A stretch of DNA of 53,289 nucleotides. Origin: a virus. Each line of letters starts with the position of its first letter. The stretch's first letter is position 1. Location of the stretch: IMG/VR virus record IMGVR_UViG_3300025652_000005, positions 1 through 53,289 of that record; one strand, 5' to 3'. Below are positions 1 through 53,289 of this stretch, one piece after another. Both the position numbers and the translations under genes were made by a program. The notes below the pieces were generated by a model. The model saw only the letters and a list, made by a program, of their open reading frames with translations, searched no databases and was not told where the DNA came from.

Positions 1-127
1 AGACAGCAACAGACAACGTGCTTTGGGCCACGAACGAGAACGCAAACTTCGCGATGTCTTACGTACAGGGTGTTCCTGGCGGCGCAGGCTCCGTGGTCAA
101 TTCAATCGCAGACTACCGCGTCACCAC
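1..127. repeat. 127-bp terminal direct repeat, left copy
   Basis: These 127 bases are identical to 53163-53289. The reading frame of the tail gene that starts at 52625 runs through the right copy and continues without a break from base 128 here, so the two ends describe one closed molecule. A length of exactly 127 is a usual k-mer overlap in de Bruijn assemblies, so this is more likely the assembly overlap of a circular contig than a true phage terminal repeat. It lies inside a coding region, which also argues against a packaging end. Confidence 0.95.
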
Positions 128-1301
128 AGCCACGTACAACACTGCCTTCACATGGGGCTTGGGCGCGATCAGCAAGATTGCTGGCCTCAAGACTGCGGAA
201 GAACGCTTCATCATTGGCACCACTACTGGCTTCAACTATATGTCTAACGACGCTACGCCAGAAACACAGGCTGAGTTCCAATCCAACACGATGTCCCCGC
301 CGTCAGGCATAACTGGGTTTATGATTGGTGCGGCAGCGATTGAAGGTTCAACCGTCAACGAGGGCAACATCTTCATCGCCTACTCCGGCAACAAGGTTGC
401 GTACGCTGCGTACACGGCAGCGGCTCCGTTCCCAACCACAGGCTACAGCACATTCGATTTCCCATCGGGAGTTGTTTACACTGACGTTGTTGATGTCAAG
501 TCAGAGGGTACGAGCTTAGTTATTGTTACTTCTACGGGCTACAAGTACAGCACGTTAGACCTTGGCATCACATGGACTGGCTCCAAGAACTACGCGGCAA
601 TGCCAATCGGCATTACGGTTGAGGCTGTCGCGGGCCAAAACAAATTCGTCAACGACGACCTCTCCACCAACGTGACTGAGCTTACTTTCGTACGCGGTCG
701 TACGTACCGCTTGCATCAGCAGGCGGTAGCGAACAACGGACACCCGCTACAGTTCTCCGAAGTCTCCGGCGGGCCACACTCTAACGGCACCCCTTACTCA
801 ACAGGCATGAAATTCATGTTGGGCGACCCAACTGCGACAGCGCCTTTCACTGTAGAGACGACGGTAAACGCGGATTGGGTGTCTGGTCACGTAACCCACA
901 ATGGCAAGACGCGGATCATCGAGTGGACTGTACCTGCCAGCGCTCCGAATACTCTTTACACCTACTGTCCTAACCACACGAACATGGGTTACGCAGTCTC
1001 AATCGTGGACGAAGATACCGTAGCGCCACACGACACTCAGACTGTTCTAGCCACCACCAGCATCTTCAACGCCTCTAACGGCGATGCTGATCGTCGATAC
1101 GACCTGACCTTCGACGGAAATGCCTTCATGCGCGAGAAGCGTTTCTACGCTCTTCCTTTGCTCGACAAGTACGAGAAGGCTGAGATTGAGGCTGGGGAAA
1201 TCTTGGAGCGTACAGCGATTATGGCGAGCGTTGGTGAGCAGATAATCGTCACCGCGTCCGAGGACAGCATCGTAGTTCGAGTTCACGGCATTGAGGAGTA
1301 A
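1..1301 (+). CDS. Tail protein with cupredoxin-like domain, 3' part (continues from 52625)
   Basis: This is the C-terminal part of a 612-residue protein whose 5' end is at 52625; joined over the 127-bp overlap the gene is 1,839 nt in one frame. The middle contains a motif set typical of a type-1 copper fold: a His in a NNGHPLQFS segment, and later YCPNHTNMG, giving Cys-x2-His-x2-Met. Similar segments are common in fibre or structural proteins of marine phages (family knowledge), where metal binding is mostly untested. The rest is beta-rich and Thr/Ser/Gly-rich without clear motifs. Placed between short fibre-like genes and a glycine-rich fibre tip, it is most likely a tail fibre or other surface virion protein. 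The C-terminal end is charged and ends in VRVHGIEE. The internal ATG or GTG codons near the window start are not the real start. Confidence 0.85.
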   Translation, partial: TATDNVLWATNENANFAMSYVQGVPGGAGSVVNSIADYRVTTATYNTAFTWGLGAISKIAGLKTAEERFIIGTTTGFNYMSNDATPETQAEFQSNTMSPPSGITGFMIGAAAIEGSTVNEGNIFIAYSGNKVAYAAYTAAAPFPTTGYSTFDFPSGVVYTDVVDVKSEGTSLVIVTSTGYKYSTLDLGITWTGSKNYAAMPIGITVEAVAGQNKFVNDDLSTNVTELTFVRGRTYRLHQQAVANNGHPLQFSEVSGGPHSNGTPYSTGMKFMLGDPTATAPFTVETTVNADWVSGHVTHNGKTRIIEWTVPASAPNTLYTYCPNHTNMGYAVSIVDEDTVAPHDTQTVLATTSIFNASNGDADRRYDLTFDGNAFMREKRFYALPLLDKYEKAEIEAGEILERTAIMASVGEQIIVTASEDSIVVRVHGIEE

Positions 1302-1307
1302 GCCCAC

Positions 1308-3401
1308 ATGGCACGCATTCGCAGAAAACTAAAGATCACGGGCGACGAATATAACTTCGGGGGAGGGGCTTCTGTCTCTTCCTCAACAGCATCCGGTGGC
1401 AGCTTTGTTAAGATCGCCAAGGGCAGCATTTCGACTACCAACGCAAGCCATGATGGCTTTCTTGCCAATGGTGCCACTGTCAAAATAACGCAAGATGTAA
1501 ACACTGCTATTCCGGCAAAAGATCAGTACATCTACTTTGACAATGCGTGGGAGACGGAAAACGGCGTTATTAGTTACGAGTTTTTAGACGGCGCTACCGC
1601 TCTCCCAGCGGGCATAACTTCTACGAACGACCTCGATAACACTGGCGGTACAGGTTACATTAGGTTCACGGGAACGCCTACGGCAGTGGGCAAGACCAGC
1701 TTTAAGGTGAAGGCATCTTACCCTTCTGGCACTACTGACGAGCAAGTGGAACTTACATACATCTTGAACGTCTTGACCGCTAACTACACACCAATTTGGA
1801 CGGGTGTACTCTCTAACGAGGTAATCTGGAAAACGACCGAACCGCAAACTATATTTGCAGGGCCGACCACATCTGCGCCGGGGGTGACTTATACTCTTTC
1901 AAACGTCAGCGGCTTCCCAGCGGGCATAACACCGCTTATCAACGCGGCCACGGGCGACGTTTACATCGGGCCAACAGGAGCGTCTATGATCGCCGCTGCT
2001 CCTCACGCATTCACGGTGACAGCAGACCTCGGCGAAGACGGCACAGTCGCCAAAGATGTAACTGGAGATATCTCCTACGGTGGGTTTTTCGGTGCTGCTT
2101 ACTTCGGCCCCGGCAACTCAAAGGCCGACCCTTCTTCGTATGATGTTGTGGTAGGCAATAACCCGACCCACTTGACTGCCGCCCAGTACAGCACACTTTG
2201 GAACACATCCATCAAGTCAGGCGCTCTACGCCGCAGATGGGCCGATGCAGCGAGCACCAGCCCCTACAAAATGGACGGTAACTACGGCCTCACGTACAAT
2301 GAGAACTGGAGTTTCAATCTTAACCAAGGTTCCGTAGGCCACCTTGGCCCGAAATGCAGCTCGCTTGGCAACACGGCCAACAACGGTTGGCACATTAAAT
2401 TTTTCTGGACGGTCCCAAATTTGGTCACTAGCTTCAGCGTTGTAGCCACTGGCGCTGGAGCCACTGGGGCTTACACTTGGGCCAACAAAGGCGGCGGCGG
2501 CGGCGGCACGGCTTGGGTCAACGACGTGACCTGTACACCCGGCGAAATCTTCGAAGTTGCAGTTGGCCTCGGCCAGCGTTCCGTAAGCACGAATACTACA
2601 AATTGGTCTGGAACCACTTGGATGCGGCGTGTCACAGCGGCAGATTACGGCGCGAACGAATGGATTGTAATCGGCTACGGCGGCGGTCGCCAAAGCAGCC
2701 ATGTTGCACCTATTGCAAATGGTAGAACCAACCCTGACGCGGCTAATCTTCTGCTTTCGGCTGATACATACCAACATAACGATAACTGTGACGGTGGTAT
2801 GGCCGCCGCGTCCATGAATTACGGAACGTACGCCGCTAATAGCGGCGGAAACGCGGTTGCTTACCCCGGAGCCGGGGCAGGAGGATATGCTGGCGAAGGA
2901 GCTAACAGCTCCACCGCCAGCCTAAGTGCCCCCAACGGTAGCGGTGCCGGAGGTTCGGGCGGATACCAATCGTCCACCTATGGCAACTCTGCGGGCGGCG
3001 GCGTTGGCCTTGACGGCCAAGGCGGCGGTGGCCCTGACGGCAACGGATCAGGCTGGGGAGGCGAGTTAAACAGCTCCGCCACCAACCGCGAAGTCGATGG
3101 TTCTCCATCTTACGCATACGGCGGCGGCGGCGGCTCTGGCGGCACGCGCGGGTGCTTCGGACAAAACCCAACCGTAAATCAATCAGGCATCCAAAACAGG
3201 TACATCAACGGCGGTATGCACGGCGGCGGTGGCGGCGGTTCGGGCACCTCTACGGGCGGCGGCGCTGGCGGCATGGGCGGCATTCGCATAATTTGGGGCC
3301 TGGGTGGAGCAGACTTCGATCAGGCCCGCGCTTTTCCGTCCACATACACGACGGAAGACCCTCTGATAGCTGATAGCAAAAACCCCGAAGGTTCACTGTA
3401 A
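1308..3401 (+). CDS. Glycine-rich tail fibre tip / adhesin protein
   Basis: 697 residues, starting six bases after the upstream stop with GAGGAG in the end of the previous gene as ribosome-binding site. Residues about 60-260 form two Ig-like or cadherin-like beta segments of the 'putative Ig' kind (LPAGITSTND and FPAGITPLIN are matching elements of the two repeats). From about residue 385 onward the protein is extremely Gly-rich with GGGGGG runs, ending near GGMGGIRIIWG. Such Gly-rich sequence is known in phage fibre tips that fold as packed polyglycine-II helices and bind receptors. A host-recognition role is therefore likely but inferred. It is followed at once by a tail-assembly-chaperone-like gene, which fits a fibre plus chaperone pair. 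Confidence 0.75.
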   Translation: MARIRRKLKITGDEYNFGGGASVSSSTASGGSFVKIAKGSISTTNASHDGFLANGATVKITQDVNTAIPAKDQYIYFDNAWETENGVISYEFLDGATALPAGITSTNDLDNTGGTGYIRFTGTPTAVGKTSFKVKASYPSGTTDEQVELTYILNVLTANYTPIWTGVLSNEVIWKTTEPQTIFAGPTTSAPGVTYTLSNVSGFPAGITPLINAATGDVYIGPTGASMIAAAPHAFTVTADLGEDGTVAKDVTGDISYGGFFGAAYFGPGNSKADPSSYDVVVGNNPTHLTAAQYSTLWNTSIKSGALRRRWADAASTSPYKMDGNYGLTYNENWSFNLNQGSVGHLGPKCSSLGNTANNGWHIKFFWTVPNLVTSFSVVATGAGATGAYTWANKGGGGGGTAWVNDVTCTPGEIFEVAVGLGQRSVSTNTTNWSGTTWMRRVTAADYGANEWIVIGYGGGRQSSHVAPIANGRTNPDAANLLLSADTYQHNDNCDGGMAAASMNYGTYAANSGGNAVAYPGAGAGGYAGEGANSSTASLSAPNGSGAGGSGGYQSSTYGNSAGGGVGLDGQGGGGPDGNGSGWGGELNSSATNREVDGSPSYAYGGGGGSGGTRGCFGQNPTVNQSGIQNRYINGGMHGGGGGGSGTSTGGGAGGMGGIRIIWGLGGADFDQARAFPSTYTTEDPLIADSKNPEGSL

Positions 3402-3412
3402 GGAGATTTTAA

Positions 3413-3676
3413 ATGGCATATGAAGATAGAGAAAAGCTAGTCTCCCACGCACGCGAGACTAGGGATCATAAGCTGGAGTTAAGTGACATTGACATGCTGC
3501 GAAACATCGAGGACGCAGCAAGTTTCGCTGCGTTTGCGACAGCTCGCGCTGCGTGGGTTACTTATCGTCAAGCCCTGCGCGACTACCCCGCGCAATTCCC
3601 TGAGATAATTGAAGACGACTTATCCAACGCTCCTGAAATCCCACTCTCACCATCAGAAACAGTTCAAGAGGACTAA
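3413..3676 (+). CDS. Tail fibre assembly chaperone-like protein
   Basis: 87 residues with a strong AAGGAG site seven bases before ATG. The segment around AAWVTYRQALRDYPAQFP resembles the conserved 'SDW...W..YRQALRDLP' signature of phage tail-assembly chaperones (Phage_tail_APC type), which help fold or attach fibres. The position just after the Gly-rich fibre gene supports this. The N-terminal half is charged and helical. The acidic, Ser/Pro/Glu-rich C-terminal tail is probably disordered. The function is assigned by motif and context only. Confidence 0.6.
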   Translation: MAYEDREKLVSHARETRDHKLELSDIDMLRNIEDAASFAAFATARAAWVTYRQALRDYPAQFPEIIEDDLSNAPEIPLSPSETVQED

Positions 3677-3677
3677 A

Positions 3678-3902
3678 ATGAAGCTCATAACTTATACTGA
3701 CGAGTTCGGCCTGTCGCATGTATTCGATGCTAACCGGGTTATGTTTACAATGTCCCAACCCACCGGAGACGTAGACGAGGACGGCAAATTCAAAAAGATT
3801 TTAACCAAGGTCGCCCTTAACGAAAACATGGGCTTCATCCTCGCAGACGAAGACCCCGACGCGATGATTGCTCGGATCAAAGAGGCAAACGGAATTGGCT
3901 AA
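3678..3902 (+). CDS. Hypothetical small protein
   Basis: 74 residues starting at MKLITYTDEFG. I chose this start, not the longer in-frame one at 3609, because AGAGGA lies just before it and the previous gene stops two bases upstream. No domain recognised. The C-terminal part (ILADEDPDAMIARIKEANGIG) looks like a short helix after a beta-rich body. It is part of the tight fibre/chaperone/basic-protein operon and is probably a virion or assembly accessory protein. Confidence 0.6.
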   Translation: MKLITYTDEFGLSHVFDANRVMFTMSQPTGDVDEDGKFKKILTKVALNENMGFILADEDPDAMIARIKEANGIG

Positions 3903-3924
3903 GAAGCCCGTCTCAAAAAAGGAT

Positions 3925-4167
3925 ATGCCGTGCAACAAGCCGAAACGCACGCCTTCTCACAAGACCAAATCGCACGTCGTAAAGGCGTGCGATAAAGGTC
4001 AGGAGAAAGTGATCCGCTTCGGTCAGCAGGGTGTCAAAGGCGCGGGTAAGAAGCCTACTACCGCTGCCGAAAAGGCACGCAAGAAATCTTTTAAAGCCCG
4101 CCACGCAGACAATATAAAAATAGGAAAGCTCTCCGCTGCGTACTGGGCAGATAAGGTGAAATGGTAA
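3925..4167 (+). CDS. Small basic conserved phage protein (DUF6321-like)
   Basis: 80 residues from MPCNKPKRTPSHK; the frame is open back to 3868 but that start would overlap the previous gene. The sequence is strongly basic, with conserved-looking RFGQQGVKGAGK, KARKKSFKARHADN and a terminal SAAYWADKVKW. I recognise this pattern from small conserved proteins of marine cyanophages and other phages (DUF6321-like, from memory). The role is unknown; its charge suggests DNA or RNA contact, perhaps inside the capsid. Its stop overlaps the next start in TAATG, so the two are probably translationally coupled. Confidence 0.7.
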   Translation: MPCNKPKRTPSHKTKSHVVKACDKGQEKVIRFGQQGVKGAGKKPTTAAEKARKKSFKARHADNIKIGKLSAAYWADKVKW

Positions 4168-4307
4168 TGAGCCTCTATGACCACATAAACGCTCGTAAAA
4201 AGGCTAAGACCTCTCGGTCCAAAGCAAAGTCCACTGTCACCCCGAAGGCTTATTCAGAGATGAAAAAGAACTTTGGGAAGCCCAAACCAAAGAAAAGGAA
4301 AGCCTAA
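4167..4307 (+). CDS. Small Lys/Arg-rich protein, 46 aa
   Basis: Starts in the TAATG overlap with the stop of the previous gene and stops in another TAATG overlap with the next. The protein MSLYDHINARKKAK... is about one-third Lys or Arg and has no hydrophobic core. Its N-terminal part (MSLYDxINARKKA, TSRSK) resembles short conserved proteins I know from marine phages. Two coupled junctions make it a real gene in spite of its size. Function unknown; a nucleic-acid-binding or DNA-condensing virion component is possible. Confidence 0.65.
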   Translation: MSLYDHINARKKAKTSRSKAKSTVTPKAYSEMKKNFGKPKPKKRKA

Positions 4308-4417
4308 TGCCTACAGTTGGAAAAAAGAAGTTTCCGTACAGCAAGGCGGGGAAGATCGCAGCCAAAAAGGCCGCTGTTAAGACGGGTAAGCCTGTCAAGA
4401 AAAAGAAGGGATATTAA
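4307..4417 (+). CDS. Small Lys-rich protein, 36 aa
   Basis: Encodes MPTVGKKKFPYSKAGKIAAK followed by a further basic tail ending KKKKGY. The MPTVxKKKFPY start is familiar from very short conserved phage proteins. Start and upstream stop overlap as TAATG. Fourteen of 36 residues are Lys. No fold can be predicted. As with its neighbours, an internal DNA-associated role is a guess from charge. Confidence 0.6.
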   Translation: MPTVGKKKFPYSKAGKIAAKKAAVKTGKPVKKKKGY

Positions 4418-4419
4418 AG

Positions 4420-4503
4420 ATGGCCAAGAACGCACTCGTAAAAAAATCTTGTCAGCCAGTCACGGCTGGAAAGCCCATCATGAAGGGTGGCAAAAAGAAA
4501 TAA
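4420..4503 (+). CDS. Small Lys-rich peptide, 27 aa
   Basis: MAKNALVKKSCQPVTAGKPI then MKGGKKK. It starts two bases after the preceding stop and reuses the same operon arrangement. It is very short, so the call rests on position in a cassette of four basic genes and on the lack of any other reading for this stretch. One Cys is present. Function unknown. Confidence 0.45.
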   Translation: MAKNALVKKSCQPVTAGKPIMKGGKKK

Positions 4504-4515
4504 GAAAGCCTCAAC

Positions 4516-4803
4516 ATGACTGTCAAAAGCAATATCAAAGACCTCATATCTCTATCCGAAAGCTCAGGCTGGGAAGTTCTCCATAAGACTATGGAGGCTG
4601 AAATTCTCCAGCTTGCTTTGAACATGGCCCGCAGCTCAGAAATGACGCAGCAGCACATGGACTTTCAGAGGGGTGCAATATTCGCAGCAGAGCAAATGCT
4701 CAGTATGCCAACTAAGCTCATCAACAAACTTGAAGGTGAACTTTCACTAGAAGACGCGACGAGCCGCCAAGGCCGCTCAGAAAGGACTAAAGATGGCTAT
4801 TAA
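4516..4803 (+). CDS. Hypothetical helical protein
   Basis: 95 residues, mostly helical (SGWEVLHKTMEAEILQLALN, QGAIFAAEQML-like pattern), with a polar C-terminus. It overlaps the scaffold gene by 11 nt. Short helical proteins just before the scaffold often are head-assembly accessories, but I recognise no family. Confidence 0.6.
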   Translation: MTVKSNIKDLISLSESSGWEVLHKTMEAEILQLALNMARSSEMTQQHMDFQRGAIFAAEQMLSMPTKLINKLEGELSLEDATSRQGRSERTKDGY

Positions 4804-5815
4804 TCCAGGGATGGACGCGGAGCAAATCGCCCGCATTTCAGCAAGCCGGATGGGTGACGCACCACAGGCTGCTGCACCACAGGCACCACCGCCACCAAAA
4901 GATGCACCGCCCACTGATATGGAGAAAGCAGTTGAGGCTGCATCGCCAGATACGGAAGGTGACAAGCAGGCTCAGGACGCTGTGATGTACAACGTCTCGA
5001 TTGGTGGCCAAGACCGCAATCTTTCGCCCCAGCAAATCGGGTCTACATTTGAGCGCTACCGTGATCTCAATCATAAGAACGCCACGAACAAGCCGATGTA
5101 TGACCTATCAGATCGTTTGATGCGCGACACAGGTGCCAGTCCAGAACAAGCAGCGAAACTTATGGACGCGGCCCTAAAGGCACTGAGCAAGAATGTTAAG
5201 ATGGGTAAAAACCGTCCTAAGCAGGACGGCGTTGCAGCTCCAGAGCAGCCGCAGTCAATGCCGCAAGGCGGCAACCAGCTCAACGAAGAGTGGTCAAAGT
5301 ACGAAGAAGAGAATGCCATCAGCCTGCCACCGGGGTATCGTGAGCAGTACGAACGCATGGGCCGCATGGAAGAGAGCATGGGCAAGCAGCTTCAGATGAT
5401 GCAGGGCGTCTTGCAAAGCGCTCAAAATGCTGGCCAAGGCGCGAACCAATCACGCGAAGACGCTCTTAGTAACCGCGACGAAGCTGTAATGCAGTCTATT
5501 CGTAACAACCTTGACCGCGCTCAACAGGAAGCTGGCCTTCCAGATGACGCTGTTGGAGATTTCCAGTCTTACGCGATGGAACGTGGTTACACCGCAGAAG
5601 ACTTTGCTGATGCCTCTCTTACTAAGAAGGTCATCGGTGACTTCAAGAACCAGATGAATACCCCTGAGTTCGAGCGGTTGCGCGAAATGTCCAAGCGCCG
5701 CGAAGCATACCTTACATCCCAATCGGGTGGCCCAACGAGCCAAATGGCTCCCTCTGGGGGGGATGATACCCTCGCACGACTTGCACAATCCGCCAACAAC
5801 AAGCGGATGGGTTAA
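4793..5815 (+). CDS. Probable capsid scaffolding protein
   Basis: 340 residues. An N-terminal Ala/Pro-rich disordered stretch (about 20-45) is followed by charged, glutamine-rich helical regions: KMGKNRPKQDG, a YEEENAISLPPGYREQYERMGRMEESMGK-type coiled segment, and a basic C-terminus ending NNKRMG. Its position directly before the major capsid gene, the highly polar composition and the basic C-terminal end match phage scaffolding proteins, which guide procapsid assembly and leave before maturation. No protease motif is seen. The gene ends three bases before a strong terminator. Confidence 0.7.
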   Translation: MAINPGMDAEQIARISASRMGDAPQAAAPQAPPPPKDAPPTDMEKAVEAASPDTEGDKQAQDAVMYNVSIGGQDRNLSPQQIGSTFERYRDLNHKNATNKPMYDLSDRLMRDTGASPEQAAKLMDAALKALSKNVKMGKNRPKQDGVAAPEQPQSMPQGGNQLNEEWSKYEEENAISLPPGYREQYERMGRMEESMGKQLQMMQGVLQSAQNAGQGANQSREDALSNRDEAVMQSIRNNLDRAQQEAGLPDDAVGDFQSYAMERGYTAEDFADASLTKKVIGDFKNQMNTPEFERLREMSKRREAYLTSQSGGPTSQMAPSGGDDTLARLAQSANNKRMG

Positions 5816-5816
5816 T

Positions 5817-5843
5817 AAAAAGGCGGCCTTCGGGTCGCCTTTT
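5817..5843 (+). terminator. Rho-independent terminator after scaffold gene
   Basis: Stem AGGCGGCC / GGTCGCCT with a TTCG tetraloop, flanked by AAAA and TTTT so the stem can extend with A-U pairs. It separates scaffold from capsid transcription. The remainder of the 203-base gap to 6019 is the capsid leader and holds one (A/G)GGACGAC element. Confidence 0.85.
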
Positions 5844-5850
5844 CCCTTTA

Positions 5851-5860
5851 AGGGACGACT
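5851..5860 (+). promoter_or_regulatory. Recurring AGGGACGACT element, capsid leader
   Basis: AGGGACGACT followed by a run of seven C, just after the terminator and 158 bases before the capsid start. The same core occurs in five other intergenic regions of this genome. It may be a transcription start, processing or regulator site; its role is unknown. Confidence 0.35.
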
Positions 5861-6018
5861 ACCCCCCCAGAAACAATCAATAGTACCTCAACGTCGATAG
5901 CGCTACGGCCCTAAACGTCGGTGTTAAAAAGGTTACTCGGTAAGTTCGCGTGATTGTTCCGCTCACACTTTCTTGGTGCCACTGATGACTGAAACCTTTT
6001 TCCAAAGGAGATTACCAC

Positions 6019-7185
6019 ATGGCTGGTATCCAAGGACTACGGGGCTCAGGTCAGTTTGCTACTGACTATCGCCCGAAAAACTATCGCGAATTATTTACGC
6101 TCCTCGAGCCAAATGGCAACGCGCCACTGAACGCCTTGTTGGCAATGACTTCTTCTGAAGCCACTGACGACCCTGAGTTCAAAAATTTCCGTGACGAGCT
6201 TCCTGCTCGTACATTGACCGTAAACGGTGCTCTATCAAACTCTGCTACAACTATCACTGTAGACGCTGGCAATGACGTGTTGTTTGCAGTTGGTGGAACT
6301 ATCGTTGTCAACGCTACGACAAACGAAGTTATGCGTTGTACTGCTGATGCGACCGCAACAACATTGACTGTTGAGCGTGGCATCGGTGGCGGCGCTGGCG
6401 CTATTGCTGACGGCGCTGAGTTGTTCATCGCGGGTTCTGCTTTCTCTGAAGGTGCATCAACACCGACAGGCGTATCATTCGACGCAAGCGTTGCTTCGAA
6501 CTACACGCAGATTTTCCGTACGGCCTTCACAATCACCAACACTCTACGCGCGACTAACTTGCGTACTGGTGACAAAGAAGACGAGATGACGACAAAAGCT
6601 CTGAAGATGCACATGCAAGACATCGAGCGTGCTATGTTCTTCGGTAAGAAGTACGAAGCAAACGGTTCGTCTTCACAGCCTACTCGTTATACAGGCGGCT
6701 TGATCAACTCGATCACTAACGTCAACGACCGTTCAACATCTTCTAACGTAATGACAGAAGACCAGTTTGACCGCTCCTTGATCGAAGACGTGTTCGCGTT
6801 TGGTGGAAACCAAAAGATCATGTTCTGTGGTGCTAAAGTTGCTGGTCACTTGCAGAAGTTCGGCAAAGACCGTTGGTCTCCAACAGTTGTTGAAGGTGCG
6901 TACGGCGTTGGCCTTACTCGCTACTCAACATTTGCTGGTGATCTTATGGTTCACTTGCACCCACAGTTCCGCCAAGTACCTGGCATGGAAAATGCGGCAG
7001 TCATCATCGACTTCCCGCATCTGAAGTACCGTTACATGGAAGGCCGTGATACGTCCTTGCTTCGCGACCGTCAGGCCAATGGCGCTGACCAAGCGGCACA
7101 CGAGTACCTCACAGAGTGTGGTCTCGAAATGTTGCAAGACAAAACGCACCACTACATCAAAAACTGGACAGCTACGTCTGCATAA
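6019..7185 (+). CDS. Major capsid protein (SU10-like, DUF5309 type)
   Basis: 388 residues with an AAAGGAG site before ATG. The sequence resembles the SU10-type major capsid proteins: conserved-looking parts are the N-terminal TDYRPKNYRELFTLLEP..., the E-loop/helix region around KALKMHMQDIERAMFFGKK, and the C-terminal KYRYMEGRDTSLLRDRQ...GADQAAHEYLTECGLEM. It assembles the HK97-fold head shell. A Thr/Val/Ala-rich insert at about 65-130 (SNSATTITVDAGNDV, IGGGAGAIADGAELFIAG) looks like a beta decoration domain. It is isolated between two strong terminators and has its own leader, consistent with very high expression. No prohead-protease gene is evident. Confidence 0.9.
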   Translation: MAGIQGLRGSGQFATDYRPKNYRELFTLLEPNGNAPLNALLAMTSSEATDDPEFKNFRDELPARTLTVNGALSNSATTITVDAGNDVLFAVGGTIVVNATTNEVMRCTADATATTLTVERGIGGGAGAIADGAELFIAGSAFSEGASTPTGVSFDASVASNYTQIFRTAFTITNTLRATNLRTGDKEDEMTTKALKMHMQDIERAMFFGKKYEANGSSSQPTRYTGGLINSITNVNDRSTSSNVMTEDQFDRSLIEDVFAFGGNQKIMFCGAKVAGHLQKFGKDRWSPTVVEGAYGVGLTRYSTFAGDLMVHLHPQFRQVPGMENAAVIIDFPHLKYRYMEGRDTSLLRDRQANGADQAAHEYLTECGLEMLQDKTHHYIKNWTATSA

Positions 7186-7203
7186 GACAGCCGAAAGTTT
7201 TGG

Positions 7204-7230
7204 AAGGGGCCGCATTCGTGCGGCCCTTTT
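7204..7230 (+). terminator. Rho-independent terminator after capsid gene
   Basis: Stem AGGGGCCGCA / TGCGGCCCTT with TTCG loop and a following T run. It isolates the capsid transcript. Confidence 0.9.
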
Positions 7231-7236
7231 GCGTTG

Positions 7237-7246
7237 AGGGACGACT
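7237..7246 (+). promoter_or_regulatory. Recurring AGGGACGACT element
   Basis: Second copy of the same ten bases as at 5851, again just after a terminator and followed by CCCCC (after GG). It lies 50 bases before the next start. Confidence 0.35.
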
Positions 7247-7295
7247 GGCCCCCAAATAACGGGGATAAAAGTCAGGAAACTCATGGAGAATTTTA

Positions 7296-7703
7296 ATGGC
7301 ACGTAAGAGAGCACACAAAGCCGACGGCAGTTTTAAGGCTGACGATCCGTCAACACCTGAGAACGAGGCTTGGGAACCACAAGACATTCCAGAACCGCTT
7401 CGCGAGTTCTCAGTGGGAGAGCAGGAAGAAGCTCATGAGGAAGTCAAGGAAGACCCCTCTTTGAAAGCCAAACAAAAGCGGGCACCGAAGAATGAAGCGC
7501 CCAGCGATTTTGTTTTCTTCGTATCCGCTAACGAAGAGAACGCCGCCTTTGACATACGCATCGGAGAAACGCGCGTTCGCGGGAATTGGGATAAAAATCG
7601 CGCTTTCGTTCACTGGCGCATCCCGCGTGAATTAGCTAACTTAGCTAAGTTGCATCACCATATCTGGTCGGGCCGCGTAATCAGTTGCGAGGACGATAGC
7701 TAA
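7296..7703 (+). CDS. Hypothetical virion-region protein
   Basis: 135 residues. The first 70 are acidic and probably disordered (EEAHEEVKEDPSL). The rest is a compact beta-type domain with DFVFFVSANEENAAFDIRIG and RAFVHWRIPRELANLAKLHHHIW. No family recognised. Placed between capsid and connector genes, so a head decoration or completion role is possible. ATG has a GGAG site upstream, and the stop overlaps the next start. Confidence 0.65.
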   Translation: MARKRAHKADGSFKADDPSTPENEAWEPQDIPEPLREFSVGEQEEAHEEVKEDPSLKAKQKRAPKNEAPSDFVFFVSANEENAAFDIRIGETRVRGNWDKNRAFVHWRIPRELANLAKLHHHIWSGRVISCEDDS

Positions 7704-8149
7704 TGGCAGAGAAGAGCGTACAAAAGCCGTTTGCGGCTGCTAAAGAGAAGTTCACACCACTCGAAAGTTTAGTACGCTCTGCACTCGTCAGGGCGGGTAA
7801 CTTCTCACCTTCGCGTGTAGATGGTGAAGTTATGATGATGATGATCGAGCTTGCCAATCGGGTTGTCGAAGAAGTTCGCGCCCACCCGTACTGGACTGGT
7901 GGCGATATTGACTACTACGTAGATGTCCAAGAGCGCAGACCTATTCCCGATCTGATAATGATTGACGGGTTGTCTGCGCATTACTTTATCCAACAAGGTT
8001 CCGATAAGGCTATGGTACACTTGCAACTGTATCAGTCCGGCATGACCAACATTCTACATCAGAGGTCTAATGGGAACAAACCGTACGTTCGTACGATAAT
8101 GGACGGCGGTTCCAACCCTTCGTACAAGCCAAGGACGGTTAGTGAATGA
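7703..8149 (+). CDS. Probable head-tail connector / adaptor protein
   Basis: 148 residues with helical N-terminal half (LESLVRSALVRAG, VMMMMIELANRVVEEVRAHPYW) followed by a beta segment, ending in a flexible polar tail. This size, the helical layout and the place between capsid and nozzle gene match podovirus head-completion/adaptor proteins (the role of T7 gp11 or P22 gp4). The assignment is by context; no diagnostic motif is present. It overlaps the next gene by 4 nt. Confidence 0.5.
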   Translation: MAEKSVQKPFAAAKEKFTPLESLVRSALVRAGNFSPSRVDGEVMMMMIELANRVVEEVRAHPYWTGGDIDYYVDVQERRPIPDLIMIDGLSAHYFIQQGSDKAMVHLQLYQSGMTNILHQRSNGNKPYVRTIMDGGSNPSYKPRTVSE

Positions 8150-9663
8150 CCAGACTAGCGTACGCACCCTTATCCGTTAAGAGCGACTTTACTTCCTACT
8201 ATGGGTTTAGGGGCATTGACCGTTCGCGCGACATTACAGCTCTTGAGACGGAGAAAGACCAAAACTTCTGGAAGCTGGAAAACTGTTACGTTGACTATCG
8301 CGGTCAGTTGATACGCGATCCTGCGTTCTACCTTCACAAAGGCTCTAACCGATTTCCAGTAAAGTGCGTTAGATTTTACAGCCGTGAGGGAATTGTCTTC
8401 GCGGAAGAAGATGCTGCGAGTACGCACTTGGCTTCAGACAGGGGGCACCGTCTTGATGAGGCGATGCCCAAGGGCGCTATCGTTGGCATGACAAACTTTA
8501 AGGGTAAGGTTCACATCTTCTCAAGAGATAGTCGGATGTACCGCTACGACGGGTTCGAATTTTCCACATCCACTTCCTCGATCAAGCCGCAGTTCGGCGT
8601 ACCCATCCAACGACGACTAGCTGTTGCTGGGTTCAAAGACAGGCCGACCGTTGTGGAGTTCTCTCGCGTAGACAACCCAGACATCTTTTTGGATGAAGAA
8701 GCTCCGACAGAAGAAGTCACGAGAGCTGCCTTTATCGACATATCTAACCTCATCGGCACTGCTGACCAGATTGTCGGGATGGGTACATTCGAAGCCAACC
8801 GTCTAGCAATATTCACAAAAGACCAAACATTAGTTTACGTCATCGACCCTGATTTTGAGCAGTGGCAGCTAGACAGTCGTGCTAACCTTCGTATCGGGTG
8901 CGTATCCCACAACACGATTGCCAACTCTGGTTCTGACTTATTGTTCTGCTCACGCCGAGGCATCCACTCGATCATGCGCTCATCAAACGGTATTACGATT
9001 TCTGAAGCATCGTTGTCTGACGAAGTAGAGCCTCTTTATCAAGAACTCGTACGCACGACACCTGACCCCGAAACTATATCTGCGGTCTTCGACCCCGATA
9101 CGCTGACGTACCACGTCTTCTTTCCCCGCCCAGGCGGTTCGAACACTGTACGCTTGAGTATGAACTTCCGCGCAGGATACGAGAACGTGAACTTCCAATT
9201 AGGCGACACGCTGTTACCGCGTTGCGGAACCTTTTTAGGTGGCCGCTTAATGTTCGGAACTTCAGACGGAGTTTACGAGGCGACGGATCGTGTGCTTATT
9301 CAGACCACGGGGGCAGCAGAGCTGCGGCGATCCCCGATGGTCGCTGAGACGCCTGTGTTATGGTTGGGCGACTTCCTTGGTACAAAGAGGTCTCACACCT
9401 TCATCGTCCAAGCCACAGGTACAGGTCGCTTCTACGTAGACTTCACAGATGAAGTTGGCGGTGACATGGCCTCGATAGAAGTTAATCTCGACAGGATCGA
9501 GGGCGACGAAAAATGGGGAGATGCGCCTCTGCTCCATGACTACTCCTTCCCATTTAACCACATTTTCCGAGGCGTTCGAATGAGATTTCGCACCGATGAA
9601 AAAGACACGAAGAGCGAAGTGACGGTGATTAGCTTTGCATTCTTGAACCATAAGGACAAATAA
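8146..9663 (+). CDS. Probable tail nozzle / hub protein
   Basis: 505 residues, almost entirely beta. N-terminal part resembles the beginning of podovirus tail-hub proteins (KLENCYVDYRGQLIRDPAF). Repeated short blades follow, such as KGKVHIFSRDSRMYRYDG, EANRLAIFTKDQTLVYVID and SDLLFCSRRGIHSIMRS, suggesting a beta-propeller like the T7 gp12 nozzle or P22 gp10. It would form the DNA exit channel below the connector. No enzymatic motif. Tight overlap with the connector gene and the following fibre gene supports the tail assignment. Confidence 0.65.
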   Translation: MTRLAYAPLSVKSDFTSYYGFRGIDRSRDITALETEKDQNFWKLENCYVDYRGQLIRDPAFYLHKGSNRFPVKCVRFYSREGIVFAEEDAASTHLASDRGHRLDEAMPKGAIVGMTNFKGKVHIFSRDSRMYRYDGFEFSTSTSSIKPQFGVPIQRRLAVAGFKDRPTVVEFSRVDNPDIFLDEEAPTEEVTRAAFIDISNLIGTADQIVGMGTFEANRLAIFTKDQTLVYVIDPDFEQWQLDSRANLRIGCVSHNTIANSGSDLLFCSRRGIHSIMRSSNGITISEASLSDEVEPLYQELVRTTPDPETISAVFDPDTLTYHVFFPRPGGSNTVRLSMNFRAGYENVNFQLGDTLLPRCGTFLGGRLMFGTSDGVYEATDRVLIQTTGAAELRRSPMVAETPVLWLGDFLGTKRSHTFIVQATGTGRFYVDFTDEVGGDMASIEVNLDRIEGDEKWGDAPLLHDYSFPFNHIFRGVRMRFRTDEKDTKSEVTVISFAFLNHKDK

Positions 9664-9665
9664 GA

Positions 9666-11234
9666 ATGGCTCGTTTAAAAGTATTATACCCTGGCAACCA
9701 CACCAGCTCATCTAACATTGGGGCCGACATTGAGAACATTGTCCGTTACCTAAACTCTGCGGAGGTTGGTGACTTTACTCTCTCGGAACTTTTAAAGGTA
9801 ATGTTCGATGCAAATGGAACTTTGGTTGCCCCGATTGATTTGCGAAATGACCCGATCCTTGGGCTGCAATATCGTGCAGGCGTTTACACTGAAATAGGCG
9901 ACGGCTGGAAAACCATCGCGTCCTCTGCTGATATACGCGGTACATCTGGGCTAGATGTCGCCACGATTGGTGCGCCACTTTTCTCCGCACGGGAGGACTT
10001 GGTAGTAAATAGTTCTGACGCAAACGGGACCATAGCTAATCCTACAGGGGCGACAATCTTCAGTTTCTCGCACGAAGTTGCCGACGCCATTGTTGTCTAT
10101 CTGAACGGCGCTCTGCAAGCGGTCTCCACTTACTCCTCAAGTGCTGCCGCAAACACGGTGACGCTGAGTGCTCCTACGGACGCTGACGACCTTGTTACGA
10201 TCTATAAGGTGCAATCAGCGAACGATACGGGGTTTACCAGAGAGGACGTACTGTCTGGTGAGGCTCAAGCTGTGTTCCCTTTTGTCCACACAGCAGACCA
10301 AAAGGTTCTTGTGTCACGAAACGGCGTTTTGCAGCGCGAGGGTGGTACGAATGACTACACTACCCAGCCAATAAACTCTACAATAACCTTCACTTCAGCA
10401 TTGCTGGCGGGTGACGCAATTACGTTTATGATCGTTGAGGATACCTCCCAAGTTCGGGTCAGTGGCCTTATGACTGAAGACAAGTTCACTGACGCAAACG
10501 GTTTTGTACCTTTCTCGAAGTTAGCTATTGCTGACGATCAAATACCGCAATCCAAAGTGTCAGGTGTCACAAGCCTTTTGGCAAACCGTGGCCGCGTATA
10601 TGTTAGCTCTTCGGTGCCTGAGACAGCAAATGCTGGTGACTTCTGGGTGGACACCGCGTCCTCGCCTAACGTCTTAAAATTCTACAATGGCACAGGATGG
10701 CTCCTTACCAGTCCCGACACAGGCATCCCCACGTTCACATCACCTAACGCTCTTCAATTCCTTCGGGTGAACTCGACAGGTGGTGGCCTTGAGTTTTCAG
10801 ATATTGATTTTACAGCGGTTATTCCAAAAACTTACATTGGCGCTGCTGACGGCGTAGCTGGCCTTGACGCAACGGGTCGCCTACCGATAGCCCAACTTCC
10901 TGACACGTTTGCGACCCGCAGCTACTTCTTCCAAAAAGACGGTGCTATCGCCAACGGTGCGTTTGTAGTTACACGGGCGTTCAAACAGAACGTGCGGTTA
11001 GACGCTGTAGCCGCCAAGACGACTTCTGGTACGGCCAACGTGCAGCTTAAAATAAACGGCGTTAATGCTGGTGATGTTATTCCAGTGACAAGCACGCTGA
11101 CAGAGCAAAACCTTTCAGCGTCCATTGCGGTTGATGCGACCACAACTTCCCGTGAGATTGGTTTCGAGGTCACTTCTGCGACTGGTGTAACTGACATCGA
11201 AGTCACCTTGGCAGCCGTCATCACCAATGTCTGA
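9666..11234 (+). CDS. Tail fibre protein with tail-attachment N-terminus
   Basis: 522 residues. Residues about 15-100 share a pattern with the protein at 51705 (YLNSAEVGDFTLSELLKVMFD versus YLEDAEMGSLTLAQLMGKLFD), so both probably carry the same tail-docking domain. Then come two beta modules of the repeated 'VADAIVVYLNGAL' / 'DQKVLVSRNGVLQ' type, a shaft segment with GDFWVDTASSPNVLKFYNGTGW (a common fibre element), and a Thr/Ala-rich C-terminal beta domain. It is a receptor-binding or shaft fibre. It overlaps the following gene by 8 nt. Confidence 0.75.
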   Translation: MARLKVLYPGNHTSSSNIGADIENIVRYLNSAEVGDFTLSELLKVMFDANGTLVAPIDLRNDPILGLQYRAGVYTEIGDGWKTIASSADIRGTSGLDVATIGAPLFSAREDLVVNSSDANGTIANPTGATIFSFSHEVADAIVVYLNGALQAVSTYSSSAAANTVTLSAPTDADDLVTIYKVQSANDTGFTREDVLSGEAQAVFPFVHTADQKVLVSRNGVLQREGGTNDYTTQPINSTITFTSALLAGDAITFMIVEDTSQVRVSGLMTEDKFTDANGFVPFSKLAIADDQIPQSKVSGVTSLLANRGRVYVSSSVPETANAGDFWVDTASSPNVLKFYNGTGWLLTSPDTGIPTFTSPNALQFLRVNSTGGGLEFSDIDFTAVIPKTYIGAADGVAGLDATGRLPIAQLPDTFATRSYFFQKDGAIANGAFVVTRAFKQNVRLDAVAAKTTSGTANVQLKINGVNAGDVIPVTSTLTEQNLSASIAVDATTTSREIGFEVTSATGVTDIEVTLAAVITNV

Positions 11235-12366
11235 CCTTAATCTCAGCCCACAAGAACAGAACATCGTCGATTACCACAACGGTTCGATGAGCTCTGGTCA
11301 TGTGGGCAGGGATGACCAAGGCAGACCTATGACAGTCTACTCTACAGGCATCAGGGTTGAGCGGGGTCCACACAAAGGTAAGTTTGTGTCGGTGCCAGGA
11401 TGGGTGCCAAGCGTAAACGCAGACAGACCTTTGACCGAAGGCGAGGCTTTCGAACACTGGGAAGCTGAAATCAATGAGGGCAAGTGGCCCTTCTATGAAA
11501 GTGGCCCAGCGCTCAACTCGCGATCACAGGAGATACACACCATTATGGACAACGATCTAATCCACATTAACGAAGAAGAGAGCAAGATACTGGCTCCTAG
11601 CCTAAACCCCTCGACGCAAAGAGGGATACCCACCATCAAGGGCGAAGAGGGCCACTTCAAGGCTTACGACCATCGGCAGTTGATGACCCACCTCCCAAAC
11701 AAGATGGGACCGGGCGCGGCGGCGGCTGGCCCTATGGGGACTTCGGGTATGCACTATGTTGACCGAGACGGCGAGTTGACGACCGGAATGCGCGGAGAAA
11801 AGACACCCGCTCATATCTCCAAAAACCAAGACACGCAGGAAAGTTTTCTTGCTTCTGAGATGTCTCGCAACTCTATGGAGCAATTACGCGCTTCGTTGCC
11901 TAGAAATGTCCAAGACAACTTGACGGGCGACATGCTCTTGGAGCTGGCAGACGACGGCAAGTACAGCTTGCTGGTGGGTGATAAGGACAGTGGTTACGTA
12001 GAACTTTCGTACGGACCAGATGATTACCAGGACGCTCTTTCTGATGTGAAGCGTGCGTACAACTACTCAGCTCAGACGGGTGACGCAAACATGGACGCTG
12101 GCTTCTTGGGCCGAGCTTCCTCTGCGTACAGGTACAACGGCTACACAGAAGCGTTGCTTCGCAAAACTGGAGAGGGTCGCCTCTCTGAGATAAAGTCCAA
12201 CCCGTTTGCTTCTGAGGAAGACGTGCTTTCCGCTCTGGAAGAGATCGACGCCATGAATGATGAGGTCAGTCGCCAGAAAGGTCACGAGAGCACGAAGCAA
12301 CTTTCCTACTCAAAACGTGCGCTGGACAGGGAGGCTAAAATGAGAGCCGCCAAGATGATGCAGTGA
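11227..12366 (+). CDS. Unrecognised virion protein
   Basis: 379 residues, polar throughout. N-terminal part (MTVYSTGIRVERGPHKGKFVSVPGWVP, RPLTEGEAFEHWEAEINEGKWPFY) is compact and looks folded; the middle is disordered and Gly/Met-rich; the C-terminal 130 residues are helical and charged, ending with KMRAAKMMQ. No catalytic motif found. Located between fibre and internal-protein genes and translationally coupled to the fibre, so a virion component is likely. No function can be assigned. Confidence 0.65.
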   Translation: MSDLNLSPQEQNIVDYHNGSMSSGHVGRDDQGRPMTVYSTGIRVERGPHKGKFVSVPGWVPSVNADRPLTEGEAFEHWEAEINEGKWPFYESGPALNSRSQEIHTIMDNDLIHINEEESKILAPSLNPSTQRGIPTIKGEEGHFKAYDHRQLMTHLPNKMGPGAAAAGPMGTSGMHYVDRDGELTTGMRGEKTPAHISKNQDTQESFLASEMSRNSMEQLRASLPRNVQDNLTGDMLLELADDGKYSLLVGDKDSGYVELSYGPDDYQDALSDVKRAYNYSAQTGDANMDAGFLGRASSAYRYNGYTEALLRKTGEGRLSEIKSNPFASEEDVLSALEEIDAMNDEVSRQKGHESTKQLSYSKRALDREAKMRAAKMMQ

Positions 12367-12373
12367 GGACGAC
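12365..12373 (+). promoter_or_regulatory. Recurring (A/G)GGACGAC element
   Basis: GAGGACGAC overlaps the TGA stop of the preceding gene and lies about 50 bases before the next start. It is a weaker match to the elements at 5851 and 7237. Confidence 0.25.
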
Positions 12374-12421
12374 AATGATGTTGTCTGAGACTTATAGTCC
12401 TAGAAAATAAAGGAGCCTGTG

Positions 12422-12664
12422 ATGGCATTTAGTACAGAAATTTTTGGCCCGAACACCGGAACGTCTATTGCGGCACGTCGTGAAGCTGGATCAACGGAGC
12501 AGACAGCAGAAATGGGACGTGGTGGTGACAGCATGGTTGTTCGTGCGTCACCGTTCACAATCAAGTTGCTTCAAGACATCGGTGGCGCAGGCTCGTTTAA
12601 CCCTGAGACGGGTATGCTTGAGTTCTACAACGTAGATGAAGCTGTGAAGAAAATGATGGGGTAA
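12422..12664 (+). CDS. Hypothetical small protein
   Basis: 80 residues with AAGGAG seven bases upstream of ATG (an adjacent GTG at 12419 is a less likely start). N-terminal half polar and Gly/Thr-rich; C-terminal part SPFTIKLLQDIGGAGSFNPETGMLEFYNVDEAVKKMM looks like a short helix-hairpin. No family recognised. The stop overlaps the acetyltransferase start (TAATG). Confidence 0.6.
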   Translation: MAFSTEIFGPNTGTSIAARREAGSTEQTAEMGRGGDSMVVRASPFTIKLLQDIGGAGSFNPETGMLEFYNVDEAVKKMMG

Positions 12665-13122
12665 TGAAGGTTAGGGACGCAAAATTATCTGATGCTTCGG
12701 CTATCGTCGAGTTGCTATCAGAGTTTTTTAAAGAAAGCCGTTATGGGCGTTCTAATGTAAAATTTTGCGGTGATGTTATGTTAAGGACTGTTAATGGTTT
12801 CTTGGAAAATATGCCAAGAACTTTTTGCAGGGTAGTTGAGCGCGGCACTCAGTTGACGGGCCTTATCTTAGCTGACTATTCACATATGCCCTTCGCTGAA
12901 GGCATATGGTCTCGCGTTGCGTTTCTATACATTTCCCCGAAACACCGTGGAGGCATGTCGGCCTACCGAATGGTGAAGAGTTATATCTTGTGGGCAAAGA
13001 GCATTGGCGCATTAGAAATTCATGGAGGCACAGCCAGTGGCGTATCTCCACAACTAACAACTGGCTTATATAAGCGATTGGGCTTTGAAGAGGCTGGATA
13101 CACAATGAGGTTTGTACAATGA
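12664..13122 (+). CDS. GNAT-family N-acetyltransferase
   Basis: 152 residues with the GNAT layout: N-terminal KVRDAKLSDASAIVELLSEF, the acetyl-CoA-binding motif A region FLYISPKHRGGMSAYRMVKSY (the usual Q/R-x-x-G-x-G/A loop is HRGGMS here), and the C-terminal LYKRLGFEEAGYTM. GNAT enzymes transfer an acetyl group from acetyl-CoA to an amine. The substrate is unknown; it could be a virion protein, a host protein or a defence target. The first 200 bases are clearly more A+T-rich than the surrounding structural genes, which suggests a separate origin. It is coupled to both neighbours by overlapping stop/start codons, so it is expressed with the virion genes. Confidence 0.85.
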   Translation: MKVRDAKLSDASAIVELLSEFFKESRYGRSNVKFCGDVMLRTVNGFLENMPRTFCRVVERGTQLTGLILADYSHMPFAEGIWSRVAFLYISPKHRGGMSAYRMVKSYILWAKSIGALEIHGGTASGVSPQLTTGLYKRLGFEEAGYTMRFVQ

Positions 13123-14186
13123 CAACTTTTAGAGACCTTGTTGGTCAAAATCCGATTAAGCCTATGATTGCTTACGGCTCATGCTTTAGCAGCTCCACCC
13201 CCAGCTCCAGCTCCGAGCCCAGCAACAACGATCCTGCACCCGCCGCACCCGCGAAAACATACGACAGTTTGGCCGACGCCGCCGCAGATGGCCAGCACGG
13301 TCAAGCTGTAAACATTACCGGCAAAGGTTCACAAATGGTGTCGTTCGCCGACAAAAGCTACGACGACAAAATGGCGAACGTGTCAGCAAATGTCAGCAAT
13401 CCCGGCAGCTCCACCCCCAGCAACAGCAACAGCGACAGTGGTAACACTGCTCGGATGAATTTAGCCAACGATCTCACACCGGGTAATGACACTGTATACG
13501 TTAATGGCCAGCTACAAAATACTGACGGCAGCGCTGTCACTGAGAATACAGGCTGGCAGAACGCTACTAACCTTGCCACACCGGGCGATGGCAAAACGTA
13601 CGTAGATGGTCAGTTGACTTCCACCAATGCCGCCGTTGTACCCGAACAATACACACACCAAACCGACAACGACAATACGGGCGGCACTTATCTTGCCAGT
13701 CAAAACCCTACAGTCGATACCGCCACCACCACCACCACGAATACCTCCACAACAGACGTGATCGAAGACGACGACGACGATATTGATGACTTAAAGGAGA
13801 TACTCGAAACTTTCACTACAGTTTATGTTGATAGCGGCAATGGCGGTGGTGGCGGTGGTGGTGGTGGTAACAACACATCTTTGCCAGATGATTACCTAAC
13901 AGAAGAAGACTTGGCGACTTATCTTGAGAACATTGATAGAAGCTCAAATGCTTATGATCCAGCGGCGTTTCTAAATGCGTACGGCTTCGCTCTTGAGGCC
14001 AATGAGGAACTTATTGGTAGCACCATATCTGAAGATGGCCTCTATATGCGCCGAGCAGTCAGAGACAAGATCACGGGTGAGATAAGATACGTAAATGTCC
14101 CCATTGGTGCAGGCGCTATCCACGGCAACAATGGAGCGTCCCAGTTTAGGATGGAACGCCGCAACGGCTTCGGCACTATGGTTTAG
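13119..14186 (+). CDS. Low-complexity virion protein with poly-Asp and poly-Gly
   Basis: 355 residues. The first 215 are Ser/Asn/Thr/Asp-rich with a duplicated unit (LTPGNDTVYVNGQLQ and LATPGDGKTYVDGQLT). A DDDDDIDD stretch and a run of nine Gly follow, then a compact C-terminal domain (about 260-355: YLTEEDLATYLENIDRSSNAYDPAAF...). The layout suggests a flexible linker protein of the internal core or tail. No known family. It overlaps the acetyltransferase stop by 4 nt. Confidence 0.6.
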   Translation: MTTFRDLVGQNPIKPMIAYGSCFSSSTPSSSSEPSNNDPAPAAPAKTYDSLADAAADGQHGQAVNITGKGSQMVSFADKSYDDKMANVSANVSNPGSSTPSNSNSDSGNTARMNLANDLTPGNDTVYVNGQLQNTDGSAVTENTGWQNATNLATPGDGKTYVDGQLTSTNAAVVPEQYTHQTDNDNTGGTYLASQNPTVDTATTTTTNTSTTDVIEDDDDDIDDLKEILETFTTVYVDSGNGGGGGGGGGNNTSLPDDYLTEEDLATYLENIDRSSNAYDPAAFLNAYGFALEANEELIGSTISEDGLYMRRAVRDKITGEIRYVNVPIGAGAIHGNNGASQFRMERRNGFGTMV

Positions 14187-14197
14187 GAGACTATAAC

Positions 14198-15136
14198 ATG
14201 CTCGATCTGATAATGGCTGGCACGTCTCTTTATAATGCGCTCAAATCAAACGACAGAGCTGACGACGCAAGCGATCAGCAGTCGGCATTAACTGCCGCTG
14301 AAATTGCACGTAACGAAAAGATAATGGAGCTTTACGCCTCCGGCTCTGTCGAAATGCAAAAAGCGATGGAGACGGTTTTAGCAAACGCTGGTAGCTTTGC
14401 TGAAATTTCGCCAGAAAACTTTGTCAATCTCAGGAACTACTTCACCTCAGAGCGCAAGCAAGAAGACCTACAGAACGAAAACGATGTCTACTCAGCAGAC
14501 AATCTTGCCCGTGAGTTCGGCGCGAGCACCTTCGACTTTGCCCCAGACATTGATCGGGTAGCGCAAAAGTTTATTAATGCTCGCATGGCAAACGCAGGGC
14601 GTGCCGTAGATGAAACTATGTCGCGTGGCCAAGCAGACTTGTACGCAAAAGGAATGGACAACAGTACGCTTGAAGTCCAGCTCCGCAAGAGCGCTGCCGA
14701 TCTAAAGGCGCAGGCGTACAACCAAGCCTTGCTAGACGGCACGAACGACGCACTTACGTATGTTAAGGGCGTTCAGGGTGTCAGCGAGAGAGAGCAGTTC
14801 ATGGACGTAACTGAGCGTCGGTTCGGCCAACAGTTGATTAAGGACTACATGGGTATGCCGACTGACACTGCCCTTAAAGATTTCGAAACCGCGAACAATG
14901 TTATGAACAACCAGAGCAGCATGTACACTGACTATGCCGCAACTATGGGTGACATAGCGGCAGCACCGTACAAGTTCGCGGCTGATGGCCAGACCGCCGC
15001 CGGATTTGGCAACGCTCTTAGCAGCGCTAATAGTATGTCCAAACGCTTGAACGACAACGCCAATGACGCGGGTGGTACGTTCGGAACATGGTACGATAGG
15101 GTCACAGGCTACAACGACCGCACCCCGGTAGGTTAA
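14198..15136 (+). CDS. Probable internal (ejected) virion protein
   Basis: 312 residues with AGGAGA upstream. It is helical, with Ala/Gln/Asn-rich segments (LRKSAADLKAQAYNQALLDGTNDAL, YAATMGDIAAAPYKFAADGQTAAGFGNAL) and a short hydrophobic N-terminus (MLDLIMAGTSLYNAL). This resembles the smallest of the three internal or ejection proteins of podoviruses (T7 gp14 / P22 gp7 role). It is followed by two larger genes in the same order as those modules. Assigned by composition and order. Confidence 0.6.
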   Translation: MLDLIMAGTSLYNALKSNDRADDASDQQSALTAAEIARNEKIMELYASGSVEMQKAMETVLANAGSFAEISPENFVNLRNYFTSERKQEDLQNENDVYSADNLAREFGASTFDFAPDIDRVAQKFINARMANAGRAVDETMSRGQADLYAKGMDNSTLEVQLRKSAADLKAQAYNQALLDGTNDALTYVKGVQGVSEREQFMDVTERRFGQQLIKDYMGMPTDTALKDFETANNVMNNQSSMYTDYAATMGDIAAAPYKFAADGQTAAGFGNALSSANSMSKRLNDNANDAGGTFGTWYDRVTGYNDRTPVG

Positions 15137-15147
15137 GGAGGCACTAA

Positions 15148-17949
15148 GTGCTTAGATTAGGTAAATTTACTGAGGCTATAGAACGCGGTGATGAACGTAG
15201 AAGTTCGCTTCGTAAAGAGAACGCTGGTTTGTACGCTGACTTCGTACGAGATAACCCTGGTGCGTCCGTTGATGAGCGTACGGATTACGCTCAAACCCTC
15301 ATCAACGACACGGGTGTTGGAAGCAGGGGTCTACCTACGAAGTCGGCAATGATAAAGAAAGTCGATGCGTACAAAAAAGAGCAGGCGCAAAAAGCGGCGG
15401 CTACTGCTGCGGCGGCAGAAGCGAAAAAGCGCTCTCGGTTGATACAGAATTTAAAGTTACAAGGTGAACTCATTGATTTGGGGGCAGACCAAGGCTGGAC
15501 CGAAGAACAGATGAAGGCCCAGTATGAGAGCCTGGGCATAGACCCAACGGGTGTAAGCGGTGCAATGACTTCTGTTGGCCGTAAGCAGTTCCAGACTTGG
15601 CAGCAAGATCATCAAGCGAGCATCGCCAACTACCTCAAAAACCCCACCAAAGCAGCTTACGACCTTCTCGTAACTCAAGGCGGGGAAAAGTTTGAGAGAC
15701 AGATAAAGGGACTGTTCTCAACCCAGTACACTGCCGCCTACCAAACAAGTGCGAAAGACCTGCGAAGAAAACTGGAAGATGCTTCACTGGCAGGTGATAC
15801 TGCTGCGTTCGATAGAGAAATTCGTATTTTGAAAGATCAGTTCCCAGATGACGTGTGGAAGCTCGTTGGGGAAGACTTCCAACGCGCGGGTGAAATCTTC
15901 AAAAAGAATGAAGAGGGCCGCACGACCTCTGCTGTCGATGCACTTGGCAGAGAAATGGAAACGCTGTCCCAGAACATTGACCAGAGCCCAGAAGAGTTCA
16001 AGCGTGCTCGCGAGAGCTTGCGCTCCAAGTACACACCAGAGCAACTTGCCGCATTCGATGCAAAGGCGGGCGATACGTACCCTGATGCCTTCACTACAGG
16101 TGTGGCTAGTGCCCAAGCGGTGACGGATGCTGCGTTCAACCAAAATAATATGTTCGAATTGGAAGAGTTGGCAAATGCCGAGGACACAAACAGAGCACAG
16201 ATGCTTCGCGAAATACAATTTCGCAAAGACACAGCAGTACGAGATGGAGTTTCTTTGCCTGCTGACTTTGGCAAGTCGGAACTGGCTGTATTCGATGCGA
16301 ACCAGTTAAAGCGCGATAACGTAACAGACGCAAACAACCTCCGTACGGTCGATCAGCGGATCGTCACGCAAGAAGAAACAGTCTCTCAGGCGGTTCGTAT
16401 GGAGAGCGACTTCGATAGTTTGGTCGCAGAAATTGAGCGCAATGTAAGCGGTACTGAAGTTGGTGATGTAAAGCTCACCGAAGGCCAAAAAGAGAAACTC
16501 AAGGAGAGGTTCGACCAAGCCTCGGACCAGTTGACTAAAGACATGAAAGATCATGCTCTCAACATATCCGAGACATCTGCGGGCTATGACGACGCCGTAG
16601 CGAAGACAAAGGCGGAGTTTGTGGCGCGTTTCGTATCGAACTTGGAAAGCACTCAGGGGATTTCGAACGTAAACGACCGTTTTGGCAGCTATGCCGAGAA
16701 AGCGTACGACGATATTATAGCCAAAGTTCGCATGGAGAAAAACGATGGCGAGGCGCAGTCTGCCAGAGACGCCCTTACTGCTCTGGCCGAAGAGCGTAAG
16801 CCTATTGGGTTCGAGTTTGCAGGCGATGTGTTCGACGGCCTCTTGAAGTCAGAGAGCGTTTTGGGGGCAATAGACAAGGATGAGCAAGGTGCAGTCTTTG
16901 CTGACATCAAGAACAACCTTCTGCAAACTGCGGGCAGGTTTGCTCGACAGATGGACTTGCCCATCAGCCAAGACACGTACCGTGAAATGGCTTCAATCCT
17001 TGCTGACGGCGAACAACTTGCTGGCACGACCTTCCCGCCAGAACGGGTTAAAGCTGCATTGGTTAAAGCCTTCCAAAGCACACTGAACAGCAGCCCCCAC
17101 CCAGATATTGAGTACGCCGCCTACGTCGATGCTATGGACGCCGCAGGTATTGACGACCTAGCGACTGCTGATGACGAACAGATGTCAGTCTTCAGAAACG
17201 AATACGGTAAATTGCGTGTGCAGCTCGCAGAGGCTAAGTTCGACATTTACGGTGATAGCTTCGCTGACGATATTGCTCGCAGTGCTCCGTTGATCTCGCG
17301 AGCGTCCGGTATAAGCACTACAGCCGATCCGAAGCTACAACTGATCTCTAATTCACTGGCTTCCGTCGGGAACCTTTCGGGGCTTGATTTGCTCCGATAC
17401 GAAATGGGCGACATCAAAAGTGTTATGAAAGATACTTGGAAAATGAAGCCGGACCTTGAAGCGTCGATAGAGGAAGCCGAAGATGAGATCATTCGTCTCA
17501 CTAAGCTGACCAACACCCCCATCTACAAGACCAGCGAACACGCGCCTGCTGTCAAATCACGAATTGCTGAATTGTCGGGTATCGTCGATAGAAACAAAAA
17601 TTCACTATCCATGATGGTTCAGATACGGGCTATGATGGCTCAGTTTAAAAGTGACTACAACAGGACGGAAGAAGAGTTCAAACAGGAGAGAGAAGCGGCA
17701 GCATCCGAAACGGCTACGTCTGCGGCAGAAGTCGAAGCTGCAAATGCGGTTAGTGGGCCTAGAGGACAAGCGCCTTCTGGCTTGTCACCGGAAGCATTGG
17801 CTATATGGAAGAAGGCACAGCAGGATGCAAGCGCTGCCGCCGACAGCTCCTTCTTTGGTGCTATCGGAGACTTCCTTTTCACCGACGTGTACCCCGACGA
17901 TGATGGCGCTCCTCGCGGTATCGCGGCGAGCCGACCTCGCGGCCAGTAA
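15148..17949 (+). CDS. Large internal (ejected) virion protein, GTG start
   Basis: 933 residues from a GTG that follows AAGGAG by seven bases; the reading frame has no better ATG nearby. The protein is nearly all charged helix and coiled coil, with Ala/Lys-rich parts (KKEQAQKAAATAAAAEAKKR) and a more hydrophobic C-terminal tail containing FFGAIGDFLF. Size and composition match the middle internal protein of podoviral ejection machines (T7 gp15 role). It would be stored in the capsid and injected to form the trans-envelope conduit. No catalytic motif was seen. Confidence 0.65.
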   Translation: MLRLGKFTEAIERGDERRSSLRKENAGLYADFVRDNPGASVDERTDYAQTLINDTGVGSRGLPTKSAMIKKVDAYKKEQAQKAAATAAAAEAKKRSRLIQNLKLQGELIDLGADQGWTEEQMKAQYESLGIDPTGVSGAMTSVGRKQFQTWQQDHQASIANYLKNPTKAAYDLLVTQGGEKFERQIKGLFSTQYTAAYQTSAKDLRRKLEDASLAGDTAAFDREIRILKDQFPDDVWKLVGEDFQRAGEIFKKNEEGRTTSAVDALGREMETLSQNIDQSPEEFKRARESLRSKYTPEQLAAFDAKAGDTYPDAFTTGVASAQAVTDAAFNQNNMFELEELANAEDTNRAQMLREIQFRKDTAVRDGVSLPADFGKSELAVFDANQLKRDNVTDANNLRTVDQRIVTQEETVSQAVRMESDFDSLVAEIERNVSGTEVGDVKLTEGQKEKLKERFDQASDQLTKDMKDHALNISETSAGYDDAVAKTKAEFVARFVSNLESTQGISNVNDRFGSYAEKAYDDIIAKVRMEKNDGEAQSARDALTALAEERKPIGFEFAGDVFDGLLKSESVLGAIDKDEQGAVFADIKNNLLQTAGRFARQMDLPISQDTYREMASILADGEQLAGTTFPPERVKAALVKAFQSTLNSSPHPDIEYAAYVDAMDAAGIDDLATADDEQMSVFRNEYGKLRVQLAEAKFDIYGDSFADDIARSAPLISRASGISTTADPKLQLISNSLASVGNLSGLDLLRYEMGDIKSVMKDTWKMKPDLEASIEEAEDEIIRLTKLTNTPIYKTSEHAPAVKSRIAELSGIVDRNKNSLSMMVQIRAMMAQFKSDYNRTEEEFKQEREAAASETATSAAEVEAANAVSGPRGQAPSGLSPEALAIWKKAQQDASAAADSSFFGAIGDFLFTDVYPDDDGAPRGIAASRPRGQ

Positions 17950-17957
17950 GGACGACT
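17948..17957 (+). promoter_or_regulatory. Recurring AAGGACGACT element
   Basis: Begins inside the TAA stop of the 933-residue gene and lies 54 bases before the start of the giant protein. Matches the late-region motif at eight or more of ten positions. Confidence 0.3.
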
Positions 17958-18010
17958 TATTAGGGTGCTCTAATTTAATCTGTAAAAAATCAGGTTAAAT
18001 GGAGTACCCG

Positions 18011-21000
18011 ATGGCTGAAGAATTTACAAACCCGTTCACCGACGACATTTTTGGTGAGAGCGCATCGGGTAGTACCAGTGACTACACGAACTTATCAGGG
18101 GCAGACCTTGTTAAAGACCGTGGGTTTCTGGACGATGTTCGGACTTACTACGAGACCAAGGGCCAGACGTTTTCAAGCACATCCGAAATGCTGGACGAAT
18201 GGTACACAGATCGGCGCTGGAAGGACAGCAACTTTGCATCAGCAGGTAAAGACCTAGCCGAATACGCAAACGCCGGAACAAATAAGCAGCTAATGACCAA
18301 GCTATCGAAGGCTTGGAGAAACGCCCCAGAGCGCGGTTCGTTTGCCAGCCAAGTTTGGGACTATGGCCTTGCTACCGTAGCCGATCCAATCAACTTCATT
18401 CCGTACGCGGGTGCCGCTTCCAAAGCCGCCAACGTAGCGAAGCTCGCGAGAGCCGCAGGCGCGACAAAGAACGCAGCCGTAAGTGCCGCCGTTAAGAGTG
18501 GCGCGAAGCGAGGCGCTGTCATCGAGGGCGGCGTAGGTGCTGGCATGGGCGCTGGTATGGACGCCATCCAGCAGACGCGCGAAATCCAACAGGGACTATC
18601 TACAGAATACGACTATGGCCGTACGGCGACATCTGCCGCAATCGAAGGCACCCTTTCAGCGGGTATCGGGTCCGTAATTGGCGCATTTGCTGCACGCAAC
18701 CCTGCGCGGGAAGGCTTGAAGTGGAGCAATTCAAACCTTGCGGGTGAGATTGCGGTCCAGAAAACCGACATCGAGCTTTCGGTAAAGGAAGCTGATGCAA
18801 TTCTAGCTGACCCTTTACGCGCACCAGACCACGCCGACGCGCAGGAGGCAAAGAAGAACGCCGAGCTTGAGGTCGCTAAGATAAACGCGCACGCTGCAAA
18901 GGTAGACAAGCTGGACGAAGAGGCCGAGGCTCTTGCTGCCCGCCTTGCCAGTGAGGGTGGAAACACGCCAGAAACAAAAGCAGCCTTCGATGAGAAGATT
19001 GCTGAGTTCAATGCGGCCACAAGCTCAAGCGACATTCCAGAAATTGAGCTTGCTGACCCAGCAGTTGCTGCCGCAACGCCGACAGCAGCGGAGGTAGTAA
19101 AAAAAGCCGAAGCAGAGGCCGAAGCAAAGACCACAGCCGCCAAACCAAAGCCAGAAACTACAGTGGAGGGTGATGAGGCTGAGGCTGAGGCTACATCCAC
19201 AACTGAGGAAACGCCTGCAACTGAGGCTGAGGCTGAGGCTGAGGTATCGCCAGCGGCTGAGGCAGCCACTGAAGCAGCTCCAACTACTGAGGCAGCTCCA
19301 ACTACTGAGGCATCGCCAACTACTGAGGCTGCACCAGAGGTACTGGAAGTACCTGCGGTCGAAGGCCGGAAGTTTAAGTTTGATAAGACTAAAGACGAAA
19401 GCCTACAAAAAGCTCTGGGCAAAAACTTGGCTACGCACAAGAATAAAGTTGAGAAAGCGAACGAGAAGAACGCGACTGCACTTGAGCCACTTACGCAAGA
19501 AGACCTTGAGAAGATTGTCGCTGGAACTCCGAAAGGTACGAAGGACGGATTTATTGCCCCTGCGGGCCGCAAGGCAATCCGCCGCTTTCTTGCCGCTCGT
19601 GAGGGGCGTGTTCCTAGCATCAAAGCTGCTAGTAAAAATGCGAATGCTGACGCTAAGGTTGATGACGCCAGCTTCGTAAACCCAGAGGTCGCTGAGGTAA
19701 AAACTGCGAAAGAAGACTTTGCTAAGTCCGAAGCAGCCGAGGCCGTAGCCGTAGAGGCTGAAGTCGAAGAGCTGGCAAACAAGGCCAACGAAGTATTCGC
19801 AAGAGTGATCAAGCTCTCTAAAAATTCTCTCAATGCTATACGCATCAACCAGTCGTTCGAGGGCATAGCGTCTGGGCTAGAAGAAAATGTTGCCGCAGCC
19901 GTACGACGCCGCATCGAAGATTACAAAACCAACGTGATCCCCGTAGTCGAGAAGTTGAAAAGAAATGAAAAAGTAGCAGCGCTTCGGGTCGCGGAGGCTG
20001 GGCAAGCCGAGCGTATGTACGGAGGCGACTTTAAATACACCAAAAGCCGCATTGCTGACAGCACCGCCAAGTCGATAAATGCACTAGAGACAGACCTCGA
20101 AGCGGGTGTCACTACATCCGTATCCACCAGCAAGAAGACTGGTGAGAAGGTAGTCACGAAGAAAGTAAACTCACTGCTCAAGCCTGGTACGGAAATCGGC
20201 CTTGAGGGTGGCGGCACCATTACTGAAGGCGCGGGCGCGTTTCGTCGTGAGAACGAGACCCTGTTGGCGGCCCAATCACAGGCTGAAATGGACGTTGCTC
20301 AAGGTAAGAACAAGGCCGTTTATAGCTTCCCAGCTCGCGCAGGTATGCCGCTTGTTGGCGTGCGGGGCGTTGGCCGTGGCAAACGTGGCGTCGCTACTGA
20401 AGGACAAGTTGTCTACGGTGCAATGACCCAGATCGGTAAAAACGACAGCAAGTTTAAGGTGTACGCAACCGAGAAAATGGCACTCGAAAGCCTTGGCTTG
20501 TCTAAGGGTCAGATCGGCATTGATACATCCAAAATCAAACCTATCGAGAGCACGGAGGAGCTTGAAGCTGCCAGAGAAAAGGCGTTCAAAAAGTTCTCCA
20601 AATCGAAGGGCGATGTTGATGCTCTTGAGGAAGACCTTGCAGTCGCTGACGCTCAAGGCCGCGAAGGTGGCTTGGATGTCGATCCTGCTCCCGAAGTAGT
20701 AGTTAAGGATGGCCGAGGTAATGTAGTTAAGACGGACATTCCAGAAGCACCTACGACACGCAACGGTAAGGTTTTGGTTCTACTGCCGCGCACTACAGAA
20801 GTAGCACCTCGGGTAGCAAGCAAATCCCAGATCGCGTCTGACGCGGGTGTTGCTGCCTTGCTGGGTGGTAAGCCTGCTTCGTTGTTCCGCATCGGTTACG
20901 TACCTGCTGAGATCAACGGCAAATCAGCGCAAAGCCAAGCAACCAAGCGCAACCTAATCCGAGACAACTTTGAGCCGCTTGATGAGGCTAACTCATTCGA

Positions 21001-24000
21001 GTTCACACCTAGTGCAGAGCCGGAAGCTGAAATGCCAGCGCGTCCTCTCACTCAAAAAGAAGCTGATAATACTGTCATCGACATCTCCGCTTTGGCTTCA
21101 ACACCAGAAGGTAAAACCGTCGCTCAGTTCCTGTTCCAAGGCGACAACATTGCAAACGCGAAGTCCCTTGATGGGTTGATCGCACCAACCTTCGATGAGT
21201 TCCTAAAATCCAAGCCTACTTTGAACCGCTTGCAAGAAAACTTAAACTTTCTTGAGAGAGACGACTTTAAGATTACTACTACTCTTGGGGATAAAGAAGT
21301 TGAAATCCCTCTGAGCTTCCGCATCAAAGCCCTAAACGCCCTTCACACAGTCATAAAGGCTGAGGCTCCGCACGGGGTCAAAAAGCCAACGGTAGACATC
21401 GAGGCGTCCATCTCTTCTCTGAAGAAGGTCATGTCTGGTGTGGGTGAAAAGGTCTCAAACCAGATCGAGTACCTTCTTCGCCAAGCAGTACCGATTGACA
21501 AGGCACCTATCTTTGGTTCGCCATCAGACGGCGGCAGTGCGGGTAGCGTTTTCGTCTACGGTGCTAAGTCCGAAGACTACAACAAGGTCATGCTGGACAT
21601 GTCCTCCTTTGACGCTGATGGACAGCGTACGGGGATCACTGGTTCGTACACTGTCATGCACGAATTGGGCCACTGGATGTACGAAAACGTCTTAGATGCA
21701 GAAACCAAGGGAGAGTTCTGGGGCAACCTGGATAAGTTCTACGACGAGAATGGCCGCTTCACTGAAGGCGCGAGCGAAGTAGAGGGTGGCTTGACTGCCC
21801 TAGAAAAGCTCACTCCATCTGTAGAAGTAGACGGCGTACGCGCGGGTGTTGCTAATGGCAAAACAAACCCACAAGAATACTTTGCAAACCAGTTCTCGCT
21901 CTACATGCACCACAAGTTCAATAGCCCACTAGCGACTGCTAATGCGAATGTTTTGAAGAAGGCAGCCAGAGTTCTACAGAAGCTATGGCTTAAAATGACC
22001 AATCGCGACATCATTGATCCAGAGATGGAAATGATGTTCGACAAGTTGATTGCTGACAAGGACGTTGCTCTGCAAAAGCAGTTCACATTCCCAGTGAAGG
22101 CAACCACATCGGTTGGCAAAACTCTTGAGAGCCGCTTCATCCAAATAAAGGATGCACTCCGAGACTTTGAAGCGGCCATCCAGAACTACCCAGACACCAG
22201 CGACCCAGAAAAGATGGCGACATCAGCGCGGGCGCTGTCAAATGTCTTCAACGGCATGTCTATGACTAAGAAGACCAAAGGTTACTTGGTGCGCAAGGCA
22301 GGCAACGTCGCCTCGGATCGCGCGGCGCTTGACCGATCCACAGGTGTTCTGAAGTTAATGAACGGCAAGCAGCTACGTGGTATGCGTGCAATCTCCAAGG
22401 CGATCAACGAGGCGACTATAAGAACCGACAGCCGCATCTCACAAGCTGGCGATGACATGGAAGTGTTCGGCGGAGCTTACCACTCTGAGATGGAAGCATC
22501 ACTTGTTGATCTGTACAACTCTTCAATGAAAGAGTTCACTGAGGAGCTAAAGACCTCCATGAACGACATGTTCATGGACATCGAGTACGGTGATATGGAA
22601 GCGTTCTTGCCTTCCGAAAACCTCTTGAGCCTCCGCGCCAGCTACAACATCAATGGACCGATCCTGGCGAAGAAAAAGAACTTCGAGCAGAAAATCAAGA
22701 GAGAGGTCAACCGTCAGCGCGGAACATTCTCAAGGTCTCTATCCAGAGCAATGAAAGCCACGGGCAAAGCAAACGCCAAAGCCTTCAAGGGAGACATCGT
22801 TGCGGGTACTAAAGGCAGTGAAGCTAATAGCTACAATCTGGAAGAAAGCGTACGTGAATACGGACGCCAGATCGGAGCAGATGGCGTGCCGACAGCGTTC
22901 GGAAAGAAGTTAGCGAACCGAGCTAAACATCTTATCAACACTCAAGTCGATGATGTGAACCTGACAGAAGAAGAGCAGGCTATCTACCACACATGGCAGT
23001 CCAAGACTGTTGGTAAGGGCGCTAAAGGTCTAGCCAACGGGGCCAAAATCGACGAGCTGACGATGGCCCTCTCGATAACTATTGATGGTGGAGAGATTAA
23101 GGGCATCGGTGGCACACCGGAGCAAATCCAAAACATCACACGCCACGTCATTAAAGAGCGTTATAAAGCTCGGAAATCCAAGGCTGCGCTCAAAGACAAG
23201 AACGTCACCGACGCCATCGAGATAGAACAGCTACAAGAAGCGGGCGTCGCCTTCGAGAACGGCATCCCGCAGAACGCAAACTTCACGATGCGTGGCTTCC
23301 TGAGAGGCATCACGCACCGCGCTCAGGATGTGGAGTACAACGCACGTACGCTGACAGCACGGCTTGCACGTCTTGATGCGATCTTGCCACAAAGCGTAGA
23401 CGACTTGACCTACAAGGGGTTCCGCAAAGCGATCCGTCTTGCTGGGGTCAACTTAACTCGTGACGGTGACATAACGCAGTCCGTAAGGTTGGTGTCCGAG
23501 AGCTTGTATGGCTCTAACGTAGTCTCTCAATCATCACGCAACGCTATCTCAAAGTACGCAAGCATCCTTGACCGCGAGCCAGCAGATGTGTTCTCTGAGA
23601 TTGTGACCGAGAGCGTGGATACGCTGTCTTCGAAGGATCAGATCAAGGCGATGCGTCGAAGCATGGTCGGAGAAGACCTCGATGGTGTTGATGAATTATT
23701 GGGTGAGATCGAAGATAATTTGGTTGATGCTCTCTCGTACGTGTTCAACGGCTTGGTATCATCAGCTCCTGCGCGTAACCGTTTCTACGGCATCGCCTTC
23801 CCAGAAGACTTGTTCTCTACAGGTGGTACGCAAAAAGCCAGCACGCGCTCACGTTACCAGAGTGACGTACCTACGGAGTACGCAAGCGACTATGCGTACG
23901 AGTTACTAGACAACTACAGCAAGGCCGCCCGCAGCTCCATCGAGGAGTTCACGGGTGGAAATGTTCGCGTGTTCTATAGAAACAACGACACGAACGGATC

Positions 24001-27000
24001 AGTGGGTCGGGGCGCTTACGTTACATCTCGTCCAACAAACACGCTTGAAAACATGGCGGGTGATATAATCTCATCCGCTCCAGAGGCGAACCAAGATGAT
24101 GTCGCTGATTACGTCGATGCTCTAATCGAACTTCGCGGGCAAGTTAATGCTGCTCGCCGCGACCCGATGTCCTCATCAGAATACTTTGAGCGCATGTACG
24201 CACTAGACGATGCCTTGTCCCAGGAGATTGGTGAACTGGGCGCTCGTATGGATACGAACGTGACGCCTGTATTCGTACGCGACACGACGCCAGCAATATT
24301 CAGCGGAAACATGAACTCCCTTTCTCCTATCGTGCAGGCCATGAAGGGACACTACGTTGAAAGAGTTGCTTCGGGTATGAGTGGCCGTGATCAAGCCAAT
24401 CAGATCAAAGCGATTAGAGGAAACTTCACGCCAGCACAAATGCTGGACACGCTGACCGACATTGCTGGTGGCGAACGTCAGTTGCGTGAAGCCATGACTG
24501 AAATGGGATACACCTCCTTGAACATAGGACCAGACAAACTGGTTCTGAAAAAGAGCAGCGTACGCGATGTTCGCTCGCAGTCCTTTGAGAGCTCAACACC
24601 TCTTCTGGGTGAGGGTGGCGTCGAGCCAGCACTGAATGGCGCGATAGCATCTCAAATCTTCGCAGGCTCTGACCCAATCAAGGTTTTCTCACAGGGCGCT
24701 AAAGCTCTTGAGGATGCTGGTGTAGCGCCGAAGGCCGTTGACGGCATGGTCTCAGTCGCTCGCGGCAGAGGAATGCCAAAAGACGCAGCAGCGGAAATAC
24801 GCAAGTCCAACATCTACAACCCGCTTCGTACGAACTCACGCATAATGAAGCGGTCTGGCATGTCTTTCCTTGCTAACTTCTGGGAGCCCGAAGCGGGCGG
24901 CGGGGGCCACTTCGAACGTACGAATGCTAAGATGGGCAAGTTCCTGATGCCTATGACACGTATGCTAAAAGAACTTCCTGATAGCGCGGGCATAGCGAAG
25001 CGTTACTTCCAAACAGGCCCAGTGATGATGGCGGAGAGTGCTATGGGCGCTATGGGTATGGCCCCGAAGCGACGCAACACGCAGCCGATCAGCCACATGC
25101 GTATCGTTACAGCTTTGAGAAACAGCGATACAGCATCACAACTTGTGGGCAAAGAGATGGAAACTTATCAGCATATCCGTTCTTATTTGGATAATGCCGT
25201 TGCTCGTTTGAGAGCGTCTGGCAACATGGTTGGTGAGATCAAAGACAACTACTTCCCACAAGTGTGGCGCAAGGATTTGATCGAGGCTGACCCTGACAGG
25301 TTCAAGCGAGGCGTATCTAAATACTTCATGGCTGAGAATGCGTCGATGCAAGGCTCAGAAGTCTTAACGCAAGCGGAGGCAATGAAGCGTGCTGGTCGCT
25401 TGGTAGAGAAACTACTTGATCAAGACGGCGTGCTTTCTAGCCCGTCAAAAAGTCTAAAAAGCACATCCGGCAAAGGCAACGAAGATAGCCTAGACTTCCA
25501 GCGGATGATGCGACTTCAAGAGTTCCCTGAGTTCACCGACTTTGACAGCCCAGATACACTTGCGCCGTTCTTGGAGAACGACTTGCTTGTGTCCATGACA
25601 AAGTATTCCGACAGTATCGAGCACCGTATTGATCTGACAGAAGAGTTCGGGCCTGCCAACCACGGCTTCCACGACTACATTGCGATCTTGGCTGACCCGA
25701 TGCACGGCAAGCAGACTATTGCGACACTGCTTTCATCAAACAAAATCCTCAAGGCGAACCACTCACGCATGGGTGGCTCTGGGGAGGGCGAGCTGGACAG
25801 GGTGTTCACGGACACTTTCTTCATGGCCCCGATCAAAGACAAGTACGTTGCCGAACAAGCTGCTAAAAGCCTTATCGAGAAGGCTTCTAACGGTGCATCA
25901 GTCGCTGAAATGCAGGCTGAGATCATGGGCATCCTTGACGCGAAGATCAGCAACACACCCGAAGCGGCTCAAATTCGTAACAACTTCTCGAAGCGTGCGG
26001 CTGCAATAGCAAACGCATTGGTTGATACGAAAGGTCTTACAAAGATAACTTCCCAGGATAACGTCAAGCACGCCCAGGGCTTTATGAACGCAGCCATGCG
26101 TAAGCCAGTAGACGGCCAACATGGTCTGTACTCCATGAAGAATGCGTCCAAATGGTTGCGCGGTGTGAACGCCGTAACGCTACTCAGCTTTACAACCCTG
26201 ACATCCTTGGCTGACTTGGCGCTGCCGCTCATTCGTACTGGCGATCTCAAGTCTTACTATACAGCTCTCAAGCAATACGCACGCGAACCTGCGTATCGTG
26301 ACATGATACGCAACGTGGGTGCAGCTACGGAGAATGCGGTTCATCAGCGTCTAACAGTTGCGCATGGTGTAGATAGCACTCAGTTTATGACTGGGTTCTT
26401 TAACTCCACACTTCTTACGCCTTGGACAGATAGTATGCGTAACGTGGCAGCCGCCGTAAGTTACGAGCACGTAAAGGCGCAGCACCGCATCCTTCGTGAA
26501 GCGCCTTCGACCCGACAGGGCCGCATCGCTCGAAAGATTTTGCAGCAGGAGGGCTTGCAGGAGCTTATCGAGGACAGCAGCATTGACCTTGATCTCATTC
26601 TGGAAAGCCGTGGGTCTGCAAACGAGCACCCTCTCAACGACAAACTGGCTACGTCTCTCATCAAGCTGACAAACCAGATGATCTTCACTCCGAACCCGAA
26701 TGACCTACCATTGTGGGGTGCAACGCCACTCGGCGCTATTGCAATGCAGTTGAAATCGTATCCTCTAATGATGCAGCGCATGGTAAATGGTGTGGTGGCC
26801 GAAGCGTTCGCTGGGAGTACGCCAGCGAATAGAGCATCTAACTTCGCCAAGGCTTTCGTTGGTCAGTCTGACAACAGACTTGGGCCACTCGGTGCTCTTC
26901 TTGTTGCGGGTCCAGCGTTCGGTGCCGCATCAGTTGCAGTAAAAGATGTTGTTCAAGGGCGTGGCGGGGAGGACAACCGTGATTTTGCCTTGCGTGAACG

Positions 27001-27445
27001 CAGCCTATCCAAAACTGTGACCACAGCTTTCGAGGATAATCCAGAGCTAGACCGCAATCTTGGCCTATACTTCGACGGCATGGTTGCGCTCGGCGGGATG
27101 GGCTTCGTAGGTGAGCTGATGTACGACGTTGCCTCGAACGCGGATAATGGTGCGTACGGTACGCAGCGTACGATGGAGGGCATCTTCGGCCCTACACTTG
27201 GCCTGTTCAACGACGCATCATCTGTCTTGCAGGGCGCACGTTCCGTCTATGATGGAGACGAGGCTAACGGTGAGAAGAGGTCAGCTATCCGCGAGATAGT
27301 CGGAAGAGTTCCGGTCCTCGGCGGCGTAAGTTGGGCAAAGGAAGGCATAATCGACGTTTTGGGTGGCGAACGTGGCCAAGCTGGGCGACCATCCTCCGGC
27401 GGTTACGGCAGCGGATATGGCAGCGGTTACGGCAGCGGTTACTAA
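18011..27445 (+). CDS. Giant virion protein (3,144 aa) with zincin and ART-like segments
   Basis: Start taken at 18011 because GGAG lies six bases before it; an in-frame ATG at 17999 has no such site. Parts in order: Ala/Gly-rich, partly membrane-seeking region about 110-220; Glu/Ala/Thr-rich low-complexity stretch about 310-450 with repeated PTTEA units; a zincin motif HELGH at residues 1217-1221 with a possible third ligand Glu 1289 (NPQEYFANQF); an ADP-ribosyltransferase-like segment about 1985-2180 (VFYRNNDTNG...GRGAYVTS and GYTSLNIGPDKLVLKKSSVRD); long helical regions; hydrophobic helices about 2960-2985; and a GGYGSGYGSGYGSGY tail. Known giant 'polyvalent' phage proteins combine such enzymes and enter the host with the DNA; applying that here is inference. 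It takes the place of the largest internal ejection protein. T7-type RNA polymerase motifs (an N4-like virion RNAP) were looked for and not found. Confidence 0.75.
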   Translation: MAEEFTNPFTDDIFGESASGSTSDYTNLSGADLVKDRGFLDDVRTYYETKGQTFSSTSEMLDEWYTDRRWKDSNFASAGKDLAEYANAGTNKQLMTKLSKAWRNAPERGSFASQVWDYGLATVADPINFIPYAGAASKAANVAKLARAAGATKNAAVSAAVKSGAKRGAVIEGGVGAGMGAGMDAIQQTREIQQGLSTEYDYGRTATSAAIEGTLSAGIGSVIGAFAARNPAREGLKWSNSNLAGEIAVQKTDIELSVKEADAILADPLRAPDHADAQEAKKNAELEVAKINAHAAKVDKLDEEAEALAARLASEGGNTPETKAAFDEKIAEFNAATSSSDIPEIELADPAVAAATPTAAEVVKKAEAEAEAKTTAAKPKPETTVEGDEAEAEATSTTEETPATEAEAEAEVSPAAEAATEAAPTTEAAPTTEASPTTEAAPEVLEVPAVEGRKFKFDKTKDESLQKALGKNLATHKNKVEKANEKNATALEPLTQEDLEKIVAGTPKGTKDGFIAPAGRKAIRRFLAAREGRVPSIKAASKNANADAKVDDASFVNPEVAEVKTAKEDFAKSEAAEAVAVEAEVEELANKANEVFARVIKLSKNSLNAIRINQSFEGIASGLEENVAAAVRRRIEDYKTNVIPVVEKLKRNEKVAALRVAEAGQAERMYGGDFKYTKSRIADSTAKSINALETDLEAGVTTSVSTSKKTGEKVVTKKVNSLLKPGTEIGLEGGGTITEGAGAFRRENETLLAAQSQAEMDVAQGKNKAVYSFPARAGMPLVGVRGVGRGKRGVATEGQVVYGAMTQIGKNDSKFKVYATEKMALESLGLSKGQIGIDTSKIKPIESTEELEAAREKAFKKFSKSKGDVDALEEDLAVADAQGREGGLDVDPAPEVVVKDGRGNVVKTDIPEAPTTRNGKVLVLLPRTTEVAPRVASKSQIASDAGVAALLGGKPASLFRIGYVPAEINGKSAQSQATKRNLIRDNFEPLDEANSFEFTPSAEPEAEMPARPLTQKEADNTVIDISALASTPEGKTVAQFLFQGDNIANAKSLDGLIAPTFDEFLKSKPTLNRLQENLNFLERDDFKITTTLGDKEVEIPLSFRIKALNALHTVIKAEAPHGVKKPTVDIEASISSLKKVMSGVGEKVSNQIEYLLRQAVPIDKAPIFGSPSDGGSAGSVFVYGAKSEDYNKVMLDMSSFDADGQRTGITGSYTVMHELGHWMYENVLDAETKGEFWGNLDKFYDENGRFTEGASEVEGGLTALEKLTPSVEVDGVRAGVANGKTNPQEYFANQFSLYMHHKFNSPLATANANVLKKAARVLQKLWLKMTNRDIIDPEMEMMFDKLIADKDVALQKQFTFPVKATTSVGKTLESRFIQIKDALRDFEAAIQNYPDTSDPEKMATSARALSNVFNGMSMTKKTKGYLVRKAGNVASDRAALDRSTGVLKLMNGKQLRGMRAISKAINEATIRTDSRISQAGDDMEVFGGAYHSEMEASLVDLYNSSMKEFTEELKTSMNDMFMDIEYGDMEAFLPSENLLSLRASYNINGPILAKKKNFEQKIKREVNRQRGTFSRSLSRAMKATGKANAKAFKGDIVAGTKGSEANSYNLEESVREYGRQIGADGVPTAFGKKLANRAKHLINTQVDDVNLTEEEQAIYHTWQSKTVGKGAKGLANGAKIDELTMALSITIDGGEIKGIGGTPEQIQNITRHVIKERYKARKSKAALKDKNVTDAIEIEQLQEAGVAFENGIPQNANFTMRGFLRGITHRAQDVEYNARTLTARLARLDAILPQSVDDLTYKGFRKAIRLAGVNLTRDGDITQSVRLVSESLYGSNVVSQSSRNAISKYASILDREPADVFSEIVTESVDTLSSKDQIKAMRRSMVGEDLDGVDELLGEIEDNLVDALSYVFNGLVSSAPARNRFYGIAFPEDLFSTGGTQKASTRSRYQSDVPTEYASDYAYELLDNYSKAARSSIEEFTGGNVRVFYRNNDTNGSVGRGAYVTSRPTNTLENMAGDIISSAPEANQDDVADYVDALIELRGQVNAARRDPMSSSEYFERMYALDDALSQEIGELGARMDTNVTPVFVRDTTPAIFSGNMNSLSPIVQAMKGHYVERVASGMSGRDQANQIKAIRGNFTPAQMLDTLTDIAGGERQLREAMTEMGYTSLNIGPDKLVLKKSSVRDVRSQSFESSTPLLGEGGVEPALNGAIASQIFAGSDPIKVFSQGAKALEDAGVAPKAVDGMVSVARGRGMPKDAAAEIRKSNIYNPLRTNSRIMKRSGMSFLANFWEPEAGGGGHFERTNAKMGKFLMPMTRMLKELPDSAGIAKRYFQTGPVMMAESAMGAMGMAPKRRNTQPISHMRIVTALRNSDTASQLVGKEMETYQHIRSYLDNAVARLRASGNMVGEIKDNYFPQVWRKDLIEADPDRFKRGVSKYFMAENASMQGSEVLTQAEAMKRAGRLVEKLLDQDGVLSSPSKSLKSTSGKGNEDSLDFQRMMRLQEFPEFTDFDSPDTLAPFLENDLLVSMTKYSDSIEHRIDLTEEFGPANHGFHDYIAILADPMHGKQTIATLLSSNKILKANHSRMGGSGEGELDRVFTDTFFMAPIKDKYVAEQAAKSLIEKASNGASVAEMQAEIMGILDAKISNTPEAAQIRNNFSKRAAAIANALVDTKGLTKITSQDNVKHAQGFMNAAMRKPVDGQHGLYSMKNASKWLRGVNAVTLLSFTTLTSLADLALPLIRTGDLKSYYTALKQYAREPAYRDMIRNVGAATENAVHQRLTVAHGVDSTQFMTGFFNSTLLTPWTDSMRNVAAAVSYEHVKAQHRILREAPSTRQGRIARKILQQEGLQELIEDSSIDLDLILESRGSANEHPLNDKLATSLIKLTNQMIFTPNPNDLPLWGATPLGAIAMQLKSYPLMMQRMVNGVVAEAFAGSTPANRASNFAKAFVGQSDNRLGPLGALLVAGPAFGAASVAVKDVVQGRGGEDNRDFALRERSLSKTVTTAFEDNPELDRNLGLYFDGMVALGGMGFVGELMYDVASNADNGAYGTQRTMEGIFGPTLGLFNDASSVLQGARSVYDGDEANGEKRSAIREIVGRVPVLGGVSWAKEGIIDVLGGERGQAGRPSSGGYGSGYGSGYGSGY
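19276..19330 (+). repeat. 18-bp tandem repeat inside giant gene
   Basis: Three units close to CTCCAACTACTGAGGCAG encode PTTEAA/S. Just upstream GAGGCT hexamers are repeated. The segment lies in the acidic linker and probably varies in length between related phages. Confidence 0.8.
27399..27442 (+). repeat. 12-bp tandem repeat at end of giant gene
   Basis: Three to four units of GGCAGCGGTTAC-like sequence encode the terminal GSGY repeats. Confidence 0.8.
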
Positions 27446-27741
27446 ATATCTTGAGTGAGGTGGTCGTATTTACCCGCGATTATCTCACTCACCCTACCAC
27501 CGTCGATGCCGTACATCGCACCCAACTGATCACACGAAAGGTCTGGATAGTCCTTTAATCTACCCTTCACGCCGATTACCGTTTCGGGTGTCACGGGGTT
27601 GCGATAGTTGTACGCACGGCGAGGTTTCGTGTGCTCTCGCGTCATCAAGCGAAGCGCCTGACGTATCGCTTCTTGCTGGTCGTAGTTGCGATCAAGCAGG
27701 TCTTCTAAAATTTTACGAGCTTCTGGTACATTACTTGCCAT
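27442..27741 (-). CDS. Small HTH-like protein, last gene of early leftward operon
   Basis: 99 residues. The C-terminal half (DYPDLSCDQLGAMYGIDGGRVSEIIAGKYDHL) has the pattern of a helix-turn-helix that reads 'x-L-A-x-x-[YF]-G-[IV]-x-x-x-x-[VI]-x-x-I', as in HNH-associated or small phage regulators. A nucleic-acid-binding role is likely. Its stop overlaps the stop of the giant + strand gene by four bases (convergent), so no intergenic terminator exists here. It overlaps the upstream gene by 11 nt. Confidence 0.65.
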   Translation of the reverse strand: MASNVPEARKILEDLLDRNYDQQEAIRQALRLMTREHTKPRRAYNYRNPVTPETVIGVKGRLKDYPDLSCDQLGAMYGIDGGRVSEIIAGKYDHLTQDI

Positions 27742-28033
27742 TTTGGTTCACCTCTACTGCTTCCCATCCCGCACCCACGTAACCCGCGATGTCGCACCAT
27801 GTGTCGAACTTGGTGGGTGATGTCGTCATTCGGCTTAACTTTACTGCGATCATTGTCATCGCCACGTCAGAGCAGCTAATAGCTACATCTTCTTTTAGGA
27901 CAGGCCTCAGAAGTATGGTCATCATATCCGCGATATCTTGGAAGTTCTCGGCGGGTTCGCCGTAATCTTGATTTCGATCAGCGTTGATGATCCGAAGAGC
28001 TTCGGTCAGCGGTAGGTCTCTTGCTTTAGACAT
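27731..28033 (-). CDS. DUF6378-like phage protein
   Basis: 100 residues. The pattern INADRNQDYGEPAENFQDIADMMTILL...DVAMTMIAVKLSRMTTSPTKFDTWCDIAGYVGAGWEA closely fits the short DUF6378 proteins common in phages (family known by pattern, function unproven). The conserved YG, KxSR and DIxGY elements are all present. It resembles small MazG-like helical folds, so a nucleotide-related role is possible. Overlaps both neighbours by a few bases in the early operon. Confidence 0.75.
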   Translation of the reverse strand: MSKARDLPLTEALRIINADRNQDYGEPAENFQDIADMMTILLRPVLKEDVAISCSDVAMTMIAVKLSRMTTSPTKFDTWCDIAGYVGAGWEAVEVNQNGK

Positions 28034-28256
28034 GAGTGGTTTTCCCCATGCGTACGGCGTCGATCTCTAGCTGCGTAGCCAAGCACTTCAGTTCTACGAG
28101 CCGCTCCTTCTCGTGGCGCAGCTTCGTACGCGCGCGGTGCACATCGTCTGGGTCAACCGGATCAAGCGCCTCGATGCGGTCAAAGATGCTTTCGATCTCT
28201 GCTTCCTTGCGGATGATACCCTGACGCGCGATGCTCAGTTCGTTTAGTGTATCCAT
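28026..28256 (-). CDS. Small coiled-coil protein
   Basis: 76 residues from MDTLNELSIARQG. The frame is open further upstream, but this ATG overlaps the stop of the exonuclease gene and avoids a long overlap. The whole protein is a charged amphipathic coiled coil (RKEAEIESIFDRIEAL, ARTKLRHEKERLVELKCLATQLE). Function unknown; it may be an accessory subunit of the nuclease or recombinase. Confidence 0.65.
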   Translation of the reverse strand: MDTLNELSIARQGIIRKEAEIESIFDRIEALDPVDPDDVHRARTKLRHEKERLVELKCLATQLEIDAVRMGKTTHV

Positions 28257-29083
28257 TAGTTTTTCTCCGTGGGTCTGAGCATTTCGTATTCGCCGCAAAC
28301 TTCTACGGCCTCTCGGTTCGTTAGTTTGCACGTCCAGCCGCCGTCCTTGTTGGCGAAGCTGTTCGTACAAAAGTGACAGGCGGGAGTAACGTCTGGGATT
28401 TCCCAGCAACTTTTCCTTTTAAAGCACGACTTGCAGTTCCAGCTTTCTGGTTCGGTTGCGCATCGTCCCGCCTGCCCATCAAGCGTAGCTTGTATCTTTA
28501 TGTACATCGTGTCCCATTCTTCTTGATCGAAGAGGACAACTTCAGCGTGATATTGAGAGTTATTTTTACAGTAAGATACAAACAAGCTACGCTCAATTCT
28601 CATCATCGCCATCATCATTTGCATCTGGCGATAATATTTTCTGTGCGAAACCTTCACACCGTACGACACGGTTTTCTTAAAGTTCGCATCGTTCATACTT
28701 TTGATCTCAAGGATCATTGGACCCGTGCCGTCTTCGAAGTCGGCCAGCCCATCCGTGTTACAGACGACATGCCCACCGAGCCATTCCGCTCGGTGTTGCC
28801 TGCCAGTAACTTCGTCTTTTTCGTACACCCGCAAGTTGGCTTTGTTCTTTAGATCGCGAACAACCCAGTCCTCGATCCTGTGCCCAGCAAAGAATATTCT
28901 TTTTAACTGGGGGTCAGGGTCAACGTCTGGAAACCCGCGAAGGCTGAGAGCCATCTGTGCGATGCACTCAGTCCCCGCCATCGACGCCCCGATATAGGCA
29001 CGGGCTACGCCTCGGTCTTCGTTGGCGTAGCCTTCGTCGATGGCATCAATTAGTGCCTGAGCTTGTGGGTGTACTGGGTGCAT
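28256..29083 (-). CDS. Cas4/YqaJ-like PD-(D/E)XK exonuclease
   Basis: 275 residues. A nuclease core is visible: GHRIEDW (His 68, Glu 71), a conserved Asp in NTDGLADF (Asp 111), and ILEIKS (Glu 126, Lys 128), then Y-x-x-Q-M-Q-M near 151-157, as in RecB/Cas4/YqaJ exonucleases. A C-terminal set of Cys pairs (CKSCFKRKSC, CHFC) and a lone upstream Cys could bind zinc or an Fe-S cluster. It probably resects DNA ends for recombination or replication together with the SSB and Sak4-like proteins encoded next to it. Confidence 0.8.
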   Translation of the reverse strand: MHPVHPQAQALIDAIDEGYANEDRGVARAYIGASMAGTECIAQMALSLRGFPDVDPDPQLKRIFFAGHRIEDWVVRDLKNKANLRVYEKDEVTGRQHRAEWLGGHVVCNTDGLADFEDGTGPMILEIKSMNDANFKKTVSYGVKVSHRKYYRQMQMMMAMMRIERSLFVSYCKNNSQYHAEVVLFDQEEWDTMYIKIQATLDGQAGRCATEPESWNCKSCFKRKSCWEIPDVTPACHFCTNSFANKDGGWTCKLTNREAVEVCGEYEMLRPTEKN

Positions 29084-29533
29084 TTAAAAGGGAATTTCAT
29101 CGTCTAAGGGCGCACTTGAGCCGCTGGTCTGAGCCTTACCACCTGTGGGCGCAAAGTGATAAGATACCTTACTGTTGGTCTTACCGTTGTACTCCTCGGA
29201 TTTGACCATGATACCGACCTTCTTACCCTTGAAGAAGGAAACGCTTGGGGCTTCGTTCCCGTCGCTTCCAAGGATCATAAGGAGCTCTTTCAGTTGCTTC
29301 TTGCCAATCTCTGTCGCAGCAGGCGAGTTGCCGTGAAAGACATAAATCCACTGACGAATACCGCCATCGTTGTTACTATATGATAGTACCAACCGCGCAG
29401 TGTTCTTAGCGTCGTCCCGCTCGACGGACGCATCGGTGATAGTCACCTCATGCTTGCCGATTGGCAGAACTTTATTGCGCGAAACATCGACACCGGACAA
29501 ATCCATGCCCTCTAATCCAAGAAAATCACTCAT
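29084..29533 (-). CDS. Single-stranded DNA-binding protein (DUF669-like)
   Basis: 149 residues starting at MSDFLGLEGMD, with GGAG upstream. The middle is an OB-type beta region (KHEVTITDASVERDDAKNTARLVLSYSN, QWIYVFHGN, KKVGIMVKSEEYNGKTNSKVSYHF). The C-terminus ends APLDDEIPF, the acidic-aromatic tip that SSB proteins use to recruit partner enzymes. This matches DUF669/phage SSB proteins. It is encoded between the recombinase and the exonuclease, so all three probably work as one recombination module. Confidence 0.85.
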   Translation of the reverse strand: MSDFLGLEGMDLSGVDVSRNKVLPIGKHEVTITDASVERDDAKNTARLVLSYSNNDGGIRQWIYVFHGNSPAATEIGKKQLKELLMILGSDGNEAPSVSFFKGKKVGIMVKSEEYNGKTNSKVSYHFAPTGGKAQTSGSSAPLDDEIPF

Positions 29534-30317
29534 TGTTTGTTGCTCCATTTCCATTGTATTTGGCGAACTCTTTGTCGCTCATGTAGATACGTTCGATTAA
29601 ATCAGTGACATCATCGCACTCCTCAAAGGGTGCGAGGCGGCGGTGAGGATCACGGGTCTTGCCGTGCCAGCCATTGACTTGATCTGTCACAAGATAACGA
29701 CGTACGGCCATCTTGCCGTTCTGCTCGGAGGTCTTACGCACCAAGCAAAATACGTTGTCATACAGGGCAGGGATTAGTTTCTGCACCTTCTTCTGAACCA
29801 TCATCGGCCAGTAGTTTGTCGTGCCGTTGTCGTCCGTCTCTTCAGCGGCCAGAGCGGTAATGAGTACGTGCATGTCCAGATCGCGCACCCACTTCAAAGC
29901 AGCGGTAATTTTGCGCTCGTAAAGGCTCCACTTCTCAAAACCGTTCTTCGCGTCAGCGCCAAGCTCGGCTTCGACATCTGCGAAGCACTTCTGAGAAAGC
30001 TCGGTCGCACTATCAATGGCAATCCATTTGTAACCCGCTTCCTTAAACTCTTTGGACATGACAAACTTAGTCAGGTCTCGAAAGCTGTACTCGCCTTCCT
30101 TCGTGGGTCGGTCGAAGGTGGTGAACGGAAGGTAATCGCAAGCGATGTCTGCGATGGACGACAGCCCACTTTCGCCCGATAGGATCAGACCTTTGCCAAA
30201 ACGCTTGGCGTAGTTAGCGCACTGTGTAGTCTTGCCCGAACCGTGCATTCCGTACACCAGCGTCTTGCTGGCTCCGACGACACTAATGTCGTTAGTTTTG
30301 AGTGGAGTAATCTTCAT
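29526..30317 (-). CDS. Sak4-like RecA-fold ATPase / recombinase
   Basis: 263 residues from MKITPLKTND (a longer start at 30347 would overlap the upstream gene). Walker A GMHGSGKT at 23-30, Walker B KWIAIDSATEL near 100-110, and a later HVLITALAAEE strand as in RecA-core ATPases of the AAA_24/Sak4 group. Known Sak4 proteins promote single-strand annealing with a phage SSB, and an SSB gene follows directly with 8 nt overlap. It is expected to act in DNA repair or concatemer formation. Confidence 0.85.
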   Translation of the reverse strand: MKITPLKTNDISVVGASKTLVYGMHGSGKTTQCANYAKRFGKGLILSGESGLSSIADIACDYLPFTTFDRPTKEGEYSFRDLTKFVMSKEFKEAGYKWIAIDSATELSQKCFADVEAELGADAKNGFEKWSLYERKITAALKWVRDLDMHVLITALAAEETDDNGTTNYWPMMVQKKVQKLIPALYDNVFCLVRKTSEQNGKMAVRRYLVTDQVNGWHGKTRDPHRRLAPFEECDDVTDLIERIYMSDKEFAKYNGNGATNNE

Positions 30318-30736
30318 GATTGAACCTTTATAGTTGGTGCGCCACATCCGATTGTGAGCGCTTTTTTCAAAACTTCCTGCACGTCAAGCGGCGCAGCATC
30401 TAACTTCTTGCGATCAACTGTGAAGGACTGTGAGACGCAATCGGGCAGGCCGCTTGCTTCGTACGTATCTTTCAACAACTTTTTGTCCCAAACAAATTTC
30501 TCAGGAATACGGACGACAAGTGTACGACCATCCTCCATTTCAATAGCGAACTCGCCCACTTCTTCGGGTAAGTCTGCGACCAAAATTTCTTTGATATAAT
30601 CCAATGAGACCTTCGCGACATCAAGTTTCGCAAGGCAATCAGCGTATTGCTGTGCGGCTTGTTTTAATCTTGCTGATTTTGGGGGCTGCGGAGCCGGGAG
30701 CCAAATGTCTCCGAATATTAGGCCGTCTTCCTTCAT
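30314..30736 (-). CDS. Hypothetical first gene of leftward early operon
   Basis: 140 residues with AAAGGA before ATG. Helical N-terminal half (LKQAAQQYADCLAKLDVAKVSLDYIKEILVADLP) and a beta segment (FAIEMEDGRTLVVRIPEKF). The shape resembles small phage proteins encoded beside Sak4-type recombinases, but I cannot name the family with certainty. It overlaps the ATPase gene by 4 nt. Confidence 0.65.
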   Translation of the reverse strand: MKEDGLIFGDIWLPAPQPPKSARLKQAAQQYADCLAKLDVAKVSLDYIKEILVADLPEEVGEFAIEMEDGRTLVVRIPEKFVWDKKLLKDTYEASGLPDCVSQSFTVDRKKLDAAPLDVQEVLKKALTIGCGAPTIKVQS

Positions 30737-30828
30737 GAGATTGTCCTTTGAGATTAAATTTTAAAACATAAGTTGTGCCTGAGTATCGTATATGTTACGC
30801 CGTTAGTTGTTGCAAGAGGAAAAAAACA
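30737..30828. promoter_or_regulatory. Divergent early control region with GTTGTG operator
   Basis: The only space between the leftward recombination operon and the rightward HTH/replication genes. AACATAAGTTGTGC at 30765-30778 is identical to 33276-33289. It fits the element AxxAC-N4-GTTGTG. A+T-rich sequence flanks it (AAATTTTAAAAC; TATATGTT at 30790). I cannot fix -35/-10 boxes with confidence. The arrangement is that of a genetic switch in which one repressor site can control both directions. Confidence 0.6.
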
Positions 30829-31113
30829 ATGGGCTTCAAAATAAAAGAACTAATTGACGATCTCGGCGGCGCGCCATCTTTGGCTAAGAAGCTGAATGTG
30901 TGCCGTACAATTCCGTACGGTTGGATACGTCGCGACTTCATTTCCTCCACTTATCTTTCACAAATCAAAGAGGTCTGGCCGTTGGTCGATCTCAACTCAT
31001 ACTTCAAATCGGAGAAGATCAATGAAGACGACCTTAGAGGAAGCACTGGAATTACTAGATCGCGGTTGGGCAGTGATACCCATACTAGCGGAGACGAAGA
31101 GACCAGCAGTTAA
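30829..31113 (+). CDS. Cro/YdaS-like HTH protein
   Basis: 94 residues from an ATG with AAGAGGA eight bases upstream. Residues 8-45 (LIDDLGGAPSLAKKLNVCRTIPYGWIRRDFISSTYLSQI) match the short Cro/YdaS-type helix-turn-helix, in which a Gly-Gly-x-x-x-LA start and a Trp before the recognition end are typical. The C-terminal tail is polar. The gene overlaps the primase start by 92 nt. It is divergent from the recombination operon with the GTTGTG operator in between, so it is the best candidate for the protein that reads this operator, though this is not shown. Confidence 0.75.
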   Translation: MGFKIKELIDDLGGAPSLAKKLNVCRTIPYGWIRRDFISSTYLSQIKEVWPLVDLNSYFKSEKINEDDLRGSTGITRSRLGSDTHTSGDEETSS

Positions 31114-32965
31114 GTGGGGCCACTACTGCGATGAGCTAAAGCTACCCACAGAAGATGAAGTAATAGAGTGGTTCGAGCGCTGGCCCGAAGCAAGCATTGC
31201 TGTAATCACTGGCCCTTTGTCTGGGCTGGTGATTGTAGACTGTGATAACGAGGACGCCTTGGATGAAGCCACACGGCTGGGCATGACCAAGACACCCATT
31301 AAAGTACGTACAAAAAAAGGCTGGCACTTTTACTTTAAGTTCCCGAAAGGTTCCGAGTGGATAAAAAACAGGGTAGGGGGCGACGGCAATGATGTAGACT
31401 GGCCGCGTTGCGACGGTCTGGATTTGCGTGGCTCCAAAGGATACGCCGTTGCTCCACCGTCAAAGAATTACCAGTGGGTAATAACCGAGGGAGCAGATTT
31501 AGATGATCTTCCGATCTACACGCCACCGAAAATAACCCCATTAGTACGTGCTAATAATGTCGTTAATCTGAACGAGTGGAAATTTGAGGGCATGTCGCTC
31601 GCAGATGTTAAGTTATCGCAGCCCATATGGGATCGTACGAAAGAACTTGTTGATCGCATTGGTAAGCTGCCAGAGGGCGGGGGCAACGGTAGAGATGATC
31701 GCTTGTACAAGTATATCTCTTCTCTTGCGGGTCAGGGGCTTGGCATCGAAGGTCTCACGTCAGGTGCCTTAGAGTTTATGGAAGCATTCTTTCAAAGCAA
31801 TGTGGAGCAAGGCAAGGTTGCTCAGATGTGTGAACGTGCTCTTGAGAATGAAATCCGCAAGGGTAATCTCCCTATGGACCTAGAGCCAGAAGAGGAAGAG
31901 AAGCCACGCAAGTACAAGCCAATCACGACCGCCGACCTTGATGACTTACGTGAGTACGTAGCGGGTATGGAGTTCTATATTGACCCTATAGTCCCCACCA
32001 AAGGTACTATACTTCAAGTTTTCGGGTACTCAGGCCACGGCAAGTCTATGTTCGTACGCCACCTGTTATATGCAGCAGCCGCAGGACAGCACAGGTTCGG
32101 CCCTTTCGATCTTGGTCAGAAGTCTCGCGTTCTCTACTTCGATTTCGAGAACAGCCGTGCAAACGTCGCGAACTTTCTTGATCGCAGCAAGCGCTCGTTC
32201 GGTGATGCGGGTGACAACTTCATGATTTGGGCACCGTTCAATGACGAGCACAGCATGAACCTGATGACGGAAGAGGGCGTACGAAACTTCCAAGCATGGA
32301 TTAAAGCAGTACGCCCGACCCATGTTGTGATCGATACGATCAGGTCAGCGTTTCCAGGTCTGCAAGAAAACAGCGCCGAGCAATGGAGCCACATCAACCA
32401 GCTTTGCTTAAAGATGCGTAACGCTGGGTTGGCGGTTTGGCTACTGCACCACAGCAACAAGCCGAGTGAGGGCACAGCTTCGGGTCGTGAGGCGGGTAGT
32501 TCAAACCAGCTTACCGTACTTGAGACCCAGATAAAAATAACGCAAGTGTTCTGGGATAAAGAGACAGCCGAGGTGAAGGCTGGTTTGTTTGAGGGCGACA
32601 TTCCCAACTCACCGTTCCACTCCCTGTCGTCCAAACCCGCGCTCGATGACAACGAACGGCTGGACGTGATGATGCAAGTGCGGTTCGGTAAGGTGAGGGA
32701 GTGGTCAGATGCACACGAACCATTTTATAATATGGCGTTCGCATCCAATATGGACGACGACACCGTTCGTATAGTAAGCGGCAAGACATCCAAGCAGCGA
32801 GCCATAACCTTCGCGCAGCAGTGGACAGACGCGCATGGTGTCACGCGCCCAGCGCTATCTGATGTTGAGATTTCGCAGCGGGTAGGGCGTCCGGTCAGTA
32901 CGGTTGCTGAGTGGACACACAAGTATCGCGAAGAAATGCCCAGCTACATAGCCAACGCTCAATAA
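31022..32965 (+). CDS. Prim-pol domain / RecA-fold helicase replication protein
   Basis: 647 residues from ATG 31022 (GGAG upstream); the longer frame to 30896 is not used because it adds a segment in the shadow of the HTH gene. N-terminus: bifunctional primase/polymerase domain (RGWAVIPILAETKRP..., catalytic VDCDN with Asp 73 and Asp 75, GWHFYFKF, DLRGSKGYAVAPPS). Middle: RepA-like ATPase with Walker A GYSGHGKS at about 335-342, Walker B-like RVLYFDFEN, HVVIDTIRS and VWLLHHSNKPSEGTASGREAGSSN. C-terminus: a small HTH-like tail (SDVEISQRVGRPVSTVAEWTHKY). It should prime and unwind DNA at the phage origin. No phage DNA polymerase is visible, so host polymerase is probably recruited. Confidence 0.9.
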   Translation: MKTTLEEALELLDRGWAVIPILAETKRPAVKWGHYCDELKLPTEDEVIEWFERWPEASIAVITGPLSGLVIVDCDNEDALDEATRLGMTKTPIKVRTKKGWHFYFKFPKGSEWIKNRVGGDGNDVDWPRCDGLDLRGSKGYAVAPPSKNYQWVITEGADLDDLPIYTPPKITPLVRANNVVNLNEWKFEGMSLADVKLSQPIWDRTKELVDRIGKLPEGGGNGRDDRLYKYISSLAGQGLGIEGLTSGALEFMEAFFQSNVEQGKVAQMCERALENEIRKGNLPMDLEPEEEEKPRKYKPITTADLDDLREYVAGMEFYIDPIVPTKGTILQVFGYSGHGKSMFVRHLLYAAAAGQHRFGPFDLGQKSRVLYFDFENSRANVANFLDRSKRSFGDAGDNFMIWAPFNDEHSMNLMTEEGVRNFQAWIKAVRPTHVVIDTIRSAFPGLQENSAEQWSHINQLCLKMRNAGLAVWLLHHSNKPSEGTASGREAGSSNQLTVLETQIKITQVFWDKETAEVKAGLFEGDIPNSPFHSLSSKPALDDNERLDVMMQVRFGKVREWSDAHEPFYNMAFASNMDDDTVRIVSGKTSKQRAITFAQQWTDAHGVTRPALSDVEISQRVGRPVSTVAEWTHKYREEMPSYIANAQ

Positions 32966-33002
32966 AAAAACCCGCGCGTGAGTTGATACCTCGACGCGCG
33001 GG
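32966..33002 (-). terminator. Leftward-facing hairpin terminator
   Basis: Perfect 9-bp stem CCCGCGCGT / ACGCGCGGG with a 14-base loop. The U-tract is on the minus strand (seven A on the + strand just left of the stem), so it ends leftward transcripts. No leftward protein gene lies to its right before 39.3 kb, so it may end an unannotated RNA from the gap. It could also stop rightward transcription weakly. Confidence 0.7.
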
Positions 33003-33048
33003 AGTTCGTTGTAACAGTGGTATGCAGTGAACAGCCAATGTCGGAAAG

Positions 33049-33078
33049 TACAACACCTTTAGTTTACAAAAGTTGTGC
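33049..33078. promoter_or_regulatory. GTTGTG operator-like site, left of candidate origin
   Basis: TTTACAAAAGTTGTGC at 33063-33078 fits the x2-x-AC-N4-GTTGTG pattern; an ACAAC lies 15 bases to the left (33050-33054). It is one of five related sites in the genome. Confidence 0.45.
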
Positions 33079-33123
33079 GTACAAAATCAAGAAGAATGTT
33101 AAAAAATATACCGTACCGGAACC

Positions 33124-33222
33124 GATAAAATCGTGCCTACAGTTTCACGTTTCCCTCGTTCACACCAATTCACGGAGTGAATAGGTGTTCACTTAGTCGC
33201 CTACAGTAAACTCGATTTTATC
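33124..33222. other. Nested inverted repeat with TTCAC and GCCTACAGT repeats; candidate replication origin
   Basis: Outer arms GATAAAATCG (33124-33133) and CGATTTTATC (33213-33222) are perfect inverted copies. Nearly on the same centre lies an inner palindrome, CACC-A-ATTCAC/GTGAAT-A-GGTG at 33163-33187 with a GGA loop and a single A-A mismatch. Between the arms are a direct repeat of GCCTACAGT (33135-33143, 33199-33207) and repeated TTCAC words (33145, 33159, 33169, 33188). The element sits in the 371-base gene-free gap behind the primase-helicase gene. Repeats plus dyad symmetry beside a replication gene suggest an origin or a structured RNA; this is inference. Confidence 0.5.
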
Positions 33223-33250
33223 GTCTTCGTACGAAAAGTCAATACGTACA

Positions 33251-33299
33251 GCACAACTTTACGAAACTTTTTTACAACATAAGTTGTGCTATAGTTGTG
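33251..33299 (+). promoter_or_regulatory. Promoter/operator region of 33337 operon
   Basis: GCACAACTT (33251-33259) and AAGTTGTGC (33281-33289) are perfect inverted copies. ACAAC-ATAA-GTTGTG (33275-33288) is itself a palindrome of the phage operator type. TATAGT at 33290-33295 is a plausible -10 box, with only a weak T-rich -35 region. A further GTTGTG follows at 33294-33299. Binding here would cover a promoter for the genes from 33337 on. Confidence 0.55.
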
Positions 33300-33336
33300 A
33301 CCGTGTTAGATACGCTACATCAACGCACGGTGCAGC

Positions 33337-33687
33337 ATGTCTAGTAGGATAAAGATGACCGAGGACGACGTATCATGGCTTAATAATAACCATGAATTGT
33401 ACAGTCACCGAGAGATCGCGGAGCGCTTCGGAGTTTGCGTCGATACCGCGAAGAGAATTTTGATGCGATTAAATTTACAGTATTTCCCAGGCGCGAAATA
33501 CCAGACAAGGCCACTGCCAAAGATGTGGAACAGAGCGTGCATAACGTGTGGAGACACAAAGGATCGGGCAAGTGGACAGTATAAGTGCGACGGTTGCACC
33601 GAGCGCGAGCTAGAAGCGCAACGGTCTCGCGGCATGTTCGAAGAGATAGAACGAAGACAACCAGCAAAATTGGAGATACCGTTTTAA
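33337..33687 (+). CDS. HTH plus zinc-ribbon protein
   Basis: 116 residues; an internal ATG at 33355 has a better ribosome-binding site (AGGA five bases upstream) and may be the true start. N-terminal HTH (MTEDDVSWLNNNHELYSHREIAERFGVCVDTAKRILMRLN) followed by a zinc ribbon with CITC and CDGC pairs about 16 residues apart. It is probably a DNA-binding regulator or replication accessory. The stop overlaps the nuclease start as TAATG, so the two are coupled. Confidence 0.7.
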   Translation: MSSRIKMTEDDVSWLNNNHELYSHREIAERFGVCVDTAKRILMRLNLQYFPGAKYQTRPLPKMWNRACITCGDTKDRASGQYKCDGCTERELEAQRSRGMFEEIERRQPAKLEIPF

Positions 33688-34085
33688 TGGGCAACCCTCA
33701 GAAGGCCAAAGGCGACAAGTACGAAGTTGACTTAGCACACTACTTTAATGACAACGTGTTCATGGAAGAGCGTTGCCAGCGAGCGCCGCTATCTGGCGGA
33801 GGCAAGATCGGTCTTCACGCGGGTGGCGCTGACCTTCTGGGTACGCCGCTCGTTTTCGTCGAAGCCAAGCGGGTTGAGCGTCTCAACGTACGCGACGCAA
33901 TGCGACAGGCCGAACGCAACATCCAACAAACCAGATCGCCGGAAGCGCCCGTAGTCATAACCAGACGTAACCTTGAAGCACTTCAAGATAGTCTCGTAGT
34001 TATGCGCCTCAAAGACTGGAAAGAAATGTACATCGCTTCGCTTGAGAAATCTGCGTTCTTAAAACCGGACGACACAACTGGGTAG
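33687..34085 (+). CDS. PD-(D/E)XK nuclease, Holliday-junction-resolvase-like
   Basis: 132 residues starting in the TAATG overlap. The pattern KGDKYEVDLAHYFN (Glu near 13), QRAPLSGGGKIG, GGADLLGTPLVFVEAKRVE (Asp, then Glu-x-Lys) and AMRQAERNIQ matches small phage PD-(D/E)XK proteins that resolve branched DNA. It lies behind replication genes and is expected to clear junctions before packaging. Fold assigned by motifs; exact substrate unknown. Confidence 0.75.
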   Translation: MGNPQKAKGDKYEVDLAHYFNDNVFMEERCQRAPLSGGGKIGLHAGGADLLGTPLVFVEAKRVERLNVRDAMRQAERNIQQTRSPEAPVVITRRNLEALQDSLVVMRLKDWKEMYIASLEKSAFLKPDDTTG

Positions 34086-34153
34086 AAATACTACAAGTAA
34101 TACTCAAACCTAAAATCAGCGTCACCACTTACTATCTTAAAGGAACTGGTGAG

Positions 34154-34330
34154 ATGCTCTGCGTTTTAGTGTTCGTAGGTTTCGGACATACCTTCATCAG
34201 CGGCGCGGGCAACGTGCTGTACAAAAACTGTTACTACGATTGCGGCGGCAAAAAGAACGGATCATTTTATGATCGGGCCTACACTGTCAGTCCCTCCTAT
34301 TCGTGCCCGAACAAGTTTGCGAAGACATGA
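34154..34330 (+). CDS. Small Cys-rich membrane or secreted protein
   Basis: 58 residues with AAAGGA ten bases before ATG. A hydrophobic start (MLCVLVFVGFGHTFISGAGN) is followed by KNCYYDCGGKKNGSFYDRAY and SYSCPNKFAKT, with CYYDC and a later Cys. This Cys-rich pattern is like short periplasmic or membrane proteins I have seen in phage lysis regions. Its TGA overlaps the next ATG (ATGA). Role unknown. Confidence 0.6.
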   Translation: MLCVLVFVGFGHTFISGAGNVLYKNCYYDCGGKKNGSFYDRAYTVSPSYSCPNKFAKT

Positions 34331-34788
34331 TAGAAGTTCTCGCACTGGCAAGCGCCGTCAGCACAATCTCGTCTTCCATTTCAAGTGCTGTCCAAGCGGG
34401 CAAAGACGTAGGCTCTATGCTGCCTGCATTTGGCAAGCTCGCCAAGTTGGAAGCTGACATAAATCTTGCAGAGAAGGGCCGACACAAAGGACCATTAGGT
34501 CGCCTGACTTCAACAGAAGAAGAAGGGTTCGCTATTGCCTCCGCGCGCATGAAGCACAAGGAGGCTATGGATAATCTAAGGTCTATTTGCCAGCTATATG
34601 GCCCACCAAATATGTGGGCAACCGTTGTACGCGAGCAGGCCGCAGCGCGCGTAAGGCGCAAAGATTTTCTCGAAGCTCAGGCCGCAAAGCGCGACAAGAT
34701 TTTCTGGGTATGCTCTGTTATCTTGGGTGTATTGTTCTTCGCCGCAGGCGCGGGCGCATTGCTTTATGGCGCAAGTTTACTCGCTTAA
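34327..34788 (+). CDS. C-terminally membrane-anchored helical protein
   Basis: 153 residues from the ATGA overlap at 34327 (an upstream ATG at 34303 is possible). Helical charged body with a GPPNMWATVVREQAAARVRRKDF segment and one strong C-terminal transmembrane helix (IFWVCSVILGVLFFAAGAGALLYGASLLA). The middle resembles a protein group of marine T4-like phages by pattern. It precedes the lysis genes. A holin or envelope-associated role is possible but unproven. Confidence 0.6.
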   Translation: MIEVLALASAVSTISSSISSAVQAGKDVGSMLPAFGKLAKLEADINLAEKGRHKGPLGRLTSTEEEGFAIASARMKHKEAMDNLRSICQLYGPPNMWATVVREQAAARVRRKDFLEAQAAKRDKIFWVCSVILGVLFFAAGAGALLYGASLLA

Positions 34789-34857
34789 TTAATTTTGTAT
34801 CCTAAGTCGGGGCAGCTCCGCTGGGGCTGCGCTGCCGCGTCGAAATGTACGCATGTC

Positions 34858-34867
34858 AAGGACGACT
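34858..34867 (+). promoter_or_regulatory. Recurring AAGGACGACT element
   Basis: Followed by GCCCC, as in the capsid-region copies, and 57 bases before the next start. A GC-rich imperfect hairpin (around GGCAGC...GCTGCGCTGCC, 34811-34836) lies just upstream. This is the only copy outside the structural block. Confidence 0.3.
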
Positions 34868-34924
34868 GCCCCATGGGTGCTGTGTACATATGGTTGAAGT
34901 AATAATAAAATCGGCGGCCTTGCT

Positions 34925-35194
34925 ATGAACGAACATATTTACACGCTCATCATAGCTCTCGCTGGCTCCGCCGGGTTCTGGTCATTCATGGCTCTCCGAG
35001 AGAAGAACAAAGGAAATCCAGCAAGCGAGTACAGTACCACATTGAAAAGCCAGATTGACGGCCTCGCGAAACGTCTCGACGCGAAGGATTTAAAGATCGA
35101 ACAACTTCTCGGAGAGATCGCTAACCTACGTTCCGATCTCTCAGCCGCAAAGGTAAACATTTTGCACTTGGAAACTTTGCTGAGATCAAAGTGA
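34925..35194 (+). CDS. Small membrane protein with coiled coil (possible holin)
   Basis: 89 residues. One N-terminal transmembrane helix (YTLIIALAGSAGFWSFMAL), then a polar linker and a heptad coiled coil (LKSQIDGLAKRLDAKDLKIEQLLGEIANLRSDL). Such a layout occurs in holin-like and i-spanin-like proteins. A separate spanin pair is present downstream, so a holin or pore role is more likely, but not certain. Its stop overlaps the next GTG start. Confidence 0.6.
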   Translation: MNEHIYTLIIALAGSAGFWSFMALREKNKGNPASEYSTTLKSQIDGLAKRLDAKDLKIEQLLGEIANLRSDLSAAKVNILHLETLLRSK

Positions 35195-35592
35195 ATGAGA
35201 CTTCAACTACATCTATCGGACGAGCGGGCGAGTTCTTCGCCTCATCCATCCTCCAAACTTACGGCATCCACACCGTTCATGTGGCAATCCCCGACGACGA
35301 TCTGTGGTGCCTCTCGCCGGACGGCAGGATGCTTCGCGTACAAGTAAAGGCCACAATGTCTACGCATGTAGATCGACCGGGATCAGGATCGGACCTCCCC
35401 ATCTATCGCTTCCGAACGGGACGACACAAGAACCGCTACCACGGTATATACATATTCGTAGCGCTCGACGTGAGGCTCTGCAAAGCAATGCGATGGTCTG
35501 AGCGTAGTCCACCCCTATCAATAAGATTTGTGGCCTCCGAGTTCACGCCGGAAGACGAAAGCGAAAGTATCAGGAGGGAATTTCTAAAATGA
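35191..35592 (+). CDS. PD-(D/E)XK-like protein within lysis region, GTG start
   Basis: 133 residues from GTG (GTGA overlap). GRAGEFFASSILQTYG (Glu 14), an Asp in DDDLWCLSPDG, and RMLRVQVKAT (Gln-x-Lys in the motif II/III position) fit the group I/DUF-type PD-(D/E)XK nuclease pattern. The usual Glu of E-x-K is Gln here, which is a known variant. Function may be DNA repair or attack on host DNA. It lies between a membrane protein and the endolysin, an odd place for a nuclease. Confidence 0.6.
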   Translation: MNETSTTSIGRAGEFFASSILQTYGIHTVHVAIPDDDLWCLSPDGRMLRVQVKATMSTHVDRPGSGSDLPIYRFRTGRHKNRYHGIYIFVALDVRLCKAMRWSERSPPLSIRFVASEFTPEDESESIRREFLK

Positions 35593-36257
35593 GAAAAATA
35601 AAAAAGATCATTGTCCACTGCTCCGCCACACGTAAAGATTGGATGGCTAAAAACTCACCCTCCGAGCAGCTACAGGAAATTCGTAAGTGGCACGTAGATG
35701 TCAACGGATGGTCCGACATCGGCTACCATGCGTACATCTCTCGTACGGGCGACGTTCTCCAGGCTAGACCGATTGAAATCCAGGGCGCTCACACAAAAGG
35801 TCACAACGCTGACAGCATTGGCGTATGCCTAGCAGGCGGCTTCGGCTCCAGCTCAGAGGACCGCGCAGTAGACCACTACACACCCGAACAGCTCGCCGCC
35901 CTCTGGAAGTTCATCAAGGACGCACGCGATATGTACGGCGACGCCATCAGCGTACACGGCCACAACGAGTACGCCAACAAAGCGTGCCCTGGCTTCCCGG
36001 TCGCACGCTGGATGGCGGGCCAGTCAATCCAAGACGCCCGCCCAAAGTCAGCACCGCGCGTAAAGGCTACGCAATCCAAGACAGTCAAAGCCTCTGGCGT
36101 ATCTATAGCCGCCTCGATGGGTAGCGCTGGCGCTATGCTTTCCGGCCTTGGCGACATCGCTCAGTATATTGTTCTGGGTTTCGCAGGCGTATCGGTTTTG
36201 CTGGGCATCTTTATCATGCGCGAGCGCATCAAGTCTTGGACACAGGGCTGGCACTGA
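35589..36257 (+). CDS. N-acetylmuramoyl-L-alanine amidase endolysin with C-terminal membrane helix
   Basis: 222 residues. The amidase_2/PGRP fold of T7 lysozyme is clear: zinc ligands His 10, His 125 and Cys 133; catalytic Tyr 46 and Lys 131; GAHTKGHNADSIGVCLAGG in between. It cuts the bond between N-acetylmuramate and L-alanine in peptidoglycan. After a linker (about 145-185) comes a transmembrane helix (about 190-210, AQYIVLGFAGVSVLLGIFIM) with a basic tail. T7 lysozyme has no such helix, so this enzyme is probably held in the membrane until lysis. Stop overlaps the i-spanin start (TGATG). Confidence 0.9.
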   Translation: MRKIKKIIVHCSATRKDWMAKNSPSEQLQEIRKWHVDVNGWSDIGYHAYISRTGDVLQARPIEIQGAHTKGHNADSIGVCLAGGFGSSSEDRAVDHYTPEQLAALWKFIKDARDMYGDAISVHGHNEYANKACPGFPVARWMAGQSIQDARPKSAPRVKATQSKTVKASGVSIAASMGSAGAMLSGLGDIAQYIVLGFAGVSVLLGIFIMRERIKSWTQGWH

Positions 36258-36499
36258 TGATCTTTTTACCAGCTAAACTAAAACTGTACGGCCTCATCGT
36301 CGCGGCATTCGCCCTCGGCCTGCTCGGCATCTACTCAGCAGGCATCGCGCGTGGTCAAGATAAAATCAAGCGTAAGCTCGACGCAAAACTAATCGACGGT
36401 CTGCGCACAAGACAGGACATATCAGATGAACTCAATCAAATGGACGACACTTCTCTTGCTGACCGCGCTTCTGAGTTCGTGCGCGACGATAAAGGGTGA
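36257..36499 (+). CDS. Rz: Inner-membrane spanin (Rz-like)
   Basis: 80 residues from the TGATG overlap. One N-terminal transmembrane helix (LYGLIVAAFALGLLGIYSAGIA) followed by a charged periplasmic helix (RGQDKIKRKLDAKLIDGLRTRQDI). Right after the endolysin and with a lipoprotein gene starting inside it in another frame, the classic Rz/Rz1 arrangement. It joins the outer-membrane partner to fuse or disrupt the envelope in the last step of lysis, which implies a Gram-negative host. Confidence 0.8.
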   Translation: MIFLPAKLKLYGLIVAAFALGLLGIYSAGIARGQDKIKRKLDAKLIDGLRTRQDISDELNQMDDTSLADRASEFVRDDKG

Positions 36500-36641
36500 C
36501 AGCTACTGTGACCTGACTTCAAGTATAATGTTTGATAAAAAAGATACGGTCGATCACCTACTCGCAAATGACCGCAACTTACTCAAAGATATTGTCGCTC
36601 ATAATGAGTTGCGCAAAGCTACATGCTCTGACAACCAATGA
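36426..36641 (+). CDS. Rz1: Outer-membrane lipoprotein spanin (Rz1-like)
   Basis: 71 residues. A lipoprotein signal (MNSIKWTTLLLLTALLSSC) has its lipobox LSSC with Cys 19 as lipid site. The mature part is about 52 residues. It begins inside the Rz-like gene in a different frame and extends beyond it. Function follows from the pair. Confidence 0.8.
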   Translation: MNSIKWTTLLLLTALLSSCATIKGDSYCDLTSSIMFDKKDTVDHLLANDRNLLKDIVAHNELRKATCSDNQ

Positions 36642-36649
36642 ATGTATCC

Positions 36650-36677
36650 TTGACGATACAGTTATAAAGTATATGGT
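36650..36677 (+). promoter_or_regulatory. Possible sigma-70 promoter before LuxR-type/integrase genes
   Basis: TTGACG and TATGGT are separated by 16 bases in a 118-base intergenic region that follows the lysis genes. Both boxes match four or five of six consensus bases. It would drive the LuxR-type and integrase genes. Confidence 0.35.
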
Positions 36678-36722
36678 CGCTGTTATGGCGTTATTAAATA
36701 TCGTTTTTAGGATGAGACACAT

Positions 36723-36750
36723 AAACTAAATTAAAACTAAATTAAACTAA
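36723..36750. repeat. Short A+T-rich direct repeats
   Basis: AAACTAAATTA occurs twice in tandem with a partial third copy, just before the LuxR-type gene. It could be a regulator site or an easily melted region. Confidence 0.55.
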
Positions 36751-36759
36751 AGCATACTA

Positions 36760-37344
36760 ATGGAGACAACTCCCTTGACACAAGTGTATCGTAACCACTA
36801 CAACAGTGAGATCGGCAATCCTGCCGCCCATCAGCCTGATGTTGGTGGAACTAACTATACTAATCAAATGGAGACATCCGTTATGCACAACATGCGATAC
36901 GAATTGGCTCGTATTGAGGCTAAAATTGATATCCTTACGAACCTTGTCCTTAAAATGGACAGCCCAAACACAGCAACAACTTCAGCATCAGTAAGCGCTT
37001 CAGCTTCCGAGCAAGCATTGGTGCGATCACTGACGACAAAGCAGCACGTAACCGCCCAACTTCTTATTGCTGGGTGGCAAAACAAAGACATCGCGAAGTT
37101 AATCAACATCGGTGAGAACACCGTGAAGCTGCACGTACGAGCCGTGTGCAAAAAAGTTGGCACCAAAACGCGCGGTCAAGCTGCACTAATAATGAATGAC
37201 ATCTTAGAAAAACTAGACCCCGAAGATTACAAGCGAGCGTCCGGCGGCATCCCAATAGACTGGGCACGGACGCTGGTGTCGGATGCACAGGATCATTACG
37301 CTCCACTATACAGAAGCGCGGGGGGGACTGATGGCACTATTTAA
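36760..37344 (+). CDS. LuxR/GerE-type HTH protein
   Basis: 194 residues; an internal ATG at 36883 is an alternative start. A short coiled coil (about 45-67, RYELARIEAKIDILTNLVLKMD) leads to a Ser/Ala linker and a GerE-type HTH at about 91-145 (LTTKQHVTAQLLIAGWQNKDIAKLINIGENTVKLHVRAVCKKVGTKTRGQAA). No sensor domain is present, so it is a stand-alone DNA-binding regulator, perhaps active as an oligomer through its coiled coil. It overlaps the integrase by 14 nt and may control integration or excision. Confidence 0.8.
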   Translation: METTPLTQVYRNHYNSEIGNPAAHQPDVGGTNYTNQMETSVMHNMRYELARIEAKIDILTNLVLKMDSPNTATTSASVSASASEQALVRSLTTKQHVTAQLLIAGWQNKDIAKLINIGENTVKLHVRAVCKKVGTKTRGQAALIMNDILEKLDPEDYKRASGGIPIDWARTLVSDAQDHYAPLYRSAGGTDGTI

Positions 37345-38341
37345 ACCTAAGAAAAGGAGCGGTGGTCAGTTCTACCAAGCGGTCGGCGTCTACCAAGGCA
37401 TCCGCGTACGCCAGTCTCTTGGCACCGCTGACTACGCCTTGGCCCGTGAGGCTTGCGCTGAGTACGAACACAAAGTTCTTACAGGCCAAGTCAAGGTCGG
37501 TGCAAAATCGACGCTTGGTAATCAAACTAAGTTCAAAACCATCGCAACCCGCTACCTAAAGTCCCCAATGACAGGCACGTCCAAGTCAACGCGCGACTAC
37601 GTGATGATGCTTGCCGACCACTTTGGTGACTATCAGATCAAATCCATCGACCTCAACGACATCGAGGAGTACGTAGAAGAGCGCCACGTCAACCGTGGCA
37701 ACTCGAACTCAACGATCCGTCGAGACCTAACCCAACTCCAAAGCATTCTAAACTACGCTCACGGCCTTGGGTTACGCGATGCGATCAAACTAAAGAAGCC
37801 AGCCGAAGGCGAACACAAGACGGACACCTTCAGCAAGGACGAGATCAACAGCATCTTCCCTCTGTTGCCGCCCGACATCCGCCGCATCTGTACGTTCCTC
37901 TTGAACACAGGCGCGCGGCCCATCGAAGCGATGACATTGCAATACGATGCAGTCGATTGGTCAAACAACACTTGCGTCCTTGGTTGCTACAAAGGAAGGG
38001 GCGGCATCTTACGAACGCGCAGAATGCCGCTCAACGAATTGGCTTTGGATACTATCCCCAAGTCACAACCACCACCTTCGACGCATGTGTTTCTAAATCA
38101 GGGACGCCCGTTCGAAAGTAACAAGCAAGTCGGCTATCATTGGCGTAAGGTAACTGACAAACTGGGCATAAATAAAAGCCCATACACATTGCGCCATACA
38201 TTCGCTACGCGCCTCGCGCGTAACGGGACACCACCGAAAGTAATCGCTGATCTGCTGGGTCACTCCGACCTAAAGATGGTGATGCGCTACATGAATACTA
38301 CCTACGAAGACCACAAGTCAGCAGTCATGTCTCTCCAATAG
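37331..38341 (+). CDS. int: Tyrosine recombinase integrase
   Basis: 336 residues from MALFKPKKR (the frame is open back to 37283). Core catalytic residues are visible: Arg 196 (NTGARPIE), Lys 221, Arg 288 in YTLRHTFATR (the usual first His is Tyr 285), His 311 (GHSDLK) and nucleophile Tyr 320 (VMRYMN). An N-terminal arm-binding part and a SAM-like core-binding domain (about 65-150) precede. It catalyses site-specific recombination between attP (directly downstream) and the host tRNA-Ser gene. Confidence 0.95.
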   Translation: MALFKPKKRSGGQFYQAVGVYQGIRVRQSLGTADYALAREACAEYEHKVLTGQVKVGAKSTLGNQTKFKTIATRYLKSPMTGTSKSTRDYVMMLADHFGDYQIKSIDLNDIEEYVEERHVNRGNSNSTIRRDLTQLQSILNYAHGLGLRDAIKLKKPAEGEHKTDTFSKDEINSIFPLLPPDIRRICTFLLNTGARPIEAMTLQYDAVDWSNNTCVLGCYKGRGGILRTRRMPLNELALDTIPKSQPPPSTHVFLNQGRPFESNKQVGYHWRKVTDKLGINKSPYTLRHTFATRLARNGTPPKVIADLLGHSDLKMVMRYMNTTYEDHKSAVMSLQ

Positions 38342-38372
38342 CGTGCCTGCCACACAACTAAATAACACGACG

Positions 38373-38507
38373 AAAGTTAGTTAAGATAAAATGAAAAAAA
38401 GCATTGCCAACCATTCGGTTCTAAACTACTCCGACCAGCGGAGACGTGGCCGAGTGGACGAAGGCGCTCCCCTGCTAAGGGTCTCATACCTAACCTTTCC
38501 TAACTTT
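38373..38507. other. attP: attP with tRNA-Ser(GCU) 5'-half identity segment and possible arm sites
   Basis: The core is 38440-38481 (42 nt). It reads as the 5' half of a tRNA-Ser gene: acceptor strand GGAGACG, D-arm GCCGAGTGGACGAAGGC, anticodon stem CTCCC, anticodon GCT and the first bases (GGG) of the 3' stem strand, then identity ends. No 3' half follows, so it is not a tRNA gene. Flanking inverted words AAAGTTAG (38373-38380) and CTAACTTT (38500-38507), plus a second CTAAC-type word near 38490, could be integrase arm sites. Integration would exchange the 5' half of the host tRNA, a less usual polarity than replacement of the 3' half. Confidence 0.85.
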
Positions 38508-38514
38508 TGTTGTG
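38500..38514 (+). promoter_or_regulatory. GTTGTG operator-like site right of attP
   Basis: CTAAC-TTTT-GTTGTG fits the x-x-AAC-N4-GTTGTG pattern of the phage operator and overlaps the right arm-like word. The next gene begins 85 bases downstream. Confidence 0.45.
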
Positions 38515-38598
38515 TTATTCTTACCCCATTTGCATGCGCACTTGAGGAATTTAACGTCGTAAATCGACAGGTTTACACAGGAATAGGCACATAAAAAT

Positions 38599-39252
38599 AT
38601 GTCTTCTGAATTTAAAAAAGCATTAATAGAAATTGAGAGTGTGACATTACAAGGCAGCGCTTTCGCATCATCATCTGAAGGTAACGTGTTCGTTCCCGCT
38701 CGCATGATCGAAGTCTCTGATGTACGAGAGGGCGATATAATATTCGCAACTCTGCGAAAAAATTATCCAGACAAACAGGACATCGCGCCGTGGCTTTGCG
38801 CGCGTCTCCACACCGACCATCCCGAAACAATATTACTCGATGATCCAGATGAGGAAGCTCCTCAATCACCCCCACCACACGTCGCTTCTAATGTTGTGCC
38901 ACTTGTGCGGGGCACAGAACTAATCGACGCAGCGCGCGATCAAATGTTCTTAATATTGCTTGGCCTCACACAACCCGAACTAAACGACCTCGTTCTCGAC
39001 GTGGTACATCACGAAGCCTGCACAACCGAAGACATTCTCTTTTCAATCTTGTCAGTCAACTCAACTCGCAAAGAGGAGTTTAGTAAAGTCGAACGGTCTG
39101 CGCACGATCTAATTCAGAGGACCATTGAAACCTTGTACGACAGTGGAAAAATCCTAAAGGCAACATACACTTCCGTGACTGAAGGAAGCGTAAGCACAGA
39201 CCTTGTAACCTACTCGACTACACAACGTGCAGACGATGAAACTTTTTTCTAA
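38599..39252 (+). CDS. Unrecognised protein beside attP; possible regulator
   Basis: 217 residues. The N-terminal 90 look like an OB or S1-type beta domain (GNVFVPARMIEVSDVREGDIIFATLRKNY... WLCARLHTDHPE). A Pro-rich linker is followed by a helical region that could be a winged helix (LNDLVLDVVHHEACTTEDILFSILSVNSTRKEEFSKVERSAHDLIQRTIETLYDSGKILKA). The gene stands alone, has an operator-like site upstream and a strong terminator after it. This is the usual layout for a lysogeny-control gene. No family recognised. Confidence 0.65.
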   Translation: MSSEFKKALIEIESVTLQGSAFASSSEGNVFVPARMIEVSDVREGDIIFATLRKNYPDKQDIAPWLCARLHTDHPETILLDDPDEEAPQSPPPHVASNVVPLVRGTELIDAARDQMFLILLGLTQPELNDLVLDVVHHEACTTEDILFSILSVNSTRKEEFSKVERSAHDLIQRTIETLYDSGKILKATYTSVTEGSVSTDLVTYSTTQRADDETFF

Positions 39253-39268
39253 ACGATAGATTAAATAT

Positions 39269-39307
39269 GTTGAGCGAAAACCAACTTCCGTTTTCGCTCA
39301 ACTTTTT
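39269..39307. terminator. Bidirectional-type terminator between convergent genes
   Basis: Perfect 13-bp stem GTTGAGCGAAAAC / GTTTTCGCTCAAC with an eight-base loop and a T run on the + strand. It stops the 38599 gene; the stem reaches the end of the leftward gene at 39306, so it may also serve that transcript. Confidence 0.9.
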
Positions 39308-39584
39308 ATTTGTCTGTCAGCATTTCGAAGGCGCGCTTCACTCTACTCAGTGGCGTACTCGCCCCTTCCATCTTCTCTTTGACGCGATCAATCAGCTTAG
39401 ATTTCCACTCATCATTCTTCATCGACATCACTAGACCGAGCACGAGCATGTCTCTCTCAGTCATATCGTTCGACAAGCCACACCTCACATAACCATCTGC
39501 GTCAACGGACAAAGCGGGTGCCTTGTCCGTCACGTACAATCTCTTACGTACGTATTTGATCTGTGCTTGAGTATCAGCGCTCAT
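39306..39584 (-). CDS. Hypothetical small protein
   Basis: 92 residues, last gene of the leftward accessory block. Mixed charged sequence (QAQIKYVRKRLYVTD, GYVRCGLSNDMTERDMLVLGLVMSMKNDEWKSKLIDRVKEKME). No family recognised. Start overlaps the upstream stop. Confidence 0.55.
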   Translation of the reverse strand: MSADTQAQIKYVRKRLYVTDKAPALSVDADGYVRCGLSNDMTERDMLVLGLVMSMKNDEWKSKLIDRVKEKMEGASTPLSRVKRAFEMLTDK

Positions 39585-39772
39585 CATTCGCCCTCTTCAA
39601 AGATTGAATTTGCTAAGTCGATGGGCAACTCCACGGTCACTGACCTAAAGTTACACACCACACATTTTCGTTTGCGCTTAATAGTTTGGAAGCCGTACCC
39701 AATGTGCGGTCGGCTATCCCAAGTTGCCAATTTGTGCAGGCAATCGGGACAGTGAGATATGCTCTCGCCCAT
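39584..39772 (-). CDS. Small zinc-ribbon protein
   Basis: 62 residues from MGESISHCPDC; the frame is open further upstream within the next gene. CPDC and CVVC pairs about 29 residues apart with a basic KRKRKC between suggest a zinc ribbon similar to the N-terminus of NrdR or Ogr-type regulators. It probably binds nucleic acid or a host transcription factor. Overlaps both neighbours by one base or so. Confidence 0.65.
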   Translation of the reverse strand: MGESISHCPDCLHKLATWDSRPHIGYGFQTIKRKRKCVVCNFRSVTVELPIDLANSIFEEGE

Positions 39773-40224
39773 CAGACCTCCACCAGTTGTACAACTTCTG
39801 GTACATAATCCTTTGCCAGTCGGACGTACTGCGTCGGCAGGCCCATTCCCTTGCGTGGCAGCGCAGCCAGGTATCCTTCCGAAGCCATCTGTGAAAGGTA
39901 CGAAGCGGCGGCTTCTCTCGTGATCCATCCTGTTTTATTCGCGCCCGTTGCTAACTCTTCCATCACCGTGCGTATCGTTACAAGTTCCCCGTCGCGTATG
40001 ACTGCAAGGATTTCCTGCCAAGCCTCGATCCTTCTCAACTTCGTACCCATCCTCTCGTAGTCTGCCTTCAACCGCGCCGCGTGACGGCTGGCAGCAGTCG
40101 GCTCGTCGCATGGCATTCTCGGACGCAAACCTTTCTTCACCATCTCCCGTTCAAACTTCATCATACGTTTAGCTAGACGCTCTTCTCCATCTGCGTGGCT
40201 GTCGCCAATCATAATATTAACCAT
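39772..40224 (-). CDS. Possible winged-helix protein
   Basis: 150 residues. N-terminal helical basic region (ERLAKRMMKFEREMVKKGLRPRMP) and a C-terminal part (WQEILAVIRDGELVTIRTVMEEL... TGWITREAAASYLSQMASEGYLAALPRKGMGLPTQYVRLA) that fits a winged-helix fold. It may be a regulator. Not recognised as a named family. Confidence 0.6.
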   Translation of the reverse strand: MVNIMIGDSHADGEERLAKRMMKFEREMVKKGLRPRMPCDEPTAASRHAARLKADYERMGTKLRRIEAWQEILAVIRDGELVTIRTVMEELATGANKTGWITREAAASYLSQMASEGYLAALPRKGMGLPTQYVRLAKDYVPEVVQLVEV

Positions 40225-40393
40225 CGATCTTACCCCGCATGTTTACCTTCACGATGTCTACAATCGAAAGAAGCTCATCCATCGTGTGCTTTCTTGGGTT
40301 GCCCGTAGCCTTAAACTCCATCTTCAAATTCTCCAGCTTGTACTCGATGCGCTTCAACGCATTCATTGTCTGCTCGTGTTGCTCAATATTCAT
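40217..40393 (-). CDS. Small coiled-coil protein, 58 aa
   Basis: MNIEQHEQTMNALKRIEYKL followed by a short helical part, ending VNMRGKIDG. It overlaps the next gene by 8 nt and its start overlaps the stop of the SleB-like gene, so it fills an otherwise empty stretch in phase with the operon. Coiled coil in the first half. Function unknown. Confidence 0.6.
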   Translation of the reverse strand: MNIEQHEQTMNALKRIEYKLENLKMEFKATGNPRKHTMDELLSIVDIVKVNMRGKIDG

Positions 40394-40782
40394 CCGTTAG
40401 TTTCCTTATAAAAAATGTGTTGTCCGTATTGTGCAGTCTTCGTAAACGCCTTGGCCCAGTACGGGCTGGCGTAGATGGAGTGGTAAAACAGGACACCCTC
40501 TCCAACTTTTCTGGGTGTCCCCTCTTCCATCGCAAGTCGCGCAACATTGGCTGCGATTGCCCATGCCACTGGATCGCGCGGCGTGTCGCTCTTGCCATCG
40601 TGCGTCCAAGAGAATTGCTTGTGCTGCCAGACAACATCGCACACGTTGTCTGGATACTTCTCGCTTGCGACCCTGTTCAAAGTCACTTGCGCCACAGCCA
40701 TCTGACCATCGAAGCTCTCTGATCTGGCCTCGAAGTAGACGTTAATAGCGAGGCAAAGTGCCGCTTGTGTAATTAGAACCAC
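40390..40782 (-). CDS. SleB-like cell-wall hydrolase
   Basis: 130 residues from a GTG with AAAGGA eight bases upstream; a longer ATG start at 40818 is possible but has a poorer site. The hydrolase_2 signature is clear: LAINVYFEARSESFDGQMAVAQVTLNRVASEKYPDNVCDVVWQHKQFSW, with the catalytic Glu in YFEARSE, and later WAIAANVARLAMEE and GEGVLFYHS. SleB proteins are peptidoglycan lytic transglycosylase-type enzymes. A short hydrophobic N-terminus could act as an export signal. It is encoded in the accessory leftward block, not beside the amidase, so a second lysin or an entry or superinfection role is possible. Confidence 0.8.
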   Translation of the reverse strand: MVLITQAALCLAINVYFEARSESFDGQMAVAQVTLNRVASEKYPDNVCDVVWQHKQFSWTHDGKSDTPRDPVAWAIAANVARLAMEEGTPRKVGEGVLFYHSIYASPYWAKAFTKTAQYGQHIFYKETNG

Positions 40783-41005
40783 GTACGTATTCCTTTCTAA
40801 GATGCGGAAGTTTTTCATCGACCAGGCGCATGATGCGCTTGATCTTTTCTTCATCGGCGTGGCGTACGCGCTTTGATCGGATGACGTACGCTACGTGCCA
40901 CCACCAACCGTGCGGTCTCCATCCATCACAAAACGCATACCAACTGCGCTTCATCGTGGGCGAAGACCTATAGTCGAATGAGGTGGGCATTTTCAGTTCA
41001 CGCAT
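40742..41005 (-). CDS. Hypothetical basic protein, 87 aa
   Basis: Trp/His-rich centre (SWYAFCDGWRPHGWWWHVAYVIRSKRVRH) then a helical basic C-terminus. It overlaps the vWA gene stop and the SleB-like start. No family recognised. An inner start at 40990 (MPTSFDY) is possible. Confidence 0.55.
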   Translation of the reverse strand: MRELKMPTSFDYRSSPTMKRSWYAFCDGWRPHGWWWHVAYVIRSKRVRHADEEKIKRIMRLVDEKLPHLRKEYVRGSNYTSGTLPRY

Positions 41006-42845
41006 GAGCGTGACCCTGACTAATCAGCAGCTTTTCTAGGCTGCCGAGTAATGTTTCTCCAAGTTTATTGAAGTCCGTGAGCACAGATTTGCTAAACATT
41101 TTGCTCACATCAATACCGATACCGATGCCGATGACCTCGATACCTATGGCCTCCATTTCCTTGACCAGCGTGCTACACATATCCACCTCACGGTGTCTGC
41201 CGTTCGGTTCGCCATCCGTCAGCATGAGCAAAATCTTACGCGGCTCATGCCAACTCGACATCATATTCGCATACGTCATCAGCGCTGCGTAGCTTGGCGT
41301 ATCGCCCCCGACGGGTTGGAAGTTCAGCGTCGTCTGTAGCTTTAGATAGTTCTCGTGAGAATGTTTGTGTGTCACGATCCAAGGAAGATCACCCATCACA
41401 TCTCGACCGCCGTAAAGGCTTAGGCCACCCCATTCGGTCACATCGTACTTGACACCAGCACGACCGAGCGCATCATTCACAACGTGTACAGCCGACATTG
41501 TGTTGATTGAGCTCATGCTGGTCGAACCATCGACCGCAAGCATCAGCCGCGTCTCCGATGTTCGAACGTCTTCCGTACGTGCAAAGATGTTCTGATTACC
41601 CGCAACCAATTGCGACAACCTACGGCGATCAATACGCCCCGAACTGTACCCGCCCTCGTTGCGCTTACTCTCTTGGCTCATCAACAACCGCGCGAGCCTC
41701 GCACCGTACGCGCTGACATCCTTTCCGATTAGTGCCCGAGCACCCAAATTTTCTTGGGCCAGTAAGTCCTTGTGTTTGTCTGCGTTTCGCCATTGTCCAA
41801 CAACTATATCCTTCACACGGGCCTTTACGTTTGCAATCTGAACCTTTTGTCCCAGCGATTTCCACAGGTCTAGGTGCGTATCGTGTACCGCACTAAACTG
41901 CGTGCAAACCCTGCGCGTATTAGGCTTAGGGCCGTACTTACCAAACACGTCTTGCATGTTATCGGCTTTGCGATCCTCGGCATCTTCCATGCTGAAGCCC
42001 TTTGGCTTCGGCTTGTCAGCATCAGGCTTGTCAGCATCAGGCTTGCCATCACCATCACCCTCGCCGTCAACTTCCTCGCCTTCATCTTGGTCTGGCTTAT
42101 CCTGCCCCTTGCCCTTGCCCTCGCCATCACCATCCTCGCCCTCTGGGTTTGGCTTTGGATGGGTTGGCTTTGGCTGTGGTTCATCTTCCTCACCAAGCTC
42201 TTTGCCCAGCGCCTTGACCCGCTTGCTTATCTTCTTCGCAAGCTCGTAGCTTTCACCAGTATCCTCTGTCGCGTACATCTCCTTCGCAAACTTTCGAGCC
42301 TCTTTGGCTAGATCGTCAGGCATGTCCTCGATGTACTGATCGAGCGCATCGCTTTCGTACCCTGCATTGTGCCGTGCCTGTTGCAGCGCAGCGTACGGTA
42401 TCTCAGTCCACCACGTTTCGCGCCGTGCGGCGTTCTCTTCTGGGTTGTCCTCCCAGTGCTGGTTCTCGTTGCCCAACACGCTATCAACAGTCGCTTGCAA
42501 GCTACGCTTGGCACCTGAGTATTTCTCACATGCCTTGCGCTCCACCAGAACATCCTCGCAAGCGTTCCATATTCCATGCAGATGCTTGGGTGGCTTTTTC
42601 GCCTTTGCCAAACCGAAGTCGGTATCCGTTACATGCCCGACCTCATGGATGTGATAGCCTCTAGCTATCGCCTGATCCTTGGGTGTCATGGTTGCTGCCA
42701 TGTCCATTTCGGGAAGGTTGATTGTCTTGCCGTCGGTATGGGCACCTTGACCTATGAACGTGGTGCGTATGCCTTTCGTACCCATGATCTCCGACAACTT
42801 ATCGAACTCCGTTTTGAGTGCGGCCACTGAATTTTGGTTAAACAT
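40998..42845 (-). CDS. CobT-like vWA-domain protein with HEVGH motif
   Basis: 615 residues, AAGGAT upstream of ATG. Three parts: N-terminal region with a zincin motif HEVGH (residues 67-71) followed by NACEDVLVE near 94-102, a possible third ligand; an acidic Gly/Asp/Lys linker (about 219-280) with tandem DADKP repeats; and a C-terminal von Willebrand A domain with MIDAS motif DGSTS (Asp 439, Ser 441, Ser 443) and LTDGEP near 545. The HExxH plus vWA arrangement and the MoxR ATPase encoded just upstream fit CobS/CobT-type pairs seen in phages. Such a pair works like a AAA+ chaperone with a metal-dependent adaptor; cobalt chelation is not implied here. Target unknown. Confidence 0.85.
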   Translation of the reverse strand: MFNQNSVAALKTEFDKLSEIMGTKGIRTTFIGQGAHTDGKTINLPEMDMAATMTPKDQAIARGYHIHEVGHVTDTDFGLAKAKKPPKHLHGIWNACEDVLVERKACEKYSGAKRSLQATVDSVLGNENQHWEDNPEENAARRETWWTEIPYAALQQARHNAGYESDALDQYIEDMPDDLAKEARKFAKEMYATEDTGESYELAKKISKRVKALGKELGEEDEPQPKPTHPKPNPEGEDGDGEGKGKGQDKPDQDEGEEVDGEGDGDGKPDADKPDADKPKPKGFSMEDAEDRKADNMQDVFGKYGPKPNTRRVCTQFSAVHDTHLDLWKSLGQKVQIANVKARVKDIVVGQWRNADKHKDLLAQENLGARALIGKDVSAYGARLARLLMSQESKRNEGGYSSGRIDRRRLSQLVAGNQNIFARTEDVRTSETRLMLAVDGSTSMSSINTMSAVHVVNDALGRAGVKYDVTEWGGLSLYGGRDVMGDLPWIVTHKHSHENYLKLQTTLNFQPVGGDTPSYAALMTYANMMSSWHEPRKILLMLTDGEPNGRHREVDMCSTLVKEMEAIGIEVIGIGIGIDVSKMFSKSVLTDFNKLGETLLGSLEKLLISQGHAHA

Positions 42846-42868
42846 TTGTGTGATCCTTGATTGATTGA

Positions 42869-44398
42869 TTAGTTGCTGATGCGATCCATGATGCCTGTCA
42901 CAGCAATGCTGTCGCCTTCATCAATGGTATTCATCACGTTCATTTCGAGCGCTCGCTTCACCGCCACCGTGGTGCCCAAGCGTCCCTCGAAGTCGGCAAC
43001 GTACTTGCCTATCGTGATCGTGTTGCGTGGTGAGATCGGCGTTGCTATCGTGCCATCCGCAAACGCTTCGCGGTACGTCTCCAAGAAACTACAGATCAGT
43101 TGCTCGGCTTGCTTCGACAGGGCGGGTGCAAACTTCTTGACCAGCATCATCTCGTCATCCACGTTCAAGTAGTCTACCTTGATGAACACGGGGAACCTGT
43201 TGATCGACGCTCTCGATTGTACCTTCACCGCACTTGCGTACAGTCCAGAACTATCTCCCGTACCCACCGTGTTGGCTGTCGCCATGATGTGAAAGTCAGG
43301 GTGCGGGTGAACCATGCGACCGCCATCTTCCATAAGACGCAGCGCACCACCTTCCAGCACGGGTTGCATCACATAGCTGATATCAGCACGTATCGCATCG
43401 TACTCGTCGAGCAACATAACGACGGGCAGTTGCATCGCCTTGGGCAAGAAGCCATCCACGAACTTGGTGATCTGGTTGCCATCATCGTCGGTGGTCACGC
43501 TCATGGCACCTACGAAGTCAGGCCGCTCGATGGCGCTGTCCATGTTGGCACGCATCATCATGCGTCCGGTGTGCGCACACACCTGAGCAATGAACGTCGT
43601 CTTTCCCGTACCCGTGTGACCAGTCAACCAAGCATTGTTCTTGGTCTCTATGGCCCACAACGCATCCGCTAGGTTGCTTCTGTTGAAGATGTAATTGTGA
43701 TCCTTGGCAGGCACCAACGGGTTGTCGTACTCCCAATCGTACACGGTGATCTCCATGTCCAAGAGGCGGTCTTGGATACCGAACACTACCTGTGCATTGA
43801 CCCTGCGCGGCGTACCTTCTGGGATGTCACCGCTTGCGGGTACAATAGCCGCCACCGCAACGGGCGCTGGCTTGTTCCGCAAGGCCACCACCTCATTGAG
43901 CAGCCCTTGCAGATCGTTCATCTCGCCATTGGTAGCAACACGCAGCAACACGTTCGCCGCTGTCGCAATGTCATCTGCCACATCGTACGTAGGCGACGTA
44001 GGCGACGTGCCGAGATCGTCAGGGATGTAATCGGAGATGCTTGCACTGTTGAGGTCTAATTCATTGCTCCAAGGCCACATCTCGCACATGCTTCCGTCAG
44101 TGGGGACGCACTTGAAGGCATCAAGGATACTATGAAGGCCTTCGTCGCACATCAGCTCCTCCAGAAGATAACCCAACGCCTTGGCGCTCATGCGGTCGAA
44201 AATCTGTGACACACTAACGCTGCGCATCTTCTTGCTTGCTATGTGGGTGCTGTTCACGAGAGCAGAACCATTTGCTTCGGTGGCAATCGCGGTGAGGTCT
44301 ATGCCCTTGAATTCTGCGGCTGAGTAGATCGCTCCGCGCAGAATTGTCTGAGCCTTGCGTGCATCGTGGGTATCTATAATGTTTTGAACAGTTGTCAT
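42869..44398 (-). CDS. CobS-like MoxR-family AAA+ ATPase
   Basis: 509 residues. Walker A GHTGTGKT (260-267), Walker B VMLLDEYD (327-334), sensor I in FHIMATANTVGTGD, and the arginine region SRASINRFPVF. The pattern PDFVGAM...FLPKAMQLPVV is typical of MoxR/CobS proteins. The first 200 residues are a separate helical domain not seen in short CobS proteins. It likely remodels a target with the vWA partner encoded 23 bases downstream. Its promoter carries the best operator palindrome in the genome, so it is probably under phage repressor control. Confidence 0.85.
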   Translation of the reverse strand: MTTVQNIIDTHDARKAQTILRGAIYSAAEFKGIDLTAIATEANGSALVNSTHIASKKMRSVSVSQIFDRMSAKALGYLLEELMCDEGLHSILDAFKCVPTDGSMCEMWPWSNELDLNSASISDYIPDDLGTSPTSPTYDVADDIATAANVLLRVATNGEMNDLQGLLNEVVALRNKPAPVAVAAIVPASGDIPEGTPRRVNAQVVFGIQDRLLDMEITVYDWEYDNPLVPAKDHNYIFNRSNLADALWAIETKNNAWLTGHTGTGKTTFIAQVCAHTGRMMMRANMDSAIERPDFVGAMSVTTDDDGNQITKFVDGFLPKAMQLPVVMLLDEYDAIRADISYVMQPVLEGGALRLMEDGGRMVHPHPDFHIMATANTVGTGDSSGLYASAVKVQSRASINRFPVFIKVDYLNVDDEMMLVKKFAPALSKQAEQLICSFLETYREAFADGTIATPISPRNTITIGKYVADFEGRLGTTVAVKRALEMNVMNTIDEGDSIAVTGIMDRISN

Positions 44399-44425
44399 GT
44401 GATGTTCTTTCTTGATTATGGTTGT

Positions 44426-44456
44426 AGTGTAAACAACACAACGGAAGTTGTGTCAA
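44426..44456 (-). promoter_or_regulatory. Leftward promoter with perfect 18-bp operator palindrome
   Basis: ACACAAC-GGAA-GTTGTGT at 44436-44453 is a perfect palindrome. It overlaps a consensus TTGACA -35 box (complement of 44451-44456). TACACT (44431 to 44426) or TTTACA two bases earlier could be the -10. A further GTTGTG lies upstream at 44461-44466. A protein bound here would block the promoter of the CobS/CobT-like genes. Confidence 0.75.
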
Positions 44457-44472
44457 GTTAGTTGTGCAGACG

Positions 44473-44510
44473 GCACAAAAGAGACCGCAGACTAATCAAA
44501 GTCAGCGGCC
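44473..44510 (-). terminator. Leftward terminator before CobS-like promoter
   Basis: Stem CCGCTGACT / AGTCTGCGG (minus strand, one mismatch) with a six-base loop and a U-rich TCTCTTTT tail. Two further hairpins (GCCCC/GGGGC, and a perfect TTCTATC/GATAGAA stem, 44535-44558) lie between it and the stop at 44578. Together they insulate the small-gene cassette from the CobS operon. Confidence 0.65.
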
Positions 44511-44577
44511 TAATCTCTTTAGTTCCTCTTCTATCTTTGATAGAAGGTCGCCCCTGCGCGGGGCAGTATTTTATTGG

Positions 44578-44835
44578 TTAATGATCTGGTTGTACGTTGG
44601 GCGAAGCATCAGGGAACAGTCCCTCCATCAGCGCGAACTGATCGTCAGCAGCCCCTTGAGAATTGAACTCACGCTCGAACAGGATTTCGACCTGTCCTGT
44701 CTGTTCAAGCCGCAGATGCAACGCTACTTCCCAACTGTCTGCTTCCTCCATCGTGGGTGAAAGCGTCTCTCCGCCCATACCGAACATGCAAAGCTCAAGC
44801 TCCCATTCGATTGCCTTGGGTACATTCATTCTCAT
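44578..44835 (-). CDS. Hypothetical protein, 85 aa
   Basis: From MRMNVPKAIEWELELC with a strong AAGGAGG site. Acidic (SPTMEEADSWEVALHLRLEQTGQVEILFEREF), beta-type. Last gene of the small accessory cassette. Start overlaps the upstream stop as ATGA. No family recognised. Confidence 0.65.
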   Translation of the reverse strand: MRMNVPKAIEWELELCMFGMGGETLSPTMEEADSWEVALHLRLEQTGQVEILFEREFNSQGAADDQFALMEGLFPDASPNVQPDH

Positions 44836-45014
44836 GCTGCGTCCTCCTTGTATTTCGGGTCTACGAAGTGCCATGTGTCGGGCGTCAACGTCTGCGAAAG
44901 CATACCAAACCCCGCCCATCCTTTGACCTCACCACACGCCTCCATGATGCGCGCAGAGTGCATTAGGTCTTCGGTTTCGATGTCGCTTAGTTGGCGACTA
45001 CATGTGATTTTCAT
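44832..45014 (-). CDS. Hypothetical protein, 60 aa
   Basis: AGGAG upstream of ATG. Short mixed sequence (KITCSRQLSDIETEDLMHSARIMEACGEVKGWAGFGML) that could form a small alpha/beta fold. Coupled to both neighbours by overlapping codons. Function unknown. Confidence 0.6.
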   Translation of the reverse strand: MKITCSRQLSDIETEDLMHSARIMEACGEVKGWAGFGMLSQTLTPDTWHFVDPKYKEDAA

Positions 45015-45172
45015 TCTTCGTTCTCCTCCATTGTGTAGGTGACTTTGAGAGGGGCGTCGTCGAGCAACTCCAACGGGTGAATATCTTGCAACGCCTTTCT
45101 CGCATCATCGGGCGTATCCGCTCGAAAGTGAAAGGCGTCGTGGATTGTCATGCCTACGATGTAAGTCTTCAT
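45011..45172 (-). CDS. Hypothetical protein, 53 aa
   Basis: From MKTYIVGMTIHDAFHF with GAGGAG upstream; the longer frame to 45229 is not needed. Beta-helix-beta-like (YIVGMTIHDAFHFRADTPDDARKALQDIHPLE), acidic end. Overlaps the next start by ATGA-type coupling. Function unknown. Confidence 0.6.
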   Translation of the reverse strand: MKTYIVGMTIHDAFHFRADTPDDARKALQDIHPLELLDDAPLKVTYTMEENEE

Positions 45173-45375
45173 GCCGCGTTCTCCTCGTGGTTCATTATGC
45201 AACGGTCGCACCATATCTGGGTTAGCCAAACATCCTCTTCATCCCATTCGGGTGTGGGCAACTCATTGCCTTTAGCCTCACCGCCGCATACCTCGCACAC
45301 GGCGGTGAGGTTTGTCGTACATTCGATTAGCCAATGGCTGATCGCGTACATCAATTTGTAAATTAGGTTCCTCAT
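45169..45375 (-). CDS. Small protein with two Cys pairs
   Basis: 68 residues from MRNLIYKLMYAIS, AAGGTGG upstream. Amphipathic or membrane-seeking N-terminus (LIYKLMYAISHWLIECTTNL) and CEVC ... CDRC pairs about 30 residues apart, likely a zinc-binding site. Function unknown. Confidence 0.6.
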   Translation of the reverse strand: MRNLIYKLMYAISHWLIECTTNLTAVCEVCGGEAKGNELPTPEWDEEDVWLTQIWCDRCIMNHEENAA

Positions 45376-45797
45376 GCTGCGTCCACCTTGTCTGCGTACG
45401 CCTCTGCCACGCGGGTGTGATAGCCCGTCCAGCGCATCTCGAACTTGATGCGATCCAGCTCGTCCTGTCCTGTGGAGTGGCCGACTGTCACGATCAGCTT
45501 GTCGCTGCCCTCCATGTGTCGAATGACGTAGACAAAATCGAACCATGTGTTGCTCGCGGCATCGGGGTTGACCAAGCGAACGTCACCGCTGCCTGTCTTG
45601 TTGGCTGCCACGAACGACGCGGCAAACTCGTCTGCCTCGAAGCGTGGCAGTGTCCAAGCAATCTTCAAGGCGTCCTCGATCATGGACTGCACACCTGACG
45701 GGTGCCCGTCCCAATGCTTGTAGATGGCGTAAACAGTATCGGTTTCGCCAATGCTTTCGTTCGCCTCCGTAATGTAGATTAATGCGTTCGTAGACAT
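45372..45797 (-). CDS. Hypothetical protein, 141 aa
   Basis: From MSTNALIYITEANESIG with AAGGAGA upstream. The sequence ALIYITEANESIGETDTVYAIYKHWDGHPSGVQSMIEDALK looks like a small enzyme-like or inhibitor-like alpha/beta fold, in which KHWDGHP and GHSTGQDELDRIKFEMRWTGYHTRVAEAYADK are the most distinctive parts. A KHWDGYP-type motif recurs in phage hypothetical proteins. Largest gene of the cassette. Function unknown. Confidence 0.65.
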   Translation of the reverse strand: MSTNALIYITEANESIGETDTVYAIYKHWDGHPSGVQSMIEDALKIAWTLPRFEADEFAASFVAANKTGSGDVRLVNPDAASNTWFDFVYVIRHMEGSDKLIVTVGHSTGQDELDRIKFEMRWTGYHTRVAEAYADKVDAA

Positions 45798-45873
45798 ATG
45801 TGTCTCCTTAATGTCTGGGTTGTCATGCGATGGTGCATGGGATCGGGCGACGCTACTCGCCCTCACCGATGCG

Positions 45874-46077
45874 TCATGCTGCGGCTTCAGCCTCGTACAT
45901 GGCGTGCTGGATGCGGTCGTAAACGTCCCAGCGGTCTTCGCCTGTGAAGTCTCCAACCACGCGGCAGTTTGCCAATGCCGCTGGGTAGTTGCGGTCGTGG
46001 TCATCCTTCGCGCGGTCAATGTAAAAGCGAGCACGGCTTTCGAGTACGCGAATGTAGGCGTCGATTGAGGTTTTCAT
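45874..46077 (-). CDS. Hypothetical protein, 67 aa
   Basis: AAGGAGA upstream of ATG. Helical and charged (IDAYIRVLESRARFYIDRAKDDHDRNYPAAL), ending in AEAAA. The 76-base gap to the next gene has no obvious signal. Function unknown. Confidence 0.6.
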   Translation of the reverse strand: MKTSIDAYIRVLESRARFYIDRAKDDHDRNYPAALANCRVVGDFTGEDRWDVYDRIQHAMYEAEAAA

Positions 46078-46101
46078 GTGTAGTTCTCCTTCATGTGTGG
46101 G

Positions 46102-46326
46102 TTATTCGACGTGGTGATCGTAGATGTTTGGGTTGATCCAAGGCACGAGAACGCACTCGCCCTTGATGTACGTACCGTCCACTGTGCGTGTGACTTGGCC
46201 GCAGCCTGTGATGGCGTTGATGCCAAGCCATGCGAACAGAAGGCCAGCGAAAATGCTGAGTACGAAGCCCCTCACGCTGGGGGCTAAGTTCTCTTCGTAT
46301 GCGGTACGGGATTGGTACGAGTTCAT
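46102..46326 (-). CDS. Small membrane protein, 74 aa
   Basis: From MNSYQSRTAYEENLAPSVRG with GGAGG upstream. One transmembrane helix (GFVLSIFAGLLFAWLGINAITG) then a short Cys-containing domain (CGQVTRTVDGTYIKGECVLVPWINPN). It may act at the host membrane, for example in superinfection exclusion. No family recognised. Confidence 0.65.
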   Translation of the reverse strand: MNSYQSRTAYEENLAPSVRGFVLSIFAGLLFAWLGINAITGCGQVTRTVDGTYIKGECVLVPWINPNIYDHHVE

Positions 46327-46330
46327 GCGA

Positions 46331-46534
46331 TCAACCTCCAAAGCGGGTGAAGGTGGACAGGAATACGAAGTTGTCGTCGGCTGCGATCTCTTCGCACATC
46401 GCGTCGTACTCGACGGCCTTGCGTACACGCTCGGCATCGAGCCGGATGAACGAACCGACGGCCTGCCAGTTGTCGCACGGGTCGTCGTTGGTGTGCGCTG
46501 GGGTGAGTGTCGGGTGTGATTGACGTGTGTGCAT
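46331..46534 (-). CDS. Hypothetical protein, 67 aa
   Basis: From MHTRQSHPTLTPAHTND with AAAGGAG upstream. N-terminus disordered and His/Thr-rich; C-terminal helix (FIRLDAERVRKAVEYDAMCEEIAADDNFVFL). First gene of the small cassette. Function unknown. Confidence 0.6.
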   Translation of the reverse strand: MHTRQSHPTLTPAHTNDDPCDNWQAVGSFIRLDAERVRKAVEYDAMCEEIAADDNFVFLSTFTRFGG

Positions 46535-46577
46535 GGGGGTCTCCTTTTCATGCGGGTGAACCGTGCCGGACAGCACG

Positions 46578-46606
46578 AAAAAACCCCAACGCTTGCGCGA
46601 AGGGGC
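46578..46606 (-). terminator. Leftward terminator after Lys/Ala-rich protein gene
   Basis: On the minus strand CCCCTTCGC-GCAA-GCGTTGGGG (T-T mismatches inside) is followed by TTTTTT. It ends the 46636 gene; the following cassette must use read-through or its own promoter. Confidence 0.85.
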
Positions 46607-46635
46607 TAATTGCTGTTGTCCGTTTGTGGGTGTGA

Positions 46636-47097
46636 TTAACCGCGCAGGAAGGAAGCGATCAGGCCTGCTTCGGGTGAGTTGCCCAAGCCAGAGGAGATCA
46701 ACACTGCGTACGCCTTGGCGGCTGCAACCGCGTCAACGCCATCGGCGATCTCGGGTGCTTTGGCCTTGGGCGCGGCTTTCTTCGCGCGGGTCTTCGCGAC
46801 AGCTTTGACGGCCTTCACGGCTGCGCCTGCGTCTTTCTTCGCCTTGGCGTCTGCGTTGATCGCGGCCCAGTCTTCGCGTGTGCCCGAGACGACCAGCTTG
46901 ATGCGAACGAGGTCGCCTGTCTCGATGTAACGCACGAGCGTCTTCCAAGCGCGTTTGGCGTTCTTCGCGGCTTGCGCCTTGATGCGAGCGGCTACCTCGG
47001 CGCGACCCTTGACGGGTGCTGCGAGGTACATTTCGGCTGCTGCCTTGCGTGTGAAGCAAGCTACTACGGGTGCGACGGCTGTGTTTGTTTTTGTCAT
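46636..47097 (-). CDS. Lys/Ala-rich protein with histone-H1-like segment
   Basis: 153 residues, AAGGAA upstream. A folded-looking first half (PVVACFTRKAAAEMYLAAPVKGRAEVAARIKAQAAKNAKRAWKTLVRYIETGDLVRIKLVVSG) leads to an H1-like tract (AAVKAVKAVAKTRAKKAAPKAKAP) and a short acidic end. This composition suggests DNA binding. It stands alone with a good terminator and a long upstream leader, so it is probably well expressed, perhaps early. Confidence 0.7.
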   Translation of the reverse strand: MTKTNTAVAPVVACFTRKAAAEMYLAAPVKGRAEVAARIKAQAAKNAKRAWKTLVRYIETGDLVRIKLVVSGTREDWAAINADAKAKKDAGAAVKAVKAVAKTRAKKAAPKAKAPEIADGVDAVAAAKAYAVLISSGLGNSPEAGLIASFLRG

Positions 47098-47507
47098 GGT
47101 GAAGTTCCTTATGTGTTACGCATAACCGCGCCCCGCAGAACGCAGGACGTGGGCCAGTCTCCAATCAGAGCTGGCACCCCCTTCAGTTCCTCAAGGAAGT
47201 ATTCCTTGGTCGCGCTCACGCAGGACGACAGGCGTAACGCATTTGCGTAACGTGCCCGTATGGTTAATTTTCATACGCGAGGGGAGCTAAACTGGAAACT
47301 TTTTACGCGCGCGTTACCCGCCAGCCTCCCTTCATAGGGGAGAAAAAACACTGAAAAACCAACACTTTCCATCTACCGTGTGCCATTCATGCGCCAATTC
47401 TGGCCGACAGGGGGGGTCCACCCCACCCCGCGAAGTGAAATTTCGGTAATTACCATCTCGGACCCCACGACAAATCTGAGCAAAAATCAAAACGTCTGGA
47501 AAATTCA
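47098..47507. promoter_or_regulatory. 410-bp divergent gap before terminase, with GCGTAAC repeats
   Basis: No convincing gene. It contains GCGTAACG twice 13 bases apart (47232, 47245), inverted or related words at 47115 (GTTACGC) and 47311 (GCGTTAC), CGTATG/CATACG around an A+T-rich centre (47257-47277), and AGGACGAC at 47222. It should carry the promoters of the leftward 47097 gene and the rightward terminase operon. The repeats next to the small terminase gene could also be a packaging (pac/cos) or regulator-binding site. Confidence 0.5.
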
Positions 47508-47825
47508 ATGTCAAACAAGCTAACACCACAAACACCTGATCGTTTAACGCCCTTACAAGTAGCCAACATGCGCTCCGGCCTGTTCCGCCGCGTAGAGCGC
47601 CAGATAGGCGAGGCCCACGCCGTAGTAATGGGCAAGCAGGAGTGGTCTCCCACCCAAGCACGGGTGTTCGCCACCATGCTCAACAAGGTAGTCCCTGATC
47701 TGACCGCCGCTTTCGTACAGCATGAGCACAACATCCAAGACGCCCCAGAGAAGATGACACGCGAGCAGCTTGAGACCATCGCCGCAGGCGTCAGCACGAT
47801 AATAGACGCCGAGGTCGCCGAATGA
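47508..47825 (+). CDS. terS: Probable terminase small subunit
   Basis: 105 residues directly before the large terminase, overlapping it by 4 nt (ATGA). Helical, with QVANMRSGLFRRVERQIGEAHAVVMGKQEWSPTQARVFATMLNKVVPDLTAA, consistent with the central oligomerisation part of small terminases. The N-terminal DNA-binding part is short. Assigned mainly by position; sequence similarity among such proteins is weak. Confidence 0.65.
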   Translation: MSNKLTPQTPDRLTPLQVANMRSGLFRRVERQIGEAHAVVMGKQEWSPTQARVFATMLNKVVPDLTAAFVQHEHNIQDAPEKMTREQLETIAAGVSTIIDAEVAE

Positions 47826-49486
47826 GCCTCACCCCACAGGACGCAGCCCGCCATCTCCTAAAGCTGAAGGCCGCAGAAGATGGCTTTCTGGGCTTCGTTC
47901 GCCTCCATTACCCCCAGTGGAAGCTACCTGACTTCCATCTCAAGATGATTGACGCCCTAGATCACCTAGAAAAGAACACTCTCGACAGTCATCACGGCCT
48001 ATCAGCCGCAGAAAAAGCCACCACAGAGCTCGTTCCTGTGCGAAATTTGCTCATAACCATGCCCCCACGGCACGGAAAGTCTACGTACGGCAGCGTAATT
48101 TTCCCGTCTTACTTCATGTCAAAAAAACCAACGCGCTTTATGATGTCCACATCCTACAATTCTCAACTCGCGACCGACTTCGGACGCCAAGTTCGAGACT
48201 TATCCAACGAACCCACCACCGCACAGATATTTCCTGACTTCGAGATGTCTGCCGACAGCCGTGCAGTAGACCAGTGGCGCACAACCCAAGGCGGGGCCGC
48301 TTACTTCATCGGGGTAGGGGGCACGACCTCCGGTCGCGCTGCCAACCTCCTGCTATTCGATGACCCGCTCAAGTCCCGCGAGGAAGCTGAGAGCGCGACG
48401 CAGCGCAACAAGGTTTGGAACTACTACGTCTCGGCCCTATCAACTCGCCTACAGCCTGACGTAGACAATGTGCCTCCGGCGCAGATCATCATCCTGACCC
48501 GCTGGCATCCTGACGACTTGGCTGGTCGCCTCATGCAGACTGACGATTGGAAGGAGGGGCGTTGGAACCACATCAACTTCCCTGCAATCGACGAGCGCGC
48601 CATACAGGGCGATACAGGCAAGATTAGCCGCAGTGAGCTTCCGTCTGACCACCCTCAACACCTCGCACCTAACGAGGCTTCCAAGCTCTCCAAGGCCAAG
48701 CGCTACATTCGCAAGACAGAAGCCACCGCTCTCTGGCCCGAACGCTTCTCCATAGAAGACCTGGAGCGCCGTCGCCGCTTAAACCCGCGCGAGTTCGCCA
48801 GCCTCTACCAGCAGTCACCCTACATACAGGGCGGCAACATGATCCGCTCCCACTGGTGGCGTACATACCCTGCCGATATGAAGCCCGAGCGCTTTTCCAC
48901 TCTCATCATCGCAGCCGACACGGCCTTCAAGGCCAGACAAGACAACGATTACTCCGTCATGATGACGATGGGCCTCGACACCACGGGTGACATCTACATT
49001 GTGGACGTGATCCGCGACCGTTTTGAGTTCCCCGAACTAAAGAGACGCATGATCCAAGCCAATAACCAGTGGCGTGGACGCGGCCTACGGGGCATTTACA
49101 TCGAGGATAAGGCATCTGGTCAGTCTCTCATCCAAGAATTACAGCGAGAGAGCGGCGTATCCGTAGTTCCGTACAAGGTTTCGTCGGATAAAGTCTCCCG
49201 CGTGACCTCGATACTCCCACTCATAGAGGGCGGGCGCGTGTTTTTACCTGACAACGCCCCCTGGATGGACGCCTTCCACGAGGAATGTCAGTCTTTCCCT
49301 TCGGGAAAGCACGACGACATGATTGACGCCCTATCAATCGGCCTCGATGTCTTAGCGCGCACCCCCACAACGGGTGAATATTACACTCCGTCTGCGTTTT
49401 CCCTGCCAAACTCAGGCGATAGCTTGTGGGACATGAAGTCTGATCTCAATAAAATGAGCGGCTCATGGCGCGGCTGGGGTGAATAA
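47822..49486 (+). CDS. terL: Terminase large subunit
   Basis: 554 residues. ATPase: Walker A-like PPRHGKST (81-88) and Walker B LLLFDDP with the coupling region nearby. RNase H-like nuclease: ADTAFK (first Asp), IEDKASG and the C-terminal DDMIDALSIG (last Asp). The enzyme packages DNA into the prohead and cuts it. The whole set of motifs is intact. The next gene is the portal to which it docks. Confidence 0.95.
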   Translation: MSLTPQDAARHLLKLKAAEDGFLGFVRLHYPQWKLPDFHLKMIDALDHLEKNTLDSHHGLSAAEKATTELVPVRNLLITMPPRHGKSTYGSVIFPSYFMSKKPTRFMMSTSYNSQLATDFGRQVRDLSNEPTTAQIFPDFEMSADSRAVDQWRTTQGGAAYFIGVGGTTSGRAANLLLFDDPLKSREEAESATQRNKVWNYYVSALSTRLQPDVDNVPPAQIIILTRWHPDDLAGRLMQTDDWKEGRWNHINFPAIDERAIQGDTGKISRSELPSDHPQHLAPNEASKLSKAKRYIRKTEATALWPERFSIEDLERRRRLNPREFASLYQQSPYIQGGNMIRSHWWRTYPADMKPERFSTLIIAADTAFKARQDNDYSVMMTMGLDTTGDIYIVDVIRDRFEFPELKRRMIQANNQWRGRGLRGIYIEDKASGQSLIQELQRESGVSVVPYKVSSDKVSRVTSILPLIEGGRVFLPDNAPWMDAFHEECQSFPSGKHDDMIDALSIGLDVLARTPTTGEYYTPSAFSLPNSGDSLWDMKSDLNKMSGSWRGWGE

Positions 49487-49494
49487 GGACGACC
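49485..49494 (+). promoter_or_regulatory. Recurring AAGGACGACC element
   Basis: Overlaps the TAA stop of the terminase gene, 32 bases before the portal start, followed by AACCC. Confidence 0.3.
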
Positions 49495-49525
49495 AACCCA
49501 ATCACGAGGAGGTAAAACTCGTCTC

Positions 49526-51442
49526 ATGACATTAACAACGACAAATTACCGTGCGGATTACGTTCCTGACAACGATGGTATCGTTGTTGATCTTTCCGAT
49601 CACGCTGACGCCCTCATGAACTATGAGGACATATCCTCACGTCTCAGCGTCGAGCAAGAACAGAAGCTCGTAGACTACGTGCGCTCTGCGATGCAGATGT
49701 CATACGACCGCATCTCCAAACGCTACGAGCATTGGAAGCAAGCTGACCGAGCGCATGACGTTTACGTACGTCCCGACGCCACGCAGTTCCGCGAGAAGGC
49801 GGTCATTGCAGATACTCGTGCGATCTCCGACACGGTTCACACCTACCTGATGGCTGCCCTTACGGGCCGCAATCCAATGTTCCAGTTGGAGGGTCTCAAC
49901 AGGAAATCGCGCAAGTCATCACAGATCATTGAACGCCTACTACACCAACAGATGCGCCGCACAGCAGGGGAGGCTCGAATTGCCCAACACCTTCTGGACA
50001 GTATTCGGTACGGATACGCCCCCACAAAAGTTACGTGGGATGCTTCAAGCAAGACGAACAAGATCACCAACTTCGACCCGCGCCGCGTATTCCACGACCC
50101 CCGCGTCCAGTGGGGAGATTGGGAGAGGATGCAGTACATCATCTTTTCTGATTTCTCATCTTATGACGCTCTCCTCCAGACGGGCATGTACCCTAAACTC
50201 AAAGAGTACCCCGCCCTCCGAAACAAGTTCGCCGCTCCGACTGGTGGGTGGGACGGACATAAGTGGCATAAAGAAGCCGGACGAGGACTAAGTATTGACC
50301 CCGCAGAGCGCAACGCTCGCGGTGGCGGCACCTTCTTTGCATTGGGTGACAGCCGTATCATCGACGAGAGCTGGATACGTCTAGCTGGGTACGAGATTGG
50401 TGTCCCGCAAATAGAACAGTTGTGGATGTGCATCACCGTTCTCGACGAGAACGTCATCATCCGTTGCCAACTAAACCCTTACGGCAGGCAGTTTCCTGTT
50501 GTAATCGGCGGCCTGTACCACGACGCGCATAAGACCTACTCCCAGTCGCTTTATGACATCCTCCTCCCACTACATGATGTCGCGACATGGCTGTTGCGCA
50601 GCCGCATCGACAACGTACAGGCCGCTTTGACCAATCTTATGTTCGTTGACCCCACTCAAGTCGCTATCGGAGACCTCATAGACCGCAATGCGCACGGCAT
50701 TGTACGCACTATGCCTGGTGTTAAGCCTGGTGATGGCGTGTTTATCGCCAACGTCCCCGACGTTACGCGAGGTCATTGGAACGATATCGAGGCAATGTCG
50801 GGCCTAAAGCAGCGTTTATCCGCCGCTTCCGACGCTCAACAGGGTATGCCAACCGCAGAAGGCGGCGTACGCACAGCAACAGAGATACAGCGCCTTACCC
50901 AACTGGGCTCTCAGCGCCTTGGCGTACTCGCGCGTACTATCAGTGCCACTTCCGTACGGCCAATGGCCCGCATGATGGTAGCCAACGTGCAGGATTTCTT
51001 TGCTGCTGAAAGCTCTATCCGCATTGGCGAGCAAGACAATGCCCCATCACTGCGTGGCATGGTCAGCGACGGATACCTCGACTTCAAGCTGTCAGACATC
51101 CAAGGCGAAATCGACTACCTCGTCGTAGACGGCACCTTACCACTTGAGCCAACCCGCAATGCTGAGACTTGGATCACCATGCTCAAGACCCTCAACGAGA
51201 CGGGTCTCGCGATGGAGTACAACTCAGGCAAGATCGTCGAGGAGGCCATCCGCTCTATGGGTGTCTCAGACTTGGATCAGTTCAAAATATCCAAAGAGCA
51301 GCAGGCCGAGGGGCCAACCAAGTCGCAAGAAATGATGATTGCGGAAAAAGCCCGTGGCGCATCCGTACAGCCGCAGCAACAGATCGAGAGTGAAGTTCAA
51401 AGGGGCAATCTCATACCAATGCAGGAGGCGCAGCGCCGATGA
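49526..51442 (+). CDS. Portal protein
   Basis: 638 residues. Pattern of SU10-type/podoviral portals: acidic N-terminus, AIADTRAISDTVHTYLMAALTGRNPMFQLEG, the GYAPTKVTWD...FDPRRVFHDP core, LPLHDVATWLLRSRIDNVQAALTNLMFVDPTQ, and the clip/crown region GGVRTATEIQRLTQLGSQRLGVLARTI. It forms the dodecameric DNA channel at the head vertex. The Gln-rich C-terminal tail is disordered. Overlaps the next gene by 4 nt. Confidence 0.9.
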   Translation: MTLTTTNYRADYVPDNDGIVVDLSDHADALMNYEDISSRLSVEQEQKLVDYVRSAMQMSYDRISKRYEHWKQADRAHDVYVRPDATQFREKAVIADTRAISDTVHTYLMAALTGRNPMFQLEGLNRKSRKSSQIIERLLHQQMRRTAGEARIAQHLLDSIRYGYAPTKVTWDASSKTNKITNFDPRRVFHDPRVQWGDWERMQYIIFSDFSSYDALLQTGMYPKLKEYPALRNKFAAPTGGWDGHKWHKEAGRGLSIDPAERNARGGGTFFALGDSRIIDESWIRLAGYEIGVPQIEQLWMCITVLDENVIIRCQLNPYGRQFPVVIGGLYHDAHKTYSQSLYDILLPLHDVATWLLRSRIDNVQAALTNLMFVDPTQVAIGDLIDRNAHGIVRTMPGVKPGDGVFIANVPDVTRGHWNDIEAMSGLKQRLSAASDAQQGMPTAEGGVRTATEIQRLTQLGSQRLGVLARTISATSVRPMARMMVANVQDFFAAESSIRIGEQDNAPSLRGMVSDGYLDFKLSDIQGEIDYLVVDGTLPLEPTRNAETWITMLKTLNETGLAMEYNSGKIVEEAIRSMGVSDLDQFKISKEQQAEGPTKSQEMMIAEKARGASVQPQQQIESEVQRGNLIPMQEAQRR

Positions 51443-51702
51443 GCAACCCCATAAATAGCAGTGTTTGGGCAACCCAGGTTGACGCAGTGATACGCGACTT
51501 CGTGAATGCTCGCATCCATGAAGAATTAAAGCCAGTACGGGACGACACCGAGGCGCTTCGCGGTGCATTGTTGCGAATAAGAGAAGCGTCCCAGTCTGAC
51601 ATGGGCACGCTGACCGCAAGAGTAAATGACGCAGAAGAGCTCATAAAAATGTCGTCATGGCGGGTGGCAAAGCTCCGCTCCCTAGCGACTGAAGAGGAAT
51701 AA
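51439..51702 (+). CDS. Hypothetical coiled-coil protein
   Basis: 87 residues, ATGA overlap with the portal stop. Helical (VDAVIRDFVNARIHEELKPVRDDTEALRGALLRIREASQ). Possibly a tail or portal accessory. No family recognised. Confidence 0.6.
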   Translation: MSNPINSSVWATQVDAVIRDFVNARIHEELKPVRDDTEALRGALLRIREASQSDMGTLTARVNDAEELIKMSSWRVAKLRSLATEEE

Positions 51703-51704
51703 GG

Positions 51705-52244
51705 ATGGCACGCACCCGCGTCCCCAGTGAACAGTTAAACTTCCGCTCCGCGAATACCGGAGTTCATCTTCTTGATACGTATCTTGAAGATGCGGAGATG
51801 GGCAGCCTCACTCTTGCTCAACTCATGGGTAAGTTGTTCGATGAAACTACGGGCGACATAGACGCATTCTCCTTTCAGTACAGCAACGAGGACAACCTAC
51901 AGACGCTAAAGCTACGCATCGGTGGTTCAGAAGCTCCGTACCTAGAGGTTGCCAGCTTCACTGATCTCTTTACTGATCTAGCCGCCTTCAAGTCTACGGC
52001 TCTTTCAGACATGGAAGTAAAGCGCGCTAACGCCCAGACCAGTGCAGAGAATGCTCTGGCTTCTGAGTTAGACGCGGAAGCAGCCAACACCTCATCTATT
52101 GCGGCGAAGCAAGCATCTGAGGCTGCGCGGGACTTGTCCCAAACTTATGCCAACCAAGCATTCCAAACCACACCTACCGTGATCCAGCAGGGCATATTGC
52201 TGGCGCAGCTTCACGGTGAATTGTTCAACGGGAGTTCTCTCTAA
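51705..52244 (+). CDS. Short tail protein with fibre-type attachment N-terminus
   Basis: 179 residues. Its first 90 residues share a pattern with the fibre protein at 9666 (TYLEDAEMGSLTLAQLMGKLFDETTG...). The remainder is an Ala/Ser-rich helix (DMEVKRANAQTSAENALASELDAEAANTSSIAAKQASEAARDLSQTYANQAF) like a fibre shaft coiled coil. It is probably an adaptor that links the downstream tail proteins to the tail, with the coiled coil trimeric. Confidence 0.7.
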   Translation: MARTRVPSEQLNFRSANTGVHLLDTYLEDAEMGSLTLAQLMGKLFDETTGDIDAFSFQYSNEDNLQTLKLRIGGSEAPYLEVASFTDLFTDLAAFKSTALSDMEVKRANAQTSAENALASELDAEAANTSSIAAKQASEAARDLSQTYANQAFQTTPTVIQQGILLAQLHGELFNGSSL

Positions 52245-52612
52245 TGCCAAATATTTCGGTATCAAACCAGCAGGCTCTCGCAGACGAACTTGCCCAGCGA
52301 CTAACAACACTAACTGCATCCACGCCGAACGCCGACTTGGTTTATCTGGCGAGGATGATCGAAATCTTCAACGGCAACGCAAACCTATCTGCTGTTTCCG
52401 CTGAAGGCGACACTCAGATTGCCAACATTACGAACGTGAGTTCGCAAAAGGTTACGAGCGTAACGCAAGAGGGTAACACCCAAATCACCGCCGTGCAGCA
52501 AGCATCCCTCACGGAGCAAGCGGCTCTCAATGGTCTTCAGACAAGCATCCAGTCAGCGTTAAACGCTTACCAGATGTCTCCGTCGAAGGTCTTTTTTCTG
52601 TCACAAAGCTAA
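52244..52612 (+). CDS. Short tail-fibre-like coiled protein
   Basis: 122 residues from a TAATG overlap. N-terminal helix, then repeated GDTQIANITNVSSQKVTSVTQEGNTQITAVQQ units, a pattern of phage fibre shafts. It lies between the adaptor-like gene and the cupredoxin-domain tail gene and is probably part of the same fibre complex. Confidence 0.65.
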   Translation: MPNISVSNQQALADELAQRLTTLTASTPNADLVYLARMIEIFNGNANLSAVSAEGDTQIANITNVSSQKVTSVTQEGNTQITAVQQASLTEQAALNGLQTSIQSALNAYQMSPSKVFFLSQS

Positions 52613-52624
52613 ACGAGGAATACC

Positions 52625-53289
52625 ATGCCAAACGGATTATTAGGAAAGAAGGTTGTAAACGCTCGCGACACGGAAGTTGTGTATACAGTTCCGTCAGCTC
52701 GCACGTCTACATTCAACCTCAACGTACTAAACAACGGAACCAGCACGGCGACCGTAAATGTTTACGTATCAGACAAGGTGTACCAAACACGCGACTTTGA
52801 GGACTACCTCGCCCCTCTGAACTATAACAAGACTTGGGTTGCCGCTGACACGGCCAACACACTCGGCCTTGTCGGACAGAGCACATCTAAGATGATGACC
52901 GCAATGAAGACCACTCCTGTGGAGCCTGCCTCAGCTAACACGGCCTCTTCACCCATCACGGGCAAGAAGATCGAGACACTGCAAGAGGCGAACGCTGACG
53001 GCAACTTCTTCTTGGTAAGTTCTCCTGCGGCAGTCGGAAACCCGCTGCCATTCTATACGGCAGGCGCATTGTACGTACGTTCCGCCCCCGATGGCGGCGT
53101 TTACACGTTCGATAACTTCTTCTCTGGCGGCGCTGCAACCACAGCTTCCACAAACTACGGTCAGACAGCAACAGACAACGTGCTTTGGGCCACGAACGAG
53201 AACGCAAACTTCGCGATGTCTTACGTACAGGGTGTTCCTGGCGGCGCAGGCTCCGTGGTCAATTCAATCGCAGACTACCGCGTCACCAC
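52625..53289 (+). CDS. Tail protein, 5' part (continues at 128-1301)
   Basis: Start at ATG 52625 with GAGGAA upstream. The first 221 residues run to the window end in frame, and the same frame resumes at base 128 on the left side (or at 1 if counted from the repeat). This part is beta-rich (NGLLGKKVVNARDTEVVYTVPSARTSTFNLNVLNNGTSTATVNVYVS). The full protein has 612 residues; the cupredoxin-like motifs are in the part at 1-1301. Confidence 0.9.
   Translation, partial: MPNGLLGKKVVNARDTEVVYTVPSARTSTFNLNVLNNGTSTATVNVYVSDKVYQTRDFEDYLAPLNYNKTWVAADTANTLGLVGQSTSKMMTAMKTTPVEPASANTASSPITGKKIETLQEANADGNFFLVSSPAAVGNPLPFYTAGALYVRSAPDGGVYTFDNFFSGGAATTASTNYGQTATDNVLWATNENANFAMSYVQGVPGGAGSVVNSIADYRVT
53163..53289. 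repeat. 127-bp terminal direct repeat, right copy
   Basis: Identical to bases 1-127. See the left copy for why this is most likely the assembly overlap of a closed molecule. Confidence 0.95.

Follow-up and report, generated by a model that had tools for sequence, protein, structure and literature searches.

The window, by which we mean the whole 53,289-base stretch of viral DNA analysed here, carries a cassette of four consecutive plus-strand ORFs, g1 to g4, which are real, conserved genes and occupy a slot at which related modules are exchanged among the relatives of this virus. All four encode tiny, strongly basic proteins (net charges of +20, +14, +13 and +8 from g1 to g4; pI 10.4-10.8). 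We give about an even chance to the explanation that they represent one version of an exchangeable kit of basic prohead or internal-head proteins, comparable to the internal proteins of T4. Where the genes lie, how strongly charged their products are and the fusion of the g1 domain to a prohead-type protease all suggest that these proteins act within the assembling head. Support for a head role is indirect: scaffold and capsid genes neighbour the slot, the protease fusion occurs in Vibrio phage ICP1, and modules found in relatives recur in a cyanomyovirus protein for which a few records give the label 'structural'.

All genes of this region lie on the plus strand. A tail (fibre) assembly chaperone (3413..3676; Pfam Phage_tail_APC PF16778, E 1.7e-9) provides the left context, followed by g0 (3678..3902), a 74-aa acidic ORF that forms the left border of the slot and overlaps g1 by 8 nt. 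The cassette itself, with stops at 4167, 4307, 4417 and 4503, consists of g1 (3895..4167; a 90-aa protein with a TTG start, PHROG 7595), g2 (4167..4307; 46 aa, MSLYxxIxxRKK..., PHROG 25774, with an alternative ATG at 4161), g3 (4307..4417; 36 aa, MPTVGKKKFPYxxxG..., PHROG 33179) and g4 (4420..4503; a 27-aa peptide with KKxCxxVxAGKPxxKK and without a listed family). At the right border, 12 nt beyond g4, lies g5 (4516..4803), which encodes a conserved, acidic 95-aa protein. It is followed by a scaffold-like protein (4793..5815), which matched no Pfam family above the cut-off and is named by its position and acidity (pI 4.9, net charge -10), and by the major capsid protein (6019..7185; Pfam SU10_MCP PF17236, E 7.7e-39). 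The products of g0, g5 and the chaperone, scaffold-like and capsid genes are all acidic. Elsewhere in the window, the minus strand holds an ORF at 40998-42845 that we take to encode a VWA-like protein by its DGSTSMSS motif, adjoining one at 42869-44398 that is presumably a CobS/MoxR-type AAA ATPase-like protein by its GHTGTGKT motif.

Coordinates, charges and Pfam neighbours agree with the first-pass annotation, which had placed four tiny basic genes in a row between tail and scaffold genes. The sizes it gave, 80, 46, 36 and 27 residues, stand for g2 to g4. The first gene most likely begins at TTG 3895 and encodes 90 aa, rather than beginning at ATG 3925, because close relatives start at the matching place: this codon is ATG in L092, L095 and L096 (which share one array) and TTG in L137 and L160, with the ATG two codons earlier in L087. 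The TAATG joins described for the whole cassette are present at g1/g2 and g2/g3, while g3 and g4 are separated by a 2-nt gap.

Counts under one uniform rule and Markov simulations argue that the cassette did not arise by chance. The uniform rule (first ATG, 25-80 aa, K+R>=25%, D+E<=8%, K>=R) returned exactly four tiny Lys-rich ORFs on both strands of the window, and these were g1 to g4. Under a chaining rule that required K+R>=28%, a length of 25-120 aa and a spacing of -12 to +10, basic ORFs formed chains of at most four members on the plus strand and one on the minus strand; in 40 first-order Markov simulations of one strand each, the longest chain was 1 in 39 runs and 2 in the remaining run. 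Median dN/dS (Nei-Gojobori, pairs with 0.05<pS<0.6, which are not independent) was 0.193 for g1 type A2 (54 pairs), 0.089 for g3 (32 pairs) and 0.179 for g4 (16 pairs), together with thinly sampled values of 0.105 for g1 type A1 (4 pairs) and 0.146 for g2 (5 pairs). The corresponding medians for the neighbours were 0.223 (g5), 0.088 (scaffold-like gene) and 0.062 (capsid gene). Thus, purifying selection was detected in all four families, with medians of 0.09-0.19, and the ratio near 1 that had been named beforehand as counting against the genes was not seen.

Database comparisons gave the same picture. The first three proteins matched PHROG families over most of their length: g1 (PHROG 7595, E 3.1e-32, residues 6-90 on positions 10-96 of a 96-position profile), g2 (PHROG 25774, E 3.4e-14, residues 1-40 of 46) and g3 (PHROG 33179, E 1.8e-6, residues 1-33 of 36). 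None of these families has an assigned function, g4 had no PHROG match, and no NCBIfam match was found. Searches of phage records by tblastn with g2, g3 and g4 returned no match; these are low-complexity queries that were run with the BLAST filter on, so this result is no proof of absence, and the PHROG models did detect g2 and g3. Very short genes invite the suspicion that they are spurious ORFs in a Lys-rich stretch, and g3 and g4 are likely overlooked by many gene finders, but we consider this highly improbable given that the families are conserved, dN/dS lies at 0.09-0.19, starts and overlaps are conserved and three of the genes belong to PHROGs. Tiny basic genes in marine phage genomes are often skipped or left unnamed. 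The first-pass annotation had called these genes too short for most gene finders, which fits phage SIO1, where the g1 homologue is unannotated, but not CRP-810 or CRP-235, where a g1 homologue (gp50) and a g2 homologue (gp48), respectively, are annotated.

By sequence comparison, the window virus groups with Roseobacter phage CRP-810, described in the available part of PMC11288001 as founding a proposed family. CRP-810 was the closest isolate among the matches listed (70% identity for the capsid protein, 39% for the scaffold-like protein, which is gp46 in CRP-810, and 43% for g5), and its TerL, at 58.4% identity, was also the best among the eight matches listed. Core genes are homologous and syntenic, and the order g1, basic genes, g5, scaffold-like gene and capsid gene is kept. 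Within the CRP-810 slot, gp50 matches PHROG 7595 (E 5e-31) and gp49, a further basic module, matches PHROG 16028 (E 1.6e-30); gp48 had no family match and gp47 is the counterpart of g5. We considered gp49 as a g2 homologue and rejected this assignment on the basis of its PHROG 16028 match. This 52-aa module (L082:6252-6410) is annotated as 'ribonucleotide reductase A subunit', probably a misannotation, and the PHROG 16028 module also occurs inside longer phage families, for example in a profile of 435 positions, where it matches positions 338-380 (E 1.3e-8). The window also contains a single 3,148-aa ORF (17999-27445) that ends in GYGSGYGSGY; it may be the counterpart of an 'internal virion protein D' listed in the available part of the CRP-810 paper (PMC11288001).

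Related loci were taken from a capsid-protein scan (best 80 of 128). Among 61 loci, including the window, in which the slot was at least partly readable, we distinguished 50 arrays, a count that leaves out L088, L100, L140 and possibly others. The score that we devised for choosing ORF chains gives preference to ATG starts, greater length, close spacing and sequence resembling a ribosome site. The arrays contain between 0 and 7 basic modules, with some contigs ending inside the slot, and K+R was at least 19% in 168 of the 198 small ORFs (<=95 aa) of the distinct arrays. About nine types of tiny basic module, assigned by hand-made patterns, were recognized. Recurrent modules are g1, as type A1 (the window type) or A2; g2; g3; g4; D (30 aa, ...CPCTQG); E (about 52 aa, ...SAYASG...KCRK); F (about 68 aa, ...KPCGRK...); and G (about 40 aa). 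A1 and A2 are homologous (E 6.5e-24 in a single profile-pair comparison), and A2 itself matches PHROG 7595 (E 5e-13), while D and G, like g4, matched no PHROG. In arrays with the g4 type assigned, g4 is the final module ahead of g5, and the scaffold-like gene comes after g5 wherever g5 was found. Five loci (L157, L158, L159, L162 and L164) retain g0 and g5 but lack g1 and have just a 24- or 37-aa basic ORF, so no single module is essential, a point against the head reading. These data establish the slot as an exchange site for related modules in the relatives of the window virus.

Coupled stop and start codons had been taken in the first-pass annotation to suggest fixed ratios of the four proteins. 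Among 106 junctions of adjacent basic genes in the arrays, 40 had a spacing of -1, 13 of -4 and 3 of -8, with 24 gaps of 0-5 nt and 26 other junctions; since the chaining score rewarded close spacing, coupling is if anything over-counted. Coupling is therefore common without holding at every junction, and slots contain anything from 0 or 1 to 7 basic modules, so the idea of fixed ratios is not supported.

Other ORFs were seen in and around the slot. In three loci (L144:5811-5927, L155:3527-3649 and L161:5507-5626), a g3-type ORF is located outside the slot, downstream of the capsid gene, which suggests that single modules move. Five loci (L101:2666-2938, L102, L125, L145 and L146) have, inside the basic array, a protein of 90-116 aa whose N-terminus has a membrane-like segment; it belongs to PHROG 8909 (no function) and has a weak Rz-like spanin match (E 0.023). 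A 211-aa ORF (MTFANPFGFPI... and variants) lies between g0 and g1 in L092, L095, L102, L105-L110 and others; it is found upstream of g1 in many relatives and is missing from the window.

An AlphaFold2 model of g1, built with 75 sequences (mean pLDDT 82, pTM 0.68), predicts a beta-hairpin (strands 27-33 and 36-42) and two helices (57-76 and 81-89), and 19 columns of the 75-sequence alignment are invariant, including H22, H27, H70, W84 and W90. Comparison of the model with the PDB by Foldseek gave 59 matches, none at E<=0.001 (best E 1.9), and VIA-align gave one PDB row (Z 2.0, rmsd 8.8 over 60 residues). Against BFVD there were seven matches at E<=0.001, six of them unnamed and one from an uncultured phage; weaker matches with a probability of 1.00 included ICP1 ORF125 (E 6.9e-3), an XkdF protein (E 7.4e-3), a ChaB-annotated protein (E 9.7e-3) and a 95-aa Tunisvirus protein (E 1.4e-2). 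The g1 sequence profile returned just two chance-level matches among solved structures, at E 0.22 (ribosomal protein L18) and 0.32. In Pfam, g1 scored below the gathering cut-offs of DUF5754 (13.0 vs 27.4 bits) and DUF6321 (14.1 vs 28.5 bits). Weak matches (E<=1) to these families were present in 49 of the 75 g1 family members (best 2.2e-4) and in 32 of the 75 (best 4.9e-3), respectively, making them at most remote relatives. Residues 13 and 32 of g1 (window 3931-3933 and 3988-3990) are both Cys in 43 of 85 distinct homologues, neither in 42 and mixed in none, counts of a kind that kinship inflates. Such an all-or-none pair fits a predicted disulphide or metal site; zinc binding as a general property of g1 was rejected, as half of the homologues lack both Cys.

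Homologues of g1 extend beyond this family, occurring in 49 of 50,697 phage records and in at least 593 IMG/VR stretches. We examined the 80 closest of the latter, within which conservation is overstated. In these, the density of tiny Lys-rich ORFs on the strand of g1 was 4.83 per 10 kb up to 700 bases from g1 and 1.00 elsewhere, compared with 0 near g1 and 0.06 per 10 kb elsewhere on the opposite strand. At least one such ORF was near g1 in 39 of the 80 loci, and none by this rule in 41. Across 84 loci (the 80 closest and four isolates), g2 proper was found in 7, g3-type modules, E and F in 8 each, a g4-type module in 1, and D and G in none; the count of 7 for g2 supersedes a figure of 19/84 that came from a mixed profile of both types. 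In CRP-235, g2 directly follows the g1 homologue (PHROG 25774, E 5e-12). The neighbours of g1 are thus often basic, yet variable. Two isolates count against a head reading: in HTVC026P the g1-domain gene is found upstream of terminase and portal, at a distance of about 1 kb, and no capsid gene was found in the stretch examined around the g1-domain gene of CRP-902.

A lysozyme gene immediately precedes the g1 homologue in CRP-810 and another closely follows it in S-EIV1. These neighbours, together with the high charge and the chance-level L18 match (E 0.22), favour the idea that the proteins never enter the particle and are instead intracellular nucleic-acid binders or other late-step helpers, acting in RNA binding, translation or lysis. 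The location of the cassette among head genes and the protease fusion speak against this idea, which we regard as unlikely.

That fusion was found in ICP1 ORF125, which has an N-terminal Peptidase_S78_2/XkdF domain (residues 36-160, E 6.6e-10) and, near its C-terminus, a g1 domain of about 75 residues (190-264; E 2.3e-5 with the g1 profile against ORFs of six loci). The A2 sister profile also matched the C-terminal part (E 6e-8 among 3,457 ORFs), and tblastn with the last 98 residues recovered free-standing homologues in CRP-2 (6e-11), S-H1 (1e-5), KBS-S-2A and CRP-207 (7e-5 each). In the window, by contrast, the domain is a stand-alone gene, and none of g1 to g4 matched the XkdF/Peptidase_S78_2 protease domain (PF14550). 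Many of the listed ICP1 records name ORF125 'capsid protease', and it adjoins gp124, gp123 and gp122, which in the available part of PMC10945586 figure as the scaffold, a predicted decoration protein and the coat. According to the same part of that paper, particles assemble in E. coli from coat and scaffold when ORF125 is absent, and protease inhibitors block scaffold cleavage in that system; both findings count against the head reading. The name 'gp125' is absent from the available text (PMC10945586).

The ICP1 fusion also fits a different role inside the prohead, in which the proteins would be assembly adaptors only, binding scaffold, capsid or protease and leaving with the scaffold. DNA would not be their target, and the g1 domain would serve for prohead targeting. 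The location of the fused domain, on an XkdF-type protease beside the ICP1 scaffold and coat, and the acidic scaffold-like protein directly downstream of the slot both favour adaptors. However, this role alone leaves unexplained why dissimilar modules are almost universally rich in Lys and poor in D/E, and why arrays of up to seven modules exist; we judge it rather unlikely.

A second kind of domain sharing involves T4-GC119, a protein of T4-like cyanophages. Module E was detected in six of seven cyanophage regions, at E 5e-18 to 1e-28, and the best matching row shared 91.7% identity with it over 36 residues. T4-GC119 also contains an F-like segment (pair E 7.5e-7; the F profile itself missed E 1e-3). 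It also has J segments that resemble, by eye, a separate 36-aa ORF beside g1 in L006, and a DUF6321 end (E 1.3e-23) that resembles the end of A2 (pair E 5.8e-6) and hardly that of A1 (probability 8%). Profile search of the cyanophage regions detected neither the g1 domain proper nor g2, g3 or g4 in T4-GC119. Unlike the separate genes of the window and its relatives, T4-GC119 (e.g. AYR02000 of S-E7) is a single long chain that contains acidic linkers. The records of S-E7 and RB11-B name it a 'structural protein', most rows calling it hypothetical, and records of S-B68 and Sf-FS3 put a 'structural' label on genes that match parts of it. The available part of PMC3037559 lists T4-GC119 as a hypothetical protein, which counts against the head reading.

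The acidic linkers of T4-GC119 contain x-N-E or x-M-E before 12 of 25 listed module starts and lack it before the other 13, counted without statistics in 8 ORFs from 7 phages related by descent (L170:3023-4612, which is that of S-E7, and L173-L178). Examples such as QNE/S, TNE/A, QME/G, INE/R and VNE/G are reminiscent of xxE prohead-protease sites. Sequence searches of the PDB with ICP1 ORF125 and T4-GC119 gave just a Sau3AI stretch and designed repeat proteins, which we set aside; the former pairs residues 89-161 of the S-E7 protein with residues 18-90 of Sau3AI 4pxg_A (phmmer E 2.9e-5) and may reflect composition or a real relation. Modules E and F recall Ascovirus P64, a basic viral protein with two-cysteine (vs2C-ad) modules and DNA-condensing stretches according to the available part of PMC6163548. 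Neither module matched PF08793 (vs2C-ad) or any other family at E<=1, so the likeness is an analogy only.

The closest functional parallel to the cassette would be the T4 internal proteins IPI, IPII and IPIII. As described in the available part of PMC9026906, these are small, basic, several per phage and poorly conserved, take part in head assembly, associate with the gp22 core, are present at about 300-360 copies each per head and bind DNA in low salt. The g1 to g4 products are likewise small and basic, and adjacency to head genes is an additional feature of this locus. In contrast to the T4 proteins, which have a capsid-targeting (CTS) propeptide and an (L/I)xE cleavage site, g1 to g4 contain, on reading, neither such a propeptide nor LxE or IxE, which counts against the head reading; their genes also overlap or are closely spaced, in a slot next to those for scaffold and capsid.

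T4 IPI also serves as the model for another role, in which the proteins would be ejected and host-directed, countering restriction or other host functions, with module exchange mirroring different hosts. Exchange among close relatives does resemble the poor conservation of the T4 IP genes (PMC9026906, in the part available). Nevertheless, the 19 invariant columns among 75 g1 sequences are unlike arms-race proteins, even if conservation is overstated in the closest 80 of at least 593 loci, and no match to anti-phage-system models (PADLOC) was found, a weak argument since that library covers defences rather than inhibitors. A host-directed role is therefore improbable in our view.

Returning to the internal-head explanation, we infer late expression, scaffold binding, virion presence and DNA binding of the cassette proteins. 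The genes would be expressed late, within the tail-scaffold-capsid gene run, and the charge and small folded modules of their products would draw them to the acidic scaffold (pI 4.9) in the assembling prohead. As the scaffold-like protein is acidic, the basic modules could ride in on it. They would then remain in the head, where they would bind and partly neutralise the packaged DNA, and some may be ejected together with it. DNA compaction, one of the roles proposed in the first-pass annotation, is compatible with the sequences. One g1-g4 set contributes +55 charges; if each protein were present at 360 copies, an assumed T4-like number, the set would offset roughly a fifth of the DNA phosphates.

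A broader reading, possible yet tentative and with the balance against it, is that marine tailed phages use common tiny basic prohead 'beads' in several formats. CRP-810-type phages would hold the beads as separate, overlapping, exchangeable minigenes beside scaffold and capsid genes, T4-like cyanophages would string them into the polyprotein T4-GC119, and ICP1-type phages would carry one as the C-terminal tail of a prohead protease. More speculatively, the prohead protease might cut T4-GC119 after x-N-E or x-M-E into single beads inside the head.

We found no paper on the cassette genes in the open-licence PMC literature, and the small genes are not mentioned in the available parts of PMC6163548, PMC10945586, PMC3037559, PMC13365592, PMC9026906, PMC11288001, PMC9038755 and PMC11323111. 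The PHROG families of g1 to g3 were already known; within the literature searched, the exchange slot, the link between g1 and a capsid protease and the parallel with T4-GC119 are new. The domain shared with the capsid protease of ICP1, a phage with working genetics, and the sister modules shared with a cyanophage protein give these functionally unassigned families a first concrete position in prohead assembly that can be tested. They also suggest that a common set of exchangeable parts can serve phages for making internal head proteins, and if the shared-bead reading is true, the kit would neutralise phage genomes in a protamine-like manner.
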